In this document: piece by piece, positions 1 to 64,000 of the stretch
Numbering within the stretch: position 1 is the stretch's first letter
Layout: each line of letters starts with the position of its first letter
Source of the DNA: Candidatus Chlorohelix allophototropha
Lineage (GTDB): Bacteria; Chloroflexota; Chloroflexia; Chloroheliales; Chloroheliaceae
DNA: 64,000 nt
Direction of reading: 5' to 3'
Assembly: GCF_030389965.1 (NCBI RefSeq)
Contig: NZ_CP128399.1
Location: 806,001 to 870,000 of the forward strand
Notes under the pieces: generated by a model
What the model saw: only the letters and a program-made list of their open reading frames with translations
Database searches by the model: none
Told to the model about the DNA's origin: nothing
Made by a program: the position numbers and the translations under genes

Positions 1-1131
1 ATTGAACAGCAAATACCACCTTTATTGGCTGGTAAAGCTCGAAGGGTTATTACTATCCAATTGGGTTTGCCCGGTTATAGTGAGCGTCAGCATCTTTGGG
101 AAACTTTGCTTGGTAACGAAGCGGCAGGCTTAGATTTAGAAGGCTTGTCCAGCCGTTTTCGTCTCAGTAGTGGGCAGATATTGGCGGCAGCGATTACAGC
201 CCGCAATACGGCGGCATGGAAAGGTCAATCCTATCTGACAATGGAAGACTTAGAATTGGCTTGTCGCCGCCATTCCAACCAGCGTTTAAATTCAGTCGCA
301 CATAAAATCACACCACTCTATCGCTGGGATGATTTGGTACTTCCGGCAGATCAGTCCAAGATGTTGCGAGAGATAACCGCACAGGTTAAACATCGCTCGC
401 TAGTTTATGAAAAATGGGGATTTGAACGCAAACTCTCGCTTGGAAAAGGTTTGAATGTAATATTTGCCGGGCAAAGCGGCACCGGCAAAACCATGTCTGC
501 TGAAATTATTGCAGGCGAGCTACGAATGGATCTTTACAAAATAGATCTGTCCAATGTGGTTAGTAAATATATCGGCGAGACGGAAAAGAACCTTGAACGG
601 ATATTCACCGAAGCTGGAGAAAGTAACGCAATACTATTTTTTGATGAAGCCGATTCAATTTTTGGCAAACGCAGCGAGGTTAAGGACGCACACGATCGCT
701 ACGCCAATATCGAAACGGGCTATCTTTTACAGAAAATGGATGAGTACGAAGGTATTGTGATATTGGCAACTAACCTGCGTAAGAATCTGGATGAGGCATT
801 TGTACGCCGAATGCACTTTGTAATTGAGTATCCTTTCCCGGAAGAAGAAGACCGTTATCAGATATGGAGCAGGGTTTTTCCAAAAGAAATGCCCTTGGCG
901 GAAAGCGTTGATTTACGTTTTATGGCGCGGCAATTCAAAATTGCCGGTGGCAATATCAAGAATATTGCGCTTACCGCTGCTTTCTTGGCGGCAAGCGATG
1001 GTTCTGACGCTATGGTAGAGATGTTACATCTCATACGTGCAACCCGGCGTGAGTTCCAGAAGATGGGCAAATTAATCACCGAGACCGATTTTGGTCAGTA
1101 TTACAAATGGATTAGTGAGGTAGTCAGATAA
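1..1131 (+). CDS. AAA+ ATPase of the injection-system locus (5' partial)
   Basis: The reading frame is open to the window's left edge, so the N-terminus is missing. The visible part begins inside the helical lid of a first, upstream AAA module and continues into a complete second one. That module has Walker A GQSGTGKT (about nt 469-492), Walker B ILFFDEAD (about nt 631-654), and an arginine-bearing NLRKNLDEAFVRR segment before the C-terminal lid. Family knowledge: a double-AAA ATPase of this type (Afp15/Pvc15-like) accompanies nearly every eCIS locus and is thought to act in particle assembly or cargo loading. It lies directly upstream of the DUF4157 gene in the same direction, which fits. 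The family and ATPase activity are secure; the precise role is inferred from context. Confidence 0.88.
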   Translation: MEQQIPPLLAGKARRVITIQLGLPGYSERQHLWETLLGNEAAGLDLEGLSSRFRLSSGQILAAAITARNTAAWKGQSYLTMEDLELACRRHSNQRLNSVAHKITPLYRWDDLVLPADQSKMLREITAQVKHRSLVYEKWGFERKLSLGKGLNVIFAGQSGTGKTMSAEIIAGELRMDLYKIDLSNVVSKYIGETEKNLERIFTEAGESNAILFFDEADSIFGKRSEVKDAHDRYANIETGYLLQKMDEYEGIVILATNLRKNLDEAFVRRMHFVIEYPFPEEEDRYQIWSRVFPKEMPLAESVDLRFMARQFKIAGGNIKNIALTAAFLAASDGSDAMVEMLHLIRATRREFQKMGKLITETDFGQYYKWISEVVR

Positions 1132-1155
1132 ACCTGAAGTTTGAGAGGTGTAAAT

Positions 1156-1956
1156 ATGTCGAATGAGGCAATGTTTGAGCGCGAGCGGTCATCGCAATCG
1201 CCTGAAGCGGAGGAGGCATCCGAAACTATCGCCGAGCAAACTCCGGTGGTATCTCCGGTGGCAGCCAGCGCCATGCTAGGTGGTCAAATGTCTAAAGTAC
1301 AGCGCCGCGCGTTGGTACAAAATGTGGCGGAGAACTTTGGGAATAAACAGGTGCAGCGTATGCTTGGTACAGTAAGCCGCTCGGCATCTTCCGGTCCTGA
1401 GGGCGGTTCTTTAGAAGAAGAATTGGCTGATGCGGTGCAATCCGAGAGAGGGCGCGGCGCTTCTTTACCTGAGTCGACTCGCAGCACCATTGAATCTAAC
1501 CTCGGTCAAGATATGTCTCAGCTAAAGGTTAGCGTAAATTCCGATTTGAACCAAGCAATGGGGGCGCGCGCTTTTACCAGCGGGCAAAATGTAGTTTTGC
1601 GGGATACTGCCGATCTTTCAGATATTTCGTTGCTGACACATGAAGCGACCCATGCTATCCAGCAAGGCTTTAGCACAACCCGCCCCACTTCAATTGGCGC
1701 TGCCGATACCGAGCATGAACATGCTGCCGAGAGGAATGCCACTCAAGCTGGTGTTGCCAATGGTGTGCAGCGTCATGCGGAAAGTGATGAGGTTCAGATG
1801 AAACGTGATGAGGCAGTGCAGCGAGAAGCGGAAGATGAAGAACTTCAAATGAAGCGTGATGAGACTGTGCAACGGGAAGCTGATGACGAAGAACTTCAGA
1901 TGAAACGTGATGAGGCAGTGCAGCGAGAAGCAGAAGATGAAGAACTTCAGGGGTAG
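1156..1956 (+). CDS. DUF4157 domain protein (eCIS-associated)
   Basis: This 266-residue protein is hydrophilic and disordered at its N-terminus, then carries a DUF4157 domain (about residues 110-175). The domain has the metallopeptidase-like motif HEATH (His162-Glu163, His166) and the usual preceding TSGQNVVLRD-type strand. Family knowledge: DUF4157 proteins are a hallmark of eCIS loci and often act as cargo or carry a toxin domain; here no toxin domain follows. The C-terminus is instead an acidic tandem repeat. I chose the ATG at 1156, which follows GAGAGGTG, rather than an upstream TTG at 1141. VQR motifs recur in the protein (VQRMLG, VQRHAE, VQREAE), as in the large repeat protein further downstream. 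Whether the HExxH site is active is unknown. Confidence 0.85.
   Translation: MSNEAMFERERSSQSPEAEEASETIAEQTPVVSPVAASAMLGGQMSKVQRRALVQNVAENFGNKQVQRMLGTVSRSASSGPEGGSLEEELADAVQSERGRGASLPESTRSTIESNLGQDMSQLKVSVNSDLNQAMGARAFTSGQNVVLRDTADLSDISLLTHEATHAIQQGFSTTRPTSIGAADTEHEHAAERNATQAGVANGVQRHAESDEVQMKRDEAVQREAEDEELQMKRDETVQREADDEELQMKRDEAVQREAEDEELQG
1786..1953 (+). repeat. 51-bp tandem repeat, about 3.3 copies, in the DUF4157 gene
   Basis: The 3' end of the DUF4157 gene consists of a 17-codon unit repeated three times plus a partial fourth. Each unit reads DE-[EV]-[LV]-QMKRDE-[AT]-VQREA-[ED]. The copies differ at only a few bases, which suggests recent expansion. The encoded tail is highly charged, with no cysteine or aromatic residues. 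Confidence 0.9.
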
Positions 1957-1968
1957 CTAGAGGTAACG

Positions 1969-2877
1969 ATGATTGAAGCGCTTGATGAATCCATAAAACT
2001 ATTGCTAGTAGAAAAAATGCCACTTAACCTTACTGAAGTGGATGTCAGCTTTGATGTACCCAATCGGGAGTGGAGCGCTTCGATTTCTAAGCCTACCTTG
2101 AATATATATCTACACGATATTCGCGAAAACCTAAGCTTGAAGCAAAATGATTGGGCTATGGAACGCGATGATAAAGGACGGATTATTAGAAGCAAGTATG
2201 GTGGTCGCTATGACTTGTCGTACTTGATTACAGCTTGGACAACCAATGTCGAGGATGAACATCGCTTACTCTGGTACACCTTAGCCACATTGGTACGCTT
2301 TCCGGTATTACCACGCGAAGTCTTACTTGATCCATTGCAAAAGCAACCCTATCCGCTATACACCAAAGTGGCGCAACCAGACGGAGTATTGCGAAATGTG
2401 GCAGATGTGTGGACTGCTTTGGATAACCAATTGAAGCCAGTTTTACCTTATGTGGTAACAGTGGCGGTTGACTCGACCGTAATTAGCATATCCTCCGAAG
2501 TACGCAGCAAGTTTTTGCGCTTTTTGCCGCCAGAAATGTTTCTCTCAGATGGTGAAGTGGTTGTTTCAAACGCAAATGGCAGCACAAATAATTACAGTGA
2601 GCATTTGCAGATCGGTGGAAGGATTATAGATGCCACCGATAAGAATAAAGTAGTGCGTGCCGAAGTAGTGTTGCTGGAACAAGGGCTAAATGTAAAAACC
2701 GATGCACAGAGTCGTTTTAACTTTAATGCTGTTGTACAACGCCCAAAATATACCTTTTTGGCAATAGCGCCGGGGTATGTAACCGTTAGAAAAGTAATAG
2801 ACCTTCCTTCCCAATCATATGATCTTGAAATGCAACCGGAGACCGAGCGGGCAGGAACTCAGAACCAGAATAATTAA
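1969..2877 (+). CDS. Pvc16-type cap/terminator protein (DUF4255 N-terminal domain)
   Basis: This is a 302-residue protein. Residues 1-180 match the DUF4255/Pvc16 N-terminal domain: an opening MIEALDESIK helix, the PTLNIYLHDIREN strand, the RYDLSYLITAW core and the LLWYTLATLVRFPVLP helix. Family knowledge: Pvc16/Afp16-like proteins cap the sheath-tube complex at the end away from the baseplate and help set its length. Residues about 215-290 look like a carboxypeptidase-regulatory-like beta-sandwich (GGRIIDATDKNK, then TDAQSRFNFNAV, then APGYVTVRK), an add-on that may decorate the cap. The gene starts 12 bp after the DUF4157 stop codon, so the two are probably co-transcribed. Confidence 0.87.
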   Translation: MIEALDESIKLLLVEKMPLNLTEVDVSFDVPNREWSASISKPTLNIYLHDIRENLSLKQNDWAMERDDKGRIIRSKYGGRYDLSYLITAWTTNVEDEHRLLWYTLATLVRFPVLPREVLLDPLQKQPYPLYTKVAQPDGVLRNVADVWTALDNQLKPVLPYVVTVAVDSTVISISSEVRSKFLRFLPPEMFLSDGEVVVSNANGSTNNYSEHLQIGGRIIDATDKNKVVRAEVVLLEQGLNVKTDAQSRFNFNAVVQRPKYTFLAIAPGYVTVRKVIDLPSQSYDLEMQPETERAGTQNQNN

Positions 2878-2929
2878 TATTTACAATTCTTTATTTTGAC
2901 AAGTAAAGCCAAGTTCGAAGGAGAATGAT

Positions 2930-4807
2930 ATGCCACAATACCTTTCCCCAGGTGTTTATGTAGAGGAGGTAGATCGCGGTAGTAAGCCTATTGAAGGTGT
3001 TGGAACTTCAATTGCCGCGTTCGTCGGCTTTGCCGAAAAAGGTCCTCGTGCAGCAACACTTGTAACCAGTTGGGAACAATACCAGCTAACCTTTGGTGGG
3101 TTTATAGCTGGCGCTTTCATGCCAGCTTCTGTTTATGGGTTTTTCCTGAACGGTGGCACACGTGCTTACATTATGCGTGTCTCTCCAGCGGTTACTATTC
3201 CTCAAAAGAGTGGTGCTGGTACTGCTTTGGAAGTTACTCCCTTACTGAGCGCGGGCGATGAGGCAGTTTCGGTGACGGTTAGCGATGGCGCTGCCGGACG
3301 CTATAAACTAACGGTACATCGCGGTGATACTACCGAAACCTTTGATGATCTTAGCAGCAATAAGAAAGATAAAGCAGGACGTTATGTTGAGGATGTAATA
3401 AACGATGCGGCAAAAGGCTCGAAATTTGTCAGAGTTCATGATGCCAGCGGTAACAGAGCCGATGCCGATGTCCGCGCTCCTAAATCAGGTTCTTATTCTT
3501 CCCCCTCATCCGGAGGCGATAATAAACCTGCTGCCGAATTACCGCCCGCCTCGGTTCGTTTGAACGCTCGAACGGGTGAGGATGTACCGGCGGTTGAATT
3601 GCGCCCTGCTCCCGGTGTTAGTGGTTCTTTGACCGTAGCGGTTGAAGAGATTGCCGGACAGGATGAATTGTTCAAATTGATTGTGAAAGCGTCTTCGGGA
3701 GAGTCAGAATCTTTTGATGTAAGTTTCAAGAAAGGTCCTCAATACCTAGAGAGTGTTATTAACGGCGGTAGAACAGGGTCAAAACTGGTACGAGTCAGGG
3801 ATCTAACGGGTGATAGCCCGACAAGCCCTGCGGACAAACGCCCTAATCCGGGACAGTCCACATTGGCAGGTGCAACTGAAACAAAGGCATTGTCCAGCAA
3901 AATTACTCTTACCTCTGCCGATTTTACCGGCGATGTGATGAGTCGTACCGGTTTGGGTGGTCTAGAAGCATTGGATGATGTTACTATTGTTATGTGCCCT
4001 GATTTGATGTCACTGTACCAAAAAGGCGTGGTGGATATGAAGGGGGTACAGGTAGTACAAACCGCGATGATGAATCATTGCGAAGCCATGAAGAATCGGG
4101 TAGCGATTCTCGATGCCCCTCCCGGAATGAATGCGCAACAAATCCGCAATTGGCGTATGCGCGAAGCCAACTATGACAGTAAATATGCGGCATTGTATTT
4201 TCCTTGGATTGAGGTGGATGATCCGGTCAATAAGGGCAAAACCACTCTCATCCCGCCGAGCGGTCATATGGCTGGAATCTGGGCGCGTAGCGATTCAGAA
4301 CGAGGTGTGCATAAAGCTCCTGCCAACGAAATTGTGCGTGGCGCTATCGGTCTTGAAATGCAGATAACAATGGGCGAGCAAGATGGCTTGAACCCTGAAG
4401 GTATTAACTGCATCCGGGCTTTCCCCGGTCGAGGTATTCGGGTTTGGGGTGCGCGTACCCTTTCCAGTGACCCAAGCTGGCGTTATCTCAATGTGCGCCG
4501 CCTGTTCAATTACGTGGAAGCTTCTATCGAACGTGGCACACAATGGGTTGTATTTGAGCCAAACGATTTCGATCTGTGGCAGCGTATTAAGCAAGATATA
4601 AACGCCTTCCTCACTACGGTGTGGTTGAATGGCGCATTGTTCGGACAAACAACCGATCAAGCCTACTTTGTCAGATGCGATGATTCGACTAACCTTCCGG
4701 CTACCATTGATTTGGGTATGGTCATTACGGAAATCGGTATTGCTCCGGTCAAGCCGGCTGAATTTGTGATCTTCCGCATTGGACAGATGACTCAAGGTGG
4801 CGCTTAA
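2930..4807 (+). CDS. contractile tail sheath protein with a duplicated inserted domain
   Basis: This 625-residue protein begins with the classic sheath N-terminus (YLSPGVYVEEVDRGSKPIEG, then TSIAAFVGFAEKGP). It ends with the conserved C-terminal domain (YLNVRRLFNYVEASIERG, then TQWVVFEPND, then TDQAYFVRCDD). These elements form the extended sheath lattice that contracts. It is longer than many eCIS sheaths because the middle carries an insertion of roughly 200 residues. Two similar beta-rich segments (about residues 98-172 and 220-293) each end in a motif like GSK-[FL]-VRV-[HR]-D. The insertion probably projects from the sheath surface. The ribosome site AAGGAGAATGAT precedes the ATG. A 9-bp hairpin follows the gene. 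Confidence 0.93.
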   Translation: MPQYLSPGVYVEEVDRGSKPIEGVGTSIAAFVGFAEKGPRAATLVTSWEQYQLTFGGFIAGAFMPASVYGFFLNGGTRAYIMRVSPAVTIPQKSGAGTALEVTPLLSAGDEAVSVTVSDGAAGRYKLTVHRGDTTETFDDLSSNKKDKAGRYVEDVINDAAKGSKFVRVHDASGNRADADVRAPKSGSYSSPSSGGDNKPAAELPPASVRLNARTGEDVPAVELRPAPGVSGSLTVAVEEIAGQDELFKLIVKASSGESESFDVSFKKGPQYLESVINGGRTGSKLVRVRDLTGDSPTSPADKRPNPGQSTLAGATETKALSSKITLTSADFTGDVMSRTGLGGLEALDDVTIVMCPDLMSLYQKGVVDMKGVQVVQTAMMNHCEAMKNRVAILDAPPGMNAQQIRNWRMREANYDSKYAALYFPWIEVDDPVNKGKTTLIPPSGHMAGIWARSDSERGVHKAPANEIVRGAIGLEMQITMGEQDGLNPEGINCIRAFPGRGIRVWGARTLSSDPSWRYLNVRRLFNYVEASIERGTQWVVFEPNDFDLWQRIKQDINAFLTTVWLNGALFGQTTDQAYFVRCDDSTNLPATIDLGMVITEIGIAPVKPAEFVIFRIGQMTQGGA

Positions 4808-4825
4808 CCTTCTATACATTTTTTT

Positions 4826-4850
4826 GGGCTACAAGTTCAAATTGTAGCCC
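4826..4850 (+). other. perfect 9-bp hairpin between sheath and tube genes
   Basis: GGGCTACAA and TTGTAGCCC form an uninterrupted 9-bp stem with a 7-base loop, 19 bases after the sheath stop codon. No T-run follows on the + strand, so this is not an ordinary intrinsic terminator. It is better read as an RNA-stabilising or processing hairpin, or a partial attenuator, inside the structural operon. Confidence 0.6.
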
Positions 4851-4894
4851 GTTACCGGATGCACTTTATTTTTGAACAGGAGGCTATACGATAA

Positions 4895-5350
4895 ATGGCT
4901 GAAAAACATTCATCAGAACTGATAGGCGCCAGTAGTTTCTATCTGGATTTAAGGTCGGGTCCCCAGATTTCACTCAAAGAAGTTTCCGGGTTAGAAAGTG
5001 AAACTGAAGTGCGCGAACTTATGCAATCGACTAAAGACGGTAAGGTGATAATTATAAAATCACAAGGCGCTACCCCAGTAAAGCCCGGAAAGCTTACCAT
5101 TAAATATGCGGCTTATAAGGGTGACCCCGTTTTAGATTGGCGGCAACTGGTAGTGAATGGCAAAATGGAGGAGGCCCGACGCGACATCCATATTGTCATT
5201 TATGGAGTGGACAATAAAGAAATCATGCGTTTTACCTGCAAAAACTCTTGGCCCTCCAAATATGCTTGGTCTAACCTGAGCGCCAAGAGTAACGAAGCGC
5301 TCGAAATTACAGTAACCATTGATCACGAAGGACTGGAAATCGCCAAGTAA
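4895..5350 (+). CDS. inner tube protein 1 (gp19/Hcp-like)
   Basis: This 151-residue protein has the small beta-barrel tube pattern: a start SSFYLDLRSGPQISLKEVSG, a central block PGKLTIKYAAYKGDPVLDW, and an end YAWSNLSAKSNEALEITVTI then DHEGLEI. Stacked rings of this family form the rigid tube that the contracting sheath drives forward. It follows the sheath gene, as in other contractile systems, and has a strong ribosome site (CAGGAGGC). A second tube-family gene lies at 6012-6503. In such systems the first is usually the major tube subunit and the second the tube-baseplate initiator. That division of labour is inferred. Confidence 0.9.
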   Translation: MAEKHSSELIGASSFYLDLRSGPQISLKEVSGLESETEVRELMQSTKDGKVIIIKSQGATPVKPGKLTIKYAAYKGDPVLDWRQLVVNGKMEEARRDIHIVIYGVDNKEIMRFTCKNSWPSKYAWSNLSAKSNEALEITVTIDHEGLEIAK

Positions 5351-5356
5351 TTGGCA

Positions 5357-5390
5357 GGGCGGTAAAACCTTAACTTTGCCGCCCGTTTTC
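5357..5390 (+). terminator. hairpin with short T-run after tube gene 1 (partial terminator/attenuator)
   Basis: GGGCGGTAAA pairs with TTTGCCGCCC over 10 bp, including one U-G wobble, around an 8-base loop. GTTTTC follows. The stem starts 7 bases after the stop codon. The short U-tract suggests partial termination that would favour sheath and tube transcripts over the distal baseplate genes. This is inferred, not shown. Confidence 0.5.
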
Positions 5391-5425
5391 TACCTTCTGT
5401 CTATCTTTTTCGATAGGAGATATGC

Positions 5426-5824
5426 ATGGCTGGCTTGCAGACCGAATTTGATTTCGAGTTGCCCAAGGGTTTTATTGATACAACCGGTACTCTACACCGC
5501 AAGGGGAAAATGCGGCTTGCTACTGCGATGGATGAAATTATACCGTTGCGTGACCCGCGTGTGCGAAATAATCAGGCTTATCTTTCAATAATACTACTGT
5601 CCAAAGTTGTAACTCGTCTCGGAACCCTTGAAACAAGTGATATTAATACCGGGGTTATGGAAAGATTGTTTTCAGCAGACCTCGCTTACCTGCAAGCTTT
5701 ATATAATCGGATTAATTCGCCCACCTATGATGGCAAAACTTGCCCTACCTGTAATAGACCCTATTATGAAGATGAGGGTGAAAGTAGCGAGGAGGTGGGC
5801 CGTGAAGCAGTAGTGGGGGGATAG
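5426..5824 (+). CDS. phage tail assembly chaperone-like protein
   Basis: This 132-residue protein sits between the two tube genes, where contractile phages and eCIS encode a small tail assembly chaperone. Its N-terminus (FDFELPKGFIDTTGTLHRKG) and the middle PLRDPRVRNNQAYLSIILLS match the T4-like tail-assembly family I recognise in eCIS loci. A CPTCNRPYYEDE segment (about residues 107-118) holds a single CxxC, half of a zinc knuckle. The last codons, GTG GGG GGA TAG, contain a slippery heptamer, and the following ORF continues in the -1 frame. The gene may therefore make both this 132-residue form and a 189-residue extended form. Confidence 0.75.
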   Translation: MAGLQTEFDFELPKGFIDTTGTLHRKGKMRLATAMDEIIPLRDPRVRNNQAYLSIILLSKVVTRLGTLETSDINTGVMERLFSADLAYLQALYNRINSPTYDGKTCPTCNRPYYEDEGESSEEVGREAVVGG

Positions 5825-5861
5825 TTTGCTACCCCTCGGAGCAACTTTACGAGGAGGTAGC
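5815..5861 (+). promoter_or_regulatory. candidate programmed -1 ribosomal frameshift signal
   Basis: The zero-frame codons GGG GGA preceded by G make the heptamer G-GGG-GGA (5815-5821), of the form X-XXY-YYZ. After a 6-base spacer (5822-5827, starting with the zero-frame stop TAG) comes a stem-loop. GCTACCCCTC (5828-5837) pairs with GAGG (5851-5854) and GGTAGC (5856-5861); one A is bulged and the loop has 13 bases. The geometry matches known -1 frameshift sites, including those in phage tail assembly chaperone genes (lambda G/GT). The -1 frame leads straight into a conserved-looking ORF. The alternative is a sequencing indel in the G run. Confidence 0.7.
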
Positions 5862-5994
5862 ATATATCGCTTACTACTTTCACTGGAGCGCGGATGAAAT
5901 CATGGCTTTGGAGCATGCAGAGCGTCGTCGTTGGGTTGAGCAAATTAGCTGGATTAATGATAGGCTCAACGGTCCGGTTGAGCATTCTATATAA
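5821..5994 (+). CDS. DUF6760-like small eCIS protein, reachable by -1 frameshift
   Basis: In the frame -1 to the chaperone-like gene, codons 5821-5991 encode 57 residues before the TAA at 5992. They include YPSEQLYEEVAYIAYYFHW, then SADEIMALEHAERRRWVEQI, the compact pattern of the DUF6760 family found beside tube genes in eCIS loci. Its function is unknown. From the preceding in-frame stop (5803-5805) up to an internal ATG at 5902 there is no ATG, GTG, TTG or CTG. The ATG at 5902 would discard the first half of the motif. Translation most likely enters by frameshifting at 5815-5821. The stop is followed 8 bases later by the AAGGAAG ribosome site of the next gene. Confidence 0.65.
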   Translation: MVCYPSEQLYEEVAYIAYYFHWSADEIMALEHAERRRWVEQISWINDRLNGPVEHSI

Positions 5995-6011
5995 AGTAGG
6001 GCAAAGGAAGT

Positions 6012-6503
6012 ATGACAATAAACGCAAGTATATCGGCGAGCATCTCAACCGGGCCTGCTTCACGCAAAGACCCCTTATTGCCGAGCAAGTTCTGGATTGA
6101 AATTAATGGAGTAATGGAAGCCTTTTTCACCGAATGTAGCGGGCTTTCTATCCAAACTGAAGTGATGGAATACAAGGAAGGCGGGCTTAATTCGCGTACC
6201 CATAAACTTCCGGTGCGTTCTACTTTCTCGAATATTACTCTGAAAAAGGGTATGACCACTTCCAGCCTGATTTACCAGTGGTATATGAAAACTGTTCAAG
6301 GTAAACCCGAAACCCATGATTTTAGCATTATTGTCTATTCAAGCAGTTCTCCCGGCAAGCCTGTTAAACGTTGGAATGTAAGCAAAGCCTATCCCATAAA
6401 ATGGAGCAGTTCGGAATTTAAGGCAAGTGATGGGCAGGGTCATTTGGTTGAAACCATTGAACTGGTGCATAACGGTTTTGTAGAAGTACCGCAATCAATT
6501 TAA
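6012..6503 (+). CDS. tube protein 2 (gp19-like, tube initiator)
   Basis: This 163-residue phage T4 gp19-like protein has the landmarks DPLLPSKFWIEINGVMEAFF, ECSGLSIQTEVMEYKEGG, FSNITLKKG and FKASDGQGHLVETIELVHNG. Family knowledge: eCIS loci encode two or three tube paralogues. Those with this fuller gp19 pattern usually form the ring joining the tube to the baseplate spike. A good AAGGAAG site lies just upstream of the ATG. The next gene starts three bases after its stop codon, suggesting translational coupling. Confidence 0.9.
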   Translation: MTINASISASISTGPASRKDPLLPSKFWIEINGVMEAFFTECSGLSIQTEVMEYKEGGLNSRTHKLPVRSTFSNITLKKGMTTSSLIYQWYMKTVQGKPETHDFSIIVYSSSSPGKPVKRWNVSKAYPIKWSSSEFKASDGQGHLVETIELVHNGFVEVPQSI

Positions 6504-6506
6504 ATT

Positions 6507-9500
6507 ATGGCAGAAAATGAAGAGTTAAAACCGAATATTACTGCCGGACAGGATGCAAACAAGAACATCAAGCCTGTTAGTTCTCCTGCCTTTGCTTCTA
6601 ACGCCTCATTTTCGATTGCGCGACGCTTCGGCTATTATGATGCCTTATCCTCGCGCTGGTTAAATATCCCCCCCACTGCTCGTATGGGAAATTCTATCGT
6701 AGCGCGTTATAGCGTTTTTCCGCTTCCGTTTGATGCGCTTGGACGTGGTTTGCTGAGTGTGCGGCAGCGAAAAACTGCACCTCTCGCGCAAGTGCAACGC
6801 AACGTGAGCAATTTATCACCAGCTAAACCTACTTCTTACAATCTAGCGGAGGCTCAGCCGGAATATGAGTTTGAAGAGTTCGGCTATGAGAATGTTCAAT
6901 CGGATTTTGACGATACAATAATAGCTAGTGATCCAGAGCCGAGGCAAAATTCAATCAGTTCAGCTTCATCCATTGCCCGTATCCGGGAATTTCAAACACC
7001 GGTACAGCGCAGCCTTGAAGGTTTGGCGCGTAGCCGTGACTGGCGCGGTATGGCAGGGCAAGATGCGTCTGAACTTGAGGGAGCGGTATTCAACTCATCC
7101 GATTCATACTACCTGGATATGGTTCAGGCTTCACGTTCCGGTACACCAGTGCAAGAGGAATCTTTCGTCAGCCCTTCTACTTCATTTAGTGATTCAGGCT
7201 TTAGAACAAGCAGTTTGCCAATACAGCCTATTTTGGTTAGCTCTGCCACTTCTTCACTGCAAAGGTTCGTTGCGCCCGAAACATCGGTTTCTTCTACAGA
7301 ATCGCGCCCAACCGAAGTACCCTCGCCTGCTACTCCAATTCAGAAGCCGACCCATACGGAAAATGAATCGTTATCAGGCTACTCTGAGCCTTTGCCTACC
7401 TCACCGAATCAAGAATCAGGTAGTAGCACTCCAATTATAGCTAGCGGTGAAACGGCTGTTCCTTCCATTCAGGTTGCTCAAGGTGTTTCTGAAATAACCC
7501 AAACCTCTGCGCTTCAAAATATAGTTTCCAGCCCTTCCGAGACGGGCGGTCAATTGAACTCGCGTGTAAGTTCTGAGTCGCTTGCAAGGGCTTATACAAA
7601 TGAGGAACGACCGAGCTATTCCTCGGAATCTACCTTAGCGCCTATGGTCTTTCCGCGAGCGCGCCGGGTTAATCCTGCCACTCACCAGAATTCTTTATCC
7701 AGCCCAAAAGTAATGCGCCAGCTTTCTGAACTGGCTGCCAGCCGTGAGTGGGGCAATACACTGGAATTCGGTGAAGCGCAAGGAATTCCCCCAATTATTG
7801 AGGGTGGCGCTTATACTCCGCCCGAAATGGTACAACGCAATGCTTCTTCTCCTACACAAACGACTCAGGCAGACTCTACGGCAGCCACATCTATTAATCG
7901 CAGCCTTGCCTCCGGTTCGGATTCTAACATTACTAGCGCAACTAACCGACTTACCACTAATCCAGTAACAAGTACCGAATATTCGCAAAATCCTATCTTA
8001 CAAACTAATCTGGGTATTTCATCAAGTCTTGATTCTAAACAAGAGAGTGCCACTACTTCAGCCTTTCAACCGCAACCTAGTCAAATCTCCCGCTCAATAG
8101 AAAACAATAATTTAACCCAGAACGATAATGCTGTTAGTAGAGTAAGTGCCAGTATTTCAAGCCAATTACCAGAAAACTTTCCTGAAGCGAAAGAACTAGA
8201 AGCTATAAAGGAAGTGGCGCAAGAACCTGAAACGACTACCGCCACTTTGACTACAGCATTGCAGGGACAAAGCGCAATAGCCCGCGCAATTCAGAGAGCG
8301 GAAGAGGTTGTTGCAGATGAAGAAAATGATGTTGATAGGTCATATCCCCAATCGGTATCGACAATCGAATCTCCACCGATGGTCTTTCGCAGCCTAGCTA
8401 CGGGAAATCCGCTCACTGTCACAAGCAATGAAAATGGAGAAAGTATTGCGCCTGAAAACCGATTAACGACAAAGGCGCAATCTAATATTTCCGATAACCG
8501 CGCTCCTGCATTGAATGAATTTGAAGAGAGCAATGCCTATGCTCAATCGCCCTCTACCTTGCCTGTTGGAGCGCAGGCTATTAGGCGATTCACCGAAGAG
8601 CGTGCCAATATAGCCGCTTGGGCTGAAAACCTACCGCAAACTATTAATGCCGGATTTGAAACTCCTTCACAGTCTGTAGCTGAAACCTACGGCGCTTCTC
8701 CATCTATAAACCGCGTGTTTGCCGCGCAGGATAAAACTGGGAACGTTATTGACGAAAATGCTACTGCTGTGACTTCAATGAAAAATAATCCTTCTGAAGT
8801 GGCACACACTGTTATGCCAGTGCAAGGTTTAATGTCTTCAACAAACTCGATTCAACGTATTGCTGACCTTGCATCTAACCGCGAGTGGGGAAATGCGTTT
8901 GATTTTGAAGGCTTTAATATTGCCGACTCTCGCCAATCAACCAAATCGCCGGATATGGTTTATCCTACTATTACGCCGAACTTGGCAACTTCCTCTGTTC
9001 AACGTACCGTTGCTGCGACTGTTGCTCCTTCTTCAAACATAGTTGGCAACCCTTTAGTCGCTTCAACTCTTAGGGAATCTGGCATATCGCCAATAGGTAG
9101 TTCAACTACCCCTGCGACTTATCCAACGCCTTCTGGTCAACATTTTGAATCAATTGCGCCAGATCAGGGATTCTTCGGCACTTCCATTTCACGCGCAATT
9201 GAGCGTGCCAAGCAACCAAACCAAGATACTGTTGTAGAGAAAAGCACCTCTGATTTAACTTTCACTACTCCAACTTTCCAACCGATTAGAGAATCTGGAA
9301 TACCTCACACGGTTGGTTCAACTATCCCTGTGACTACCCACACGCCCCCTGGTGTATCCGCTATATCAGGATTGGAATTTTCCCAGACTTCAATTTCGCG
9401 TGCAATGGAACGCACTGCTCAGGCAGACGAATGGGTTGCTGCTACTATAGGCACACCTGATTTAAATTTTAGCATACCACCTCTGATAATGCGTAAAGTG

Positions 9501-10427
9501 GGCGATTTTACACCCACTAGGCAAGACTTTACTACTAACGATAGACCAGATTTTGCAGAATCGGTGCAAGCTTATACCCCCGGTGCATTACCGATAGCCT
9601 TGTCATTTGAAGTGGCTTCTTCCGCCAATGCAAGTTCCTCAATAATGCGCAGCCTACCTGAGACTGATTCCAGCTATGATATAGGGCAGGTTTATCTTAC
9701 TGATATAGCGAGTACTAAAGACATACCGCAACAAACGCTGTTTGAGAACAGGTCTAGAGCGGACGTGCCTTCTTCTACCAATATGTCCCATCTATCCAGT
9801 GTTCAGCCACCAACCTCTCAGACAAGCACTTCTGTTGGTGAAGGACGAAAGGTTCAACCAGAATCGTTGCAGATTGGGAGTGGTTTTACTAATGGTTCAG
9901 GTTTATTCCGTTCAACTTTACTTCCGGCTTCCTCGTCAATAGATAACACCTCTCAGCCTGCCGGAATAGAGCGAATGATAATGCGCCACTTGAATGTGGC
10001 TGCCACTTCAACCGAGTCGGCTTCCGCTGAGGAAGATGTACTAAACTATCCTGCTCGCAATGTTGTTGATCAACACGCTGATATTGAACGTACCGTATTG
10101 CGTCATATCTCGCTCGCTAATGCCTCACAAGCTAGCGGTACACACAGCGAATGGGCTTACCCTTCTAGTGAGCCGGTACATCTGCGTCCAGAACCCGTTA
10201 TGCGCGGTGCTGAAACAGCGGTGGTTTCCTCTGGTATCCAGAGGTTTACGGATGGAATCTCTTCTGAAAGTAACTTCAGCCAGAATTCATCTCAGTTAAG
10301 TGGAAATTCACAGCCACAAGCGGAAGTGGATATTGAAAAAATTACGACAGAAGTGTATCGCAAATTGAAACGCGACATGCAAATTGAACGCGAACGCTTG
10401 GGTTTGAGAAGCGGTTTAATGAGATAG
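6507..10427 (+). CDS. 1306-residue Ser/Thr-rich repeat protein of the eCIS locus
   Basis: I recognise no catalytic domain. The N-terminus (about residues 30-80) looks folded and ends in YSVFPLPFDALGRGLLSVRQ. A very long Ser/Thr/Pro/Gln-rich low-complexity stretch follows, and the protein closes in a charged helix (DIEKITTEVYRKLKRDMQIE, then RERLGL). Family knowledge from memory: variable proteins with a similar closing helix sit just before the LysM gene in related eCIS loci. The disordered part holds roughly 20 spaced copies of a short [SV]-[IVL]-x-R motif, e.g. SIARIREF, SLQRFV, SINRSL, SISRAIERA, SISRAMERT, GIERMIMRH, DIERTVLRH. A longer form, LA-S-RxW, occurs three times (near nt 7020, 7735 and 8870). 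There is no strong ribosome site, so it is probably coupled to the previous gene. The role is unknown; an assembly scaffold or lumen protein is possible. Confidence 0.7.
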   Translation: MAENEELKPNITAGQDANKNIKPVSSPAFASNASFSIARRFGYYDALSSRWLNIPPTARMGNSIVARYSVFPLPFDALGRGLLSVRQRKTAPLAQVQRNVSNLSPAKPTSYNLAEAQPEYEFEEFGYENVQSDFDDTIIASDPEPRQNSISSASSIARIREFQTPVQRSLEGLARSRDWRGMAGQDASELEGAVFNSSDSYYLDMVQASRSGTPVQEESFVSPSTSFSDSGFRTSSLPIQPILVSSATSSLQRFVAPETSVSSTESRPTEVPSPATPIQKPTHTENESLSGYSEPLPTSPNQESGSSTPIIASGETAVPSIQVAQGVSEITQTSALQNIVSSPSETGGQLNSRVSSESLARAYTNEERPSYSSESTLAPMVFPRARRVNPATHQNSLSSPKVMRQLSELAASREWGNTLEFGEAQGIPPIIEGGAYTPPEMVQRNASSPTQTTQADSTAATSINRSLASGSDSNITSATNRLTTNPVTSTEYSQNPILQTNLGISSSLDSKQESATTSAFQPQPSQISRSIENNNLTQNDNAVSRVSASISSQLPENFPEAKELEAIKEVAQEPETTTATLTTALQGQSAIARAIQRAEEVVADEENDVDRSYPQSVSTIESPPMVFRSLATGNPLTVTSNENGESIAPENRLTTKAQSNISDNRAPALNEFEESNAYAQSPSTLPVGAQAIRRFTEERANIAAWAENLPQTINAGFETPSQSVAETYGASPSINRVFAAQDKTGNVIDENATAVTSMKNNPSEVAHTVMPVQGLMSSTNSIQRIADLASNREWGNAFDFEGFNIADSRQSTKSPDMVYPTITPNLATSSVQRTVAATVAPSSNIVGNPLVASTLRESGISPIGSSTTPATYPTPSGQHFESIAPDQGFFGTSISRAIERAKQPNQDTVVEKSTSDLTFTTPTFQPIRESGIPHTVGSTIPVTTHTPPGVSAISGLEFSQTSISRAMERTAQADEWVAATIGTPDLNFSIPPLIMRKVGDFTPTRQDFTTNDRPDFAESVQAYTPGALPIALSFEVASSANASSSIMRSLPETDSSYDIGQVYLTDIASTKDIPQQTLFENRSRADVPSSTNMSHLSSVQPPTSQTSTSVGEGRKVQPESLQIGSGFTNGSGLFRSTLLPASSSIDNTSQPAGIERMIMRHLNVAATSTESASAEEDVLNYPARNVVDQHADIERTVLRHISLANASQASGTHSEWAYPSSEPVHLRPEPVMRGAETAVVSSGIQRFTDGISSESNFSQNSSQLSGNSQPQAEVDIEKITTEVYRKLKRDMQIERERLGLRSGLMR

Positions 10428-10449
10428 AGCAGTAAACGGGGAAAATAGT

Positions 10450-11136
10450 ATGTCACAGAATAATATCACCGGGGGTTTACCCAAAGATAAAAAAGCAGTT
10501 ATTGTCATTAAGAAAAAGAGCGTACCTGAAAAGCGTCTGACATGCCACTTCAACCCGACCGATTATACTATTTCGCGCGATGTAACTTGGCAATTTAAAT
10601 CAGTACTTGGCAAAGATGTGCCGGTAGCTGATTTTCAAGGGGGCGGCTCTAACAAATTAACCTTAAAACTGCTTTTCGATACCACTATGGAAGCGGGCGC
10701 ACCTAAAGATGTACGTACTGACACCAAACACCTATGGGATGCCGCTTATATAGATACAGGCAGCAAGGATGCCGTAACCAATAAGGGCGAACCGCCTCAT
10801 ATCCTATTCATTTGGGGTACCACCTGGTCGTTTGAAGCAATTATTACCAATATCAGCCAAGAATTCACCCTTTTCAGCGATAGTGGAATACCCTTGCGTT
10901 CCAATGTAACCTTGAGCATGACGCAAGTGGTAGATGACCGTAACTTTGGACGGCAAAACCCTACCAGTGGGGGTATTCAGGGCAAAATCCATGTAGTGCG
11001 CGAAGGCGACCGCCTTGATTTGATTGCCAACCAGTATTACAGCAAACCGATGAAATGGCGTGATATTGCGGATTATAACAATATTGATAATCCTCGCTTA
11101 ATAAAGCCGGGTATGCGTCTGGTAATACCTGAATAA
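10450..11136 (+). CDS. LysM-containing tube-baseplate adaptor (Pvc7-like)
   Basis: This 228-residue protein has an N-terminal beta-rich adaptor domain (CHFNPTDYTISRDVTWQFKS, then GGGSNKLTLKLLFDTTME) and a C-terminal LysM module (about residues 180-227: VVREGDRLDLIANQYY, then NIDNPRLIKPGMRLVIP). Family knowledge: proteins of this layout (T4 gp53-like, Pvc7/Afp7) connect the tube initiator and spike to the baseplate wedges. In this setting LysM is a structural element rather than a cell-wall hydrolase part. The gene sits directly before the spike gene, as expected. Confidence 0.87.
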   Translation: MSQNNITGGLPKDKKAVIVIKKKSVPEKRLTCHFNPTDYTISRDVTWQFKSVLGKDVPVADFQGGGSNKLTLKLLFDTTMEAGAPKDVRTDTKHLWDAAYIDTGSKDAVTNKGEPPHILFIWGTTWSFEAIITNISQEFTLFSDSGIPLRSNVTLSMTQVVDDRNFGRQNPTSGGIQGKIHVVREGDRLDLIANQYYSKPMKWRDIADYNNIDNPRLIKPGMRLVIPE

Positions 11137-11164
11137 GCTCTTAGAATCAAGTGAGGTTAAGGTA

Positions 11165-12940
11165 GTGACAACTGAGCAGAAATTAAATAATCAAAAAACC
11201 ATTGCTTCTTGTCATATAAAAATCGGTGGTAGCCCGGTTAGCTCCGAGATTATGGATTCTATAATGTCGATTGAAGTGAACCAGACCTTGTATCTTCCGT
11301 CTATGTTCACGATTAGGCTGCATAACGATAACTTAGCGTGGACTGACAACGCAAAGTTCAAGATAGGCAATGATGTTGTGATTTCGATGGGTTATGGCAC
11401 TGCTACTGAAGTTATGAGTGGGGAAATAACTGCAATTGAACTAGAATCTTCAATTTCCAGCTTACCCGTTCTGACGATACAGGGCTATGATAAACTACAC
11501 CGCATGCAGCGAGGACGCTTCACTCGCACTTTTAATAACTCTAAGGATAGCGACCTTGTATCTAGGCTTGCTTCCGAAAAGGGTTTATCTGCTTCAGCTT
11601 CCGATACCAGCATCGTTCACCCCTATATTCTTCAAAATAATGAATCCAACTTGGAATTTTTGCAAAGACGCGCCAAACGGATTGGGATGGAGCTATTTTT
11701 TCAAGATGGCAAGCTAAATATGCGTAAGCATGTACAGGGAAGCAAGGTAGCTACCTTATCCTATGGTGAGGATTTACTTACTTTAAATGCCAGAATTAGC
11801 TATGTAGATAATGTTACTGAGGTTCTGGTGCGGGGTTGGGATGTAAAGAAGAAAGAAGCCATTGTAGGTAAATCCACATCAGCTACAGGTTATTCTTCAC
11901 TCACTTCCAACAATGAGTCTTCGGCAAAAAAGGCTTTTGGCACAACTAAGACCGCTGCTGTTTTCAGCCCGGTTATGAGTCAGAGTGAAGCCGATAAGGT
12001 GGCAGAGGCTATCTTTGAGGAGCTTTCAGGCAGGATTATGCAGGTGGATGGGAGCGTTTTAGGTAATCCTACACTTCTACCAGGAAAATGTATTGAACTC
12101 GCCAAGATTAGTACCACCTTTAGCGGGACTTATTATTTAACCTCTTGTATCCATCGCTATGGAATTGAGGGCTATATCACCGAATTTGCAGCAAGTGGCA
12201 AACAAGCTAACACCTTTGCCGAGCAAGTTGGTGGTGGCGAGAACCATTGGGAATTATCACGCGGGGTTGTAATCGGGATCGTGACGAATCTAAATGACCC
12301 GGATAACTTGGGTCGCGTAAAGATAAAATTCCCGTGGTTACCACAGGCTGACGGTCAGGATATAGAAAGTAATTGGGCAAGAGTAGCAATGCCAATGGCA
12401 GGCAATAATAGGGGCTTCTTCTTTATGCCCGAAGTAAATGATGAGGTTCTGGTAGCTTTTGAGCAGGGCGATTTACAGCATCCCTATATTATCGGCGCAC
12501 TCTGGAACGGTAAGGATGCACCACCAGAACTAAGCCAAGCGCTTTCTAGTGGCGTGGTAAAGCAACGACTGATTAAATCCAAAAGCGGACATATTATCAC
12601 GCTAGACGAAAGCGATGATAAGCCTAAAATCAGCATTGTGGACAAAACCGGTAGCAATAAGATTATTATCGACTCGCAAAACAACACTATCACTATAGAG
12701 TCGAAAGATAAAATCAGCATAACTTCTACTACCAAAGACATAGAACTTAAGGCTGCCGCCGGGAAAGTGACCTTGGATGCAAAAGAGATTGAAATCAAAA
12801 GTAGCACTAATACGAAAATATCCGCTACTGCCAAGATGGAAGTACAAGGTTTGAATCTGGAAATGAAAGCTTCTGCCTCCGCCAAGATAGATGGCGGCGG
12901 TATGACTGAAATCAAGGGCGGATTAATCAAGCTAAATTAG
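11165..12940 (+). CDS. VgrG-like spike protein (gp27/gp5-like, Pvc8)
   Basis: This 591-residue protein has three recognisable parts. The gp27-like hub spans about residues 1-345. A gp5 OB-fold follows (about 365-450, with GIVTNLNDPDNLGRVKIKFP and DEVLVAFEQGDLQHPYIIGA). A C-terminal strand-rich stretch ends it (alternating SITSTTKDIELKAAAGKVTL, KEIEIKSS, KMEVQG), typical of the trimeric spike helix. It forms the puncturing spike at the tube tip. Translation starts at GTG 11165 after GAGGTTAAGG. No extension beyond the spike helix is present, so it carries no fused effector. Confidence 0.93.
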   Translation: MTTEQKLNNQKTIASCHIKIGGSPVSSEIMDSIMSIEVNQTLYLPSMFTIRLHNDNLAWTDNAKFKIGNDVVISMGYGTATEVMSGEITAIELESSISSLPVLTIQGYDKLHRMQRGRFTRTFNNSKDSDLVSRLASEKGLSASASDTSIVHPYILQNNESNLEFLQRRAKRIGMELFFQDGKLNMRKHVQGSKVATLSYGEDLLTLNARISYVDNVTEVLVRGWDVKKKEAIVGKSTSATGYSSLTSNNESSAKKAFGTTKTAAVFSPVMSQSEADKVAEAIFEELSGRIMQVDGSVLGNPTLLPGKCIELAKISTTFSGTYYLTSCIHRYGIEGYITEFAASGKQANTFAEQVGGGENHWELSRGVVIGIVTNLNDPDNLGRVKIKFPWLPQADGQDIESNWARVAMPMAGNNRGFFFMPEVNDEVLVAFEQGDLQHPYIIGALWNGKDAPPELSQALSSGVVKQRLIKSKSGHIITLDESDDKPKISIVDKTGSNKIIIDSQNNTITIESKDKISITSTTKDIELKAAAGKVTLDAKEIEIKSSTNTKISATAKMEVQGLNLEMKASASAKIDGGGMTEIKGGLIKLN

Positions 12941-12953
12941 GAGGTAAAAATAG

Positions 12954-13358
12954 ATGCCACCAGCCGCAACTATGGGAGATAAAGCTAATGGACTATGCAC
13001 CCATATTATTATGGTTCCAGCTCCTCCCGCTCCACCAGTACCGACACCAATTCCGCACCCGTTCGTTGGTACTATAATGGGCGGGTGCAGCACCAATGTC
13101 CTTATAGGGGGCAAGCCTGCTGCGATTATGGGCGCAACTGTACAAAATCTCCCGCCACATGTGCCGCTAGGTCCGGGTCCTTTTGGTCCGCCGCCACCGA
13201 CCAATTCTGGCACAGTGATTAAGGGTAGCGCAACTGTGTTGATAAATAATAAACCGGCGGTGCGTGCCGGGGATACTTCAACTATTTGTGCCACCAGCGC
13301 AGTTCCCGGCACTGCAGTAATTGTCGGCACTGCTATGACTGTTCAAATCGGAGGCTGA
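12954..13358 (+). CDS. PAAR-domain spike tip protein
   Basis: This 134-residue protein is rich in Gly, Pro and small residues. It opens with the PAAR signature (MPPAATMGDKANG) and has further PAAR-like strands (GGKPAAIMGATVQNLPPH, VLINNKPAVRAGDTSTIC). Family knowledge: PAAR proteins cap the VgrG spike with a sharp metal-stabilised tip; His and Cys residues here could supply ligands. A proline-rich segment (about residues 22-37) is inserted in an early loop. It starts 13 bases after the spike gene. No effector domain is fused. Confidence 0.9.
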   Translation: MPPAATMGDKANGLCTHIIMVPAPPAPPVPTPIPHPFVGTIMGGCSTNVLIGGKPAAIMGATVQNLPPHVPLGPGPFGPPPPTNSGTVIKGSATVLINNKPAVRAGDTSTICATSAVPGTAVIVGTAMTVQIGG

Positions 13359-13359
13359 C

Positions 13360-13791
13360 TTGGATAGAGACGGTCTTACTGAACTAGGATTTATCGGCTC
13401 GGGCTGGACTTTCATTCCCGATAAAGGTACAGGCGTGAATGGCGATGGCGGGATTTCTCTATCCAGCGGAGACCGCGACATTGCCAAATCAATCTTTCTG
13501 ATTTTAAGTACCGCGCCGGGTGAAAGGGTAATGCGTCCTGAGTTCGGTTGCGGCATTCACGATTTGGTGTTTGCCTCACCCGGTCCGCAAGTTTTCGGAC
13601 TCATTTCTTACTATGTTACTCAGGCGTTAGGGCGTTGGGAGCCACGTATTGACGTTGAGAATGTTGATACAACGGTGGATGAGCGCAACCCTGAACGGCT
13701 TATCATCAATATATTTTATACTGTTCGCCAGACCAATAATGAACGCAATCTGGTTTATCCGTTCTATGTTATACCGCGAGGAGAGGAATAA
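13360..13791 (+). CDS. baseplate wedge protein, gp25-like
   Basis: This 143-residue protein has the gp25/W family core: SSGDRDIAKSIFLILSTAPG, then ERVMRPEFGCGIHDLVF and WEPRIDVENVD. gp25-like proteins nucleate sheath assembly at the baseplate and contain a lysozyme-like fold without activity. The start is TTG at 13360, one base after the PAAR stop codon and behind a CGGAGG ribosome site. The coupling implies equal dosage with the tip protein. Confidence 0.9.
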   Translation: MDRDGLTELGFIGSGWTFIPDKGTGVNGDGGISLSSGDRDIAKSIFLILSTAPGERVMRPEFGCGIHDLVFASPGPQVFGLISYYVTQALGRWEPRIDVENVDTTVDERNPERLIINIFYTVRQTNNERNLVYPFYVIPRGEE

Positions 13792-13797
13792 GAAAGA

Positions 13798-15852
13798 ATG
13801 TCTCTGCCGCAAATAAAACTGGACGAACGCACTTTCCAAGATTTAGTGGATGAGGCAAAATTGCGTATACCGCGCTATTGCCCAGAATGGACTAACCATA
13901 ATGTAAGCGACCCCGGCGTAACGCTGATTGAGCTTTTCGCTTATATGGTTGACCAGTTGTTATATCAGATTAATCGTGTGCCGGAAAAAAATTACCGCTC
14001 TTTTCTGGATATGATCGGCGTGAAATTAGCCCCGCCCAATCCGGCGCGAACTGAGGTTACTTTCCGACTTTCCGCGCCCCAACCCGGTGCGGTTATTATT
14101 CCAAAATATACCGAAGTATCGACAGTACGCACCGAAACCAATGAAGCGCGGATTTTTACCACCGAGAAAGATTTGCAGATTGTTCCGCCTTCTTTGAAAT
14201 ATGTGTTGACCACCGCCAATTCGCAAACTTTTTCAGACCGCAGCAAAATGACTCTAGATAAGTTACCCAATCCGGTGGCAGTGTTTCAAGATGAGCCGCA
14301 ACCCGGTAATGCTTTTTACTTGGGTTTTAGCCAGAATATCTCCAGCAATACGCTGGTGGTAGGGTTGGATTGTGAAAAAATCGGGGTGGGCATTAACCCT
14401 GATGATGCTCCTCTAATTTGGGAATACTGGGACGAGCGCGAGGGTGATTGGCGTTCGCTGGAATTGATGCGCGATACCACTGGCGGTTTAACCGTGCCAT
14501 TTGCAGAGGTTGAGTTGGCAATACCCTCTACCGCCGGACAACATGAGATTGAATTGGTCAGCGGTTCGGGCGACCCGTTGATCGCATGGTGGCTGCGCTG
14601 CCGTTATCGCGAACTTAGCAAAGGACAACCGGATTATAATAAATCCCCGGTGATACGCAAATTCAGCGCGTATACAATCGGTGGCACAGTCCCGGTCATG
14701 CATTGCCAGATAATCCGCATGGAAGAATTGGGACGCTCTAGCGGAGAATCTGGGCAGCGTTTCCGCCTGCGCAATACTCCGGTATTGGCATTGAATCATG
14801 CCGAGAATGAAACCATAATGATTGAGTATCTGGATGAACGCGCCCCGGAAATCTGGAAGCATGTGCCGGATTTCTCAGAGTCGGATGCCAAATCCAAAAA
14901 TTTTACCTGTGACCCGGTGACGGGGGAAGTAGCTTTTGGTCCTGCTATTCGCAATCCGCGGGGCGAAATCGAGCAGCGCGGCGCAATTCCGCCCTTCGAT
15001 ACACGAATTAATATGATAGCCTACCGCAACGGGGGTGGAATAGAGGGTAATGTTGGCAGCCAAACCCTGACTGTTCTGAAAAGCTCGATTGCCTATGTAG
15101 ATAGCGTAAATAATCGTCGCCCTGCTACGGGAGGAACTAGCGCTGAATCTTTGGAGCATGCTTTACAGCGCGGACCTCGCACCCTACGCGCCCGCAATCG
15201 GGCAGTTACCGCAGAAGATTTCGAGGTTCTGACGCGAGAAGCTACCAGCGGGGTAGCGCGGGTACGCTGCCTTACTCCCAGTTCAAACGGCAATGGCAAT
15301 GGTAACGGCAACGGAGAGTATGAGCGGATTGACCCCGGAACGGTGATATTGCTGGTTGTACCGGAAATTGACCCAGAATTACGTGAATTGCGCCCGGAAC
15401 ATTTAAACATCCCCAATTTTATGCGTACCGATATTCTGGATTATTTGGATGAGCGACGCTTGATTACTACTCAGGTTCAATTGGCTATACCTAAATATCA
15501 GTGGGTTACGGTTCAAACTAGAATCAAATCTACCAACTCGTTTGCCAATGAGCGCATCAAACGTGAAGCGGAACGTCGTTTATATCGCTTTATTCGTCCT
15601 GTTCATGGAGGACCTGACCCTTCGATGCGCTACGAGACACCAGGTGAAGGCTGGCCCTTTGGGCGGATACTCTATTTATCCGAAATCTTTCCCATACTAC
15701 AAACCATTGATGGAGTTGAATTTGTAGAACGCATACAACTTTTCCCGGTGACAGATATTTCGCGTGGGCAAGCCGGGAATCCGGTAAATGAAATAAATCC
15801 CGGTGCGCGGGGGTTATTATGTTCGTACCGTCATCAGATTGTATTTATTTAA
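13798..15852 (+). CDS. baseplate wedge protein J/gp47-like
   Basis: This 684-residue baseplate J family protein begins with a typical eCIS gp6-like N-terminus (LDERTFQDLVDEAKLRIPRY, then CPEWTNHNVSDPGVTLIELF). It contains the J core (RALRARNRAVTAEDFE-like segment THE RTLRARNRAVTAEDFEVLTR at about residues 460-480) and the end FGRILYLSEIFPILQTIDGV. Family knowledge: this is the main wedge component linking hub to sheath. A Gly-Asn dipeptide run (about nt 15289-15318) forms a flexible linker after the J core. The gene lies six bases after gp25, the standard order. Confidence 0.92.
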   Translation: MSLPQIKLDERTFQDLVDEAKLRIPRYCPEWTNHNVSDPGVTLIELFAYMVDQLLYQINRVPEKNYRSFLDMIGVKLAPPNPARTEVTFRLSAPQPGAVIIPKYTEVSTVRTETNEARIFTTEKDLQIVPPSLKYVLTTANSQTFSDRSKMTLDKLPNPVAVFQDEPQPGNAFYLGFSQNISSNTLVVGLDCEKIGVGINPDDAPLIWEYWDEREGDWRSLELMRDTTGGLTVPFAEVELAIPSTAGQHEIELVSGSGDPLIAWWLRCRYRELSKGQPDYNKSPVIRKFSAYTIGGTVPVMHCQIIRMEELGRSSGESGQRFRLRNTPVLALNHAENETIMIEYLDERAPEIWKHVPDFSESDAKSKNFTCDPVTGEVAFGPAIRNPRGEIEQRGAIPPFDTRINMIAYRNGGGIEGNVGSQTLTVLKSSIAYVDSVNNRRPATGGTSAESLEHALQRGPRTLRARNRAVTAEDFEVLTREATSGVARVRCLTPSSNGNGNGNGNGEYERIDPGTVILLVVPEIDPELRELRPEHLNIPNFMRTDILDYLDERRLITTQVQLAIPKYQWVTVQTRIKSTNSFANERIKREAERRLYRFIRPVHGGPDPSMRYETPGEGWPFGRILYLSEIFPILQTIDGVEFVERIQLFPVTDISRGQAGNPVNEINPGARGLLCSYRHQIVFI

Positions 15853-16320
15853 ATGGATACGACTATGCCTAAACCTTCACTCTTTGCCATAGCGCTCGAA
15901 TTTTTCAATAGCCTAGACTGGCATTATGAGATTGCCGGAGATGGTACTGCCTTGAAAGTGAATTTTGAAGGGGAGAATGGCGAATGGCAGTGCTATGCTG
16001 ACATCAAGGAAGACGAAGAACAGTTTGTCTTTTACTCGGTTTGCCCGGAAACAACCCTGCGCGAACATCGCTCGGTTATGGCAGAGTTTCTGACACGCGC
16101 AAACTACGGGATAATTATCGGCAATTTCGAGATGGATTTCGAGGATGGGCAAATCAGTTATAAAACCAGTATAGATGTCGAAGGTGCGAGCCTCACAACC
16201 GCGCTATTGCAACGTTTGGTTGAATCGAATCTTGACATGATGGATTTGTTCTTACCGGGCATCAGAGCAATTAATCAAGGGAAAATGACCCCTGCCGAAG
16301 CTTTAGCAAAGATTGGGTAG
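15853..16320 (+). CDS. YbjN-like protein inside the baseplate operon
   Basis: This 155-residue protein resembles the YbjN family: FNSLDWHYEIAGDGTALKVN, FVFYSVCPETTLREHRSVMA, EFLTRANYGIIIGNFEMDFE and DGQISYKTSIDVEG. Family knowledge: YbjN proteins have a fold reminiscent of type III secretion chaperones and lack a known enzyme activity. The ATG abuts the gp47 stop codon (TAAATG), and the tail protein I gene begins 8 bases after its end, so it is a true operon member. I infer a chaperone or adaptor role for a baseplate part or cargo. An alternative start is the ATG at 15865. Confidence 0.75.
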   Translation: MDTTMPKPSLFAIALEFFNSLDWHYEIAGDGTALKVNFEGENGEWQCYADIKEDEEQFVFYSVCPETTLREHRSVMAEFLTRANYGIIIGNFEMDFEDGQISYKTSIDVEGASLTTALLQRLVESNLDMMDLFLPGIRAINQGKMTPAEALAKIG

Positions 16321-16328
16321 AAAGAGAA

Positions 16329-16958
16329 ATGACTACCGCTTTTGAAAAATGGCTGGAGTCCAGCAAAAATTACCAAAGCCCCAATGGGGTGGAGAAACCT
16401 CAACCTAGCGAATTGTTAAAGTATCTGCCGGGTCTTTATGCGCGGGATGAGTTTATGGGGCGTTTCCTCAAGATATTTGAAGATACCCTCAAACCCTTGC
16501 AGCAGATGACGGATAATCTGGCTTACTATTTTCATCCGCTTATGACTTCTCCTGAAATGATGGAATGGCTTGCCAATTGGGTAAATCTTGCGCTAGATGA
16601 AAACTGGTCTTTGGAACAAAGACGTAAGTTAGTTCTTTCAGCCTCAGATTTGTACAGCAGACGCGGCACTAAACGCGGTTTGGCAGAATACCTAACGCTA
16701 TATACCGGCATTGAACCGGATATAGCCGAATATATGGATGGAATGTCGCTTGGACCTGAAACGCTGCTTGGCATAAATACTACGATTGCAGGACGCGAAC
16801 GCTATGGTTTTACCGTTACTCTGCGGATGAACGGAATCAGCCCAGAGGAAATGGCGCAGAAAGAAATAATTATCCGGCGTATTATCGAAGCCGAAAAACC
16901 AGCTCATACTATTTATCGCTTGAGAATTTTAACAGGTCAACAGTCCCAGAAAGCTTGA
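16329..16958 (+). CDS. phage tail protein I-like baseplate protein
   Basis: This 209-residue protein has the family hallmarks: SELLKYLPGLYARDEFMGRF, then LKIFEDTLKPLQQMTDNLAY, MEWLANWVNLALDENWSLEQ and YSRRGTKRGLAEYLTLYTGI. Family knowledge: P2 gpI-like proteins (Pvc12-associated) complete the baseplate wedge with gp25 and J and often anchor fibres. No fibre gene is visible nearby, so receptor binding must be encoded elsewhere or absent. Confidence 0.9.
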   Translation: MTTAFEKWLESSKNYQSPNGVEKPQPSELLKYLPGLYARDEFMGRFLKIFEDTLKPLQQMTDNLAYYFHPLMTSPEMMEWLANWVNLALDENWSLEQRRKLVLSASDLYSRRGTKRGLAEYLTLYTGIEPDIAEYMDGMSLGPETLLGINTTIAGRERYGFTVTLRMNGISPEEMAQKEIIIRRIIEAEKPAHTIYRLRILTGQQSQKA

Positions 16959-16979
16959 TAACTAGCACAGGAGATAGAA

Positions 16980-18170
16980 ATGACCTTCCGACCACAGACA
17001 ACCACAAAATTTCGATTTATACGGGTAAACCCATTCAGAGGTTTACTTATAGATGAAAATACATGGGCTGACGCGCATGATTACCACCGCAATATGATGC
17101 GTTTTCACTTGCTCTCAATGCACGGAGTGGGTATCGTGCAGGGTCTTGAAGTAGTAGCGATGCAACCTGCCGACAATCGCCTTACTGTAAAACCGGGAGT
17201 AGCGATTGATTCGGAAGGTCGCTTGTTGTATCTTTCCGAACCACAACTTATTACAATGCCTCCCGCCGATGCAGTTGCTACTGCTTTTATAGTATTGGAA
17301 TATCAGGAAAAACAGGCGCAAATGCAAGCAGTAACCGATGGCGGCAAGGCACAGCCAACCCGTGTGTTGGAAAGCTGTCAGGTTCGCGCCAGCCTTGAGC
17401 CTGTCCCCGGTTCGATAGAGATTGCGCGTATCAGCTATAATCCGGCAACCAAGCAAGTTCGAAATCCTACGGTAGTTATGCAACCCGGTCCGAACGAAAT
17501 TGATATGACGGCGCGAGTAATGGCAGCCGGAACAGGGGCAGTTGCAAACCCGGTGCGCCAGAATCGTATCAGCCTGACGGTTGGAATAGTACGCTACGGG
17601 CCTCCCGCTAGTTCGGAATGGAAACGCCATTCGGATGGGGTGCGCCGTTTGCTGCGTGATGTAGGCGCGAATACTATCCTTGATGCGAACCTATTGGATG
17701 GCGTTAGCCCAATGGATGAATCTGCCATTCGTAGTTGTCGGGTATTGTATATGACGGGGCGAGTTGGGTTTGGTTTCAGCCCGGAAGAAGAACAATCATT
17801 GAGGCGATTTCTTGATCGCGGCGGTATTTTGTGGTGCGAACCTTGCCGTAACGGCTTACCCAGTGGCGCTCCAGATGATTTCAGCCGCTCTAGTATTGAA
17901 CTGGCACAACGCCTAAATCGACAATTAATCCAGCCGCGCTTTGGTCATCCTCTTTTAAACTCCCGTTTCCTTTTTGCCAGCCCACCTCCTGCGCTTGACC
18001 CTGCCGGAGTGGTAGTCGAAGCCAATCGACTGATAATTACCGGGGGGGATTATGGTTGTCTCTGGGAAGGGCGTGGTCAAGAACGAGCCGAGCCACCCTC
18101 CCGCGAAATCTTGCGCTCTGCCGGAGAGTTTGGCGCAAATGCGCTCTTTATGGCGGTTGAGCAAGGCTAA
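16980..18170 (+). CDS. baseplate-like protein fused to a DUF4159-like domain
   Basis: In this 396-residue protein, residues 1-200 resemble a baseplate-associated beta-rich protein (FRGLLIDENTWADAHDYHRN, then LTVKPGVAIDSEGRLLYLSE). I have seen similar N-termini in eCIS and phage baseplate gene sets. Residues about 215-395 resemble DUF4159: SCRVLYMTGRVGFGFSPEEE, then LRRFLDRGGILWCEPCRNG, a flavodoxin/amidotransferase-like fold of unknown function. The fusion tethers a DUF4159-like module to the particle. The ribosome site AGGAGATAG lies just upstream of the ATG. A small membrane ORF overlaps its 3' end. Domain calls are by eye; the N-terminal assignment is the weaker one. Confidence 0.7.
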   Translation: MTFRPQTTTKFRFIRVNPFRGLLIDENTWADAHDYHRNMMRFHLLSMHGVGIVQGLEVVAMQPADNRLTVKPGVAIDSEGRLLYLSEPQLITMPPADAVATAFIVLEYQEKQAQMQAVTDGGKAQPTRVLESCQVRASLEPVPGSIEIARISYNPATKQVRNPTVVMQPGPNEIDMTARVMAAGTGAVANPVRQNRISLTVGIVRYGPPASSEWKRHSDGVRRLLRDVGANTILDANLLDGVSPMDESAIRSCRVLYMTGRVGFGFSPEEEQSLRRFLDRGGILWCEPCRNGLPSGAPDDFSRSSIELAQRLNRQLIQPRFGHPLLNSRFLFASPPPALDPAGVVVEANRLIITGGDYGCLWEGRGQERAEPPSREILRSAGEFGANALFMAVEQG

Positions 18171-18267
18171 TCATATTGAATATTATGTCCTGTCGGCTAT
18201 AATAGGGCTATTGGGGGCAAGCATTTTGGGGGTATTAGTAAGTTCTATTAACAATGGAACATCCTAG
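18139..18267 (+). CDS. possible 42-residue single-pass membrane protein
   Basis: This short ORF starts at an ATG inside the end of the preceding gene and runs in another frame past its stop codon. Its second half is a clear membrane segment (YYVLSAIIGLLGASILGVLV) that lies mostly outside the overlapped gene, so the hydrophobicity is not a by-product of the other frame. It sits 33 bases before the large membrane-anchored CHAT/TPR gene. No good ribosome site is visible. It could be a small anchor or a chance ORF. Confidence 0.35.
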   Translation: MRSLWRLSKANHIEYYVLSAIIGLLGASILGVLVSSINNGTS

Positions 18268-18300
18268 CCCCTTGTTTAGTTTTCCCTAGGAGTTTTTAAC

Positions 18301-21300
18301 TTGGCAGATGCAGGCAATCTGGATCTTGAATTGCATATAAAACCGGTGGATACCGGCTACCAATCCGAATTGAAGACGGCGGACGGCTCGGCTATACTCA
18401 ATAGTTTTCGCTTGTCCTATGCCCCGCATGAAATAGAAAACCTCATCACCTATTTACGCCAAGCGCAACAATACGGCAATGGCTTACAGAGTCCAGAAAT
18501 GCAGGTTATCCAGCAATTCGGCTGGAGTCTTTTTAATCAGGTATTCAGCAATCAGATGGAAGGTGCGCTGCGTGAAAATTTAATTCAGGCGCGGCGTGAA
18601 GACCACAAAATTCGTCTAAGGCTGGCGCTTGACCCGGAAGATTCTTTACTTAACCAACTTCCGTGGGAATATTTATATTACCCAAGCGCTAATAGCTATT
18701 TGAATCTTGCAGGCAACCTTATTTTTTCACGTTCCACCGGGAACGGGCTTCACTACGAATACGCAAAAATCAGTTTACCGCTGAAAGTGTTGGTTTGCGC
18801 CGATTCCTCTGCCTATTGTGTAGAAATCGAAGAAGCAGTCAAAGAGCAGCATTATCAAGGATTGCTACAAGTCATTTCAGCCCCAGATGTGGCGGCTATT
18901 ACGAATGTCCTTGCGAAAGATGAATTTCATCTAATCTGGTTGAAATGCAACTTTGCAGCTAAGTTATCGGATAGTTCCCAAAGTTTTTCTATCTCCGAAT
19001 CTAGCCGCTGGCTTTCAATTTGTCCGAAATTGCGCATCCTAATTCTTGAAAAAAATACTAATGAACTCACCGAGATGAACACGCTTGGTAATTCGCTGGT
19101 ACATGAAGGATGGGGCGGTTGTGTACTGATACCCTTCGACTTAAATTCAGAAGGGCGTGAAATTGTAGCGCGTGAGCTGTTGAGCGGATTGGCGCAGGGC
19201 TTGGGCTTGGATGAGGCGGTAGCGCGTACTCGTGAACAACTCTTTAATAGCGGGCATGAAGCGGATTGGGGCGATTTGCTGGCTTTCAGCGCACATCCTG
19301 CCGGGAAAATGTTCCAGATTGAAAGCCAGAATCCCGAAGATATGCGCAAACGGCAATTATCTACTCTGTCGCGGGATGCCAAATTATCATTGGATCAGGA
19401 GAAATGGGCGCAGGCGGAGGAATTGCTGGTGCAATTACTGCAACTTGAACCAGACCGCCCGGAACTAAAGAAGTTGCTTGACTATGCCAGACGTAATCAG
19501 GCGTTGGATGAGCAATACCAGTATGCTAAAACTCTGCTACAAGAAGAACGCTGGTTGGATGCTCTGGAAGAATTTCACAAAATTAAAGCGCAGGATTCCC
19601 GCAATCGTTTCAAGGATTTGCAATCTCTAATAGCAGAGGCTGAGTCGAAGGTACAAGATAGTCAGAAAATAGAAGAAGCAAACAGCCTTTATTCTTCCGC
19701 ACAGATGGCGATAATGCTAAAAGATTGGACTCTCGCCATAGAGCGTCTTGAACGGGCGTTGCGCTTGTATCCGGCATTAGAAGAAGCCGAGAACCTTTTA
19801 AAGCAAGTCAGGTTGCAGCAACAATTGCTGGAACTTTATAGCGTAGGGCGCGATTGCTTTGAAGCTGAACGCTGGCATGAAGCGCTGGAACGTCTTTACA
19901 AGCTAAGGGAACTAGATAGCGGGATGCTCTATGGCGATATTCATAAAATGATCGCCGAAGCCGAAGCCAAAGAGTCGCAGGAGCAAAAAAAAGCCCAAAT
20001 AATTGAGCTTGAGGCTGAATCACAACACTATTTTGAGCAACAGCGCTGGAATGAGGGTATTAGCTGTCTTGAACAATTATTGCAATTAAAGCCTGACCAC
20101 CCGAACGCTTCTGAAAAAATCTCTTTTGCCAAAGTTCAGTTAACATTGGCTGATCTCTTTGCAAAGGGCAATACGGCATTAGCTCAAGAACAATGGATGG
20201 AGGCAATAGAGTTCTTTAGCCAGCTACGTTCGCTGGATGGGCTGAGCCAATATCCGCAAGCAGCATTGTTGGTAGCTGAAACTGAGCTAAAGATAGATAA
20301 AGCACAAAAACGCACCCGTACTGCTACTATGCTGGAAGAGGCCCAGGCGGCATTATCGAAAGAAGCTTGGGCAACTGCTATACGCAAACTTGAGGTGGCG
20401 TTAACTCTCGAACCCGCTAACTCCGAAGCCTCGGAAAAACTTGAGTACGCCCGCAATCAGCAAACGCTTAGCGCTCTGTACCAGAAAGGGCGCGAGCACT
20501 ACGAAGCCAAACGCTGGGATGAAGCGCTAGAGTTATTTGGCAAGTTGCAAACGCTTGATAAGTTGGCGCAATACAGCGATGTCGAAACTCTTATTTCAAC
20601 TGCCGCCGCACAGCGCAGCGATTCGCAGCTTGAAGCGATGTACGCAGGGGTACAGATTGCGCTTGAAAAGCAAGAGTGGGCGGCGGCTCATCAAAAGCTC
20701 GAATCAATTTTTGCAATTAATCCCGGCTTCAAAGATACCGCTGAATTGCTGAGCAAAGTTCGCCAAAGAGTAACCGAGAACCTTTCGCAAAATGCCGCCG
20801 CGTTTTTAAGCGAAACTGTAAAGAGCGATAGCGGTGAGTATGGCTATCAAATTGACTTAAAATTGACTACTTCTCTGGCAGGTTATCAACTAGAGATGAC
20901 TACCAGCGAAGGCAATCGGTATCTTGGCAACTTTTCCCTGACCTATAACGCCCAGCAATTGGACAATTTGCTGTGGTATTTGCGGCAGGCGCGTTATATT
21001 GATGCCGGGTTTGATAGCCCTGAAATGCGGGCGGTTCAAAAATTTGGTTGGAATCTCTTTATCGAACTGTTCAACAATGAGATGGAAACTGCCTTACGCA
21101 ATATTCTGGTACAAGGCGAGCGTGAGGGAAAATTTACCACTATAAGGCTGTTGCTCGGTAGCGATTCCACCTTAAATATCTTACCGTGGGAATATTTGTA
21201 CTATCCCTATGCCAACAGTTATTTAGGGCTGGCAGGTGATATTTCGCTGGTTAGGTTGGTAGAAACCGAAAAAGAACCTGTTCCGGCGCAAGTGCGTGGT

Positions 21301-23631
21301 GCTGTGCGGGTTTTGAGTTGGGTAGGAACACCAGAAGGCTATGAAAAAATAGACTCTGAAGAGTATAGGCAAATGCTGGCTGAGTCGGCGGGCGAATACC
21401 GACAACGGGGTTTGGTAAGTCTAGAGAGAGTCAAGGGTGCGACATTTTCGGCATTGCAAAAACAACTTTGGGTGGGCGAATACCATATTTTATGGATTGT
21501 CGCTCCGGTAGAAAGAGGCGAACTGAGAGTTAATGGTGAAGACGGTGAACCAGAAAGCTTGAGTGCCCTAAAGCTCTGGAATCTGCTAAAGGAACATCCC
21601 GGTATCCGCTTAGTAGTTTTTGAAACTTCGGTGGGAGATGGTTCAACCGGAATTAATACTATCGCACAAGCCTTGGTTGAACAAGGATTAGCTGGATGTG
21701 TGGCATTGCCTTTTGAAATTTCTGAAAAGAATCGCGCAGTGTTCTCGCGTGAAATTCTGGGCGGAATAAGTCAGGGCAAAAGCATAAATAGTGTGTTGGC
21801 ACAAGCTCGCTTTGCCATATACGAGAATAAAAATCAAGTCGAATGGGGTACACCCATTTTATACACACAGCGACGCGATGGCATTCTATTCAATATACTT
21901 TCAACCCCCCCTGACGAGCAGCGCGTGAAGCAGCTTGAAGCTCTAGAAAATGAAGCGGACGCTGCTATTGAACGTGAAGAATGGGTTAGAGCAATTGACC
22001 GCCTTCAAAAACTGCTAGAACTTGACCCCTCTAGAGAGGAAGCTGCCCAAAAACTACGCAACCTTGAATTTCAGCAGGAACAAGCTCGGCTTTACGCCGA
22101 AGGGCGCGAATATTTTGACTCTGGTAACTGGGGGGAAGCGCTACGGGTATTTCGCACTTTAAAAGAAAACGATAGCGAAGGGCATTATCTAATAGTCGAG
22201 TGGCTCATAACAGATTCGCAACACAAACTAGAAGAACAGATATATGAAGAACACCTGTCACAGCTTTATACCGATGCCGTCTCAGCTTTTGAAACCGAAG
22301 AGTGGGATGCAGCTGTAAATGGGCTTGAAATAATTGCCAATAAAGAGCCGGAGTATCGCGAGGTAGAACAATTATTGGCGCAAGCTCGTCAGAAGTTAAA
22401 GGAAGCTCAGGAACGAGTTCCGCGACTTTATGAAGAAGCGCGTCAAGCTCTAAAAGAAAAAAACTGGGTGTCGGCGATTCAAAAGCTGGTAGATGTATTG
22501 GCAGCCGAACCGGATCATCCCACTGCACAACAATTGCTGGATAAAGTGCGCTATTACCAAATTTTGGAGGCACTTAAATTTACCCTGAAAATGCATATAG
22601 AATCCAAAAAATGGGATGAGGCTGCAATTACGCTAGAGTTATTGCGCAAACGCGATAAAAAAGGGGAATTTACCGATATTATCAGTAGCGCGAAGGTGGT
22701 CATCACCGAAGTTAGCACTAAGATAAACAATCTTATGGGTGTAGCCAGAGTTGCGATCGAAGAGCAAGAGTGGGATAAAGCTGTTGAAAAATTAACTGCC
22801 GTCCTTGAACTTTCCCCTGAACATCCCGAAGCCAATGTATCTTTACCGCGTGTCCAACTCAGCCAAAGCTTGCAATCGGTGTATCAAGCCGCTCGTGAAC
22901 ATTATGCCACAGCCGCATGGCATGAAGCTTTGGATGGTTTTCGTCAAGTTAAGATGATGGATAGAGGCGGCTTATATACCGATCTCGATTGGTATATTAC
23001 CGATACACAAGCGCGTATGGAGGAGTCCAACCGCCAATCGCAGTTTGTGGCAATGGAACAGGAAGCCCAACTTGCGCTTGACCGAGGTGAATGGGCAATT
23101 GCGCTACAAAAATTGGAAAATCTATTAACTATATTTCCTTACCATCCTGAGACTCAGAATAAGCTGACTTACGTTAAACAGCAATTGGAACTTGAGCAAC
23201 TTTACATAACCGGGAATGATCATTTGCAAGCAGGGCGCTGGCAAGAAGCTTCCGAGACACTGCGTCGATTGCAAGCCTTTGATATGTATGGGCGTTACCC
23301 GCAGGTAGGTGGAATGATTGCTTTTGCCGAGAGTAATTATACCCCTCAGATTCAACCGATTACCAGTAGTTTTCCTTTAGTTAGTGCTGCACCAGCACAA
23401 CCCCGTGATAAGAAAGCTCAAACCTCACAGAAAAACGCTAATGGTAGCCAAGCAACCGAAAAAAATAAAAACAAGGGGACAAAAAGCACTGCAAAAACCG
23501 AGGTCGCTAAAAAACCGCGCATCCCTGATTCTACCGTTTCTTTCAGAGTCAGGCTCTTGTTTTTCTTCTGGGGGCTAATACCGATAGCTTTGCTTGTATT
23601 ACTGATAATAAACTTGTTGCGACGGTCTTGA
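18301..23631 (+). CDS. giant double CHAT-like/TPR protein with C-terminal membrane anchor
   Basis: The 1776-residue protein has two CHAT-like modules (about residues 10-345 and 840-1203), each followed by an array of about 85-residue helical repeats of TPR type (about 350-830 and 1206-1680). A polar linker and one membrane helix (RVRLLFFFWGLIPIALLVLL) ending in LRRS complete it. Both modules keep the CHAT scaffold (PWEYLYYP, GWGGCVLIPF / GLAGCVALPF) but lack the active site. The HG of the His motif is replaced (HLIWLKCN, HILWIVAP), and the catalytic Cys position reads LEKNT or FETSV. It is therefore probably a binding scaffold rather than a protease. The start is TTG 18301 behind TAGGAGTTT. 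Position and orientation make it the last gene of the eCIS operon. Confidence 0.82.
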   Translation: MADAGNLDLELHIKPVDTGYQSELKTADGSAILNSFRLSYAPHEIENLITYLRQAQQYGNGLQSPEMQVIQQFGWSLFNQVFSNQMEGALRENLIQARREDHKIRLRLALDPEDSLLNQLPWEYLYYPSANSYLNLAGNLIFSRSTGNGLHYEYAKISLPLKVLVCADSSAYCVEIEEAVKEQHYQGLLQVISAPDVAAITNVLAKDEFHLIWLKCNFAAKLSDSSQSFSISESSRWLSICPKLRILILEKNTNELTEMNTLGNSLVHEGWGGCVLIPFDLNSEGREIVARELLSGLAQGLGLDEAVARTREQLFNSGHEADWGDLLAFSAHPAGKMFQIESQNPEDMRKRQLSTLSRDAKLSLDQEKWAQAEELLVQLLQLEPDRPELKKLLDYARRNQALDEQYQYAKTLLQEERWLDALEEFHKIKAQDSRNRFKDLQSLIAEAESKVQDSQKIEEANSLYSSAQMAIMLKDWTLAIERLERALRLYPALEEAENLLKQVRLQQQLLELYSVGRDCFEAERWHEALERLYKLRELDSGMLYGDIHKMIAEAEAKESQEQKKAQIIELEAESQHYFEQQRWNEGISCLEQLLQLKPDHPNASEKISFAKVQLTLADLFAKGNTALAQEQWMEAIEFFSQLRSLDGLSQYPQAALLVAETELKIDKAQKRTRTATMLEEAQAALSKEAWATAIRKLEVALTLEPANSEASEKLEYARNQQTLSALYQKGREHYEAKRWDEALELFGKLQTLDKLAQYSDVETLISTAAAQRSDSQLEAMYAGVQIALEKQEWAAAHQKLESIFAINPGFKDTAELLSKVRQRVTENLSQNAAAFLSETVKSDSGEYGYQIDLKLTTSLAGYQLEMTTSEGNRYLGNFSLTYNAQQLDNLLWYLRQARYIDAGFDSPEMRAVQKFGWNLFIELFNNEMETALRNILVQGEREGKFTTIRLLLGSDSTLNILPWEYLYYPYANSYLGLAGDISLVRLVETEKEPVPAQVRGAVRVLSWVGTPEGYEKIDSEEYRQMLAESAGEYRQRGLVSLERVKGATFSALQKQLWVGEYHILWIVAPVERGELRVNGEDGEPESLSALKLWNLLKEHPGIRLVVFETSVGDGSTGINTIAQALVEQGLAGCVALPFEISEKNRAVFSREILGGISQGKSINSVLAQARFAIYENKNQVEWGTPILYTQRRDGILFNILSTPPDEQRVKQLEALENEADAAIEREEWVRAIDRLQKLLELDPSREEAAQKLRNLEFQQEQARLYAEGREYFDSGNWGEALRVFRTLKENDSEGHYLIVEWLITDSQHKLEEQIYEEHLSQLYTDAVSAFETEEWDAAVNGLEIIANKEPEYREVEQLLAQARQKLKEAQERVPRLYEEARQALKEKNWVSAIQKLVDVLAAEPDHPTAQQLLDKVRYYQILEALKFTLKMHIESKKWDEAAITLELLRKRDKKGEFTDIISSAKVVITEVSTKINNLMGVARVAIEEQEWDKAVEKLTAVLELSPEHPEANVSLPRVQLSQSLQSVYQAAREHYATAAWHEALDGFRQVKMMDRGGLYTDLDWYITDTQARMEESNRQSQFVAMEQEAQLALDRGEWAIALQKLENLLTIFPYHPETQNKLTYVKQQLELEQLYITGNDHLQAGRWQEASETLRRLQAFDMYGRYPQVGGMIAFAESNYTPQIQPITSSFPLVSAAPAQPRDKKAQTSQKNANGSQATEKNKNKGTKSTAKTEVAKKPRIPDSTVSFRVRLLFFFWGLIPIALLVLLIINLLRRS

Positions 23632-24203
23632 AATAGTTTCAAAGAGCATGTGCGCCTTATTACCTTCGCGCAAGCGGTCCCGAAACTCACTCAGCACCGA
23701 ACATCTTGATAAAACACATCCAATTCATTGTTAGAGTTCTATTTTTCAATCTTACGAAATTATCCTAACAAACACTCGCAACCCTTTTCCCAAGAGGGTT
23801 CGCCAACGGTATCGAGATTGCGGAAAACTCAAACCGACTCCGTAGATTACAACCACGAACACTTGCTACCAAGTCTTTGATCGAAGCACCTCAAAAGTAC
23901 TATATATTGCACTATGCCGCTATTTTTTTACGTTTTTGGTAATAACACCACAATAATTTCAGTAACCTATAACATAGCATGCACAAAGGAAATATTTTCC
24001 AGCGGCACTTGCCAAACTGAAATTTAGTAACTGGATAGTCGTGATTGAAGAAAAATGGTAAGCAGGGAATTGAAGGAAGCCGCTTAGAACTAAGCATCTC
24101 TAAAAGATGTGTGCTTAGCAATAGCAGTGTTTAGACTGTTATTGGCAAAGTTGGTTGATTTCCTGTTTATCTGTTGCGCCCTTTGAAACAGGAGGTTTCC
24201 TTT
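23632..24203. other. 572-bp intergenic region after the eCIS locus
   Basis: No credible gene is present on either strand. A short inverted repeat (AACCCT/AGGGTT) occurs near 23780-23802, and a cluster of overlapping hairpins lies at 24082-24144. I saw no clear terminator after the CHAT/TPR gene. Confidence 0.5.
24082..24144 (+). promoter_or_regulatory. cluster of overlapping hairpins upstream of yceI-like gene
   Basis: GCTTAG-AA-CTAAGC (24082-24095), TAAGCA...TGCTTA (24091-24117) and CAATAGCAGT-GTTTAG-ACTGTTATTG (24119-24144, 10 bp with one G-U) follow one another. The first two share bases and cannot form together, which is the layout of an attenuator or leader. They end 60 bases before the YceI ATG. 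No ligand-binding class was recognised. Confidence 0.35.
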
Positions 24204-24743
24204 ATGATTTGGCAGATAGACGGGGAAAAATCAGCGGTTGGCTTTGGCGTGAAGCACATGATGTTCTCTACGGTGAAGGGTTATTTCCAAAAATTAGAAG
24301 GGAAAATTGACTGGGATGATGAAAACCCCGGCAACTCCGAAATCGAGGCTATCATAGAAACAGGCAGCGTCCACACCGATGATACAAACCGGGACAAACA
24401 CCTGAGAAAAGATTTCTTTGACATCAAGAATTACCCTTATATGACCTTCAAAAGTACCAAAATTAAGCCAATAGGGGAGAACAAATACCACTTGATTGGA
24501 AATCTTACGATTAAAAAGGTAACTAGGGAAGTTAACTTTGAAGTAGTTTATTCAGGACGTGCTGGAACACCCTTCGCTGGGGATTTCTCAAACTTTCGGG
24601 CAACTACGCAAATCAACCGCAAGGATTTTGGCTTAGTATGGAGTGCCGCTATCGAAGCAAGCGGCGTAATGGTAGGGGATCAGATAAAAATCGAGCTTCT
24701 CATAAGTATGGCAAAAGAGTATTCTGAGTTCGCCGCTGCCTAA
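24204..24743 (+). CDS. YceI family protein
   Basis: This 179-residue protein has the YceI lipocalin-like pattern: WQIDGEKSAVGFGVKHMMFS, TVKGYFQKLEGKIDWDDEN, FFDIKNYPYMTFKSTKI, GNLTIKKVTREVNFEVVYSG and TTQINRKDFGLVW. The family binds isoprenoid-type lipids in a beta-barrel; physiological roles vary. No signal peptide is present, so it is predicted to be cytoplasmic. The ATG at 24204 is chosen because CAGGAGGTTTCCTTT precedes it; an upstream in-frame ATG at 24174 has no such site. An intrinsic terminator overlaps the stop codon, making this a single-gene unit. Confidence 0.93.
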   Translation: MIWQIDGEKSAVGFGVKHMMFSTVKGYFQKLEGKIDWDDENPGNSEIEAIIETGSVHTDDTNRDKHLRKDFFDIKNYPYMTFKSTKIKPIGENKYHLIGNLTIKKVTREVNFEVVYSGRAGTPFAGDFSNFRATTQINRKDFGLVWSAAIEASGVMVGDQIKIELLISMAKEYSEFAAA

Positions 24744-24775
24744 CTCCTTTTGGGGTTTTAGGTAGCGCCATTTTT
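24734..24775 (+). terminator. intrinsic terminator of the YceI gene
   Basis: CGCTGCCTAA pairs with TTAGGTAGCG (10 bp, one G-U) around a 14-base loop. CCATTTTTC follows. The 5' arm includes the stop codon. Confidence 0.75.
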
Positions 24776-24780
24776 CACAT

Positions 24781-24975
24781 TTATTTAGGGTAATTTTCCC
24801 TTCGGGCTGTGCTTTGGCTGGTTTTTGTACGCAATTTTGCCAGGCGTTGATCTATAGCGGTTTCTAGCTCCACAAAAGTGGCTTTTGGATGTTGCGCGCG
24901 CCTTTCTTCCATTTCGCTAAAGATGACTTGGGCTAAATCCTTCCATTTTGACTGTTTTTCGGGCAGGTTTGTCAT
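24781..24975 (-). CDS. small charged protein, possibly a transposase-associated remnant
   Basis: This 64-residue ORF has a good ribosome site (AAAGGAGCAGGAAAAC before the ATG). Residues 10-50 (WKDLAQVIFSEMEERRAQHP, then KATFVELETAIDQRLAKLR) resemble the N-terminal helical stretch of transposase-type proteins common in Chloroflexota-like genomes, as I remember them. The remainder ends early in a Lys/Arg/Ser-rich tail. It may be a relic of a longer ORF that has become a short stand-alone protein. No inverted repeats or target duplication were found around it. The function is unknown. Confidence 0.45.
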   Translation of the reverse strand: MTNLPEKQSKWKDLAQVIFSEMEERRAQHPKATFVELETAIDQRLAKLRTKTSQSTARRENYPK

Positions 24976-25077
24976 GTTTTCCTGCTCCTTTTTCTTAGCC
25001 TACCCTTTTTTACCCGCTTTTGTCTACCCCTTTGCCCCTTGCAAAATTTTCTCCCAAACTCTACATTAACATAAAGT

Positions 25078-25106
25078 TTGACAAATGGGGTAGAATTAAG
25101 GAAAAT
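25078..25106 (+). promoter_or_regulatory. candidate sigma-70 promoter
   Basis: A perfect TTGACA (25078-25083) is followed after 17 bases by GAAAAT (25101-25106), a weak match to TATAAT. It lies about 100 bases before the ATG at 25204 and would serve the three-gene run 25204-28166 and perhaps murT. Confidence 0.35.
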
Positions 25107-25203
25107 GAGTAGTAACTTTAGCATAGTGCAACAACTCGGTTTATGTCTCTTGAATGCTCCATTTGTGCGTATAAGTTGTTACCTCACTGAGGTAAATTAG
25201 CCA

Positions 25204-26898
25204 ATGAGTGCGAGAATGAACCAATCCGATTATGTAGGTAATTTATACGAAAATCTGCCTGAACCCTATAGCTCTGAAGCAGATGAAACAGATGCTGATT
25301 TGCTGGAGGAGGATATAGCGCCTCTGCCCGGTATGCTGGATTTTGAGACTTGGGCAGATGAACGTATAAATATTTTCGCTTCGCTTGATGCGACAATGAC
25401 GCACCATATTATGGAAGCGGTTTCAGCCCTTAGTGAATTACGTCGCCGTTCCGAAGAGGATGCGCGTCGAATTGCAATGCAACTAGAGCAACAACGCCTA
25501 TTATTGCACAATGAAGTAAATACGCTGAAGCAAGAGCGTACCCGTTTACAAGATGAATTGAGGATTGTACGGCGCGAGGTTGAAGAAGAACGCGCCCGAA
25601 AATATGCACTTGAAAAAGAAGCTTCGCTTATGCAAGGTGGCGTTGAAAGCTCACCCAGTGTAGCGCGTGAAGTAATTACACTTACTCGCCGTGTTCAAGA
25701 ATTGAGTGAGCAATTGCAGGCTTTTATGCAAGGCAAGCCTATGCCTGAAGCGCCCATACGGCAAAGTTATACTCCTGCTTCATCTTCACCGCTTCCTGAA
25801 TCAAATTTTGAGCCTGAAGCTATCCCTGATGAACTGGATAAGATGATGCATTTGACCTTGCAAGAGTTTTCGGATGCACCCACCCCCCAGCTAAAGCCGA
25901 ATGGTCGAATGAAAAGGCAACCAATTGAAGAATCGGCACCTTCTCTTACTTTGCCTGAAACTCAGAAAGCTCCAGAACCGCAACCAGAAGTTCCCATATT
26001 GGTAAATGCTTCCGAACAAAAAGCTGAAATACCCTTCGAGCTACCTTCGGTTGAACCACAGGAAAAAGTTCCAAGCAAACAAGCAAAGGAAGCTGACCAG
26101 CGCCTGCAACATTTATTGGGACGACGTTTCTCGCCACCCAGCTTTGAAGCAGCCGCAGATGCAGGCGAGATGCCTGCTAGGGTCATTTCTTATAAAAAAG
26201 ATACTACCAAAAAGGATACTGCAAACCATAACGCGAAGGAAACTCGCGCGAAAAGCGACAAAGCGGCGCTGGAGGATTTAGGTTCTAGACTTGGCATTGA
26301 AGATGTCCAAACTCCTCCACCCATAACTTCTATAAAGCTTGGTCCGGGATTTGCCACACGAAGTTATAATTCTGGCAATAGTTTAATGGATATACTTGGT
26401 GATTTATTGCCAGATTCATTTTCGAGTTCAGAGCTTAATAATGCAAACAGCTCCGAGGAACCGAATTCGCCCACTATAGTTAATATTCATCCCGGAGAGA
26501 CGATTAGGGATTTATCATCGGAAGATGAAAGACCGGTAATACCTCCACACTTGCTACCGCGTACCAATCCTGCGGCGGAGACTATAGTGCCTCCAGCACG
26601 TCTCAGCCCACCCCCCGGCGCTACTACGGGTAACGAGACGTTCAATCCCGGTGACATCGAAACCAAGTTGACCATTTCGAATTTGCAGGGGCTTTCGTTG
26701 CTAATGATGGAAAAAGTGATTCGTAGTTTGCCCGGTGTACATCAGGTTACTGTAACTGATTTTCGTAAGGGCGAACTGGTTATGGATGTGCGCCACCACC
26801 CCTCTCTGGCACTGGATAGAGTGTTGCCTCAATTGCCCGATCTGAATTTGAAACTCATCTCACGAGATGACGGGCTAATGTTTGCTCAGGAGCGATAA
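25204..26898 (+). CDS. coiled-coil protein of unknown function
   Basis: In this 564-residue protein the N-terminus is acidic. Residues about 75-145 form a strong coiled coil (ALSELRRRSEEDARRIAMQL and following heptads). A long Pro/Glu/Ser-rich linker comes next (about 180-475). Residues about 485-560 form a compact alpha/beta domain (LTISNLQGLSLLMMEKVIRS, then LPGVHQVTVTDFRKGELVMD) that resembles HMA/ACT-like small domains found at the ends of coiled-coil proteins in Chloroflexota and Actinobacteria. I do not know a function. The layout (coiled coil, linker, small domain) suggests a cytoskeletal or polar scaffold. It precedes the zinc-ribbon gene by 5 bases. Confidence 0.7.
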   Translation: MSARMNQSDYVGNLYENLPEPYSSEADETDADLLEEDIAPLPGMLDFETWADERINIFASLDATMTHHIMEAVSALSELRRRSEEDARRIAMQLEQQRLLLHNEVNTLKQERTRLQDELRIVRREVEEERARKYALEKEASLMQGGVESSPSVAREVITLTRRVQELSEQLQAFMQGKPMPEAPIRQSYTPASSSPLPESNFEPEAIPDELDKMMHLTLQEFSDAPTPQLKPNGRMKRQPIEESAPSLTLPETQKAPEPQPEVPILVNASEQKAEIPFELPSVEPQEKVPSKQAKEADQRLQHLLGRRFSPPSFEAAADAGEMPARVISYKKDTTKKDTANHNAKETRAKSDKAALEDLGSRLGIEDVQTPPPITSIKLGPGFATRSYNSGNSLMDILGDLLPDSFSSSELNNANSSEEPNSPTIVNIHPGETIRDLSSEDERPVIPPHLLPRTNPAAETIVPPARLSPPPGATTGNETFNPGDIETKLTISNLQGLSLLMMEKVIRSLPGVHQVTVTDFRKGELVMDVRHHPSLALDRVLPQLPDLNLKLISRDDGLMFAQER

Positions 26899-26903
26899 CC
26901 GGG

Positions 26904-27608
26904 ATGAGTAGGGTTACACCACTTTTTGAACTTCAACAGGTAGATTCAAATATAGACCGCCATAACATTAATATTGCGAATATTGAAACAACCCTGTTAG
27001 ATAAAACAACGCTTGAGGCTGCACGGCAAGCGGTTTCTGACGTAGAAACATTACTCCGTAATACTCGTACAAAGTTGAAAGACTTGGAATTTGAAACACA
27101 AACTGTGGAAAAACATGCTTCTGATCTGGAAAAAAAGTTGTACGAAGGTCTGATCAAAGGCGTTAAGGAAATGAAAGCGGCGCAGAGTGAAATAGATACC
27201 TTCCGCAAGCGCCGAGCCGAGCTTGAGGATAGCAGCGTTGAAGCGATGCTGGAAGTGGAGGAAGTTGAAAAATCGCTGGAAGTTGTGCGACAAAAGCTTG
27301 CGACAGTAGAAAATGAACGTGAAAAGTCGCTAATTCCTTTAACACAAGAATTGACTAAGCTTAAAAAAGAATTGGGCGAGTTGCAACTCGCACGCGAAAA
27401 ACAGGTTAGAAAAATAACACCTTCTGATCTACCACTATATGAAAAGTTACGCTCTCAGAAACAGGGTGTAGCGGTTGCCGAACTACTGATGGGTAAAATT
27501 TGTGGCAAGTGCCGCGTTGATATACCCCTTTCCAAGCAGCGAGATTTGAAAAGCCCAATTGTTATTATAACCTGCCCAAGCTGCGGGCGGATTCTATATT
27601 TGCCCTAG
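26904..27608 (+). CDS. C4-type zinc ribbon coiled-coil protein (COG1579-like)
   Basis: This 234-residue protein is mostly long antiparallel coiled coil (about residues 5-180), starting with the family's SRVTPLFELQQVDSNIDRH. A C-terminal four-cysteine zinc ribbon follows (ICGKCRVDIP and ITCPSCGRILYLP). Family knowledge: this CT398/COG1579 family is widespread; its role is not settled, with links to nucleic-acid or flagellar and secretion proteins in some species. The four Cys ligands are intact. Confidence 0.88.
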   Translation: MSRVTPLFELQQVDSNIDRHNINIANIETTLLDKTTLEAARQAVSDVETLLRNTRTKLKDLEFETQTVEKHASDLEKKLYEGLIKGVKEMKAAQSEIDTFRKRRAELEDSSVEAMLEVEEVEKSLEVVRQKLATVENEREKSLIPLTQELTKLKKELGELQLAREKQVRKITPSDLPLYEKLRSQKQGVAVAELLMGKICGKCRVDIPLSKQRDLKSPIVIITCPSCGRILYLP

Positions 27609-27620
27609 AGGTAATCCGAA

Positions 27621-28166
27621 ATGGTAATCCGAGATGGGTCAGCCAATCCTGAAAAATTAATCGCTCAACTTTCGAGTGAGACGGATGTGGCTGATGCGTT
27701 TGAGCGGTTGGTGAATATGGGCGACTCGGCTATTCCGGCGCTTATTAAGGCATTGCGCAACTCCGAACAGGAGCGAGAGGTGCTATATTCAGTGCTAAGT
27801 TCTATCGAAACTGATGCCGCCTATGCTGTGCTAACCGAACAACTTTTCAAAGCTACCGATAAGCAAGAACAGACCACCCTAGCTCTTTTGTTGGCTCAGG
27901 ATGGTCGCAGCGAAATTTCACCTTGGCTTGTAAAACAACTTCCTCCAAACTGGCAAGATGGTAAGTGGTGGAATCGGGTTGGTCATGAACAGTCTGAGCA
28001 TATCGCTACAATACTGGCATCCTTAATAGCTTTGGATGTTGCTCCAATCTATTTGAACTGGTACGAAGAAATTTTGGATGGGGATGATGAGAAAAAACAG
28101 GATATTGCCATCTTCATCGCCGAATTACTGAACGAAGTCGATATTATCGAGTACGAGGATATTTGA
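27621..28166 (+). CDS. HEAT-like repeat protein
   Basis: This 181-residue helical protein opens with HEAT-like units (AFERLVNMGDSAIPALIKAL, then LYSVLSSIETDAAYAVLTEQ). It ends in an acidic tail (LDGDDEKKQD, then VDIIEYEDI). HEAT repeats generally mediate protein contacts. Its end overlaps the start of murT by 4 bases, so it belongs to the same transcript. Its relation to peptidoglycan amidation is unclear. Confidence 0.75.
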   Translation: MVIRDGSANPEKLIAQLSSETDVADAFERLVNMGDSAIPALIKALRNSEQEREVLYSVLSSIETDAAYAVLTEQLFKATDKQEQTTLALLLAQDGRSEISPWLVKQLPPNWQDGKWWNRVGHEQSEHIATILASLIALDVAPIYLNWYEEILDGDDEKKQDIAIFIAELLNEVDIIEYEDI

Positions 28167-29557
28167 TTTTGCGGCAAAACCTGGCAATTGCAGGCGGCAA
28201 AACCATCCTAGAAGTTTTGCGGCTTGCGCGGCGTGGTGGTACTGCGCTCCCCGGTCTTGTAGCGCATCGCCTTGACCCCCATATACTGACCGGAATGACC
28301 GCGCGACTCTCTGGAGGTTCTGCGCTGGTAACCGGTACAAATGGAAAGACCACTACTACTCGCCTTTTTTCTTCGATTCTAGCCAGCGCTGGCTTAAAAA
28401 CGGTCAATAATCGCAGTGGTTCAAACCTGATTCGCGGTTTGACCAGCACGCTTCTTTCCCAAGCAACTTTTACCGGAAAACTCGAAGCCGACATTGGTCT
28501 CTTTGAAGTAGATGAGGCTGTTTTCCCACAGGCGGCTACCGAAATTATGCCGCGCCTAGTGTTGATGAACAATCTTTTCCGTGACCAATTGGATCGCTAT
28601 GGGGAAATCGAGACTATTCGGCGACGTTGGGTGGAAGCGATAAAGAAATTACACTCCGGAACTTTTTTAGTTCTCAATGCGGATGACCCTTCAGTGGCTT
28701 ATCTTGGAAGGTTTGCGCCTGCTGGTGTGCGAGTGCTTTACTACGGGCTGGATGCACCCGAACAAAGCCGAGAACACTTACAGCATGCCGTTGATGCCAC
28801 CAAATGTATTGTGTGTGCTACTCCTTTGCAATATTCGGCAATATATATTTCACATATGGGGCATTATCACTGTCCAAACTGCAATTTTGCCCGACCTGCG
28901 CCGAATTTTATCGCGCGAGAGGTACGTTTGGAAGGTACGGATGGCTCAGCTTTCGTGCTGGAATTTGAGGGGCAGCGTCTCGATTTGCGAGTAGGCGTTC
29001 CGGGCTTGTACAATGTTTATAATGCTATTGGGGCAGCAACCGCTTGTATTGCTCTTGGCATTGCGCCTGAAAATATTCGCCGAGGTTTGGAAAGTTTCAA
29101 AGCGGCTTTCGGGAGAATAGAACGCATTTCATTGACGCAAGGGCGCACTTTATTGCTGGCGTTGGTCAAGAATCCGGTAGGCTTTAACGAAGTTTTGCGC
29201 ATGTTGCTTCAATCTCCGGGCAAATTGCGGCTGATGGCACTGTTAAACGACCTGATAGCCGATGGTCGCGATGTAAGTTGGATTTGGGATGTAGATTTCG
29301 AAATATTGCAAGACCGGGTGGAATGGCTATATACCGGTGGTATCCGTGCCTATGATATGGCGTTGCGCCTGAAATACGCCGGAGTTACTCCTGAGCTGAT
29401 TTGCGCAGAAGAGAATATTAGCAGGGCGTTGGATGAGGCAATTGACCGTCTCAAGCCCAATGAAACACTTTACATAACTCCTACCTATACCGCGATGCTA
29501 CAACTTCGCGAGATTTTGCAAAAGAAAGGGCTGGTTGTGCCTTTCTGGGAGGAGTAA
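28163..29557 (+). CDS. murT: lipid II isoglutaminyl synthase, Mur-ligase subunit
   Basis: This 464-residue Mur ligase-type protein has a P-loop GTNGKTTTT (about residues 58-66), followed by NNRSGSNLIRG and the central FEVDEAVFP segment. A zinc-knuckle insertion (CIVC, then CPNC, about residues 214-242) is typical of MurT, and the C-terminal MurT domain follows. With GatD it amidates the alpha-carboxyl of D-Glu in lipid II using ATP and glutamine. Translation starts at TTG 28163, overlapping the previous stop codon. gatD lies downstream after one intervening gene. Family assignment is strong because of the zinc insertion and the gatD neighbour. Confidence 0.93.
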   Translation: MILRQNLAIAGGKTILEVLRLARRGGTALPGLVAHRLDPHILTGMTARLSGGSALVTGTNGKTTTTRLFSSILASAGLKTVNNRSGSNLIRGLTSTLLSQATFTGKLEADIGLFEVDEAVFPQAATEIMPRLVLMNNLFRDQLDRYGEIETIRRRWVEAIKKLHSGTFLVLNADDPSVAYLGRFAPAGVRVLYYGLDAPEQSREHLQHAVDATKCIVCATPLQYSAIYISHMGHYHCPNCNFARPAPNFIAREVRLEGTDGSAFVLEFEGQRLDLRVGVPGLYNVYNAIGAATACIALGIAPENIRRGLESFKAAFGRIERISLTQGRTLLLALVKNPVGFNEVLRMLLQSPGKLRLMALLNDLIADGRDVSWIWDVDFEILQDRVEWLYTGGIRAYDMALRLKYAGVTPELICAEENISRALDEAIDRLKPNETLYITPTYTAMLQLREILQKKGLVVPFWEE

Positions 29558-29606
29558 AAACGGGGAAGCGTCAAGGCTTCACCCTTACTTGTCAGGAGAA
29601 GTAAGT

Positions 29607-29972
29607 ATGTCACAAGAAAATAAACCCGAAGATATAGATTATCCCTTTCCAATAGCTGCTGAGGATGCGCCGCCTGCTCCTCAGCCCACTTATACTTACC
29701 AACCACAACCCGTCTCTCAACCGGTTTATAGCTACCAGCCTCAGCCTGTAGTTGCGCCGCAACCCGCCCCAATTCCACAACCGCCCACCCAAGCGGTTTA
29801 CACCTACCAACCTCAACCCGCGCCTGCCCCTACCGTTGAAGCAGCTATGCCTATGCCGCCCGTGCGCACCGGAACAAATACCACCGCAGTTGAAGTGACG
29901 GTAGGAATTATTACTTTTCTCGTATTGCTGGCTATTATTGCTTCGGTACTATTTTTGGTTTGGTGGAGATGA
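29607..29972 (+). CDS. Pro/Gln-rich single-pass membrane protein between murT and gatD
   Basis: This is a 121-residue protein. Residues 20-90 are a Pro/Gln/Tyr-rich low-complexity segment with repeated YxYQPQP units (YTYQPQPV, YSYQPQPV, YTYQPQPA). Residues about 97-120 form a membrane helix (VTVGIITFLVLLAIIASVLF) close to the C-terminus, which ends LVWWR. The start at ATG 29607 has a strong CAGGAGAAG site. Its stop codon overlaps the gatD start (ATGA), so the two are translationally coupled. Such a tail-anchored protein could bring MurT/GatD to the membrane; this is inference. Confidence 0.8.
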   Translation: MSQENKPEDIDYPFPIAAEDAPPAPQPTYTYQPQPVSQPVYSYQPQPVVAPQPAPIPQPPTQAVYTYQPQPAPAPTVEAAMPMPPVRTGTNTTAVEVTVGIITFLVLLAIIASVLFLVWWR

Positions 29973-30694
29973 AACTCGAAATCGCCTTTTTGTATCATGA
30001 TCTGATGAATATTTACGGCGATCGGGGAAATATCATTACGCTGGTACAGCGTTGCCAGATGCGCGGCATTGAAGCGGCGGTTTCTTCTCTAACCATCGGT
30101 GATTCGATTGACCCTGAGAAATATGATTTGTACTTTTTCGGCGGCGGTCAAGACCGCGAGCAATATGCGGTAGCGGATGATTTGCAGGGCAAAAAAGGCG
30201 AAATGCTGCTAAAAGCCATCGAGTATGGCGCGGTTTCGCTCAATATCTGCGGTGGTTACCAATTGATGGGGCATTATTACCAGCCCGATGATGGTCCGAA
30301 ACTGCCCGGTATCGGTGCGCTGGATGTGCATACTGTGGCGGGAAATCGTCGGTTTATCGGCAATGTGGTAGTGGATACAGAATGGGGCGAACTGGTAGGT
30401 TTTGAGAATCACAGCGGTTTGTCCTATATCGGCGCAAAGGCACGCCCACTTGGTAAGAGCGTGGTGGGCTATGGCAATAACGGTCAGGATGGCTTTGAAG
30501 GAGCGGTGCAGGGTAAAGTGTATGGCTGTTACCTGCATGGCTCGTTGCTGCCTAAGAATCCCCGCTTTGCCGATTTGCTGATTACACAAGCGTTGGAACG
30601 ACGCTATGGCAAGGTAGAGCTTCCCCCGCTGGACGATGGAATAGAGTTGCAGGCACATGCCGCTGCTATAAAACGTGCAAAAGAGACTCATTAA
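29969..30694 (+). CDS. gatD: lipid II isoglutaminyl synthase, glutaminase subunit
   Basis: This 241-residue class I glutamine amidotransferase-like protein of the CobB/CobQ group starts with the GatD N-terminus MKLEIAFLYHDLMNIYGDRG. The nucleophile Cys94 lies in NICGGYQLMG and His190 in YLHGSLLPKNP, the positions expected for GatD. It supplies ammonia to MurT for D-isoglutamine formation. The ATG at 29969 overlaps the upstream stop codon; an upstream in-frame TTG is less likely. It ends 5 bases before the next gene. Confidence 0.93.
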   Translation: MKLEIAFLYHDLMNIYGDRGNIITLVQRCQMRGIEAAVSSLTIGDSIDPEKYDLYFFGGGQDREQYAVADDLQGKKGEMLLKAIEYGAVSLNICGGYQLMGHYYQPDDGPKLPGIGALDVHTVAGNRRFIGNVVVDTEWGELVGFENHSGLSYIGAKARPLGKSVVGYGNNGQDGFEGAVQGKVYGCYLHGSLLPKNPRFADLLITQALERRYGKVELPPLDDGIELQAHAAAIKRAKETH

Positions 30695-30699
30695 TCACT

Positions 30700-32181
30700 A
30701 TGGCAGATTCAATTCTTGAAGCGTTTCTGAATAATTGCGAAAAGTCTCCCGACAAATTATGCCTCAGCTTTGAAAGCCAATCCCTCAGCTATGCCGCTCT
30801 GGCAAAACGCGCGCACCGCTTTGGCGCAGCCTTGCAAGAATGGGGCTTGGAAAAAGGAGAGCGGGTGGCGCTATTCCTCGAAAATTGCCCGGATTTTCTG
30901 GCAGCATATCTGGGAATTTTCATGGCGGGGGGCGTGGTGGTGCTGGTTAACACTGCTTACAAGCAAGTGGAGTTGCGCCATATTTTGAACGATAGTGGAG
31001 CGCGTTTGTGCTTCACCGACCGAGAGCGGTTGCCCGAACTCGAAAGATTACATTCCGATTTGTCGAGCTTGGAAAAGATAGTAATGCTCGGTGCCACTCT
31101 TGACAAATTTCTTCTATGCGAAAGTAATTTCGCTCCCCATTTACCACAACCTGAAGAACTGGCGATTATTGCTTATACTTCCGGTACAACCGGGCGTAGC
31201 AAAGGGGCAATGCTACTGCACCGCAACCTGATTTGCAATGTTGAGTCTTTACGACAGGCATGGGGCTGGACTGAAAATGACCACCTGCTTTTAACCTTGC
31301 CTCTCTTCCATGCGCATGGCTTGATGGTAGGCGCACACGGCACGCTCACTTCGGGAGCGAGCGCAGAGCTAAAACGCCATTTCAACGCTACTGAAGTTTA
31401 TGATAGCTTGCTGACCGGGCAATTCTCAATGTTTTTTGGTGTGCCCACAATGTACACCCGTTTGCTTTCAGAAGCATCACAACGCTCTGAAAAGCCCGCG
31501 CCCTTGCGCTTGTATGTAGCGGGAAGCGCCCCATTGAGCGCCCAAACCTTTGAGGAATTTAAAGAGGTTTTCGGGCAGCCAATTCTCGAACGCTACGGCA
31601 TGACTGAAACTATTATGAATATGACCAATCCTTATGAGGGAGAGCGTCGCCCCGGTACGGTGGGTTTGCCCTTTCCCGGTCAAGAGGCACGGGTGGTAGA
31701 TGTGAAAACTCGCCAGCCTTTACCACCCGGCATGGATGGCGAAATCGAGGTGCGCGGTTCGCATGTATTCAAGGGCTATTGGAATCGCCCTCAAGCTACT
31801 GCCGAAAGTTTTAGCGTGGATGGTTGGTTTCGCACCGGAGATTTGGGGCAAATGAGCGCGGATGGCTATTACACCATCAACGGACGCGCTAAAGAATTAA
31901 TTATCACCGGGGGGTACAATGTGTATCCGCGTGAGGTGGAAGAGCTTTTGCAAAGTTGCCCCGGTGTTGCGGAAGTAGCTGTATATGGCTTACCGGATGC
32001 GGAAATGGGTGAGAAGGTAGCGGCAGCAATCGTACGAGCCAATCTTTCGCTGAGCGAAGAAACAGTGATTACCTTTTGCAAGGATAATCTTGCCGGATAT
32101 AAAAAGCCACGTCAGGTTACATTTGTGGAAGCCTTGCCGCGCAACGCTATGGGCAAAATTCAAAAACACTTATTGCGCTGA
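30700..32181 (+). CDS. acyl-CoA synthetase, malonyl-CoA synthetase-like
   Basis: This 493-residue ANL-superfamily ligase has the AMP-binding loop YTSGTTGRSKGAMLLHRN (about residue 158), LPLFHAHGL, and the A5 motif ERYGMTETIMNMTNPYEGER followed by RPGTVGLPFPG. It also has FRTGDLG, and the C-terminal hinge lysine in NAMGKIQKHLL. The segment from ERYGMTET to LPFPG closely follows the MatB (malonyl-CoA synthetase) pattern, so malonate is the first guess; other short dicarboxylates or fatty acids are possible. It sits just after gatD with no obvious functional link. No terminator is clear downstream. Confidence 0.82.
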   Translation: MADSILEAFLNNCEKSPDKLCLSFESQSLSYAALAKRAHRFGAALQEWGLEKGERVALFLENCPDFLAAYLGIFMAGGVVVLVNTAYKQVELRHILNDSGARLCFTDRERLPELERLHSDLSSLEKIVMLGATLDKFLLCESNFAPHLPQPEELAIIAYTSGTTGRSKGAMLLHRNLICNVESLRQAWGWTENDHLLLTLPLFHAHGLMVGAHGTLTSGASAELKRHFNATEVYDSLLTGQFSMFFGVPTMYTRLLSEASQRSEKPAPLRLYVAGSAPLSAQTFEEFKEVFGQPILERYGMTETIMNMTNPYEGERRPGTVGLPFPGQEARVVDVKTRQPLPPGMDGEIEVRGSHVFKGYWNRPQATAESFSVDGWFRTGDLGQMSADGYYTINGRAKELIITGGYNVYPREVEELLQSCPGVAEVAVYGLPDAEMGEKVAAAIVRANLSLSEETVITFCKDNLAGYKKPRQVTFVEALPRNAMGKIQKHLLR

Positions 32182-32335
32182 ATCGTGCGGTAAAGCACGC
32201 TAAAGAATAAATTCTCTTATATTTTATTTTCATTTCTATCTGATATATACAATTCCACCTTGTCGGGAAATAAATTGTTACAAATTTAATAATTAATTTA
32301 CAAAAAGGGCTGGAATAAGAGCTTCAAAACTCGTA

Positions 32336-32344
32336 TGGTATAAT
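32336..32344 (+). promoter_or_regulatory. extended -10 promoter for the MoxR operon
   Basis: TGGTATAAT is a perfect extended -10 (TGnTATAAT), 30 bases before the MoxR ATG. No good -35 hexamer is present, which is usual for extended -10 promoters. Confidence 0.5.
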
Positions 32345-32374
32345 ATATTGGTTCTGTATATAAGGAGTTATTAC

Positions 32375-33325
32375 ATGTCTGTAGCTTTACAGGTAGCCCA
32401 ACGAGTTATTGCCAACGTTGAGAAAGTCATTATTGGCAAACATCGGGAAGTAGAATTGACCCTTCTGGCGTTATTATGTCGGGGTCATATACTTATTGAA
32501 GATGTGCCCGGTGTTGGTAAGACTGCTCTGGCAAAAGCTATTTCGCGTTCACTGGGTTGCACCTTCAAACGTATTCAGTTTACCCCTGACTTGCTGCCTA
32601 GCGATATAACGGGTATTTCGATTTACAACCAGAAAATGGGCGAGTTTGAATTTAAGCCCGGTCCAATTCTTTCCCAAATAGTGCTGGCAGATGAAATCAA
32701 CCGCGCTACTCCCAAAACGCAATCCGCGTTGCTGGAATCAATGGAAGAGCGGCAAGTGACGGTTGATGGTATAACTTACCCATTGGCTGAACCCTTTATT
32801 GTGTTGGCAACCCAGAACCCCATTGAATACGAAGGCACTTTTCCATTACCCGAAGCCCAGTTAGATCGATTCATGATTCGAATCTCTTTGGGTTATCCTG
32901 CGGCACGAGATGAGATTGAAATTCTCAGTCGGCAGCAAATGACCCATCCGCTCGATAGTCTTGGGCAAGTGGTGAGTTCGCAGGAGATTGTGGCGGCTCA
33001 GGCAGCAGTGCGTGAAGTGTACGTGGATGAACTGGTTAAGCAGTATATTGTGGGAATTGTAGAGGCTACCCGCAAGCACGAAGATGTTTACCTAGGTGCA
33101 AGCCCTCGCGGTAGCTTGGCGCTTTATCGAGGCTCTCAGGCGCGCGCGCTTTTGGATGAGCGCAACTATGTAATACCGGATGATGTGAAAGCGGTGGCAA
33201 GTATTACGCTGGCGCATCGTCTGATTATGAGTCCTAGCGCCCGAATGAAGAATGTGACCGGAGATTCTGTAATCGATGAGATTTTACGGCGTGTGCTGGT
33301 ACCGGGCACCAGAGTTGGAAAATAG
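32375..33325 (+). CDS. MoxR family AAA ATPase
   Basis: This 316-residue MoxR protein has Walker A ([20 protein letters not shown]), the family's [15 protein letters not shown], Walker B ([20 protein letters not shown]) and sensor 1 ([20 protein letters not shown]). MoxR ATPases act as chaperones that help activate partner proteins, and are commonly encoded with DUF58 and transglutaminase genes as here. The ATG at 32375 follows AAGGAGTTATTAC; an earlier in-frame start at 32348 has no such site. Confidence 0.95.
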
Positions 33326-33327
33326 CA

Positions 33328-34590
33328 GTGAAAGTTTTCCGATTTATTCTGGCAATTGTCCTGATTCTTTTTGCGGCACAGGCTATTAATTTCCGTTTAC
33401 TCTCAATATTAGCTTATACCCTGCTTGGGGTGCTGATTTTCAGCTTAGTATGGGCAAAATTGAGCCTACGTTGGTTGGAAATTACCCGAAGTAGTCCTAG
33501 TGAACGTGCGCAAGTTGGAGATAGCTTTGAGGAATTGATCACACTGCGCAACACAGGGATTCTGCCCAAACTCTGGCTGGAAATACACGATAGTTCGGAA
33601 TTACCAAATCACTATCCCAATTGTGTGCAAAATTTACACCCGTTAGGAATAGTGCGCTGGAAAGCTCGTACCCTTTGTGTTTTGCGTGGACGTTATCGGC
33701 TCGGCCCCATCACGGTTACGGCAGGCGACCCTTTTGGACTATTTCGCTTCAAGCGGGAGTTTAAGAATACGCACCACATGACGGTGTATCCAGCCACGTT
33801 TGACATCAACAAATTTGAAGCGCTGATGGGTTCGTTGCCGGGTGGCAACCCAATCAGACAGACCAGTTACCACGTTACCCCTGATATTAGCGGTTTGCGC
33901 GAATATCGCCCCGGCGACAGCCTCAATCGAATCCATTGGCGTTCAAGCGCGCGCCAGAATAAATTAATTGTAAAAGAATTTGAATTTGACCCAACCGTAA
34001 ACGTGCAGATATTTCTGGATATGGATGCTTCAGTTCACTGGGTAGTTGATCGTGCCAATAGCGGAGCAGTGCATGGGGCGAAACTGGCAGCGGTCAGCAG
34101 TCGTTCTATTGACAGCACCGAAGAATATGCGGTTACAGCAGCAGCAACATTGGTGCGTTACTATCTGGATAATAACCGAAGCGTTGGTTTGCTGGCTTGG
34201 GGGCAGGAACATACTATTTTACCGCCAGATCGAGGCATACGACAGTTCTGGAAGATTATGGAAGCGCTAGCGATCATCCGGGCGCAAGGTAGCACCGAGT
34301 TTGGGCAATTTCTGGCAGCAGAAGTTACGCGCACCCGCAGCAGTGATACGCTCATCCTGATTACTCCTTCGCTCAATGAAAGTTGGTTAAATCTACTACC
34401 TTTGCTCTTGCGGAGAGGCTCAAAAGTAGCGGTGGTGCTATTAGAACCACGCACATTCGGCGCACAGGTGGAAAGCTCTATGCTGGCGGTTGGTTCGCTG
34501 GCGGCTATGAATGTGCCCCTCTATTTGCTCAAACGTGGGGATGATATTGCAATGGCGCTGAATTCAGAGACGGCAGGATTAAGGCGGTAA
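33328..34590 (+). CDS. DUF58 domain membrane protein
   Basis: This 420-residue protein has two N-terminal membrane helices (about residues 3-45). Its DUF58 core contains GRYRLGPITVTAGDPFGLFR, LREYRPGDSLNRIHWRSSAR and KLIVKEFE, then a vWA-like C-terminal part (VQIFLDMDAS). This family is the standard partner of MoxR. The GTG start at 33328 follows the MoxR stop codon by two bases. The function is unknown beyond the conserved MoxR/DUF58/transglutaminase context. Confidence 0.92.
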   Translation: MKVFRFILAIVLILFAAQAINFRLLSILAYTLLGVLIFSLVWAKLSLRWLEITRSSPSERAQVGDSFEELITLRNTGILPKLWLEIHDSSELPNHYPNCVQNLHPLGIVRWKARTLCVLRGRYRLGPITVTAGDPFGLFRFKREFKNTHHMTVYPATFDINKFEALMGSLPGGNPIRQTSYHVTPDISGLREYRPGDSLNRIHWRSSARQNKLIVKEFEFDPTVNVQIFLDMDASVHWVVDRANSGAVHGAKLAAVSSRSIDSTEEYAVTAAATLVRYYLDNNRSVGLLAWGQEHTILPPDRGIRQFWKIMEALAIIRAQGSTEFGQFLAAEVTRTRSSDTLILITPSLNESWLNLLPLLLRRGSKVAVVLLEPRTFGAQVESSMLAVGSLAAMNVPLYLLKRGDDIAMALNSETAGLRR

Positions 34591-34593
34591 ATA

Positions 34594-37590
34594 ATGGCGG
34601 TAGTTCGCGAAAAACTCAATAACAGTTGGCTACGACGGTTACATCTTGAAGAAGGCTGGCTAAGTTTTGTGCTGCTCTTCGTGGTGGTAATGACGGTGGT
34701 ATGGTCAATACAATCAGCTCACTGGGTTGCCGGTAGCGAAGTATTATCAACTGCGGCGTTATTGGGTTTTGCGGTCGGCTTCGTGCTTGCGCGCACTCGC
34801 TTTGTACCGGCGATACTGGCGCACTCATTTATGCTAAGCGTGGGTTTGGTGTTGGTGGGTTTGTTCATCTTTCCCTATACTGACCAACGGTTTGATGAGT
34901 GGTATTACAAAATGGGTAGCACAGTTCAGAGGGTGGCGCGCTGGTTAGCTTCGGCTTTTCAGGGTCGCAACATCTCCGATGAACTGGTAGGTCTGGTAGG
35001 ACTTGCCTTTCTTTCATGGGCGTTGGCTTATATTTCAGCTTGGATGTTGTTCCGCCGCCATTCGGTGTGGTGGTCTATCAGTCCACCGCTAGTGGTGCTG
35101 CTACTTAACCTAGCTTACAACCCGCCCAATGCTCTTTTCAATTTCGCTATCTTTCTGATTGCTGCGTTGTTGTTGGTGATTCGTTTCACTGTTTTTGAAA
35201 ACCACGAACTCTGGCAGCGTGCCCGCTTATATGTAAAACCCGGCATTCTATCTTGGACACTGGGTTTAGGTTTTGGTATTACTTTTCTATTACTGGCGGT
35301 TGCTTTTGCCGCGCCCAACAGCACCGAATTTAAACCGCTACAGAACATCTTTGAACAAGTATCAGCGCCCTTTCAAAACATCCAGAACGGGGTGAATAGC
35401 TTCTTTTCTGTACCTAACGGTGGGGAAAGGCGCATTGGGCGACTCAATACCGGGTTTAATACCTTTAATAAGTCCTTTACTATCGGCGGTCCGATTTACC
35501 TCAGTAATGAACCCGTCTTGAACGTTAAAGGCACTGACCCTTCATATTTGCAAGCGGCAGTAATGGATCAATATGATGGAAAAGGCTGGGTTGCTACATA
35601 TCAGGATGTACCAGATAGTAATGAGCTGATTTTCCCGCAACTTTCGCTAGGGGTTGACCAACGCCTACCCACCAGTCCTTATACCGGACGTTTTGAGAAT
35701 ACATTGGATATTGTGCCGCTTCAATCTGGTATCGGAACGCTCTTTACCGGAGGCGAGGCAGTAAGCACCAATCGCAATACTTTGCTGGCTTTCCATTGGG
35801 AGAAAACGGTTATACGCGCTAACCTTGCTCAAATACAGTCAAAGGAAGTGGGCAAGGATGTGAACGGGCGCGCCCGGATTTTGTTGGTAGATACTACTAC
35901 CAATAAACCGATACCGCCGGATTTATTGCCGTTGATACGCTTGCTGCGGGATGCAAATACTGTGCCCGGTTTTATAGAGGTGCGCTCTAATGGCGATAGT
36001 GCGGTGATCAGAGTCGGTATCGGTGGGGTTTTTAATAGCGGTACTGCAAAAAGTCTAACGGATGGCACAATCCAATTACAAACCGGGAATTGGATTATCC
36101 GGTTGGATGGTACTGAAAGCCCCAACTTTACACATGTTTGGGCGAAACGCTCTGATAATACAATCGGTGATATTGAATATCCCCTTACAGCGCGTGGAAA
36201 TGGGGTCTTTTCTTTCGGACAATCGACTTCAGGCGCTACCCGACAAGATTTTGAAACTACTTCGATTGGTAAGAATATAAAGACAGAATTAGACCAGCTT
36301 GTAAATGCGCCTTTTCCCTCTAAAGCGGATTATTCGATTGCTAACGGCGTGCCGAACTTTTTAGCTTATGAAGGCTACCAGCCGAATTATGATGATTTGC
36401 TGGCAGTAACGGCTGCGGTAGTGCCGAGCAGTGGTGATAGTTATCGCACTGTCGCCCTGCGCTACAGGGCTGACGAGCAATCTCTGCGCAGTGTTTCTAC
36501 CACTACCGCAGCAACACGCGGTAGAGCAGCTATTAGCCCGCAATATCCTGACTGGGTTAAAGAGCGCTACCTGCAACTGCCTGATACTGTGCCGCAGCGC
36601 GTGAAAGACCTAGCTAAGCAGATTACCGCCGGAAAAACCAATGATTACGATAAGGCGAAAGCGATTGAAGCTTACCTACGTACTTTTAAATATAATCTCC
36701 AAGCAGGCTTCACTCCAGATGGACGCGATGTGGTAGATTACTTGCTGTTTGATAGCAAGGAAGGCTATTGTGTGCATTTCTCCACAGCTTTCACCGTTAT
36801 GATGCGTTCGATAGGCGTACCTTCGCGGGTGGTTACAGGCTTTGTCGGCGGTGAGCCGGACAAACAGAATGGTGGTTATTTAGTGCGGGCTTCGGCAGCC
36901 CATGCATGGCCTCAGGTATTCTTTTCTGGGATTGGTTGGGTTAACTTTGAGCCGACTCCAGCTTATAGCCCGATTGTTCGCCCTGCCGATCCTGCTTCGG
37001 TAGCGCCACTGCCAACTCCCACGCCCGAAGCAACAGTTGTCACGACTCCTACAGCAGCACCGCTCACACCTGCGCCAACTACTACCGCGCCTAACCCGAC
37101 CAATTCGGCTGTTGCTGGCTCAGCCGGAACAGGAACTCAAGGTGCACAGGTTAGTATCGAGATTCCATTCTGGGTGTATTTGATTTTAGCTTTGCTGGTT
37201 GCTACCGCTGCAATATATTTTGGATTCAAGGCGTGGTACAGACGACAATTTGTACTCAATGATACTTCCCCGCGTGCCGTATATGCTCGTTTGTTGCTTA
37301 CAGCCCGGAAAGCTGGTTTGCCCAACCGCCAAACCATGACCCCTTATGAGTATTCACGCTTCCTATCAAGCTATTTGCCGGATGCCTCAAATTCGCTAGA
37401 GCAACTTACTAGCCGATACGTGCGCGCGCGCTATAGCCAGCAAGGCGAAGCGCATTTAGCAACAATGGAGCATACATCGGAAACAGAAGTTAGTGGCGCA
37501 TGGCAAGCCTATATGCATACTCTTTTAACGTTTCGCAAACAACGGTTGCTAGAACGCCTGACTCCACGCTTTTTGCAAAAACATAAATAG
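34594..37590 (+). CDS. membrane transglutaminase-like protein (TgpA type)
   Basis: In this 998-residue protein, residues about 20-240 hold several membrane helices (DUF3488-like). A large extracytoplasmic region follows. The transglutaminase core has Cys about 726 in EGYCVHFSTAF, His about 769 in ASAAHAWPQVF and the acid in WVNFEPTPAY. A Thr/Pro-rich stretch (about 810-850) precedes a last membrane helix (about 862-885). A DUF4129-like cytoplasmic tail follows (RAVYARLLLTARKAGLPNRQ, TPYEYSRFL). The catalytic triad looks complete. It ends the three-gene operon. Confidence 0.92.
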   Translation: MAVVREKLNNSWLRRLHLEEGWLSFVLLFVVVMTVVWSIQSAHWVAGSEVLSTAALLGFAVGFVLARTRFVPAILAHSFMLSVGLVLVGLFIFPYTDQRFDEWYYKMGSTVQRVARWLASAFQGRNISDELVGLVGLAFLSWALAYISAWMLFRRHSVWWSISPPLVVLLLNLAYNPPNALFNFAIFLIAALLLVIRFTVFENHELWQRARLYVKPGILSWTLGLGFGITFLLLAVAFAAPNSTEFKPLQNIFEQVSAPFQNIQNGVNSFFSVPNGGERRIGRLNTGFNTFNKSFTIGGPIYLSNEPVLNVKGTDPSYLQAAVMDQYDGKGWVATYQDVPDSNELIFPQLSLGVDQRLPTSPYTGRFENTLDIVPLQSGIGTLFTGGEAVSTNRNTLLAFHWEKTVIRANLAQIQSKEVGKDVNGRARILLVDTTTNKPIPPDLLPLIRLLRDANTVPGFIEVRSNGDSAVIRVGIGGVFNSGTAKSLTDGTIQLQTGNWIIRLDGTESPNFTHVWAKRSDNTIGDIEYPLTARGNGVFSFGQSTSGATRQDFETTSIGKNIKTELDQLVNAPFPSKADYSIANGVPNFLAYEGYQPNYDDLLAVTAAVVPSSGDSYRTVALRYRADEQSLRSVSTTTAATRGRAAISPQYPDWVKERYLQLPDTVPQRVKDLAKQITAGKTNDYDKAKAIEAYLRTFKYNLQAGFTPDGRDVVDYLLFDSKEGYCVHFSTAFTVMMRSIGVPSRVVTGFVGGEPDKQNGGYLVRASAAHAWPQVFFSGIGWVNFEPTPAYSPIVRPADPASVAPLPTPTPEATVVTTPTAAPLTPAPTTTAPNPTNSAVAGSAGTGTQGAQVSIEIPFWVYLILALLVATAAIYFGFKAWYRRQFVLNDTSPRAVYARLLLTARKAGLPNRQTMTPYEYSRFLSSYLPDASNSLEQLTSRYVRARYSQQGEAHLATMEHTSETEVSGAWQAYMHTLLTFRKQRLLERLTPRFLQKHK

Positions 37591-38012
37591 TTTTTTGTAG
37601 GCGAGCTAAAAATATTGCAATTACCCTGTTTCAAATACACTTGCTCTTGTTAATTATGTCAGTTATGCTAAAATGAAGTAAGATACTTGTGTTGGTAGTT
37701 TTGTTGACCAATCCACCCTTCCATGTTGCTTATCATTTTGAACCTAATATTATCTAGTAAGCCCCTATTTGTAGTATATTAGCCTCACAAAAACAATCCT
37801 CCAGACTAATGTTTATATAGCCTATTTACTGCGTTTCTCTTTCCAAAATAGTATAGCTATCCCACAGGGCTTTGCAGAAGTAGCTCAAATTATTATTAAT
37901 TTTCCTTGAACAAGACTTGCTGAAGCCGTCATATTGCTTTGTTCCTGCTTCCGGCGCGTGCAAGCCGTGAATTTTAAGCGATTGTAGAAGTCATTGGAAA
38001 GGAGATTGAGTT
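37591..38012. other. 422-bp intergenic region before the cytochrome b operon
   Basis: AT-rich, with no credible gene. A possible promoter TTGCTC (37641-37646), 17 bases, TATGCT (37664-37669) points right but lies about 345 bases before the next gene. GGAAAGGAG before 38013 is the ribosome site of the small membrane protein gene. Confidence 0.4.
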
Positions 38013-38213
38013 ATGGATGGTCCTACCCAGTATTTGCAATGGGGCTTTATACAAATTTCAATTGCTAATCTGATTGTGATTGGCTTGCTGATTGTAGTGT
38101 TTGCGCTCGCCGTAATAGCTAGGCGGGGAGAAAAGAACCGCCCCTCTACCCTCGAAGCCTTACCTCTTTCTATAAATGAGAAGGTAGCCAAAGAAACCGA
38201 GGTGAACTTATGA
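38013..38213 (+). CDS. small single-pass membrane protein, cytochrome b partner
   Basis: This 66-residue protein has one membrane helix (ISIANLIVIGLLIVVFALAV, about residues 16-35) followed by RRGEKN and a charged cytoplasmic tail. It has a strong GGAAAGGAG ribosome site. Its stop codon overlaps the start of the cytochrome b gene (ATGA), so the two are made together. It is likely a small subunit of the cytochrome b complex, comparable in size to the small subunits of bc/b6f complexes, but I do not recognise the family. Confidence 0.75.
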   Translation: MDGPTQYLQWGFIQISIANLIVIGLLIVVFALAVIARRGEKNRPSTLEALPLSINEKVAKETEVNL

Positions 38214-39841
38214 ACTTGACAGGTGCCCTTCGCAAAAAGGTGAGCGCTTGGATGCCACTGGAAGATTTGCTACCAGATGAACTACCTGCCTATGTGCGCT
38301 CTCCCGCCTATTTCTTCGGTGTCGCCGCTCTATCAAGTATGGTGCTTTTGATATTATCAGGAATTGTGCTGGCAATATTTGGACCGCATTGGTGGCATGC
38401 AGATGGGGTGGGTCATTTTGTGAATAGCCTCCATTTCTGGTGCTCCGAGTTATTTTTCTTCACCCTAACGTTACACCTATGGACGGAGTTCTTCAAAGGG
38501 TCCTGGCGACATGGACGGCGCTTGACATGGGTGGTGGGTGGCATTGGTTTTGCGCTGTGCATCGGCACAGCTTTTACCGGCTATCTGTCACAGACTAATT
38601 TTAGCTCACAGTGGATTGGGGTAGAAGCCAAGGACGCATTGAATGCAACTGGCATTGGAGCATTCTTTAATGTGCTGAATTTCGGGCAGATATACGGTTT
38701 CCATATTATGCTACTGCCTTTAATACTGGTACTGCTAGTTGGGTTTCACCTGTTGCAGGTGCGTATTCGTGGGGTAGTGCGACCCTACGCCGCGAAACCG
38801 CAAGAGGAACGTGAAGTGGAGAAGCTATGGAAACATAAGAAACCGAAGAAGGGTAGCACGGCAAACGAGGAATCTCCACCTATGCCATCTGACCAACGCA
38901 GATACTATCGGGGAGTACGGATGATGCCCTACGACCTAATCCGGGAAGGACTATTTGCGCTACTAGGGGTGTTTATTGTGAGCGTAGTGCTGGCAGCTAT
39001 TTTTTCCTCTCCTGACGAGCCACCGTTGACTTTGCAATCATATTCACAACAAAGCCCTGTGCCTTTTATCACAACCGCTATGAACGAATTAAGTGGCGTG
39101 GGAGAAATTGGGCAGTATGGTCCTCCCTATAACAATAGTAACGGTGCGGTGCAGTCTATCGGATCAATTTCATTGCAGACTCTCGCGGGTGTAACAGTTC
39201 CTGTGGACGTAGCAAAGTTCTATGTGCTTGAACCGCTCTCTATTGCAGCTATTTCTGACCCAGACTTGGCGAGTGCGCTTCAGACATTTAGCGCTGCTTC
39301 GGACAAACAACAGGCAGATTGGGAAGATGCTTATACAAAGGCACTTCCTGATGCGAAGGTTAGTTCAGGTAATTTGGTTCTAGCTGATGGTGATTATGGT
39401 CCTCTGCCTGTGATGATGAATCGTTTATTGGGATTGGGTACAAGTGGGGCGTTAGACGGACTGTTGCTGCGGAGTGGGGGTTTTTATCAAAACGATTTTA
39501 CAAAGCCTTTGCTGTTTCTCTCAGAGGACGCGCTTTCCACACGAGCAGAGCAGTTGAACTTGTTAGGCTCACAGTGGGGTATGATGAACGAAACGGGTAA
39601 TTACCCCGGTCAGGCATGGCTGTGGTTATATACGTTTTGGTATCAAGTACCGCCCTTCAATACTTCTTCCAACGCAGATTTGCTGGTGTCGATTATAATG
39701 GCGATTCTGACGGCGATACTAATATTCTTGCCTTTCCTACCGTTTATTAACCGGGTGCCCTATTATCTGGGAATACACCGGCTGATTTGGCGGGAATATT
39801 ACAAGGACGTAAAGAAAGCGCAAATACCTGAACCTGTCTAA
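38210..39841 (+). CDS. b6-type cytochrome b with unusual C-terminal half
   Basis: In this 543-residue protein, residues about 25-210 match the four-helix heme-binding half of cytochrome b. Paired heme ligands are His75/His89 (14 apart) and His165/His180 (15 apart); the 15-residue spacing is that of cytochrome b6. The C-terminal half has one helix (about 240-265), SPDEPP, a non-membrane region of roughly 190 residues and a final helix (SIIMAILTAILIFLPFLPFI). The quinol-oxidation PEWY motif expected after the SPDEPP region is absent. No Rieske or c-type cytochrome gene is nearby. It is heme-binding and membrane-bound with confidence; whether it oxidises quinol is uncertain. Confidence 0.85.
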   Translation: MNLTGALRKKVSAWMPLEDLLPDELPAYVRSPAYFFGVAALSSMVLLILSGIVLAIFGPHWWHADGVGHFVNSLHFWCSELFFFTLTLHLWTEFFKGSWRHGRRLTWVVGGIGFALCIGTAFTGYLSQTNFSSQWIGVEAKDALNATGIGAFFNVLNFGQIYGFHIMLLPLILVLLVGFHLLQVRIRGVVRPYAAKPQEEREVEKLWKHKKPKKGSTANEESPPMPSDQRRYYRGVRMMPYDLIREGLFALLGVFIVSVVLAAIFSSPDEPPLTLQSYSQQSPVPFITTAMNELSGVGEIGQYGPPYNNSNGAVQSIGSISLQTLAGVTVPVDVAKFYVLEPLSIAAISDPDLASALQTFSAASDKQQADWEDAYTKALPDAKVSSGNLVLADGDYGPLPVMMNRLLGLGTSGALDGLLLRSGGFYQNDFTKPLLFLSEDALSTRAEQLNLLGSQWGMMNETGNYPGQAWLWLYTFWYQVPPFNTSSNADLLVSIIMAILTAILIFLPFLPFINRVPYYLGIHRLIWREYYKDVKKAQIPEPV

Positions 39842-39849
39842 GCTCTTAA

Positions 39850-39877
39850 ACCCCCCTTCTCTTACAAGGAGGGGGGT
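39850..39877 (+). terminator. GC-rich hairpin after the cytochrome b gene
   Basis: ACCCCCCTT pairs with AAGG(A)GGGGGGT-type sequence with a small bulge and a 7-base loop, 9 bases after the stop codon. No T-run follows, so termination strength is uncertain. It may be a dispersed intergenic repeat. Confidence 0.4.
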
Positions 39878-39923
39878 GCAAAGTCCTCTATCATTCTTAC
39901 AATACTAATTATATTTCTGGCGA

Positions 39924-39959
39924 TTTACAATTCCCCATCACCGCTAAAATCTATATAAT
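39924..39959 (+). promoter_or_regulatory. candidate promoter region of the NRPS operon
   Basis: TTTACA (39924-39929) lies upstream of TAAAAT (39945-39950, 15-base gap) and a perfect TATAAT (39954-39959, 24-base gap). Neither spacing is ideal. The TATAAT lies 57 bases before the NRPS ATG at 40017. Confidence 0.3.
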
Positions 39960-40016
39960 GCCAATTGAGCTATCATCACCCATTATTTGATATACCCAAA
40001 GAATCGGCAAAGACAA

Positions 40017-43000
40017 ATGGGCGAAAATAACAATCTAGCCAACCGTATCGCTGCACTTTCACCGGAAAAACGCGCTCTTCTGCAAAAAATGAGTGTTGAA
40101 AAGCGAACGCCGCCAATTCCGGATTATTCGATTTTCCCGCAAACTCATACAGGCATTGTTCCTGTTTCTTTTGCACAGGAACAACTTTGGTTTCTTTATC
40201 AGCTAGACCCCGCACGTCTTGATTACAACATGCCGGCAGCCCTACGCCTACAGGGTGAACTTAATGTGGTTGCGATGGAATCAAGCCTACATGAAATTGT
40301 GCAACGTCACGAAATATTAAGAACCAACTTTAAGCTAGTGGATAGCTCTCCGGCTCAAATAATCGCACCTACTAGGGGATTACCTGTAAAGAATTTTGAT
40401 TTACACTCTTTGCCGCCGGAGGAACGAGAGCAGCAAGCGCAAAAGCTTCTTGAAAGTGAAGCTCTCCGACCTTTTGACCTTGAGAATGGCTCACTTATAC
40501 GCGCTTGCCTCCTAAAGCTGAATCAGGCAGAGCATATACTTTTGCTGGTAGCGCATCATATAATTTTTGATGCAGTATCCATAGATATATTTACGCGAGA
40601 ACTGGCGCAACTTTACGAGAATTTTCCCAATGAAAGTAAGGAAGTAACGCAACCTCCTTTGCCCATACAATATGCCGATTATGCCCGCTGGCAGCGTCAA
40701 TGGCTAAGTGGTGAAAGGCTGGAAAAACTTACCCAATACTGGGTCAAACATTTGGGTGGTTCGTTACCATTGCTGGAATTGCCTACCGACCATCCCCGCC
40801 CCGCTTCGCCTACCCTACACATCCAGACAAAACGCTTTGTTTTAGCGCAAGAGCTAACTAATAAGCTGAGTAATTTAGGCAAAAATAATAAAGCCTCTCT
40901 GTTTATGGTTTTGTTAGCCGCTTTTAATGTATTACTGCACCGCTATAGCGGACAAGAAGATATATTAGTCGGTGTGCCAATTGCTAACCGAACTCAGCCA
41001 GAGCTTAGCCAATTAATCGGGTATTTTACCAACACCTTAGTAATACGCTCTAATTTGTCCGCTAATCCAAGCTTTGAGGCTTTGCTTGAAAAAGTGCGGG
41101 ATGTCACGCTAGCGGCTTACGAACATCAAGATTTACCGTTTGCAAAGCTGATAGAAATCTTGCGCCCAAAGCGTGAGTCAGGCTATTACCCGTTGGTAAG
41201 GGTTGCTTTTTCCCATCAGAATAATGCCCCATCTCAGGCAATGCTACCCGGTCTGAAAGCAACAAACATTGAAATCAGCAATGGTTATTCTTCTTTTGAT
41301 TTGGCGATGATGCTTCAGGAGGAGAACGGCGTAACTAGGGGAAACCTGCTATATAGCCAAGAGCTTTTTGAATCAGCCACAATTGATGAAATGCTTGAGA
41401 ATTTCAGGCTAATACTGGAAACTATTTCCACCAAGCCTGAAGCACAGCTTTCGGAATTGCCCCTGACTATCAAACCCTCAATTGCGAAAGAATCAAACCT
41501 GACGGCAAATCAGCTTTTGGTGTGGTTGGGTCAGCAATTACAGCCGAATTTGCCAATTTATAACGAAATAATGCTGTTCACCATTAATGGCGCACTTGAT
41601 GTGGGGCGTTTTCAAGCCGCCTTTCAGGGGTTAGCGCAACGTAACGCCTCCCTCCGCACCGTTATTCAAGAGCTAAACGGTATTCCACAACAGGCTTTCA
41701 ACGCCAATGTTAGCTATAAACTGGATTGTCAGGATTTTTCAAAAGAAGCTCATCCCGCTGATGCCCTTGATAAATTTGTTAGCGAAAGGGGCAGAATATC
41801 TTTTGATTTCAAAGAGCGTTTATTTGATACTGCCCTTATAAAACTTTCCGAAGATAAGTTTGCTTGGTATCTTTGCCTGCACCAGTTAATAACCGATGGC
41901 TGGACTTTCGCTTTATTGTATCGCCGTATGTCTGAGATATATGACTCACTGACGAGCAGTGAGGAAATCAAGCAAGAAGCCTATCCCGACTATTCAGAGT
42001 TCATAGAATATGAAGCTGCTTATCGGAAATCTGCCCAGTTTTCAAAAGCGACAAATTATTGGGATGAGAAACTAAAGAAGGGATATAGTCCGGTCTCTTT
42101 TTACAGCCGTCCCAGTCTCGAAAGAGCAAGCAAGGTTGAAAGGGTAACTGTTGAACTTGGCAGCGAGCGCACTCAGGCTATAAAGGCGATTGCTACACAG
42201 AAGGGCTTTGCTGCTTTAACCCAAGATATGGCGCTTTCCAACCTTTTCACTATGCTATTCCTTGCCTATCTTTATCGGATAAGCGGCAACCCGGTTTATT
42301 CATTGGGCGTACCTTTCCACAATCGCAATACAAAGCCCTTGAAAGAAATAACCGGATTGGTGATGACTGTTTGCCCGTTGCGGGTGGAAATTCAACCGGG
42401 CGAAACCTTTCTTTCGCTGGCGGGAAAGGTACAGGCTGAGTTGCGGCAGACCCTCCAATTTTCACAGTATGTTACCCACAACTCTCCTCAGCGTAAAACT
42501 TACGACCTGATGTTTAATTATCTCAATGCCACTTACGATAATTTCGCGGGTATGACAGCCGAAGTAAGCCTTCCTAATTCGGGCTTTGAGAATAACAGCC
42601 TTTCCCTACAGGTACAGCATTTTGCGCGTGACAAAGGGTTGGTGCTGTATTTTGATTTCAACTGTGACCTCTTTTCGCCCGAAAATAAGCAACGTGCCAT
42701 TCGCCATTTTACCGCGATGCTCGATATATTTTTGAGTGATACCAATCGGGCAATCGGTCAGATTGAATTGCTGGATTCTCAAGAGGTTCAAATACTCCGC
42801 AAATTTAATGCAGCAAGCACACAATACCAGAAGGACAAACCTGTTTTCCGGCTGTTTGAAGAACATGCCGCCCTAAACCCTAACGCGCTTGCGCTAGAGT
42901 CAGGCTCTAGCAAAATGAGCTACCGCGAGTTAAATATTCGGGCAAACCGTTTAGCTTACCATTTACAACGAATTGGAATTAAGCCGGATTCGGTGGTAGG

Positions 43001-44711
43001 GCTATGTTTGGAGCGTTCTCCTGAAGCATTAATAGGGATAATAGGTATTCAGAAAGCGGGCGGGGCTTACCTGTATCTTGACCCACAACTTCCCGCCGAA
43101 CGGCGCGAGTTTATGTTGAAAGAAGCAAAGGTGCATGCGCTTGTCACCGCTTCAGAGCTTTACCCGCTATCACCGGAGTATCTTGAGCATGTGGTTTATC
43201 TGACCGATTTTGGCGATGCTGAGATACCAATAGAAAACCCGCCAACTAGGGTTCACCCGGAGAATTTGGCATATGTGGTTTATACTTCCGGTTCAACCGG
43301 AACACCCAAAGGGGTAATGGTCTCACATGCTGCGCTACTGAATTTTACAGAAGCAGCACGACAATTGTATGCAATCACACCGCAGGATAGGGTTTTGCAA
43401 TTTGCTTCGTTGAGCTTCGATACCTCGGCGGAGGAGATATTCCCATGCCTTGCCAGTGGCGGGACTTTGGTGTTGGGTGGGAAAGATATGCTTGAAACGC
43501 CCCGCGCTTTTTTCCAGAAATGCTATGAATTGCGCATTACGGTGCTGGATTTACCCACCGCTTATTGGCACATATTGGCAGCCGAAGTGCGTATCATTGA
43601 CCCGGTTTTATTTTCAAAGTTGCGTCTAGTTATAATCGGCGGAGAGGAAGCGTACCCTACGGCTATGCTTGCGTGGCAAAGTGCAGTGGGCGATAGGGTT
43701 AAATTGCTCAACACCTACGGGCCTACCGAAGCAACTATTGTAACAACCCTTGCTGATTTGCGCGAAGTTGGAACGGGCATAGTACCCATCGGTAAAGTTA
43801 TACCGAATACAAGGGCTTACATATTAAGCCCCGAAATGCTACAGATGCCGATCGGCGCACCCGGTGAATTATATTTGTCAGGTAGCGGGTTGGCGCGTGG
43901 CTACATTAATCAGCCGGATACTACCGCCTCTGTGTTTGTGTCTGACCCTTTCAGTGAACAAAGCGGGGCGAGAATGTACCGCACCGGAGATATGGCGCGT
44001 TATCTACCAGATGGAAACATTGAATATCTGGGTAGGCGCGACCGACAGCTAAAAGTGAGAGGCTTTAGGATAGAACCGGGCGAAATCGAAGCGGTATTGA
44101 CCAGCCATCCGCTAGTTCGAGAGGCAGCAGTGCTATACTCTCATAATCAAGGTCGCTTGGTGGCGTACTTTGCAGCAAATAGCGCAGAAGCTTCTATAGT
44201 AGAAGAATTACGCCATTTTCTTGCGCGAAAATTGCCCTCTTACATGATTCCTACTCAACTTGTACAGCTTGAAGCCATGCCCCTGACAACCAATGGGAAA
44301 ATCAATCGGAATCTTCTGCCAGAACCCTTACCGGAAAGCAACAATAGGGGTATCGCGCCACGCACTTTTGAAGAAAGCCTAATTGCCCAAATTTGGGCTA
44401 ATTTACTGGGGCTGAAAGCAGACCAAATCTCGGTTTTTGATAATTTCTTTGAATTGGGCGGTCACTCTTTGCTAGGCACTCAGCTAATTTCTAAGCTAAA
44501 TAATCTTTTCGGGGTGAAAACCCCCTTACAGGCTTTGTTTGATAACCCGACTATAGACGGCTTGATGTTGGCAATTAGCCTTAGTAAGGCACAACAGCTT
44601 GCAAAGGAAAATTTATTGCTATTACTGGATGAACTTGAATATTTGGACGAAGAAGAAATAAAGATAGCTCTTGGTGAGGAATCTCCATTTTCAAATGAAC
44701 AAATCAATTGA
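40017..44711 (+). CDS. nonribosomal peptide synthetase, C-C-A-T
   Basis: This is a 1564-residue NRPS. Condensation domain 1 (about residues 41-480) has AHHIIFDAVS. Condensation-like domain 2 (about 495-918) has LHQLITDGW, in which the catalytic second His of HHxxxDG is Gln. The adenylation domain (about 945-1435) has YTSGSTGTPKGVMVSH, NTYGPTEATI, YRTGDMARY and the lysine of NGKINRNLL. A carrier domain follows (Ser about 1484 in GGHSLL). Reading the ten specificity positions by eye gives D-T-E-D-I-G-T-I-V-K; the acidic 239 and 278 positions hint at a basic amino acid. The chosen start lacks a strong ribosome site. The 17-base overlap with the next gene marks an operon. Confidence 0.93.
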   Translation: MGENNNLANRIAALSPEKRALLQKMSVEKRTPPIPDYSIFPQTHTGIVPVSFAQEQLWFLYQLDPARLDYNMPAALRLQGELNVVAMESSLHEIVQRHEILRTNFKLVDSSPAQIIAPTRGLPVKNFDLHSLPPEEREQQAQKLLESEALRPFDLENGSLIRACLLKLNQAEHILLLVAHHIIFDAVSIDIFTRELAQLYENFPNESKEVTQPPLPIQYADYARWQRQWLSGERLEKLTQYWVKHLGGSLPLLELPTDHPRPASPTLHIQTKRFVLAQELTNKLSNLGKNNKASLFMVLLAAFNVLLHRYSGQEDILVGVPIANRTQPELSQLIGYFTNTLVIRSNLSANPSFEALLEKVRDVTLAAYEHQDLPFAKLIEILRPKRESGYYPLVRVAFSHQNNAPSQAMLPGLKATNIEISNGYSSFDLAMMLQEENGVTRGNLLYSQELFESATIDEMLENFRLILETISTKPEAQLSELPLTIKPSIAKESNLTANQLLVWLGQQLQPNLPIYNEIMLFTINGALDVGRFQAAFQGLAQRNASLRTVIQELNGIPQQAFNANVSYKLDCQDFSKEAHPADALDKFVSERGRISFDFKERLFDTALIKLSEDKFAWYLCLHQLITDGWTFALLYRRMSEIYDSLTSSEEIKQEAYPDYSEFIEYEAAYRKSAQFSKATNYWDEKLKKGYSPVSFYSRPSLERASKVERVTVELGSERTQAIKAIATQKGFAALTQDMALSNLFTMLFLAYLYRISGNPVYSLGVPFHNRNTKPLKEITGLVMTVCPLRVEIQPGETFLSLAGKVQAELRQTLQFSQYVTHNSPQRKTYDLMFNYLNATYDNFAGMTAEVSLPNSGFENNSLSLQVQHFARDKGLVLYFDFNCDLFSPENKQRAIRHFTAMLDIFLSDTNRAIGQIELLDSQEVQILRKFNAASTQYQKDKPVFRLFEEHAALNPNALALESGSSKMSYRELNIRANRLAYHLQRIGIKPDSVVGLCLERSPEALIGIIGIQKAGGAYLYLDPQLPAERREFMLKEAKVHALVTASELYPLSPEYLEHVVYLTDFGDAEIPIENPPTRVHPENLAYVVYTSGSTGTPKGVMVSHAALLNFTEAARQLYAITPQDRVLQFASLSFDTSAEEIFPCLASGGTLVLGGKDMLETPRAFFQKCYELRITVLDLPTAYWHILAAEVRIIDPVLFSKLRLVIIGGEEAYPTAMLAWQSAVGDRVKLLNTYGPTEATIVTTLADLREVGTGIVPIGKVIPNTRAYILSPEMLQMPIGAPGELYLSGSGLARGYINQPDTTASVFVSDPFSEQSGARMYRTGDMARYLPDGNIEYLGRRDRQLKVRGFRIEPGEIEAVLTSHPLVREAAVLYSHNQGRLVAYFAANSAEASIVEELRHFLARKLPSYMIPTQLVQLEAMPLTTNGKINRNLLPEPLPESNNRGIAPRTFEESLIAQIWANLLGLKADQISVFDNFFELGGHSLLGTQLISKLNNLFGVKTPLQALFDNPTIDGLMLAISLSKAQQLAKENLLLLLDELEYLDEEEIKIALGEESPFSNEQIN

Positions 44712-47220
44712 GCAGCGTATAACTGAATTGTCGCCCACTAAACGCGCAGTGTTGTTGCGCCGCCTTCAGCGGTTAGTGGGCGCTGCAGATAATAATAAAA
44801 TTACTCCCAGAGGTCGGGATTCTAATATTTTCCCGCTTTCTTTCAGCCAGCAACGTTTGTGGTTTTTAGACCAACTAGAGCCGGGAAACCCCACCTTTAA
44901 TGTGCCGTTGGCGGTGCGTCTTTCACAAACTCTTAATGAAGAAGCCTTTGTCAGAAGCCTTAATGCAGTGGTGGCACGCCACGAGGTTTTACGTAGTAAC
45001 TTCGTTGTAAGGGAAGGACACCCGGTTCAGGTGATTGCTACCGCTCAGTCTGTCCCTTTTATCATAGAAGATTTGCGTACTCTTTCGGCGGAAGCGCGAG
45101 AAGCCCGCGTTAATGCGCTTGCGCTTGAGGAAGCTCAATACCGTTTTGACTTGGCGCAAGGTTCACTATTGCGGGCGCGATTATTGCGAATCGGCGTGGC
45201 TGAATACGTTTTCTTGCTCACGCTGCACCATATCATCTCGGATGGTTGGTCAATGGGATTGCTGCTTAATGAGTTGGTTACATACTATCGGGGCTTTTGC
45301 AATGGGCAATCGGTCAATTTACCGACGCTTGAAGTGCAATATGCCGATTACGCACTGTGGCAGAGAGAATGGATGTCTGGAACAGTACAGGCGCGGCAAT
45401 TGGCATACTGGAAAAAACAGCTTCAGGACGCGCCTTCACTTCTAAAATTACCGCTTGACCATCCCCGCCGCGAAGTAGAGCAATTTCGGGGCGCAACCGT
45501 TTACTTTAAGCTACCTGCACCGCTTACCCAACGCTTGAAAGAAGTGAGTCGGGAGCAGAATATAACGCTCTATATGTTATTGCTGGCAGCTTACCAGATA
45601 TTGCTATATCGCATTTCCGGGCAGCGAGATATTCTGGTAGGTACGCCGGTGGCAGGTCGCAACAAGGCAGAAACAGAGGATTTAATCGGTTTCTTTGTTA
45701 ATACGCTGGTAATGCGTACAAACTTCTCCGGGCGAGAAACTTTCAAAGAGCTATTATTGCAAGTCAGGAAAACGGCGTTGGAAGCATACGCAAATCAGGA
45801 TTTGCCTTTTGAAAAACTGGTAGAAGCGCTTCAACCCGAACGTTCTTTAAGTTATAGCCCGCTATTTCAGGTGATGTTTACCTTCTTTAACGAACCTACC
45901 CGGCGCAAACTGCGCGATACCGGGTTTGAGTGGAGCGCGTTAGAAATAGATCGGGGGCTTTCTAACCGCGACCTTACCCTGCGAATGGAAGAATTAGATA
46001 ATGTTCTGGTGGGACATCTCGAATATAATGTTGACCTTTTTGAAAACAGCACAATCCGGCGATTTATCGCGCAATTTGAAAGGTTATTGGTGCAATTGAT
46101 GGAACATCCTGATGCTAGAATTGCAGACCTTGATTTGCTTTCGGAGGAAGAAAAGCAGGCAATAGCAAAAGCCGGGCAAACTCAGGAGAAATCCAGCCGC
46201 GACAAATTTAAACAATTTCTCGGTAAACGCCCCGGTGGTCTAAACCTTTCTCAGCCTGAACTGGTGAAAATCGGAAGCCTTTCACTGGATATGACATTCC
46301 CTTTGCTGATTCAACCTAGCGTTACTGAGGTGTCATTGGTTACGTGGGCAGAGAAAAACCTTGAATTTATACAAACCAATCTTGATAAATATGGCGCAAT
46401 TCTATGGCGCAATTTCCCTGTGAATGACCCCGCAGAGTTTGAGGGATTTGCCAGAGTTATTGCGCCTGAGTTATTGGATTACGTGGAACGCTCTACTCCC
46501 AGAAATCTGGTACAGGGCAAGGTTTTCACTTCAACCTCGTACCCACCAGACCAGTATATTATGTTACACAATGAAGTTTCCTATTCGCATTGCTGGCCCA
46601 TAAAGCTTTGGTTCTACTGCCAACATGCCCCTTCACAAGGGGGCGCTACGCCTTTGGCAGATAGTCGGCTTGTTTATCAACGCCTTGACCCGACTCTAAA
46701 GGAGAAATTCATCAGCAAGCGGGTAATGTATGTCCGAAACTATGGTGAAGGGGTGGACTTGCCTTGGCAGGAAGTTTATCAGACCAATGACCCCGCCGAA
46801 GTTGAAAAATATTGTCGTGATGCCGGGATTGAATTTGAATGGAAATCAGGCAACCGCCTCAGAACTCGTCAGGTACGGCAGGCAGTAGCCCAACACCCGC
46901 GCACCGGAGAAATGGTGTGGTTTAATTCAGCCCACATGTTTCATGTTGCAGCCCATACGCCGGAGGTACGCGACTCGTTGTTGGCAATTTTTGCGCCGGA
47001 AGATTTGCCTCGAAATGTGTATTTTGGGGATGGTACTCCTATTGAGAATGACGAGATAGCCCATATAAGACAAATTTACCGCGAATGTGCTATAAGCTTC
47101 CCTTGGCAAACCGGAGATATTATGTTGGTTGATAATATGCTTTTAGCACATGGACGTGCGCCTTTTTCAGGAGAACGCAGTGTGCTGGTAGCAATGGCAG
47201 AGCCATATAGCCTGTTGTAG
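44695..47220 (+). CDS. condensation domain fused to TauD/SyrP-like dioxygenase
   Basis: In this 841-residue protein, residues about 42-482 form a condensation domain with an intact LHHIISDGWS. Residues about 516-840 form a TauD/TfdA-type Fe(II)/2-oxoglutarate oxygenase related to SyrP. The metal ligands are His625 and Glu627 in LHNEVSYS and His819 in LLAHGRAPF; the co-substrate Arg is about 828 in GERSVLVAM. SyrP-type enzymes hydroxylate a carrier-bound amino acid, usually at the beta position. No A or T domain is present, so it must act on carriers of the flanking synthetases. The ATG at 44695 overlaps the upstream gene. Confidence 0.92.
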   Translation: MNKSIEQRITELSPTKRAVLLRRLQRLVGAADNNKITPRGRDSNIFPLSFSQQRLWFLDQLEPGNPTFNVPLAVRLSQTLNEEAFVRSLNAVVARHEVLRSNFVVREGHPVQVIATAQSVPFIIEDLRTLSAEAREARVNALALEEAQYRFDLAQGSLLRARLLRIGVAEYVFLLTLHHIISDGWSMGLLLNELVTYYRGFCNGQSVNLPTLEVQYADYALWQREWMSGTVQARQLAYWKKQLQDAPSLLKLPLDHPRREVEQFRGATVYFKLPAPLTQRLKEVSREQNITLYMLLLAAYQILLYRISGQRDILVGTPVAGRNKAETEDLIGFFVNTLVMRTNFSGRETFKELLLQVRKTALEAYANQDLPFEKLVEALQPERSLSYSPLFQVMFTFFNEPTRRKLRDTGFEWSALEIDRGLSNRDLTLRMEELDNVLVGHLEYNVDLFENSTIRRFIAQFERLLVQLMEHPDARIADLDLLSEEEKQAIAKAGQTQEKSSRDKFKQFLGKRPGGLNLSQPELVKIGSLSLDMTFPLLIQPSVTEVSLVTWAEKNLEFIQTNLDKYGAILWRNFPVNDPAEFEGFARVIAPELLDYVERSTPRNLVQGKVFTSTSYPPDQYIMLHNEVSYSHCWPIKLWFYCQHAPSQGGATPLADSRLVYQRLDPTLKEKFISKRVMYVRNYGEGVDLPWQEVYQTNDPAEVEKYCRDAGIEFEWKSGNRLRTRQVRQAVAQHPRTGEMVWFNSAHMFHVAAHTPEVRDSLLAIFAPEDLPRNVYFGDGTPIENDEIAHIRQIYRECAISFPWQTGDIMLVDNMLLAHGRAPFSGERSVLVAMAEPYSLL

Positions 47221-47240
47221 AGTAGCAGAGAGGATAAGCC

Positions 47241-50200
47241 TTGAACATAGAGCGAAGCGGGGAAAATATTTCCTCCGGCGATAAAATGAAACTGCTCTCC
47301 TTGCTGCTTGAGCAGGATGGGCTGAAGCGGGAAGAAGAATCCCGTATTGTTCCTCGGCAGGGTGTTACTAATCCTCCTCTTTCACTCATGCAAGAGCGTC
47401 TGTGGTTTTTGGAACAACTGGGAGGCTTGGGGGCAACTTATAATATTCCGGCAATTGCACGGCTAACCGGGCGCGTATCGGAAGAAGCCTTAGCTGTTAC
47501 TTTTCAGGAAATCGTTCGCCGCCACGAGGTTTTACGCACCACCTTTTCTAGTGAATCCGGCAGACCAGTACAGGTTATACACCCATCGTCCGGTTTCCAG
47601 TTGGAAAAGGTGGATTTGACCGGATTCCCTGAACAGGCACGCGAGGTGGAAGCGTGGAAAATAGCCAAAGAAGAAGCAACCCGCACATTTGATTTGCAAA
47701 ACGGTTCACTTTTTAGGGTTAAACTGCTCCGTTTACACTCACAGGATTATTTTTTGCTTATGACCATGCATCATATTGTCGGCGATGCTTGGTCGCGCTA
47801 CGTGCTTATCCGGGAAATCACCTTGCTCTACCGCGCTTATGCGGGAGGTGAAGTTTCACCCTTGCCAGAACCACCCATCCAGTATGCCGATTATGCAATC
47901 TGGCAAAGACATTGGTTCAGTGAAGAAAAACACAGTGTTCAGCTTGAATACTGGCGCAATAAACTTCAAGGCGCACCCTCAATTCTGCAATTTCCCACCG
48001 ACCGCCCCAGACCGCCGATTCGCTCCTATCGGGGCGGTAGGGTAAATATCGTTTTTCCGTTAGAGCTACAAACTGCCTTAAATAACCTGAGCAGGCAACA
48101 AAACGCTACTATCTTCATGACTTTGCTGGCGGCTTTTCAGGTGTTGCTATGCCGTTACAGCGGGCAAGATGATATTGTAATCGGTTCGCCCATTGCCAAC
48201 CGCACTCGCCTTGAAACTGAGAATCTTATAGGTTTTTTCGTGAATACGCTGGTGTTGCGTGGCAACCTGTCCGGCAACCCTACTTTTCTGGAACTGTTGC
48301 ACCGCACTTCTGAAACAGCATTAGAGGCTTATGCTCATCAGGAGTTGCCCTTTGAAAAGCTAGTTGAGGAATTGCACCCTTCCCGCGATTTGAGCTATCA
48401 GCCTTTGTTTCAGGTAATGTTTGTTTTACAAAATGCCCCGGTAGAGCCTGTGATTATGCCCGATTTGGTTATCCAGCCCTTATCCATTGACAATAACACC
48501 GCTAAGTTCGATCTGCTGCTTGACCTAGCCGAAACCGAGCAAGGTTTGAAAGGTTATCTGGAATACAGTAGCGATTTGTTTGATGAATCCAGCATCAAGA
48601 ATTTGCTTGAGCATTTTAAAATCTTGCTAGAAGGAATTGTAGCCAACCCAAACCGCAGAATCGGCGAATTGCCGCTCTTACCACCGCAAGAATATAATCG
48701 CCAAATTCTGGAGTGGAATAATACCAAAGAGTCTTTTCCTCTTGACGCTTGCTTTCACCACCTCTTTTCCGAGCAAACTGCCCGTTCGCCTCAAAGTATT
48801 GCGCTGATCTTTGAGAATCAGCAACTTACCTATGCCGAACTTGAAGCGCGTTCCAATCAACTTGGACACTATCTGCAAACGTTGGGAGTGAGCGCGGAGG
48901 TAGTAGTGGGGTTATGCGTGGAACGCTCTCTCGAAATGGTTATCGGGCTATTGGGTATTCTCAAAGCGGGTGGCGCGTATGCTCCGCTTGACCCTGCCTA
49001 CCCTCAGCATCGTATTGAGATTATGCTGGAAGACAGCCATGCCCCAATTTTATTAACCCAAAGCCATCTTCAAAATTTGATGCCATCACATGGCGCGCAG
49101 GTTATTTATCTCGATCAGGATTGGTCTAAGATTGCAGAGTATCCGCAAACGCCTCCCCCTGATTATTGTACTCCTGATAATCTGGCTTATGTGGTTTTTA
49201 CTTCCGGCTCTACCGGAAGACCCAAAGGCATATTGGCGCATCATCGCGGTTCGCTTAATCATCTGCTTTATACCCGCCGAGCGTATAATATTTCTCCAGC
49301 GGATACGATTTTACAGAATGCCTCGTTGGTTTCGGATGCCTCGATAGAAGACCTTATCGGTACGCTTATAGCTGGGTGCAAGGTGGTACTGGTTAGCTCT
49401 AGCGATGCCAAAGACCCATCCGCGCTGGTTAGAACAATTGATGAGCAAGCGGTTACAGCGTTGCTGGCAACCACTCCCCGCTTTTTAGGTCAATTGGTAG
49501 AAGCGGCAGAACGGGTTGGTTATCATAGCCACTCTTTAAGGCTCATTTTTGTAAATGGTGAAGCGCTATATCATCAGGAATGTCAGGCAGTACAGCGCGT
49601 TTTTGGCAAACAAGTTTTGGTAGTAAACCAATACGGTCCGACCGAAGGGGCTATAACCTGTAGCGATTACCGCGTGACTAGCACAAACCCAGAGCAGGGC
49701 GCGGTGTCATTGGGACGACCGATTTCAAACACCGAATTTTATCTGCTAGATAATAATTACCAGCCTGTGCCATTAGGAGTTGTAGGGGAAATTTTTATCG
49801 GTGGAGTTGGGTTAGCGCGTGGTTATATCGGGCGACCCGACCTAAGCGCAGAGCGTTTCGTGCCGCATCCCTTTAGCATAATTCCGGGAGCGCGTTTATA
49901 TCGCACCGGAGATTTGGCACGTCTAAACCCGAAAGGTTCTTTTGAGTATGTAGGTCGAGCAGACCATCAAGTAAAGGTGCGAGGCTATCGGGTTGAACCG
50001 GGCGAGATAGAAGCGGCTTTAGCGGCATATTCTAAGGTTTCGCAATGTGCGATATTGGCGCGGGAGGACATACCGGGCGATAAACGCTTGGTTGGTTATC
50101 TGGTGGCAAAAGGTGTTCAACCGGAAGTTGAGGAATTAAGGGAATATTTGAAAAGTCAGCTTCCAAGTTACATGATACCTTCATCTTTTATCATGCTAGA

Positions 50201-51752
50201 TTCTTTCCCACTTACTCCTAACGGCAAGGTTGATAGAAAAGCGTTACCTGCTCCGGGACAATTTCGCCCCAACTTGAGGCAAAGTTATAATGCCCCGCGC
50301 AATGAGTTGGAAGAAAAGTTGGTTAGCCTGTGGGCTGAGGCGTTGTCGCTAGAAGAAGTCGGTATTTACGACAATTTCTTTGAGTTGGGTGGTCACTCCC
50401 TCTTGGCAATGCAATTGACCTCTCGTATATCCGGCACAATTGGAAAAGAGGTTTCGGTAAAATTGCTGTTTTTGTACCCAACTATCGCCAGTATGGCTGT
50501 TGCTCTGGCAAATACTACTCCGGCGGAGGTAAGCGGTTTAAGTATCGTACCCCCGAAACAAGCGGATACGTCCCATCTAACTATTGAGCGGCTTCCCTTA
50601 TTGCCAAGAGTTTTGAGCGGGGAAATTGCTCCGGCGCAGTCGGCGGCATTGTCATACCTACCCTCGGATTTACTAAAATTAACCGGGCTTGCCACTGCCG
50701 ATATTTTACAAAATTGGTTCGAGCAGCGCCCTATCCTAAACGGATTTATGAATACCCCTGCCGGGAGGATTGCGCTCATTTTGCTGCCGATTTTTGGTAC
50801 TGATTTATACAATGACCAACCGGGTTTGTTGAAAATGATAGGGGAAGGTGTTCAACTTGCCGGACAAGTAGGCGCGAAAACCGTTTCTCTAACCGGACTC
50901 CTGCCATCTGCTACTAATTATGGTCGCGCTGTGTTGGAATCATTAGATAAAAGTGTGAACTTGCCCGCCGTAACTACCGGACATGCTACGACTGCGGCTT
51001 CGGTAGTTTTATCTCTCAAGCATATTCTTTCTGAAAGCGGGCGAGAACTACCCAACGAACGGGTAGTTTGTTTGGGTCTGGGTTCAATCGGGCTTACCGT
51101 ATTGCGCCTGATGTTGCAAGTGTTACCACATCCCCAAGAGCTTTGGCTTTGCGATTTATATAGCCGGAGAGAGCATTTGAAAAAAATAGCCCATGAAGTG
51201 GTAAATCAAAGTGGCTTTAAGGGAAATATCCGATTGTATGAATCTAGCCCTACCGTACCGGATGCAATATACGAAGCTTCCTTGATAATCGGCGCAAGCA
51301 ACGTACCGGGCATTATAGAAACTACGCGCCTCAAAGCGGGTACGCTGCTGGTAGATGATTCTGCGCCCCATTGCTTTGAGCCTGAAAAAGCCATCCGGCG
51401 ATTTGAGCAGCAAGGCGATATTCTCTTTACCGAAGGAGGGACGCTTAAAGCGCCCTTTGCAATTGCACAACAACGCTATTTGCCGGAAGCGGTAGAAGCG
51501 AGGATTCCGCCAGAGCAATTTGAGGCGATAACCGCTTATAAACCGTTCAATATTGCAGGCTGTGTTTTATCCAGTATTTTAAGTACAGACGCTGTGGGTT
51601 TAGAACCGACCATTGGCGAGATTCGAGTCGATACAGCTTTGCAACATTACAAGCGGTTGGAAGAATTAGGCTATGGCGCAGCAGAATTGCATTGCAATAA
51701 TTATGAGCTTTCCGAGGAGCGGGTCAGGGCATTTCGCGAAAATCAGGCTTAA
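47241..51752 (+). CDS. nonribosomal peptide synthetase, C-A-T with acyl-ACP-reductase-like release domain
   Basis: This is a 1503-residue NRPS. The condensation domain (about residues 44-480) has MHHIVGDAWS. The adenylation domain (about 504-1003) has FTSGSTGRPKGILAHH, NQYGPTEGAI, YRTGDLARL and NGKVDRKAL. The carrier domain (about 1017-1087) has GGHSLL. The C-terminal part (about 1107-1500) is not a thioesterase or SDR-type reductase. It has TGLLPSATNYG, TTGHATTAASVV, a Rossmann GLGSIG (about 1279-1284) and Cys about 1441 in FNIAGCVLSS, which I align with cyanobacterial acyl-ACP reductase (FACFAE). Specificity positions by eye are D-A-E-L-F-N-Q-I-T-K, unlike codes I know. The start is TTG 47241 behind GAGAGGATAAG. 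Confidence 0.9.
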   Translation: MNIERSGENISSGDKMKLLSLLLEQDGLKREEESRIVPRQGVTNPPLSLMQERLWFLEQLGGLGATYNIPAIARLTGRVSEEALAVTFQEIVRRHEVLRTTFSSESGRPVQVIHPSSGFQLEKVDLTGFPEQAREVEAWKIAKEEATRTFDLQNGSLFRVKLLRLHSQDYFLLMTMHHIVGDAWSRYVLIREITLLYRAYAGGEVSPLPEPPIQYADYAIWQRHWFSEEKHSVQLEYWRNKLQGAPSILQFPTDRPRPPIRSYRGGRVNIVFPLELQTALNNLSRQQNATIFMTLLAAFQVLLCRYSGQDDIVIGSPIANRTRLETENLIGFFVNTLVLRGNLSGNPTFLELLHRTSETALEAYAHQELPFEKLVEELHPSRDLSYQPLFQVMFVLQNAPVEPVIMPDLVIQPLSIDNNTAKFDLLLDLAETEQGLKGYLEYSSDLFDESSIKNLLEHFKILLEGIVANPNRRIGELPLLPPQEYNRQILEWNNTKESFPLDACFHHLFSEQTARSPQSIALIFENQQLTYAELEARSNQLGHYLQTLGVSAEVVVGLCVERSLEMVIGLLGILKAGGAYAPLDPAYPQHRIEIMLEDSHAPILLTQSHLQNLMPSHGAQVIYLDQDWSKIAEYPQTPPPDYCTPDNLAYVVFTSGSTGRPKGILAHHRGSLNHLLYTRRAYNISPADTILQNASLVSDASIEDLIGTLIAGCKVVLVSSSDAKDPSALVRTIDEQAVTALLATTPRFLGQLVEAAERVGYHSHSLRLIFVNGEALYHQECQAVQRVFGKQVLVVNQYGPTEGAITCSDYRVTSTNPEQGAVSLGRPISNTEFYLLDNNYQPVPLGVVGEIFIGGVGLARGYIGRPDLSAERFVPHPFSIIPGARLYRTGDLARLNPKGSFEYVGRADHQVKVRGYRVEPGEIEAALAAYSKVSQCAILAREDIPGDKRLVGYLVAKGVQPEVEELREYLKSQLPSYMIPSSFIMLDSFPLTPNGKVDRKALPAPGQFRPNLRQSYNAPRNELEEKLVSLWAEALSLEEVGIYDNFFELGGHSLLAMQLTSRISGTIGKEVSVKLLFLYPTIASMAVALANTTPAEVSGLSIVPPKQADTSHLTIERLPLLPRVLSGEIAPAQSAALSYLPSDLLKLTGLATADILQNWFEQRPILNGFMNTPAGRIALILLPIFGTDLYNDQPGLLKMIGEGVQLAGQVGAKTVSLTGLLPSATNYGRAVLESLDKSVNLPAVTTGHATTAASVVLSLKHILSESGRELPNERVVCLGLGSIGLTVLRLMLQVLPHPQELWLCDLYSRREHLKKIAHEVVNQSGFKGNIRLYESSPTVPDAIYEASLIIGASNVPGIIETTRLKAGTLLVDDSAPHCFEPEKAIRRFEQQGDILFTEGGTLKAPFAIAQQRYLPEAVEARIPPEQFEAITAYKPFNIAGCVLSSILSTDAVGLEPTIGEIRVDTALQHYKRLEELGYGAAELHCNNYELSEERVRAFRENQA

Positions 51753-53182
51753 TCGCGTAATAGGTCGAGAGATAACTCATTCAAGCGTAATTCAGGCTGG
51801 CGGACTATATGCTGTAATAAATTCTCATAATTTTGCGCCAAGCGAATTATGAAAGCATCCGAATATAAAGCTGTGGCATATTGCAACCAGCCGACCAGCC
51901 TATTGTCTCTTTCTTCCATAATCAGGTTTAAATCGAAGCGCACCAACCCAGTTTCAAATTCTAGCGGGCTTAGTCTTAGCCCTTTAATTTCCAGTCGTTC
52001 GCGAGATGGAAAATTGCTGAACTCAAAGCGAGTTTGGAAAAAGGGATGGCTGGCATTATTACCCGGTTTCAAGGCTTCCACTAGCTTCACAAAGGGCATA
52101 TCTTGATGAGCAAAGGCTTCTAGGCAAACTTTATTCATAAGGCTTAATATTTGTTTGAAGCTGGAATTACCTGAAAAATCAGCCCGGATTACCAGATTAT
52201 TGACAAAACAACCCAACAACGCTTCCGCCTCGACTGTGCTACGGTTAGCGACCGGAGTACCAAGCGCAATATCCTCTTGTCCACTATATAGATTTATAAG
52301 CGCGGCGAAGGCTGACAATAGAAGGGTAAAAAGAGTAACCCCTTCCTGTTGGCTCAGACGTTTGAGCGCGCTTGATAAGTCTTCAGAAAGTTCAAGGCTA
52401 TAGCTCTTTCCGGCATAATCTGGGTTATTTGGTCTCGCTTCTCCAGCCAATGAGGGCTGTACTTCTGGTAAACCGAATAATTGATTACTCCAATAAGCTA
52501 ATTGCTTATCAAGCTCGCCTTGTAACCAGTTACGTTGCCACAGCGTATAATCGGGATATTGTATAGGCAACTCCGGCAATGGCGAAGAATTTCCATTAGA
52601 AAAAGCGGGGTATAACACCGCCAGTTCCTTTATAAACAATCCGGTTGACCAACCGTCCGCAATAATATGGTGCACTACTAGCGCCAGCACATGGCGAGTA
52701 TCCGTATGTTTTAGCAAGGCTGCTCTTATTAATGGAACACAGTTAAGGTCAAAGAGTTTGTGAGCCTGGTGCACTGCCAGCTTTTCGGTTTCAATATACT
52801 GTTCTGCTTCATTTACCACCGACAAATCATAATAGTTAAGTTCAAATACAGGCTCAGGATTAATCTGCTGGCAAAGCGTACCATCAATTAAAGAAAAGGC
52901 GGTGCGCCATGCCGCATGCCGCCGTACTATTTCTCTCAAACTTTCTTCGAGAGAAGCTCTATTCAGCTTGCCTTCCAAAATTAGTGCGAAGGCTGAATTG
53001 TAGAAAGGGCTGTTTGGCGCTTGTTGGCAACGCTTCCAGACCCATTCTTGCGAATAGGATGCCGGTATTAGCTCGCTAGGGTTATGCTTTGGAATTGCGT
53101 CGGTAGCTGAGGAGGCTAAACCTTCGGCTTGGATAAGACGTGCCAACAAAGCTAGTTTCTCTTGGTTATCGGTTCCACTCAT
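51749..53182 (-). CDS. stand-alone condensation domain protein
   Basis: This 477-residue single NRPS condensation domain has an intact VVHHIIADGWSTG, with YSQEWVWKRCQQAPNSPFYN at the start and GTPVANRSTVEAEALLGCFV later. No other domains are present. It is convergent with the preceding NRPS gene, and their ends overlap by 4 bases. Free-standing condensation proteins can release, cyclise or amidate carrier-bound intermediates. Here it could join an amine to the chain or offload it, but which is not visible from the sequence. Confidence 0.9.
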   Translation of the reverse strand: MSGTDNQEKLALLARLIQAEGLASSATDAIPKHNPSELIPASYSQEWVWKRCQQAPNSPFYNSAFALILEGKLNRASLEESLREIVRRHAAWRTAFSLIDGTLCQQINPEPVFELNYYDLSVVNEAEQYIETEKLAVHQAHKLFDLNCVPLIRAALLKHTDTRHVLALVVHHIIADGWSTGLFIKELAVLYPAFSNGNSSPLPELPIQYPDYTLWQRNWLQGELDKQLAYWSNQLFGLPEVQPSLAGEARPNNPDYAGKSYSLELSEDLSSALKRLSQQEGVTLFTLLLSAFAALINLYSGQEDIALGTPVANRSTVEAEALLGCFVNNLVIRADFSGNSSFKQILSLMNKVCLEAFAHQDMPFVKLVEALKPGNNASHPFFQTRFEFSNFPSRERLEIKGLRLSPLEFETGLVRFDLNLIMEERDNRLVGWLQYATALYSDAFIIRLAQNYENLLQHIVRQPELRLNELSLDLLRD

Positions 53183-53237
53183 CTCTGCGCTACCTTTGCA
53201 CTTTTAAACTTAAGAATTGCATAAATATTTCACAAAG

Positions 53238-53435
53238 TTAGGCGGCGATACAAGCTAAAAGTTGGTCAAGAGGAACACCAGCCAAAGCTTGTTGATAAGC
53301 CCATTCACCCTGACCTCGGTGCGCCTCCCGTGCTACCACCTGTCCTAAGCTGACCAACCCCTTTTCCTCTTCAGTGTACTGAGTAATAAAATCTTTGAAA
53401 TTATCTTTGGAGCCTTTTAGCCTCAAAATTAGCAT
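53238..53435 (-). CDS. 65-residue protein of unknown function next to NRPS genes
   Basis: This short ORF ends 56 bases before the stand-alone condensation gene on the same strand. It starts MLILRLKGSKDNFKDFITQY and ends in an amphipathic stretch (WAYQQALAGVPLDQLLACIA). Residue use looks protein-like (balanced charge, helical), but no ribosome site is clear. It is not an MbtH protein (no NxEGQ-type motifs). It could be a small NRPS accessory protein or a peptide precursor; neither is supported further. Confidence 0.45.
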   Translation of the reverse strand: MLILRLKGSKDNFKDFITQYTEEEKGLVSLGQVVAREAHRGQGEWAYQQALAGVPLDQLLACIAA

Positions 53436-53487
53436 ATCATTTGTACTGCACAGAGTATGTAGAAAACCCTCATCTTAAGTTTTGACA

Positions 53488-53501
53488 ATGGTGTCCACCA
53501 T
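53488..53501. promoter_or_regulatory. short dyad ATGGTG-TC-CACCAT
   Basis: Two 6-base arms are inverted around TC, between lysA and the small ORF. TTGACA abuts it on the left (53482-53487) on the + strand, yet no + gene follows for 3 kb. It is a possible operator; the regulator is unknown. Confidence 0.3.
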
Positions 53502-53576
53502 AGACTATCCTTTGCCGCCTGCTATTAACACTTATTATTGTGTAAAGCCGCGCTTAGAAGTAAACTATAATCTAGC

Positions 53577-54854
53577 TTAGCCTTCGGCGCGTATCAAATC
53601 CTCAAATGTTTCTCTTGCGCGGATGCTACGCCAATTATCTCCTTCGACCAGTATTTCAGCAGCGCGAGGGCGGCTATTATAATTTGAGGACATGCTAAAA
53701 CCATAGGCGCCAGCGCTCAGAATAGCCAGCTTCATACCTTCTTCTAGTAGCGGTAAAGCCCGATTTTGAGCTAGAAAATCCCCGCTTTCGCAAACCGGTC
53801 CGACTACATCATAATTTATCAGGTCGCTGTTCAATGGCTCAACCAAAGGCACTATCTCATGATATGCCTGATAGAGCGAAGGACGAATCAAATCATTCAT
53901 TGCTGCGTCCACAATTGCAAAGGTTGTTTCGGTATCGCTTTTCAGGAATAATACTTCTGTTAGTAGTGTGCCTGCTTCTGCCACTAACCAACGCCCCGGT
54001 TCTGCCAGTATTTTCCAATTACGCCCGTATCTTGCCAGTGTAGTTGCCACCAGTTGCGCTAAAGCTTCAGGAGAGGCAGCCTGTTCTTCTGCCAGCCTAT
54101 ACGCCACACCCAGACCGCCCCCGATGTCGAGATATTCTAGCGCACAATTATTTTGCCGCTCAACCGTTTGAGCTAATTCTGCCAATCGGTTCGCTGCCTC
54201 GCTGATTGGTTCAAGTTCATGCAGTTGTGATCCGATGTGACATTGCACTCCTACCAACCAAAGATATGGCGAATTTGTAGCGTAGCGTGCCAATTCTAAT
54301 GCCTGCTCGTAGCTTATTCCAAATTTGTTACCTCTTTGTCCGGTTGTAATATAAGCGTGGGTATGGGGATCGACACCGGGATTTAAACGCAGTGAAATTC
54401 GCGCATGTAAACTCAATTGTTTGGCTAACCGCTCAATTAGCCTTAACTCCGGTTCGGATTCGACATTGAAGGCGCGAATACCGCTTTTCAAGCCCAATTC
54501 AATCTCTTTTGCGGTTTTACCTACTCCGGCAAATACAATTTTATGGGCAGGCACGCCCGCTTTCATGGCGCGTAATAGTTCCCCGCCCGATACTACATCT
54601 GCTCCCGCCCCTTCATTGGCAAGCAAACGGATTATTTCAAGATTTGAACAGGCTTTTACCGCATAAAAAATTTCAGCTTCTAAACCGGCTATAAGAAAAG
54701 CACGGGTATATTGACGGTAACGCTCACATATTGCAGATGCACTATAAACATAGCAGGGCGTACCCACTTTATTAGCAATTTCGCCAAGCTCAATATTATC
54801 AATAAATAAATGGTTATCGCGGTATTCAAATTTATTCGGCAAATTGATTGGCAT
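53577..54854 (-). CDS. lysA: diaminopimelate decarboxylase
   Basis: This 425-residue fold-type III PLP enzyme carries the PLP lysine in FYAVKACSN. It also has GGELLRAMKAGVPAHKIVFA, HIGSQLHE (His), the LDIGGGLGV phosphate loop, EPGRWLVAEAG, and Cys in VCESGDFLA for substrate binding. It converts meso-diaminopimelate to L-lysine and CO2. It is complete, and its length is normal. It lies 5' of the small ORF and condensation gene on the same strand, so lysine supply may be linked to the NRPS cluster, though lysA is also a housekeeping gene. Confidence 0.95.
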   Translation of the reverse strand: MPINLPNKFEYRDNHLFIDNIELGEIANKVGTPCYVYSASAICERYRQYTRAFLIAGLEAEIFYAVKACSNLEIIRLLANEGAGADVVSGGELLRAMKAGVPAHKIVFAGVGKTAKEIELGLKSGIRAFNVESEPELRLIERLAKQLSLHARISLRLNPGVDPHTHAYITTGQRGNKFGISYEQALELARYATNSPYLWLVGVQCHIGSQLHELEPISEAANRLAELAQTVERQNNCALEYLDIGGGLGVAYRLAEEQAASPEALAQLVATTLARYGRNWKILAEPGRWLVAEAGTLLTEVLFLKSDTETTFAIVDAAMNDLIRPSLYQAYHEIVPLVEPLNSDLINYDVVGPVCESGDFLAQNRALPLLEEGMKLAILSAGAYGFSMSSNYNSRPRAAEILVEGDNWRSIRARETFEDLIRAEG

Positions 54855-54881
54855 TGTTTTCCTTCATTCTAGAGTTTTGAG

Positions 54882-56318
54882 CTACTTCTTCGGGGTATAT
54901 ATCCAGTACAAACCTTGACCATCCCGCCCCCGTAAAATTTTCACCTCGTAATTATCGGCAAGTGCGTTTGCTATCGGTTCAACCCATCGGTACAAACCCG
55001 GCGTAACCGTTAGGATTTGCTTCCAGCGTTTTTCTTCGAGGTCTTTTACAAATAGCTTTGAGTCGGCTTTTCCCGAACTTAACATAATAGAATAAATCAG
55101 GTAATCACCCGCTCTATCATAATAGCCATTGGCAATCAACGCGCCATCTGCCAATACAAGGCTATCCGGTGTATCCTTGATAACTGTTGCTCCCTCTTGA
55201 TACGCTTCTGTGAAATTATTGGCGGCGTTAAGTTGCGAATAGCCTATTACCATTCCCGCCCCAATCAAGCACTGTATTCCGATTAGTATTGTCGGCAAGG
55301 AGCGTTTTAATTTACTTCGGGTTGCAGGTAAGGGGTTTAAATCCTTATTTTTACTTTGCAAAAAAATACAGGTCATAATACTGGCAAGATAAACCAGTTC
55401 GGTAAAATAGTAATCCACTGCCCCATCTTTAATTATAGTAACGCAAGAAAGTGCGCTGAATAGGGCATATAATGGCAAAAAGGTCTGCCCTTTTTTCCAT
55501 AGGAATGCAACCCCCGCGCTGGCTAGAATTAATATGGGTAGATGGTCAAGCAAAAAGAAAAAGACCATTCCCGGCGCAAGATTAAATATAAATCGCGCTG
55601 CTCTAGAGGGGTCAAATATATTAAAGAAAATCCCATCCGAGAGGATATTTGTTGCAAAATAGGCAATTCCTAATGGCAGAATATAGGCGGCGGTGAAAAT
55701 CCCGGCTTTCTTCCATTTTTTTGCTAACAACAAACTGAGCAACAACGCAATGGGTGCAGCAAGATAAGTTTGTTTGGTGAAAGCGGCAAGCGCAAACAGT
55801 AATCCGGTTGTTTTGACGTAACCGTTGCGTAGATAAAGCCATGCCCCGCTCAAGCTCAGAAATAACGCCAGAGGGTCAACTCGTGCAGTCTGCATGTAGA
55901 TTATCACGGGCCAAAAGCAAAAGGGCAGGAAAATTGTTAGATAGTTATAGCGATGCGCTTGTTTTGGCAACCAATCTTTAACTATGAAACCGGCGACAAT
56001 TGCCGCCGCGATGTAGCCGCCAAAGCTACAGAAGCGCACCGCCCCTTCTAGGCTCATTCCTGAGATATAGTGCAATAAGGCTGCCAGCACAGGGAACAAG
56101 GGTGGGTATTGGATACCGGGCATGCCGTAGGGTGTGTTTGGTGGCGCGTACATCGCTGCGATACCGGTTTTTTCCAACTGCCATGTTCCCGCAACCAGCA
56201 TTTGTTCGGTGTAGTCCAATACCAACGGCGTGAAAAGTGCAAGAAAACCGCGCACCATCTGGATTGCGCCCAGAAATGCCAATACTGACAGCATTATTTT
56301 AAGGATTGATTTTGACAT
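54882..56318 (-). CDS. multi-spanning GT-C-like glycosyltransferase
   Basis: This 478-residue protein has about ten membrane helices. Its first extracytoplasmic loop contains YTEQMLVAGTWQLEKTGIAA, then PYGMPGIQYPPLFPVLAALL. The acidic residue early in loop 1 and the YPPL segment are typical of GT-C enzymes of the GT39/ArnT/GT87 type, which move sugars from polyprenyl phosphate. A soluble C-terminal domain follows (about residues 370-478). The substrate is not predictable. It is 27 bases upstream of lysA on the same strand. Confidence 0.8.
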   Translation of the reverse strand: MSKSILKIMLSVLAFLGAIQMVRGFLALFTPLVLDYTEQMLVAGTWQLEKTGIAAMYAPPNTPYGMPGIQYPPLFPVLAALLHYISGMSLEGAVRFCSFGGYIAAAIVAGFIVKDWLPKQAHRYNYLTIFLPFCFWPVIIYMQTARVDPLALFLSLSGAWLYLRNGYVKTTGLLFALAAFTKQTYLAAPIALLLSLLLAKKWKKAGIFTAAYILPLGIAYFATNILSDGIFFNIFDPSRAARFIFNLAPGMVFFFLLDHLPILILASAGVAFLWKKGQTFLPLYALFSALSCVTIIKDGAVDYYFTELVYLASIMTCIFLQSKNKDLNPLPATRSKLKRSLPTILIGIQCLIGAGMVIGYSQLNAANNFTEAYQEGATVIKDTPDSLVLADGALIANGYYDRAGDYLIYSIMLSSGKADSKLFVKDLEEKRWKQILTVTPGLYRWVEPIANALADNYEVKILRGRDGQGLYWIYTPKK

Positions 56319-56536
56319 TTGAGCTAATTAACAAACTTTCGAGCCGTTTGACCAAATGATGCTAAATCTAACACAGTTCACTGGGGTTTAGCAAACCTCA
56401 CTAAGCAATAACACATCTCCGGTTTAAAGACGTAGGTATAATTTTTATGCTAGTATATCGCGTAGTTTGAGTTGAATTTCAGATATTTGGCATAGCATTT
56501 CCCAAGAAACTAGGTAGTTTGAGAAAGGAATCTATA

Positions 56537-57529
56537 ATGTCGCAGGAATTCAGAGCGTTTGTTGTGAACAAAACAGATGCCGGTTTTAGCGCAGGCTTGC
56601 AAGAAATATCCACCGATCAGTTGTCACAAGGGGAGGTGCTGATAAAAGTAGCTTACTCTTGTGTGAATTATAAAGATGGGCTTGCCTCTAGCGAAAGTGG
56701 CAAGGTTGCGCGTAAATTCCCGATGATTCCCGGCGTTGACCTCTCCGGTACAGTTGTAGAATCCTCAGACCCTAACTTCAAAGCGGGAGATGAAATTATC
56801 GCTACCAGCTATGATATAGGTGTAGCCCATGATGGCGGTTTTGGGCAATATGCCAGAATACCGGCAAAATGGTTGGTTCTTTTGCCAAAAGGTTTGAGCC
56901 TGAAAGAGGCAATGATGCTTGGTACTGCCGGGTTTACTGCCGGAATGGCAATTCACATGCTGCAATTGACCGGAGTAAAGCCCGAAAGTGGTGCGGTTCT
57001 GATTACAGGTGCAACGGGCGGGGTTGGTAGCATTGGGGTAAATATACTGGCAGGGCTAGGCTATACTGTAGCAGCCAGTACGGGCAAGGAAACAGAACAT
57101 GCTTATTTAAAGAGTTTGGGTGCATCTGAAATTATCAGCCGCGCTGAGGCAGCGGCGGAGAGCAACCGCCCGATGGAAAAGGAACGGTGGGCAGGGAGCA
57201 TTGATAATGTAGGCGGTACTACACTGGCTTACCTAGCGCGAACTACCAAAGCTTTTGGCTCAATTGCAGCTTGCGGCAATACCGGGGGTATTACACTTAA
57301 CACTACCGTATTCCCTTTTATTTTGCGTGGGGTAAATTTGTTAGGTATAAACTCGGCTGAATGTCCTATGGCTTGGCGGCGTGAGGTATGGGAGAAATTA
57401 GCAGGAGAATGGAAACCTGCCAAGCTTTCCGAAATTGCTTTCGATGCTAATCTGGATGAGCTACCGGGTATCTTGGAAAAAATACTTAAAGCGCAGACCA
57501 GAGGGCGGGCAGTAATCAGCCTCTGGTAA
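56537..57529 (+). CDS. NADPH-dependent quinone/acryloyl-CoA reductase (YhdH/AcuI-like)
   Basis: This 330-residue zinc-free medium-chain dehydrogenase has landmarks SCVNYKDGLASSESGKVARK, IPGVDLSGTV, the NADPH-binding TGATGGVGSIGVNILAGLGY, and ILRGVNLLGINSAECPMAWR. This subfamily reduces acryloyl-CoA to propionyl-CoA or small quinones. The ATG at 56537 follows GAGAAAGGAATC. A TATAAT at 56437-56442 may be part of its promoter. A terminator follows at 57555-57577, so it is a single-gene unit. Confidence 0.93.
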   Translation: MSQEFRAFVVNKTDAGFSAGLQEISTDQLSQGEVLIKVAYSCVNYKDGLASSESGKVARKFPMIPGVDLSGTVVESSDPNFKAGDEIIATSYDIGVAHDGGFGQYARIPAKWLVLLPKGLSLKEAMMLGTAGFTAGMAIHMLQLTGVKPESGAVLITGATGGVGSIGVNILAGLGYTVAASTGKETEHAYLKSLGASEIISRAEAAAESNRPMEKERWAGSIDNVGGTTLAYLARTTKAFGSIAACGNTGGITLNTTVFPFILRGVNLLGINSAECPMAWRREVWEKLAGEWKPAKLSEIAFDANLDELPGILEKILKAQTRGRAVISLW

Positions 57530-57554
57530 AATCCAAAGCGGAGTAACAGAAAAG

Positions 57555-57577
57555 GGCGCAGGATAAGCGCCTTTTTT
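57555..57577 (+). terminator. intrinsic terminator of the YhdH/AcuI-like gene
   Basis: GGCGC and GCGCC form a GC-only 5-bp stem with a 7-base loop, followed by TTTTTT. It lies 25 bases after the stop codon. Confidence 0.8.
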
Positions 57578-57677
57578 CATGCGCTGACTATAAGCCTAGC
57601 TGGTGTCATTCGAAAAAGAACTTTGTTAGCGCGGGTTATTCGCACTATTACCCCAACTTTACATAAGTCTCTAATAT

Positions 57678-58919
57678 TTAGCGCGAACATAGAATCTCAT
57701 CTAATAAGGGGGTAATCTTGTGCCAGTCGAAATGCTCGGCTACAAAAGTTCTTCCATTGTCAGCAAGCTCTTTTCTCAGGGTAGGGTTTTGCAATAGTCG
57801 TATTGCTGCCGCGCTAAATTCTTGCGAATTATTTGCGATTAACACTTCCTTGCCAGAATTTACAGGTATGCCATCTGCCCCCATTGGCGTAGTCAATACC
57901 GCTTTGCCCATTGCCAGCGCTTCTAGTACCTTAAAACGCACCCCGCCTCCCATTCGCATCGGTACGAGGTAAAGCGCTGCCTCCTGCACGAAGGGACGCG
58001 CATCTGGCACTGTCCCCGTTACAGTAATTCCGGGCAATTTCGCCAGCGCCTGTACTGCCGGAGTTGGTCTTCGTCCTACTATGAAAAAGGTTGCTTCGGG
58101 TCTTGCCAACCTGATTTTGTCCCAAATCTCATTAGCAAACCACAGCACCGCGTCCACATTCGGTCTGAAATCCATTGAACCTGTAAAGACCAATCTATCC
58201 GGCAACTCCGCGTCGGCACGGTCTGGTGCATATTCGTCAAGGTCTATCCCGTTTGGAATCACTTTGATATGTGTATTTGGATTTAGCTTGAGCAGCGCTT
58301 TGCGGTCATTATCGCTCACGGCAATTGCAGCGTCAAAGAAATGCAAAGCTTCAGATTCGTATTTACTCAAGCGTTGCGTCTGGATATAGCTGTAAAGCGC
58401 AGTTGGATAATGGCGCAATCCTGTTTTGAAGTCGCTTTCATAAGCGCGTTTCTGTAATAAATACTCGGCATTATGCTCATCCAAAACCAGTTTAGGGTGC
58501 GAAGTCTCCGAGTTTTTGAAAAGCTCTCGTACAAAGGGCGCAAGTTCCAACGCCTCGCACAGTAAAATATCCGGCTTGAATTCTATAACCAAGTGGTTGA
58601 GCATTTCTTGAAATTGGGGTGAAGCCAGGCGCAGGGCTAGGTCAGGCAAAGGATTCAAGGCAAGGCTTTGTACACGTCTGCTTTTTGAGCGCGTCGGAGG
58701 GTGTGCTACAAATTCAACTCGTTCGCAATACTTTGAAAGTTCAATGTAGGATGCCTCACGGCTTTGGCTAGTTTCTTCAGGGCGGGCAAAAGTAAGTAAA
58801 GCGATGTTATATTTACCGGTTGCACCAAGATATTTGATAAAGTTATAATTCCGTATTGGCGCACCTTGATCAGGTGGGAAAGGGTTTTGAGGGGTTAGAA
58901 TCAGAATTTTGCGTGACAT
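57678..58919 (-). CDS. GT4-type glycosyltransferase
   Basis: This 413-residue GT-B fold protein has an N-terminal loop ILTPQNPFPPDQGAPIRNYN, ELNAEYLLQ-like LDEHNAEYLLQKR, IPNGIDLDEYAP, LVFTGSMDFRPNVDAVLWFA, and a donor-site segment RFKVLEALAMGKAVLTTPMG. It resembles the group of retaining glycosyltransferases found in exopolysaccharide clusters. It is the last gene of the minus-strand operon led by the PgpH-like gene, 3 bases after the DgkA-like gene. Donor and acceptor are unknown. Confidence 0.9.
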   Translation of the reverse strand: MSRKILILTPQNPFPPDQGAPIRNYNFIKYLGATGKYNIALLTFARPEETSQSREASYIELSKYCERVEFVAHPPTRSKSRRVQSLALNPLPDLALRLASPQFQEMLNHLVIEFKPDILLCEALELAPFVRELFKNSETSHPKLVLDEHNAEYLLQKRAYESDFKTGLRHYPTALYSYIQTQRLSKYESEALHFFDAAIAVSDNDRKALLKLNPNTHIKVIPNGIDLDEYAPDRADAELPDRLVFTGSMDFRPNVDAVLWFANEIWDKIRLARPEATFFIVGRRPTPAVQALAKLPGITVTGTVPDARPFVQEAALYLVPMRMGGGVRFKVLEALAMGKAVLTTPMGADGIPVNSGKEVLIANNSQEFSAAAIRLLQNPTLRKELADNGRTFVAEHFDWHKITPLLDEILCSR

Positions 58920-58922
58920 TAT

Positions 58923-59327
58923 TTACCAGCCAAAAGCCCAATGTAGTAGGTGTGGCAAGAAAATTACCAGCCCTACCCCAACCGAGAAAAAAGCCGACAA
59001 CAGCACCGCTCCGGCAGCCGCATCCTTAGCCACTTTTGCCAAATCGTGGTATTCATTAGTGTACAAATCCACAATAGCTTCGGCTACGGTATTAATCATT
59101 TCAAGGCTGTAAACCAGCGCCATAACCGTTAGAAGGCAAGCCCACTCCACCGATGTAATTCCCAGCAGGTAGCCTACTATTATAACTAACAACCCAGCCA
59201 GCAGATGTACCCGCATGTTGCGCTGTGTCCGCAAAACGTACGAGATACCTTGCCACGCATAGTAAAAACTTTTGAAAAAAGTAGCACGCTTAACCAAGGG
59301 AGCAATAGGCTTATTTGCCTCTTTCAT
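58923..59327 (-). CDS. diacylglycerol/undecaprenol kinase family protein
   Basis: This 134-residue protein has three membrane helices. The family signature SLEMINTVAEAIVD supplies the catalytic Glu and metal-binding Asn. An N-terminal amphipathic stretch (FYYAWQGISYVLRTQRNMRV) precedes them, and DLAKVAKDAAAGAVLLSA follows. In Gram-positive-like bacteria this type often phosphorylates undecaprenol rather than diacylglycerol. It sits between ybeY and the GT4 gene, as in many ybeY operons. Confidence 0.93.
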   Translation of the reverse strand: MKEANKPIAPLVKRATFFKSFYYAWQGISYVLRTQRNMRVHLLAGLLVIIVGYLLGITSVEWACLLTVMALVYSLEMINTVAEAIVDLYTNEYHDLAKVAKDAAAGAVLLSAFFSVGVGLVIFLPHLLHWAFGW

Positions 59328-59329
59328 TT

Positions 59330-59821
59330 CTATTTCCCGTCTAGAATTGTTGCGGCAGCTTCCTCTTTAGCGCGCATTACCTCACGATCGGCATCTTTTT
59401 CATGGTCATAGCCTAGCAAGTGGAATATGCCATGAATAACCAGCTCCTGCACTTCGCGAGTAGTGCTGTTCCCAAAATCAGGCGCTTGTCGCTCTGCTTG
59501 CGGATACGAGATGATAATGTCTCCCAGATAACGTGCTTCCTGAGCTTCAGGGGGGAGCGCAAAATTGCTATCTTCCTGAGATTCTTCTGCCGCAAAACTC
59601 AACACATCCGTAGTATTGTCAACATTGCGGTAACTATTATTGAGTTCGCGTACTTCCGCATCGTCGCTAACCGCCACGGATAATTCAATCGACTGATTCT
59701 CCAAACCTTCGGCATATAGCGCTACGGTAGCGGCAGAAATTATCTCCGTGTGGTTCAATTGCGTTTCATATTGCTCGGCTATATCACAATGTATCAAGAA
59801 ATTTTTGCTTAAGGAAATCAC
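59330..59821 (-). CDS. ybeY: endoribonuclease YbeY
   Basis: This 163-residue protein has the zinc-binding signature HGIFHLLGYDHEKDAD near the C-terminus and LNNSYRNVDNTTDVLSFAAE in the middle. YbeY acts in 16S rRNA 3'-end maturation and ribosome quality control. It is located between the PgpH-like and DgkA-like genes with gaps of 4 and 2 bases, the classic order. Confidence 0.96.
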   Translation of the reverse strand: MISLSKNFLIHCDIAEQYETQLNHTEIISAATVALYAEGLENQSIELSVAVSDDAEVRELNNSYRNVDNTTDVLSFAAEESQEDSNFALPPEAQEARYLGDIIISYPQAERQAPDFGNSTTREVQELVIHGIFHLLGYDHEKDADREVMRAKEEAAATILDGK

Positions 59822-59825
59822 TTTT

Positions 59826-62375
59826 CTACTCTTCTGTATTTTGTTGTATTCGGTTTATGCGCTGTCCTGCTCCCCCAATTCCCCCAGTACCCTTACGCGG
59901 GTTATTGTTGCCGTTTGTTTTGGGGTTATCTATCTCAGGTGGAATATCGGATTCTTTTTCAATACAACCGCTATCGGCTGCCCCCGAAGTAAGGGTGGCA
60001 AGAGGTTGCTCAGGCGACAACTCAACCACTGTAGCTGTCACTATTTTGTTTTCTACGCCAGCTTTAATGCCCGGTTGTTCATTATAATCCACACGCGGGT
60101 GGTAAATACTGGTTAATTGCTCGATGAACAGCAAGCGTGTTCGCTCGATTTCCCGCAATGTCAGGTCACATTCATCAAGTTGATTATCTTTAACCCGATC
60201 ATCGAATATTTTATTTACAACTGCGGTAATGGTAAGCGGCTTTTTTAAGTTCGATTCAGGCTTAATTACCTCTACCTCTGGTGTTTTGCCGGTGAGTATT
60301 CGACCGCTTTGCACATTGGCACGTACCGCCGCTTCACAACCATCCGCCAGCATAACCAACGCCGCGATTTTGGTTTGAGGCTTTGGTCCGGGATAACGAA
60401 AATCTATTTCGTCAATCTCGAAACCCATTTGCTGGGCTTTGTTATAGAAATAGCTGATAACGCAGGTTCCATGGTGCTGGTGAATGATGTCCACTACCCG
60501 CTCAGGCAAATTGTGTTCTTTTGCTAATTCTACGCCATAATCCACATGTCGTTTTATTATTCGCACGCTTTCGCGCGGATCAAGTGTATCATGAATATTG
60601 GGGCGATTGCCCTGATTGTCTATAAAGTAATCAGGACGTTCAAGCTTGCCAATGTCATGGTAGTAAGCGCCTACTCTTGCCAGTAAAGAATCTCCTTCCA
60701 ACCGTTCGGCAGCCTGTTCCGCCAAACTACCTACCAACATGCTGTGATGATACGTGCCCGGTGCATCCCGCATCAATTGCCGTAACAAAGGTTGGTTGGG
60801 GTGTGAAAGCTCCATCAGGACAATTGGAGAGGTTACACCAAGCGCTCTTCCCAATACGCTAAAAGTAAAGAAGGCGAGACTGGCACTTAATAACCCGTTT
60901 ACTAGACTAAAGATTAGCAATAAGCCGATATTGCCCGGTTGTATATTGCCTAGAATGAGCGTATAGAAAAGACCTGCCAAAAATTGAATACTTGCGCTTG
61001 CAACTCCCGCAAAGGCGAAAAATATAGTACGCTCGGCTTTCCACAGAGTTAGCGCGCCTACCAAGCCACCACAAAAATAAACCAGCATTAACTCCGGCGA
61101 TTTTCCTTCCAAGCCTGCTACTAACGCAGGCACCAGCGCCACCATCAACCCGATATTGATGTTCATCAGGGCAGTAACCGACATGCTGATTCCGGCGATT
61201 GGTAAAAGATATGGCAGCAAACTATGGTCGGAAGTGTCAATCAGTAAACGAATACCGATAGTCGCCAATATCATAGAAAAGGTTATGAAGCCTAATATTT
61301 TGTAATTTTTCCATAGGGTATTATAAAGTACGCCTATATAGCTACATAACAGAAAGAGTAAAAGCGCAATTACCCCAACCACTCCGAAAATATAAGTCCA
61401 TTCATTGAGGCTGTTCCTTAGCCCGTAGCGTTCCATGATTTCGATATGGATAAGTTGGATTAACTCGCCTTTTCTGACTATAACTTGTCCCTTTGTAAGG
61501 TTCTGAGTAATCGATTGCGTGTTTTCTCTTGCCAAAATCTGGTTTCGTTTGGTAGCTTCCATATCCAGAATTGCGTTGGAAACGATAAAGGGGCGAACTA
61601 ATGCTACCACCAAACGACGGTTTTGAATACTTAGCTGTGCAAAAGTGGTGGGTAAACTGGAAGGGTTGCTTACCTCAAGATTTAGCCGATTTAGTTCTTC
61701 GCTGAGCTTGCCGGGTATAATCTGGCGACTCATAACAGTATTGAAGGTGCTACGAGTTTCCGCGGATACACTATCCCAATCACTTGCGCTGAGGGCAGCA
61801 AGCGCACTCAAGTCATCTTCTGCCAAGCGTGCATTAATAATCTGAGGCTGAATCTTCATTGAGGCAAAAGCAAGCGGACCGGTACTCCGTGCGGCAGTTA
61901 TTAGATCGAGTAAAGTCAATATAGCTTCTCGCTGCATATTGATACTTACTTCATCACGCTTGTAAACGTTATTGACAGGATTATCTGCATTAAGTTCACG
62001 CGCCTCATCGGTTAGGATTTTACTGCTGTAACTGAGATTACGAGGGGCTACTACCTCATCCAGCGCTACATCACCCGCTGATTGCTTATAAACCGCCTTT
62101 ACGTCAACTTGCCACAGAAGCGCTATAGCTATACCGGCAAGGCTGAAAAAAGCAAAGATAAATGCGGTCAAACGGCGCGCCATTAAGGATTTATCTGTCA
62201 GATTAATTAACAATTTTAGCCAGATATTCTTTGAACCGTTTCTTTTAGCATTAGAGGTAATTTTAAGCTGAGCGGTATCCTTTTCTGCCAGATTCTGCTT
62301 ACTTTTTGTATTGGAAGATGATTTAGTTTTTTTCTGAGGGTCGGGTTTCTGCTTACTTTTTTTCAATAAGCTCAT
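59826..62375 (-). CDS. 7TM-HD phosphodiesterase (PgpH-like)
   Basis: This 849-residue protein has a basic N-terminal tail and one membrane helix (about residues 67-90). An extracytoplasmic 7TMR-HDED-like domain follows (about 100-320), then a seven-helix membrane block (about 330-555). The HD domain (about 570-760) has THIS pattern: YHHSMLVGSLAEQAAERL, then AYYHDIGKLERPDYF and IIHQHHGTCVISYFY. PgpH-type proteins degrade cyclic di-AMP. A Pro/Asn-rich tail extends beyond the HD domain. It is the first gene of the operon with ybeY, the DgkA-like gene and the GT4 gene. Confidence 0.93.
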   Translation of the reverse strand: MSLLKKSKQKPDPQKKTKSSSNTKSKQNLAEKDTAQLKITSNAKRNGSKNIWLKLLINLTDKSLMARRLTAFIFAFFSLAGIAIALLWQVDVKAVYKQSAGDVALDEVVAPRNLSYSSKILTDEARELNADNPVNNVYKRDEVSINMQREAILTLLDLITAARSTGPLAFASMKIQPQIINARLAEDDLSALAALSASDWDSVSAETRSTFNTVMSRQIIPGKLSEELNRLNLEVSNPSSLPTTFAQLSIQNRRLVVALVRPFIVSNAILDMEATKRNQILARENTQSITQNLTKGQVIVRKGELIQLIHIEIMERYGLRNSLNEWTYIFGVVGVIALLLFLLCSYIGVLYNTLWKNYKILGFITFSMILATIGIRLLIDTSDHSLLPYLLPIAGISMSVTALMNINIGLMVALVPALVAGLEGKSPELMLVYFCGGLVGALTLWKAERTIFFAFAGVASASIQFLAGLFYTLILGNIQPGNIGLLLIFSLVNGLLSASLAFFTFSVLGRALGVTSPIVLMELSHPNQPLLRQLMRDAPGTYHHSMLVGSLAEQAAERLEGDSLLARVGAYYHDIGKLERPDYFIDNQGNRPNIHDTLDPRESVRIIKRHVDYGVELAKEHNLPERVVDIIHQHHGTCVISYFYNKAQQMGFEIDEIDFRYPGPKPQTKIAALVMLADGCEAAVRANVQSGRILTGKTPEVEVIKPESNLKKPLTITAVVNKIFDDRVKDNQLDECDLTLREIERTRLLFIEQLTSIYHPRVDYNEQPGIKAGVENKIVTATVVELSPEQPLATLTSGAADSGCIEKESDIPPEIDNPKTNGNNNPRKGTGGIGGAGQRINRIQQNTEE

Positions 62376-62487
62376 AATTTTACCTAGATTTTGGAAAATT
62401 TTCCTGTTGCCTTTTTGACTTCAATCTGTCCCAATTTGACCCGACGTAGCATCATTTTATCGTAACATGAGGCAAACTACAACACAA

Positions 62488-62517
62488 CAAAAAAAGACGC
62501 CGCAAGTTAGCGACGTC
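62488..62517 (-). terminator. intrinsic terminator of the citramalate synthase gene
   Basis: On the minus strand GACGTCGC pairs with GCGGCGTC (8 bp, one wobble) around a 6-base loop, followed by a run of Ts. It is 28 bases after the stop codon. Confidence 0.85.
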
Positions 62518-62545
62518 GTGGCATTTATCAAAAGAAGTTGTCAGG

Positions 62546-64000
62546 TTAAACTGTCTGTAGCGCCGATGCTTCTGGTTGATTTTGCTTGAACAAATGGTAT
62601 ACCAACGCATATTCAAGGCTATCTGCTAGCGCAAACCAACTGGCTTCTATCACATTGGTGCTACTGCCCACGGTCTGCCAAATTTCATGCCCATCGCTAC
62701 TGGTAATAGTAACCCGAATACCGCTGGCAGTGCCATCTTCATTTACCACCCGCACCTTATAATCGGTCAGTCGTACCGCATCAAGTTGAGGGTAATATAC
62801 TACAAGCGCCTTGCGTAACGCTGCGTCCAAGGCATTGACCGGCCCATTCCCATCTGCAACGGTATGCAACATATTTCCGGCAACTTGCAACTTGACGGTT
62901 GCCTCGCTCAGCAAGCCTTCATTGCTACTGGCGCGCCGCTCTGATAGCACCAACATGTCGCGCAACTCAAAGGGAGCGATGTAACCCGGTTGTGTGCGCC
63001 ACATTATCAATTCAATGCTCGCTTCGGCATTTTCAAAGTGGAATCCACGATTTTCAAGTTGCTTTATCTGTTCGATTACTTCTTTTACTTCGGCATCACC
63101 CTTGTGCATCTGCAAGCCAAGCTGATAGGCTTTATGCAAAACATTGCTTTGCCCACTCAATTCCGAAATCAAAACGCGCTGGCTATTCCCAACACTTTCA
63201 GGCACGATATGCTCATAGGTGCGGCGATCCTTCATAACCGCATCCACATGCACGCCACCCTTATGAGCAAAGGCGCTGCGACCAACGAAGGGTAGCTGAT
63301 TATTGTGTGAAAGGTTTGCCACTTCTGCCACATATCGGGAGATTTCGGTTAGATTTTTAAGATTGCCTTCGGGCAAGCATTGATAACCCATCTTTAATTC
63401 AAGGTTGGGTAATACAGAACAAAGGCTAACGTTACCGCAGCGTTCCCCGTAACCGTTAATCGTGCCTTGTACTTGCTCTGCTCCGTTCCGAACGGCAGTA
63501 AGGGTATTAGCACAAGCCAAATCGCCATCGTTATGTACGTGAATGCCCAAACGCGCGTTAGGAATAGTTTCTTTCACCCGCGAGATGATTCCCGGCACTT
63601 CTTCGGTCAGCAAGCCACCGTTGGTATCACACAACACAATCCAGTCCGCACCGGCGGCGTGGGCTTGGCGTAGCGTTTCGAGCGCATAATCCGGATTTGC
63701 TTTGTAACCATCGAAGAAATGCTCTGCATCGTAAACCACTTCGCGTCCTGCTTTTTTCAAGTAGGCGACACTATCCGAAATCATATTCAGATTTTCTTCG
63801 AGAGTAGTACCCAAAGCGCGAATTACATGCAAATCCCAAGTTTTCCCGAAAATTGTTATTACCGGAGTTTTTGCCGCAATCAGCAAACGTAGGTTGGTAT
63901 CCTCTTCAGGCAAAACATTGGCGCGGCGAGTGCTACCGAAAGCCGAGAGCTTTGCATTTTTTAGCTGCAATTCGCCTGCTGCCGCCCGCGCAAAGAACTC
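62546..64000 (-). CDS. cimA: (R)-citramalate synthase / 2-isopropylmalate synthase family (5' partial)
   Basis: The frame is open to the right edge of the window, so the N-terminal part with the first catalytic residues is missing. The visible part has IFGKTWDLHVIRALGTTLEE, DAEHFFDGYKANPDYALETL, LCDTNGGLLTEEV, the metal-site HVHNDGDLACANTL, and FAHKGGVHVDAV. A C-terminal regulatory domain (about the last 120 residues) follows. HFFDGYK and the overall pattern match citramalate synthase, which condenses pyruvate and acetyl-CoA for isoleucine synthesis, better than LeuA. A strong terminator lies downstream. Confidence 0.92.
   Translation of the reverse strand, partial: EFFARAAAGELQLKNAKLSAFGSTRRANVLPEEDTNLRLLIAAKTPVITIFGKTWDLHVIRALGTTLEENLNMISDSVAYLKKAGREVVYDAEHFFDGYKANPDYALETLRQAHAAGADWIVLCDTNGGLLTEEVPGIISRVKETIPNARLGIHVHNDGDLACANTLTAVRNGAEQVQGTINGYGERCGNVSLCSVLPNLELKMGYQCLPEGNLKNLTEISRYVAEVANLSHNNQLPFVGRSAFAHKGGVHVDAVMKDRRTYEHIVPESVGNSQRVLISELSGQSNVLHKAYQLGLQMHKGDAEVKEVIEQIKQLENRGFHFENAEASIELIMWRTQPGYIAPFELRDMLVLSERRASSNEGLLSEATVKLQVAGNMLHTVADGNGPVNALDAALRKALVVYYPQLDAVRLTDYKVRVVNEDGTASGIRVTITSSDGHEIWQTVGSSTNVIEASWFALADSLEYALVYHLFKQNQPEASALQTV

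Follow-up and report, generated by a model that had tools for sequence, protein, structure and literature searches.

A very probable programmed -1 frameshift joins a tail assembly chaperone-like gene to the DUF6760 domain in eCIS operons of bacteria and archaea

The analysed window is a stretch of 64,000 nucleotides from Candidatus Chlorohelix allophototropha (contig NZ_CP128399.1, positions 806,001 to 870,000), and its gene content identifies the Chloroflexota locus as a full eCIS operon. Genes for an AAA ATPase, eCIS_core (DUF4157), Pvc16_N, sheath, tube and second tube proteins are accompanied by genes for CIS_tube-LysM, a GPD/Phage_base_V hub, PAAR, gp25, Baseplate_J and a P2-I-like protein. 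The eCIS setting of the original prediction is borne out by the sheath, tube, CIS_tube/LysM, hub/spike, gp25, baseplate J, Pvc16_N, eCIS_core and AAA ATPase genes. The genome holds one sheath gene and one DUF6760. The gene studied here follows the sheath and tube genes and precedes a second tube gene, beyond which lies an unclassified ORF of 1306 aa; across loci, a tube gene is found upstream in 163 of 170 and a sheath gene in 151 of 170. The features of the locus are as follows.

2930 to 4807, forward strand: contractile sheath protein (PF04984, E=1.5e-25; PF17482, E=4e-18)
4895 to 5350, forward strand: tube protein (Phage_T4_gp19), the upstream neighbour (PF06841, E=2.6e-19)
5426 to 5824, forward strand: upstream gene in the zero frame, 132 aa, tail-assembly-chaperone-like, with a C-terminal CPxC motif and ending in EAVVGG-stop
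5815 to 5821, forward strand: slippery heptamer G_GGG_GGA (GGGGGGA), in the zero frame the last base of GTG, then GGG and GGA
5821 to 5994, forward strand: -1 frame extension, DUF6760 domain, 57 codons (IVCYPSEQ...EHSI), with TAA at 5992-5994
5822 to 5824, forward strand: zero-frame stop codon TAG, immediately 3' of the heptamer
5822 to 5827, forward strand: 6-nt spacer between heptamer and stem, overlapping the stop codon
5828 to 5861, forward strand: predicted stimulatory hairpin, GCTACCCCTCG (5828-5838) opposite CGAGGAGGTAGC (5850-5861), with an 11-nt loop and one bulged A
6012 to 6503, forward strand: second tube protein (gp19), the downstream neighbour (PF06841, E=1.5e-36)

Three other proteins of the window deserve mention. 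The 1306-aa ORF (6507-10427) is rich in Ser, Thr, Pro and Gln, has no Pfam match and lies between the second tube and CIS_tube-LysM genes; standing at the usual tape-measure site, it is possibly a tape-measure or cargo protein. The eCIS_core (DUF4157) protein (1141-1956) carries the C-terminal tandem repeat VQREA(E/D)DEELQMKRDEA. Directly 3' of the eCIS baseplate genes, positions 18301-23631 encode a protein of 1776 aa with many TPR repeats, whose duplicated regions look CHAT-like by eye and have no Pfam match.

The protein encoded in the zero frame resembles tail assembly chaperones, as judged by weak sequence matches and a middling fold match. It matches phrog_508 'tail assembly chaperone' with an E-value of 8e-5. 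Among its relatives, PF10109 (Phage_TAC_7) is matched in 5 of 43 (best 5.6e-5, under the curated cut-off), and a few match Gp41_Mu. Plasmid rows were left out of the alignment of the upstream protein. The predicted fold (mean pLDDT 79) has as its top matches YqbN (Z 6.9), which we take to be kin of tail assembly chaperones, and the HK97 tail assembly chaperone 2ob9 (Z 6.5, VIA), both middling. Foldseek of the predicted fold against the PDB gave no significant match, hhalign against P2 E alone gave no match, and PDB sequence searches with the upstream-protein and DUF6760 profiles returned nothing meaningful.

The -1 frame begins at ATA (5821), and its first ATG, GTG or TTG is the internal ATG of ...DEIMALEH, in the middle of the domain. 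Its product is a member of DUF6760 (PF20546; E=2.4e-18, 66.4 bits against a curated cut-off of 27). Annotation treats this family as a separate protein, with forced ATA, ATT or CTG starts or truncated ones: public records start it at ATA in Nostoc, ATT in Pseudanabaena, CTG in Streptomyces cadmiisoli and a truncated TTG in Rhodococcus. The annotated starts of loci L127, L128, L131 and L136 (ATA, a truncating TTG, CTG and ATT) are consistent with a gene without a start of its own. Recoding would explain these unusual or truncated starts given by annotation pipelines.

The junction of the two frames (5815-5861) reads GGGGGGA TAG TTT GCTACCCCTCG GAGCAACTTTA CGAGGAGGTAGC. The upstream ORF ends in GTG GGG GGA TAG, with the heptamer phased for a -1 slip (X_XXY_YYZ). 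The hairpin comprises 11-12 bp and has a predicted energy of -20.4 kcal/mol (z -5.0), a stability equalled by none of 200 dinucleotide shuffles. Bare G6 runs are unremarkable in the window (15 found, 24 expected), and the evidence therefore lies in the combined pattern and its conservation. The composite pattern G5-N8-GCTACCC-N16-GAGGAGGTAGC has a single occurrence in the window, and in 100 shuffles it has none with up to three mismatches allowed. A search of Rfam with the junction matched no family. A Shine-Dalgarno-like sequence, GAGGTGGA, lies about 14 nt upstream; we do not claim it as a stimulator, because no constraint is seen at the synonymous third positions within it. The original prediction had read the junction as a programmed -1 frameshift signal. 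The heptamer it placed in the last zero-frame codons, the 6-base spacer, the 57 open codons of a DUF6760-like ORF with no usable start before its middle, and the fusion length of 132+57=189 aa all stand; so does the bulged A of its stem, while the 10 bp it allowed for that stem proved slightly short.

Relatives of the locus were collected in several ways. PF20546 was present in 8 of 61 near genomes and in 37 of 400 genomes of the phylum, 35 of these 37 also containing Pvc16_N. A peptide-pattern scan of GTDB species genomes yielded 443 loci, of which 80 were kept, together with 11 viral contigs. Profile searches without DNA or peptide-pattern bias added 46 loci from Cyanobacteriota, Actinomycetota and the archaeal phylum of Methanoperedens, and plasmid records a further 10. 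Once duplicates had been removed, the main set numbered 162 unique loci whose upstream ORF spans 80 codons or more. The loci, most of which come from MAGs so that single lineage labels may be wrong, represent Chloroflexota, Cyanobacteriota, Actinomycetota, Desulfobacterota-type bacteria, Nitrospirota, Omnitrophota, Gemmatimonadota, Planctomycetota, Acidobacteriota, Armatimonadota (Chthonomonadales), Bacillota, Pseudomonadota, KSB1 and WOR-3, and among archaea Methanosarcina, Methanoperedens, ANME-1 and Haloferax.

Relative to the upstream ORF, DUF6760 occupies the -1 frame in every one of these 162 loci, which cover more than a dozen bacterial phyla as well as archaea. This conservation refutes what the original prediction had named as the main alternative, a sequencing indel in the G run or a decayed gene, in which case adding or removing a single base of the G6 run would give one continuous frame. 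Homopolymer runs are error-prone, and a Methanosarcina MAG (L081) does have a run with one base fewer (G4) and an interrupted upstream frame, which may be an assembly error or a real mutation. The same -1 relation recurs, however, in many assemblies, finished replicons included, and the probability left to an indel is negligible.

An in-frame slippery site, mostly G_GGG_GRN, is kept in 156 of the 162 loci. Of these sites 150 fall within the scanned range, and six belong to loci with a G5 or G6 site at -15 and a zero-frame stop just beyond the stem (L018, L042, L062, L086, L091 and L155); the count includes L124 and L173, whose sites are weak (CCC_GGG_G and, farther away, GGG_GGG_C) and which both possess starts of their own. 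The alignment suggested by the original prediction thus gave the opposite of the outcome that would have told against it, namely relatives in which DUF6760 has its own start and no slippery sequence. Among the first 112 unique loci, G5 occupies the identical place in 104, and the main offset is constant. The common heptamers are G_GGG_GAA, G_GGG_GAG, G_GGG_GGA and G_GGG_GGG, and in five loci (L090, L103, L127, L133 and L134) the site is found one codon further upstream. Separate lineages have replaced it by other recognised -1 heptamers: G_GGA_AAY (G_GGA_AAT/C) in haloarchaeal loci (L179-L183 and L132), lambda's G_GGA_AAG in the viral contig pair L125/L126, and T_TTT_TTA in a locus of Peptococcaceae, Bacillota (L084). 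Swaps of sequence that keep the codon phase are a requirement of frameshifting, and no rival explanation predicts them. The contigs L125 and L126, which come from IMG/VR, carry a distant DUF6760 after a sheath/tube pair, and may represent a virus or a fragment of an archaeal or bacterial CIS.

The replaced sites also bear on RNA polymerase slippage on the G run, a transcriptional realignment that would yield mixed mRNAs encoding the fusion. The runs of G5-G8 at the junction would suit it, but most are only G5, the haloarchaeal, L125 and L084 sites differ in sequence while keeping the codon phase, and neither G_GGA_AAY nor G_GGA_AAG is a long homopolymer. A hairpin 6 nt downstream and under synonymous selection, as described below, fits a ribosome, and we regard transcriptional slippage as very unlikely.

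No ATG, GTG or TTG is present anywhere in the open -1 frame of 78 loci with a slip site. In the first 112 loci, 89 lack such a codon within 10 codons upstream of the domain and 61 have none anywhere in the open frame; loci that do possess a near start end the zero frame with TGA in 23 of 23 cases, as expected if ATGA and GTGA overlaps create these starts. An ATGA or GTGA start arises in TGA-stop clades, some members of which could use ordinary coupling instead of slipping or beside it. An overlapping start is present in each of the six loci that lack a slip site (L012 and five members of the Actinomycetota sample), compared with 45 of 156 loci with a slip site (Fisher p=8e-4). Since every locus without the site has such a start, some actinobacterial eCIS seem, by sequence, to have given up the frameshift in favour of overlapping genes. 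Six actinobacterial eCIS loci (L172-L175, L177 and L178) have an overlapping ATGA or GTGA start and no hairpin; the frameshift seems to have been replaced there.

These starts are the ground for supposing that DUF6760 is a separate protein made by termination-reinitiation, at an overlapping ATGA or GTGA or, in the window, at a non-AUG codon such as ATA, with the G run and stem aiding reinitiation. Streptomyces and some other clades have a GTG or ATG overlapping the TGA stop, NCBI annotates ATA, ATT or CTG starts for other loci, and an overlapping start is all that the six loci without a slip site possess. Reinitiation nevertheless meets the 78 slip-site loci lacking any of the three start codons, and the majority stops are TAG and TAA, which create no start. 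It has no need of the in-frame phase of the heptamer or of swaps to G_GGA_AAY or T_TTT_TTA, and the precedents of P2 and lambda are fusions. We consider it improbable.

In bacteria and archaea alike, the stem is conserved at synonymous sites. The hairpin was tested by folding each sequence, by counting pairs and by a synonymous-codon null in which codons were redrawn from each locus's own usage. In the stem, Tyr is encoded by TAC in 109 of 111 loci, Val by GTA in 89 of 103 and Glu by GAG in 104 of 105 and 110 of 112, and the Gly codon preceding Val is GGC in 50 of 50; elsewhere in the same genes TAC accounts for 54% of Tyr, GTA for 11% of Val and GAG for 60% of Glu codons. About half of the stability is lost upon synonymous redrawing, the mean hairpin energy being -19.5 kcal/mol as observed and -9.3 kcal/mol as redrawn. 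The mean z under this null is -3.66, with p<=0.05 in 93% of loci, against -0.11 and 7% for a control stretch of the same gene. Dehalococcoidia- and Actinomycetota-type loci have in its place a different stem, TACGCGACC/GGTCGCGTA, in a shifted register. No significant hairpin was found in L012, L124 and L125, which are without a G5 site. Covariation between columns is modest because the stem columns hardly vary; the three pairs with double changes (such as G-C for C-G in columns 29-42) are not the main evidence.

Strong nucleotide conservation of this kind would also be expected if the G run and hairpin served some other function as a conserved element of the RNA or DNA, such as mRNA processing or attenuation between parts of the operon, and lay at the frame junction by chance. 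The lack of an Rfam family agrees with such an element. It would, however, leave unexplained how the heptamer is phased to the codons, why a start is missing, the phase-keeping replacement of slip sites and the homology to P2 E/E', and a role of this sort is extremely unlikely.

That homology emerges from profile comparison, by which DUF6760 is homologous to E', the frameshift extension of phage P2, and is likely the eCIS version of it. E' of P2 matches PF06528 at 1.8e-22 and E matches PF10109; the hhalign profile alignment of DUF6760 with E' has a probability of 81 and an E-value of 1e-5. PF06528 is matched by 17 of 45 DUF6760 members, with a best value of 5.8e-4, the window's own match falling below the curated cut-off. 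A search of named phage genomes for DUF6760 found no match. The P2 record itself annotates E+E' as a -1 frameshift product. In P2 (gpE/gpE+E', PF10109 + PF06528) as in the eCIS, a short gene after sheath and tube has near its end a -1 frameshift that adds a small domain, and the two extensions have in common the motif F/YP...FHW...W. P2 differs in slipping on T_TTT_TTG, and its gpE is shorter than the eCIS upstream protein, which has the CPxC motif and only weak similarity to gpE; the eCIS pair sits between two tube genes, and its DNA signal is strongly conserved across phyla.

The original prediction had cited lambda-type chaperone genes as precedent. A -1 frameshift in a chaperone gene holds as the parallel, but the closest known case is P2 E/E+E', which agrees in both halves and in their order, and not lambda G/GT. 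Lambda gpG/gpGT is likewise a tail assembly chaperone with a -1 frameshift, its heptamer G_GGA_AAG occurs in L125 and the related G_GGA_AAY in haloarchaea, and the HK97 chaperone fold is a top match of the eCIS upstream protein; on the other hand, the lambda tail is long and non-contractile, and the homology observed for DUF6760 is with P2 E', not with lambda's T domain. The ratio and role of gpG and gpGT have been summarised, and both are absent from mature virions (PMC5009743). Actinophage chaperone genes have the same slippery sequence at the same functional position: GGGGGAA is a recurrent slip motif there ('fivetwo', PRFect), for which G:U re-pairing was proposed (PMC10885494), and it has been predicted in corynephage phi16 (PMC5506516). 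Those genes are viral, whereas the eCIS studied here are cellular and combine the site with a DUF6760 extension and a fixed hairpin. Because the upstream protein resembles chaperones and DUF6760 is homologous to P2 E', the eCIS pair is very probably a recoded chaperone of the P2 E/E+E' type that these machines have retained.

The 156 slip sites, the 78 start-less loci among them and the stem held at synonymous sites support the frameshift interpretation of the original prediction. We infer that the chaperone gene very probably makes a 132-aa form and, through a programmed -1 frameshift, a minor 189-aa fusion with DUF6760. Most ribosomes would stop at TAG and release the 132-aa chaperone. In ribosomes held by the hairpin, the tRNAs would re-pair from GGG GGA to GGG GGG and shift back by one base, after which the DUF6760 frame would be read into the minor fusion. 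Slipping is disfavoured by one property of the commonest heptamer, G_GGG_GAR, in which A-site re-pairing is possible only via a G:U pair. If lambda gpG/gpGT and P2 gpE/E+E' are a guide, the chaperone may coat a tape-measure-like or cargo protein and the fused DUF6760 domain may bring in subunits of the tube or baseplate; the two would work together at a set ratio and then depart from the completed particle. As a speculation, the CPxC motif, conserved in the chaperone, and two His residues conserved in DUF6760 could together make up a single metal site. The likely role is thus the one assigned in phages, in which a tape-measure-like or cargo protein and tube subunits would be joined in a set ratio.

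A literature search for eCIS with frameshifting or tail assembly chaperones found no earlier report, with subscription journals thinly covered and absence not amounting to proof; under similarly incomplete coverage, no paper naming DUF6760 was found. This agrees with the original prediction, to which no description of a frameshift in an eCIS was known. A mechanism of this kind is known from phages; what appears to be new is its setting in a cellular injection machine of two domains of life, together with the conserved RNA element and the identity of DUF6760. The frameshift adds a conserved cellular, non-viral candidate recoding site in bacteria and archaea.

How assembly sets cargo and length is poorly known for eCIS, which are under development as protein-delivery devices. 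The chaperone and DUF6760 point to an assembly factor that is expected to be absent from purified particles. The effector of the Streptomyces CIS is a tape-measure relative (PMC11126660; PMC13277306), and the frameshift may therefore, by analogy, bear on effector loading. A broader proposal, which we advance tentatively and with more doubt than confidence, is that the -1 frameshift has been kept in bacteria and archaea since before DUF6760-type eCIS diversified and is needed for assembly of the machine, that the ratio of chaperone to fusion would set both the loading of tape-measure-related effectors and the particle length, and that DUF6760 would exist in most lineages only as a fusion.

Follow-up and report, generated by a model that had tools for sequence, protein, structure and literature searches.

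A tail-anchored protein with two dead CHAT modules and two TPR arrays, encoded beside a contractile injection system in Candidatus Chlorohelix allophototropha: a probable pseudoprotease scaffold

CHAT-type proteases, such as separase and Craspase, govern cell division and immunity as master switches, and relatives of these proteases that have lost activity frequently act as regulators. In the TPR-CHAT protein of Craspase (Csx29), the catalytic dyad consists of H585 and C627, according to the part of PMC9729208 available. In the conflict systems of multicellular bacteria, caspase domains are described as mostly inactive (available text of PMC7159879), and pseudo-orthocaspases with C-terminal TPRs constitute a precedent for the kind of scaffold discussed below (available text of PMC6426788). 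The literature searched contained no paper joining a contractile injection system (CIS) and a CHAT domain, nor one joining a CHAT domain and a pseudoprotease; on inactive or tandem CHAT domains it yielded one paper, which concerns cyanobacterial retroelements.

The window analysed here is a stretch of 64,000 nucleotides (G000:C1:806001-870000) from the Candidatus Chlorohelix allophototropha genome, which comprises 6.09 Mb in five contigs. It encodes a protein in which a CHAT module and a TPR array are followed by a second CHAT module, a second TPR array and a tail-anchor helix (Table 1). A sequence-only reading of this DNA had proposed a CHAT-like module plus TPR array repeated twice, and the alignments bear this out: the modules align over 384 columns with about 32-33% identity (208 bits, E 5e-68), and the arrays are of near-equal length (~480 residues each) and about 27-29% identical. 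According to Pfam, the protein contains TPRs of several families (TPR_2 with 70.4 bits, cut-off 27). CHAT was recovered when the modules were scanned separately, with module 2 above the curated cut-off of PF12770 and module 1 just short of it, whereas a scan of all 1776 residues returned TPR-type and weak families without CHAT. Neither module matched any entry of NCBIfam or PADLOC, and a tblastn search of 72,556 plasmid records gave four weak matches. Hydropathy exceeds 1.6 solely in segments starting at residues 1746-1758.

Table 1. Features of the tandem CHAT-TPR gene and of its surroundings, in positions of the window
Feature	Position	Strand	Details
eCIS cluster, context of the gene	25..18170	+	AAA, eCIS_core, Pvc16_N, sheath, tubes, CIS_tube/LysM, spike, PAAR, gp25, baseplate J, YbjN-like, tail I, Cis13-like DUF4159
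Promoter-like site	18176..18203	+	TTGAAT-16-TATAAT; begins six bases past the stop codon of the Cis13-like gene; 10/12 consensus matches
Tandem pseudo-CHAT/TPR protein, 1776 aa, predicted C-terminal membrane anchor	18301..23631	+	open frame, TTG start behind AGGAG
CHAT module 1, dead (aa 4-347)	18310..19341	+	PF12770 22.0 bits (below the cut-off of 24); AlphaFold2 mean pLDDT 92.6
Lost His site, module 1 (aa 211-217)	18931..18951	+	LIWLKCN where the family has xxHFxGHG
Lost Cys site, module 1 (aa 249-253)	19045..19059	+	LEKNT where the family has LNACE
TPR array 1 (aa 349-835)	19345..20805	+	Pfam TPR matches; similar to array 2
CHAT module 2, dead (aa 836-1210)	20806..21930	+	PF12770 35.3 bits (above the cut-off of 24); AlphaFold2 mean pLDDT 91.4
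Lost His site, module 2 (aa 1063-1070)	21487..21510	+	ILWIVAPV
Lost Cys site, module 2 (aa 1107-1111)	21619..21633	+	FETSV
TPR array 2 (aa 1208-1690)	21922..23370	+	Pfam TPR matches; similar to array 1
C-terminal hydrophobic helix, putative tail anchor (aa ~1746-1776)	23542..23619	+	hydropathy; match to the G086 C-terminus

From the perspective of structure, both modules are of the CHAT/separase fold, as judged from AlphaFold2 models with a mean pLDDT above 91. The models were built from 73-row alignments that consist mostly of intact relatives, on which they lean. For both modules the best match in the PDB was the TPR-CHAT protein of Craspase (8d9f_A), with Z 19.5, rmsd 3.5 and 284 aligned residues for module 1, and Z 21.1, rmsd 3.4 and 290 aligned residues for module 2; separase was matched with Z 19.2 and 19.4, respectively, and Foldseek E values were as low as 1.8e-9 and 1.1e-9. 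Given these confident models and matches, the possibility that the protein has no CHAT fold at all, raised by the sequence-only reading against its own proposal, fails. Sequence searches of the PDB gave mainly designed TPR proteins when module 2 was used with phmmer, and SAVED-CHAT and DdvA when a profile was used. Both modules also matched eukaryotic proteins of the ciliary central apparatus (7n6g_1N and 9ijj, Z about 14-16.5), which on these models are possible CHAT-fold scaffolds in cilia.

The catalytic dyad is missing from both modules. A 10-row alignment shows other residues in place of the family motifs HxxGHG and [ND]AC, and a deletion at the His loop: GHG of the family corresponds to LKC--N in module 1 and to a gap before P in module 2, and NACEG corresponds to EKNTN and ETSVG, respectively. 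The missing HG and the residues at the Cys position had been read correctly from the sequence. A profile built from this alignment was used to score the open reading frames of 79 loci, the window and six further loci, and yielded 96 module hits, 93 of them distinct. Of the 93, 87 retain His as well as Cys and four lack the two together, namely the two window modules, module 2 of a homologue in genome G086 (described below) and one module from locus L175; the remaining two are fragments without the dyad columns. The L175 module belongs to a dead CHAT gene of a more distant Chloroflexi MAG (L175:9380-10600, HIEAEAG / DASVGS), which is immediately followed by an intact CHAT gene (10730-11794) and thus represents a further live/dead pair, as two separate genes.

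An intact Cys-His pair located elsewhere would have changed this picture. In the DSSP strings of the models, on which the argument about strand ends rests, no alternative pair lies at the active end of the sheet in either module; the retained Cys and strand His are at strand N-termini, which form the other end of the sheet. The nearest retained histidines, 210 in module 1 and 1062 in module 2, precede the strand and correspond to a non-catalytic His of the family; the whole of module 2 contains a single Cys and two His. The reading that the protein remains an enzyme and uses a displaced or atypical nucleophile, such as Ser1110 of module 2, where Thr-Ser occupies the Cys position, is therefore hardly credible, since both modules have lost the His loop by deletion and the nearest His lies at the wrong end of the modelled sheet. 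Neither module has the His-Cys dyad of an active peptidase.

Beyond the dyad, the modules keep 31 and 33 of 60 highly conserved non-catalytic columns, while among 79 intact modules longer than 300 residues the median is 56 and the lowest value 44, so preservation of the fold is not tight. The idea that both copies retain scaffold motifs holds for PWEYLYYP, present at residues 121 and 962, and does not hold as a special retention of the scaffold. Judging by these columns, the CHAT fold of this protein is repurposed or loosened, beyond mere disarming.

Two CHAT modules separated by TPR arrays were seen in only one other protein among 158 genomes of the class, 61 of which contain a match; a further open reading frame, in L171, has two abutting partial hits to the profile. 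The second protein (G086/L100) comes from the MAG 'Candidatus Chloroheliaceae bacterium' L227-5C (JACAUC010000001), of the same family and another genus. It shares with the window protein the two CHAT modules, each with TPRs after it, and a C-terminal membrane helix with the common pattern WGLxP...N (28.9 bits, E 5e-6 between the C-termini). Its module 1 is intact (GHG, DACEA) and has a weak SAVED_CHAT match in PADLOC, and its module 2 is dead (GPA, NINGA), whereas both modules are dead in the window protein. It also differs by an additional membrane segment before the last helix, a YccF-type inner membrane domain (L036:7776-8438, PF03733, 29.8 bits), which was not seen in the whole-protein Pfam scan of the window protein.

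The history of the modules was addressed with a quick tree and then with an AU test on 17 rows. The modules cluster by protein and not by position, and the test rejects one duplication ancestral to both proteins (AU p 3.9e-5 and 7.4e-5), which separates the duplication in G086 from that in the window protein. Gene conversion acting inside each protein might look like separate duplications, and long-branch attraction may account for some of the tree signal, since the branches of the window modules are long. The two window modules have nine residues in common that differ from the family at positions where at least 80% of the intact relatives agree, including a Trp that replaces His three positions beyond the retained His, a Pro in place of Gln and a Leu in place of Tyr; G086 shares one of the nine, a Tyr in place of Asp. 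Because the modules are sisters and share these residues, a single loss before the duplication is the simpler explanation, and the alignment suggests that activity was lost once, before the window protein's own duplication. This weakens the earlier argument that the absence of both residues from both copies points to selection for a binding role, although a binding or scaffold role itself still stands as a sensible reading. In other genomes CHAT genes lie side by side (L102:9881-14385 and L113:3175-9685), and tandem amplification of CHAT genes therefore recurs.

A better argument for function than the loss of the dyad is the open frame. In simulations to comparable divergence (30 runs per level), about 50-74 stops were expected in 1776 codons, and none is observed; by this measure, the frame is kept open by selection. 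No close orthologue was found for a direct selection test. The simulations also bear on the reading that the gene is a former protease gene decaying under relaxed selection on its way to a pseudogene, which would account for the lost dyad, the broad divergence from the family and the long branches. We regard it as quite improbable: 5.3 kb have been kept without stop or frameshift where tens of stops are expected without selection, the duplication probably came later than the loss, the tail anchor is conserved, and codon-position composition is normal (GC.58/.36/.44, resembling the neighbouring genes). Elsewhere in the source genome, a CHAT fragment broken by a TAG codon (G000:C4:154607-154762, L003) represents a CHAT pseudogene near an intact CHAT gene.

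The tandem gene lies on the same strand as an eCIS cluster with sheath, tube, spike, baseplate and cap-type genes, 130 bases after its Cis13-like gene. The sequence-only reading placed it in an eCIS operon, which is accurate with regard to its position. The intergenic promoter-like site may be a promoter of the gene's own; three such sites were found in about 600 bases (0.7 expected), by consensus match only. With regard to gene content, an eCIS is common to all five genomes of the family, and the window sheath is 70-74% identical to its counterparts in the other four, yet the whole genomes of three of these four (G083, G084 and G085) contain no relative of the target modules. The 3' end of the cluster was read in G083, where GlgB and GlgE, encoded on the other strand, come next after the Cis13-like gene; in G084, G085 and G086 it lies off the contig or in unread sequence. 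The G086 tandem gene lies on a separate 87-kb contig, flanked by an AAA gene and a restriction-methylation gene, and the surrounding 36 kb contain no eCIS gene. More broadly, no eCIS-like gene was found at any of 79 CHAT loci (1.21 Mb, 35 loci of at least 20 kb), and the check proposed in the sequence-only reading, for the same architecture at the end of other eCIS loci, found no CHAT gene in any of 18 eCIS stretches, 11 of which extend at least 2 kb beyond the Cis13-like gene. When the contigs with CHAT relatives (61 of 158 class genomes) and with sheath matches (54 of 158) were compared by eye, CHAT and sheath occurred within 25 kb in the window's genome alone among the matches listed, the next case being contig 46 of G035, at about 28 kb. 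The gene is thus not a conserved component of eCIS clusters: it is absent near the eCIS in the readable relatives, so the linkage is seen in one genome only, the proposed functional link finds no backing there, and what ties the gene to the eCIS is its proximity. Two other parts of this cluster vary between genomes. Window 6507-10427 encodes a 1306-residue eCIS protein without Pfam or NCBIfam match, whose positional counterpart in G083 has 1896 residues and no blastp similarity to it, which on this comparison makes it a fast-evolving part of the cluster, and a YbjN-like gene between baseplate J and tail protein I (15853-16320) is absent from that place in G083.

These surveys weigh against an alternative in which the protein would serve the neighbouring CIS as a membrane docking or firing-control factor specific to this lineage, its TPR and pseudo-CHAT surfaces recruiting cytoplasmic CIS particles to the membrane, analogous to Streptomyces CisA and unrelated to it in build. 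The location of a membrane protein gene directly after baseplate and Cis13-like genes is reminiscent of CisA, which is encoded just downstream of baseplate genes and is needed for firing (available text of PMC12237407). This docking or brake role is retained as an alternative because the accessible part of PMC12998442 describes the CIS of Chloroflexota as cytoplasmic and reports that Roseiflexus lacks close cisA homologues. Set against the missing co-occurrence, the separate contig in G086, the end of the G083 cluster and the putative own promoter, it appears unlikely. Somewhat less likely still is the specific version drawn by analogy, that a single lineage recruited the protein as a membrane receptor to its CIS, with dead CHAT folds and TPR superhelices holding the baseplate at the inner membrane or restraining firing, and so filling the role of CisA in Chloroflexota. 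If true, a dismantled death protease would serve as the trigger guard of a self-killing syringe.

The reading that we favour, and consider likely, is that of a tail-anchored, non-catalytic pseudoprotease scaffold that binds partners without cutting them, probably as a membrane-tethered binding platform. Its ancestor would be a TPR-CHAT cysteine protease, from which the catalytic His loop and Cys would have been lost in this lineage, most likely once; the dead CHAT-plus-TPR unit (~840 residues) would then have been duplicated head to tail, and the product tethered by its C-terminal helix, presumably facing the cytoplasm. The docking surfaces would be those of two TPR superhelices and of two CHAT folds that lack a working pocket, and protein partners would be bound and not cut, for example by holding or competing for the substrates or activators of active CHAT proteases encoded elsewhere in the genome. 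Since the same genome encodes two intact CHAT proteins of other subfamilies, a role as a substrate or activator decoy is possible.

For the scaffold we count, besides these two proteins, the CHAT folds that lack both the dyad and a substitute pair while most relatives are intact, the unbroken frame, the membrane helix conserved with G086, and the live and dead modules of G086, which represent an intermediate kind of state in the same layout. Against it count the low retention of conserved positions, the models' dependence on intact relatives, the long branches, the lack of a close orthologue and that of a conserved partner gene near the relatives examined: among eight neighbour proteins of six loci with active relatives, no recurrent partner was found, the neighbours including ferritin, CotH, ATP synthase, a sigma-54 activator and another CHAT protein. 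Together, the G086 protein with one live and one dead module and the window protein with two dead ones would represent the conversion of a protease into a non-enzymatic scaffold, which apparently happened twice in a single family of bacteria, and the pair offers a direct way to test the function of the CHAT fold in the absence of catalysis.

Compared with known systems, the window modules share the CHAT fold with Craspase TPR-CHAT and eukaryotic separase (Z about 17-21), including a TPR partner domain. These proteins keep the dyad in a single module, whereas here it is lost from two, and the TPRs are N-terminal in Craspase TPR-CHAT and follow the modules in the window protein. The transmembrane anti-sigma factor DdvA (8rot, 8rw5; Z 14.6-17.6) is likewise a membrane protein with a CHAT-type domain, but this is a single domain at the C-terminus, and in the profile alignment its HG and ACEGG motifs are still present. 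According to the available text of PMC6426788, the pseudo-orthocaspases of cyanobacteria and alphaproteobacteria resemble the window protein in their caspase fold, lost His-Cys dyad and, in some variants, C-terminal TPRs; they differ in belonging to the p20/C14 family and in having substitutions (YS or FS, for example) instead of a loop deletion, and that text makes no mention of tandem copies. CisA, as far as described in the portion of PMC12237407 available, shares the membrane location and the place of its gene with the window protein and is conserved with its CIS cluster, while the window gene is not. Judged from that description, which reports no CHAT or TPR, CisA has an unstructured cytosolic N-terminus, one transmembrane segment and a periplasmic domain of substrate-binding-like type, whereas the window protein has folded CHAT and TPR regions before its only predicted transmembrane segment and ends right after it. 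No tail-anchored CHAT-TPR protein with two dead modules in tandem was found in the literature searched; dead caspase-fold proteins are already known, and the protein described here would add a new variant to them.

Follow-up and report, generated by a model that had tools for sequence, protein, structure and literature searches.

Terminal primary amides are found in hectoramide B, vatiamides E and F, and carmabin A (PMC10949194). In the synthetases for hectoramide and vatiamide, the domain that follows the last PCP was proposed to carry out amidation by ammonolysis, and its enzymology was called unstudied (PMC10949194). These terminal "amidotransferase" domains, borne by VatR (vatiamide) and HcaD (hectoramide B), replace the thioesterase after the PCP of the last module. 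The domain order of HcaD, C-A-NMT-PCP-AMT, is also that of a Moorena locus (L041), C-A-(MT)-T-TAD, whose terminal domain shares about 90% identity with the TAD of the carmabin pathway and is homologous to the domain described here.

Five PDB entries released in February 2025 (9E4S, 9E4U, 9E4X, 9E50, and 9E56) are entitled "TAD from Carmabin Biosynthetic Pathway". According to the titles, the crystals contain NAD or NADH, and in 9E56 Cys2238 is disulfide-bonded to dephospho-CoA, which indicates that a CoA-like thiol reaches this residue. By our inference, TAD is short for "terminal amidation domain"; a literature search on carmabin enzymology and amidation domains gave no paper on the TAD mechanism. 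Other enzymes of related fold act on acyl thioesters. The catalytic Cys of cyanobacterial acyl-ACP reductase (AAR) accepts the acyl group, which then receives a hydride from NADPH (PMC7089970), and PigE and the NADH-dependent reductase domain of TamH are AAR-like thioester reductases (PMC8341465, PMC9594044).

The DNA analyzed here (the window) is a stretch of 64,000 nucleotides from Candidatus Chlorohelix allophototropha, a member of the Chloroflexota (NCBI RefSeq assembly GCF_030389965.1, contig NZ_CP128399.1, positions 806,001 to 870,000). It contains an NRPS gene (47241-51752) with the domain order C-A-T-TAD, the third of a co-directional set, after genes for C-C-A-T and C-TauD proteins (Table 1). 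A cytochrome-b-like gene and lysA lie outside the NRPS gene set. The C-TauD gene (44671-47220), located between two NRPS genes, also lacks an adenylation domain, and its product is possibly a trans-acting hydroxylase. The terminal domain is likened to those of VatR and HcaD by description and domain order, and the module here lacks a methyltransferase. When the adenylation codes were read by eye, neither fitted a confidently nameable substrate. Auriculamide, from Herpetosiphon, was considered as an independent product link and gave no support, its reported building blocks including a methylmalonyl-derived ethane unit.

Table 1. Features of the NRPS locus, in coordinates of the window; residue numbers refer to the 1503-aa NRPS.
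Feature	Position	Strand	Evidence
Upstream NRPS, C-C-A-T, 1574 aa	39987..44711	+	Pfam; sequence
Upstream C domain fused to TauD-type Fe/2-oxoglutarate dioxygenase, without carrier, 849 aa	44671..47220	+	Pfam
NRPS gene, C-A-T-TAD, 1503 aa, TTG start, uninterrupted	47241..51752	+	ORF and Pfam
Condensation domain, residues 46-486	47376..48698	+	PF00668, E 3e-108
Adenylation domain, residues 509-996	48765..50228	+	PF00501 and PF13193
Carrier (T/PCP), residues 1025-1086, FFELGGHSL, pantetheine Ser intact	50313..50498	+	PF00550, E 1.6e-13; sequence
AAR-like terminal domain, carmabin-TAD homologue, residues ~1108-1503 (~396 residues)	50562..51749	+	Sequence and structure matches
TTGH motif, residues 1245-1248	50973..50984	+	Alignment; His in 43/45 TAD-like relatives, Asn in AAR
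GLGSIG dinucleotide-binding loop, residues 1279-1284	51075..51092	+	Glycines invariant, 45/45
Asp1305, end of Rossmann strand 2	51153..51155	+	Asp in 45/45; gap opposite in AAR
Asp-Asp-Ser, residues 1372-1374, invariant in TAD-like domains	51354..51362	+	Alignment; D-G-G in AAR
Cys1441 in NIAGCVLSS, proposed acyl-accepting nucleophile	51561..51563	+	Equivalents: AAR Cys294, carmabin Cys2238
Lone condensation domain (477 aa), converging tail to tail on the TAD-ending NRPS	51749..53182	-	Pfam

Pfam gave no match in this NRPS beyond residue 1086 and no thioesterase match anywhere in it. An SDR-type R domain was found neither by Pfam after residue 1086 nor by NCBIfam on the terminal domain (E-values up to 10), and the aminotransferase typical of PigE and TamH is absent from the protein, in which Pfam finds C, A, and T domains only. 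The Pfam and NCBIfam searches thus agree with a preliminary description of this DNA, which had placed directly after the carrier a domain that is neither a thioesterase nor an SDR-type R domain. The canonical R domain (SDR family, NAD_binding_4 / thioester reductase) shares with it the position at the end of an NRPS but belongs to a different family.

The only NCBIfam matches to the terminal domain were PigE (E 4.5e-12; 45 bits against a required 850) and SbnB (E 1.5e-4 over about 120 residues of the Rossmann part; 20.9 bits against a required 326.9), each far under its cut-off. TIGR04058, the profile for cyanobacterial AAR (curated cut-off 449.7 bits), left the domain unmatched at E-values up to 10, and a profile built on nine relatives reached PigE at E 2e-10 and cyanobacterial AAR at E 3e-6. 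In a phmmer search of PDB sequences, chains labelled "Amino acid adenylation domain protein" were matched at E 7e-102; the carmabin TAD chain aligns without gaps to residues 12-400 of the query, with Cys1441 opposite Cys2238.

A structure model of the terminal domain was built with AlphaFold2 from an input of 36 relatives (mean pLDDT 92.4, pTM 0.92), and its structure matches fell into three tiers. The five carmabin TAD entries came first (Z 55-57, 43% identity, 382-393 residues), with a Foldseek E-value of 3e-49 and an rmsd of about 2 Å over some 390 residues; AAR followed (Z 29.5-31, with about 31 for 6JZY; about 317 residues, 16-18% identity); and no other match rose above about Z 14, with glutamyl-tRNA reductase at 13.8, shikimate/quinate dehydrogenase at 13.2, and SbnB at 12.9. 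These tiers, together with the profile matches, identify the fold as AAR-like and the family as that of the carmabin TAD. The resemblance to AAR noticed earlier from the sequence is not due to chance, given the phmmer match, the reach of the nine-relative profile, and the invariant Cys opposite the catalytic Cys of AAR. The domain shares with the carmabin TAD its full-length homology, fold, Cys, dinucleotide loop, and place after the last NRPS carrier; it differs in the 43% identity and from a cyanobacterial protein with other upstream modules and another product.

Within the ORF translation, the GLGSIG loop, the VTTGHATTAASVV segment, and Cys1441 all occur where they had been reported, VTTGHATTAASVV running from residue 1244 onward and TTGHATT from 1245. 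Cys1441 is invariant in the 36 relatives and in all 45 intact ones, as are in the latter Asp1305, Asp1372, Asp1373, Ser1374, and the three loop glycines; His1248 is retained in 43 of these 45. In the multiple alignment, Cys1441 falls on the catalytic Cys of four out of four AARs. Runs of hhalign against AARs covered the first three quarters of the domain and ended short of the Cys, and the correspondence, already proposed in the preliminary description, is drawn from the multiple alignment and the structure match.

AAR (6JZQ, 6JZU, 6JZY, and 6JZZ) thus resembles the terminal domain in fold, position of the Cys, and dinucleotide cleft, but it is a stand-alone enzyme with a fatty acyl substrate that binds NADPH with three arginines. 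Around the active site, AAR has Asn in place of His1248, Gly-Gly in place of Asp1373-Ser1374, and Tyr247 in place of Ala1375, a position that varies among TADs. The AAR residues R189 and R193, which serve the NADPH phosphate, are replaced by Ser and His, with Asp1305 beside them. In Rossmann enzymes, an acid at such a place is the usual sign of NAD(H) preference, and a site with Asp1305 is expected to prefer NAD(H) to NADP(H). Judging from sequence, GLGSIG and Asp1305 would supply the dinucleotide site of the carmabin type. NADPH, the cofactor first suggested, is therefore unlikely, given the invariant Asp1305 and the NAD or NADH of the carmabin crystals. The N-terminal domain of PigE and the C-terminal domain of TamH are likewise AAR-like and thioester-handling, with a conserved Cys; unlike the domain here, they are aminotransferase fusions, and their sequence similarity to it is weak.

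Single-sequence scans of genome contigs and viral contigs gave no matches, nor did tblastn against phages; an alignment-based scan gave 39 loci. Most of these encode an NRPS that ends in a carrier and then the TAD-like domain; carrier-TAD NRPSs of this kind are spread over Cyanobacteria, Chloroflexota, Planctomycetota, Verrucomicrobiota, Gemmatimonadota, Fibrobacterota, Acidobacteriota, and Bacteroidota. A contig of Chloroflexaceae SM2_1_1 (L055) carries a match, and within the window's own order one genome out of five, the present one, bears a TAD. Stand-alone TAD-like proteins were found in Erwinia, Pantoea, Hahella, and Robbsia. In the tree, the terminal domain lies inside a large clade with the carmabin TAD, on a long branch whose exact place is weakly supported, and AAR stands beyond a very long branch.

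Several arrangements depart from the common one. At L004-L009 and L032 (3856-16167), from a Streptomyces plasmid and a same-class genus with genomes of 6-7 Mb, the last carrier and the TAD-like domain are separated by a C domain; here either the TAD takes the chain from the carrier of another protein or the C domain is a docking unit. At L062 (T 2847-2914, TAD from 3334) and L065 (T 509-577, TAD from 1069), an inserted domain of about 420-490 residues without C, A, or T match separates carrier and TAD. The 578-residue product of L003 (1135-2868) looks like an intact TAD-like domain preceded by a short carrier-like stretch, and by eye shows no other NRPS domain in frame. Stand-alone TAD-like proteins adjoin large NRPS-type genes at L031 (14863-16155), L060, L061, and L064. 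The neighbors of the stand-alone Pantoea gene also include a ketosynthase protein and a MupA-type luciferase-like monooxygenase, and the surroundings in Pantoea, Erwinia, and Hahella look like one conserved cluster. Finally, eight loci of the same phylum (L010, L011, L012, L026, L027, L028, L029, and L030, in genomes G344, G350, G362, and G368 of 10.7-13.7 Mb) encode stand-alone homologues of 420-437 aa, as many as three in one genome among these loci. Cys, GxGxxG loop, and Asp-Asp pair have all been lost from these proteins, which are apparently non-catalytic paralogues.

Taken together, these comparisons suggest, if by no wide measure, that the terminal domain acts in chain release as a member of the carmabin TAD type and frees its product as a C-terminal primary amide. 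The finished peptide would pass from the carrier pantetheine to Cys1441, forming a peptidyl-Cys thioester, as the AAR mechanism and the disulfide of the carmabin Cys with dephospho-CoA suggest. NAD(H) would occupy the adjoining Rossmann cleft, as indicated by GLGSIG and Asp1305 and by the NAD/NADH complexes of the carmabin TAD. Attack by ammonia would then free the peptide, most probably as the primary amide, by analogy with relatives and with the hectoramide/vatiamide proposal. An amide is likelier than an aldehyde because carmabin A has a primary amide at its end and the terminal domains of the vatiamide and hectoramide synthetases were proposed to amidate. The AcpS-size and the Sfp-size phosphopantetheinyl transferase encoded in the genome, one of each, also count towards release of the carmabin TAD type. 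Against the amide proposal stand the invariant NAD(H) site, which is unexpected for simple ammonolysis, the identity of only 43% to the carmabin TAD, and the long, locally weakly supported branch of the domain.

The neighboring genes do not discriminate between amide and aldehyde release. Downstream of about 15 related loci, no recurring aldehyde-using or ammonia-supplying partner was found. At a single locus (L038), a gene for a glutamine-dependent NAD synthetase (CN_hydrolase and NAD_synthase; 11266-12945) begins 84 bases past a TAD-ending NRPS, and its product is a possible source of NAD and ammonia.

Reduction of the peptidyl-Cys1441 thioester by NADH to a free peptide aldehyde, in the way that AAR, PigE, and TamH treat acyl thioesters, is a less likely but serious alternative. 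AAR is the nearest fold outside the TADs, PigE and AAR are the enzymes reached by profiles, PigE and TamH show that AAR-like domains can act as thioester reductases, and both the catalytic Cys and the dinucleotide site are invariant. The characterized relatives of the same architecture, however, belong to pathways with amide-ending products, the neighbors of the AAR active site are replaced, and an aldehyde-processing gene recurs neither here nor in the relatives scanned; the aldehyde favored in the preliminary description is thus the less likely product. A redox-neutral amide synthase, in which the thioester is reduced by NADH, the resulting aldehyde captures ammonia, and the carbinolamine is oxidized to the amide by the bound NAD+, would reconcile the invariant Cys and NAD(H) site with amide-ending products and with the NAD or NADH of the carmabin crystals; it needs more chemical steps than ammonolysis and seems improbable. 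An ornithine-cyclodeaminase-, SbnB-, or shikimate-dehydrogenase-like domain without catalytic Cys, the outcome named beforehand as contrary to the AAR likeness, is hardly credible, since the weak partial SbnB match is outweighed by the structure scores (Z about 13, where AAR reaches 31 and the TAD 56) and by the invariance of the Cys.

No characterized example of such a fusion had been known to the preliminary description. The homologous carmabin TAD was solved in 2025 and a similar domain has been described for hectoramide and vatiamide (PMC10949194), and the terminal domain of this NRPS is a Chloroflexota addition to a known, mechanistically unsettled family of release domains, not its first example. 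The TAD-like family escapes Pfam and takes the place of the thioesterase in NRPSs of many phyla; because it is missed in that position, product predictions for TAD-bearing clusters are probably wrong. Peptide aldehydes act as protease-inhibiting warheads, and C-terminal amides improve stability and uptake. The conserved Cys together with the NAD(H) site raises the direct question of whether these domains carry out reduction, ammonolysis, or both. If the redox-neutral route were true, it would mean that at least eight bacterial phyla share a chain-release chemistry based on an AAR-like fold with tightly held NAD(H).
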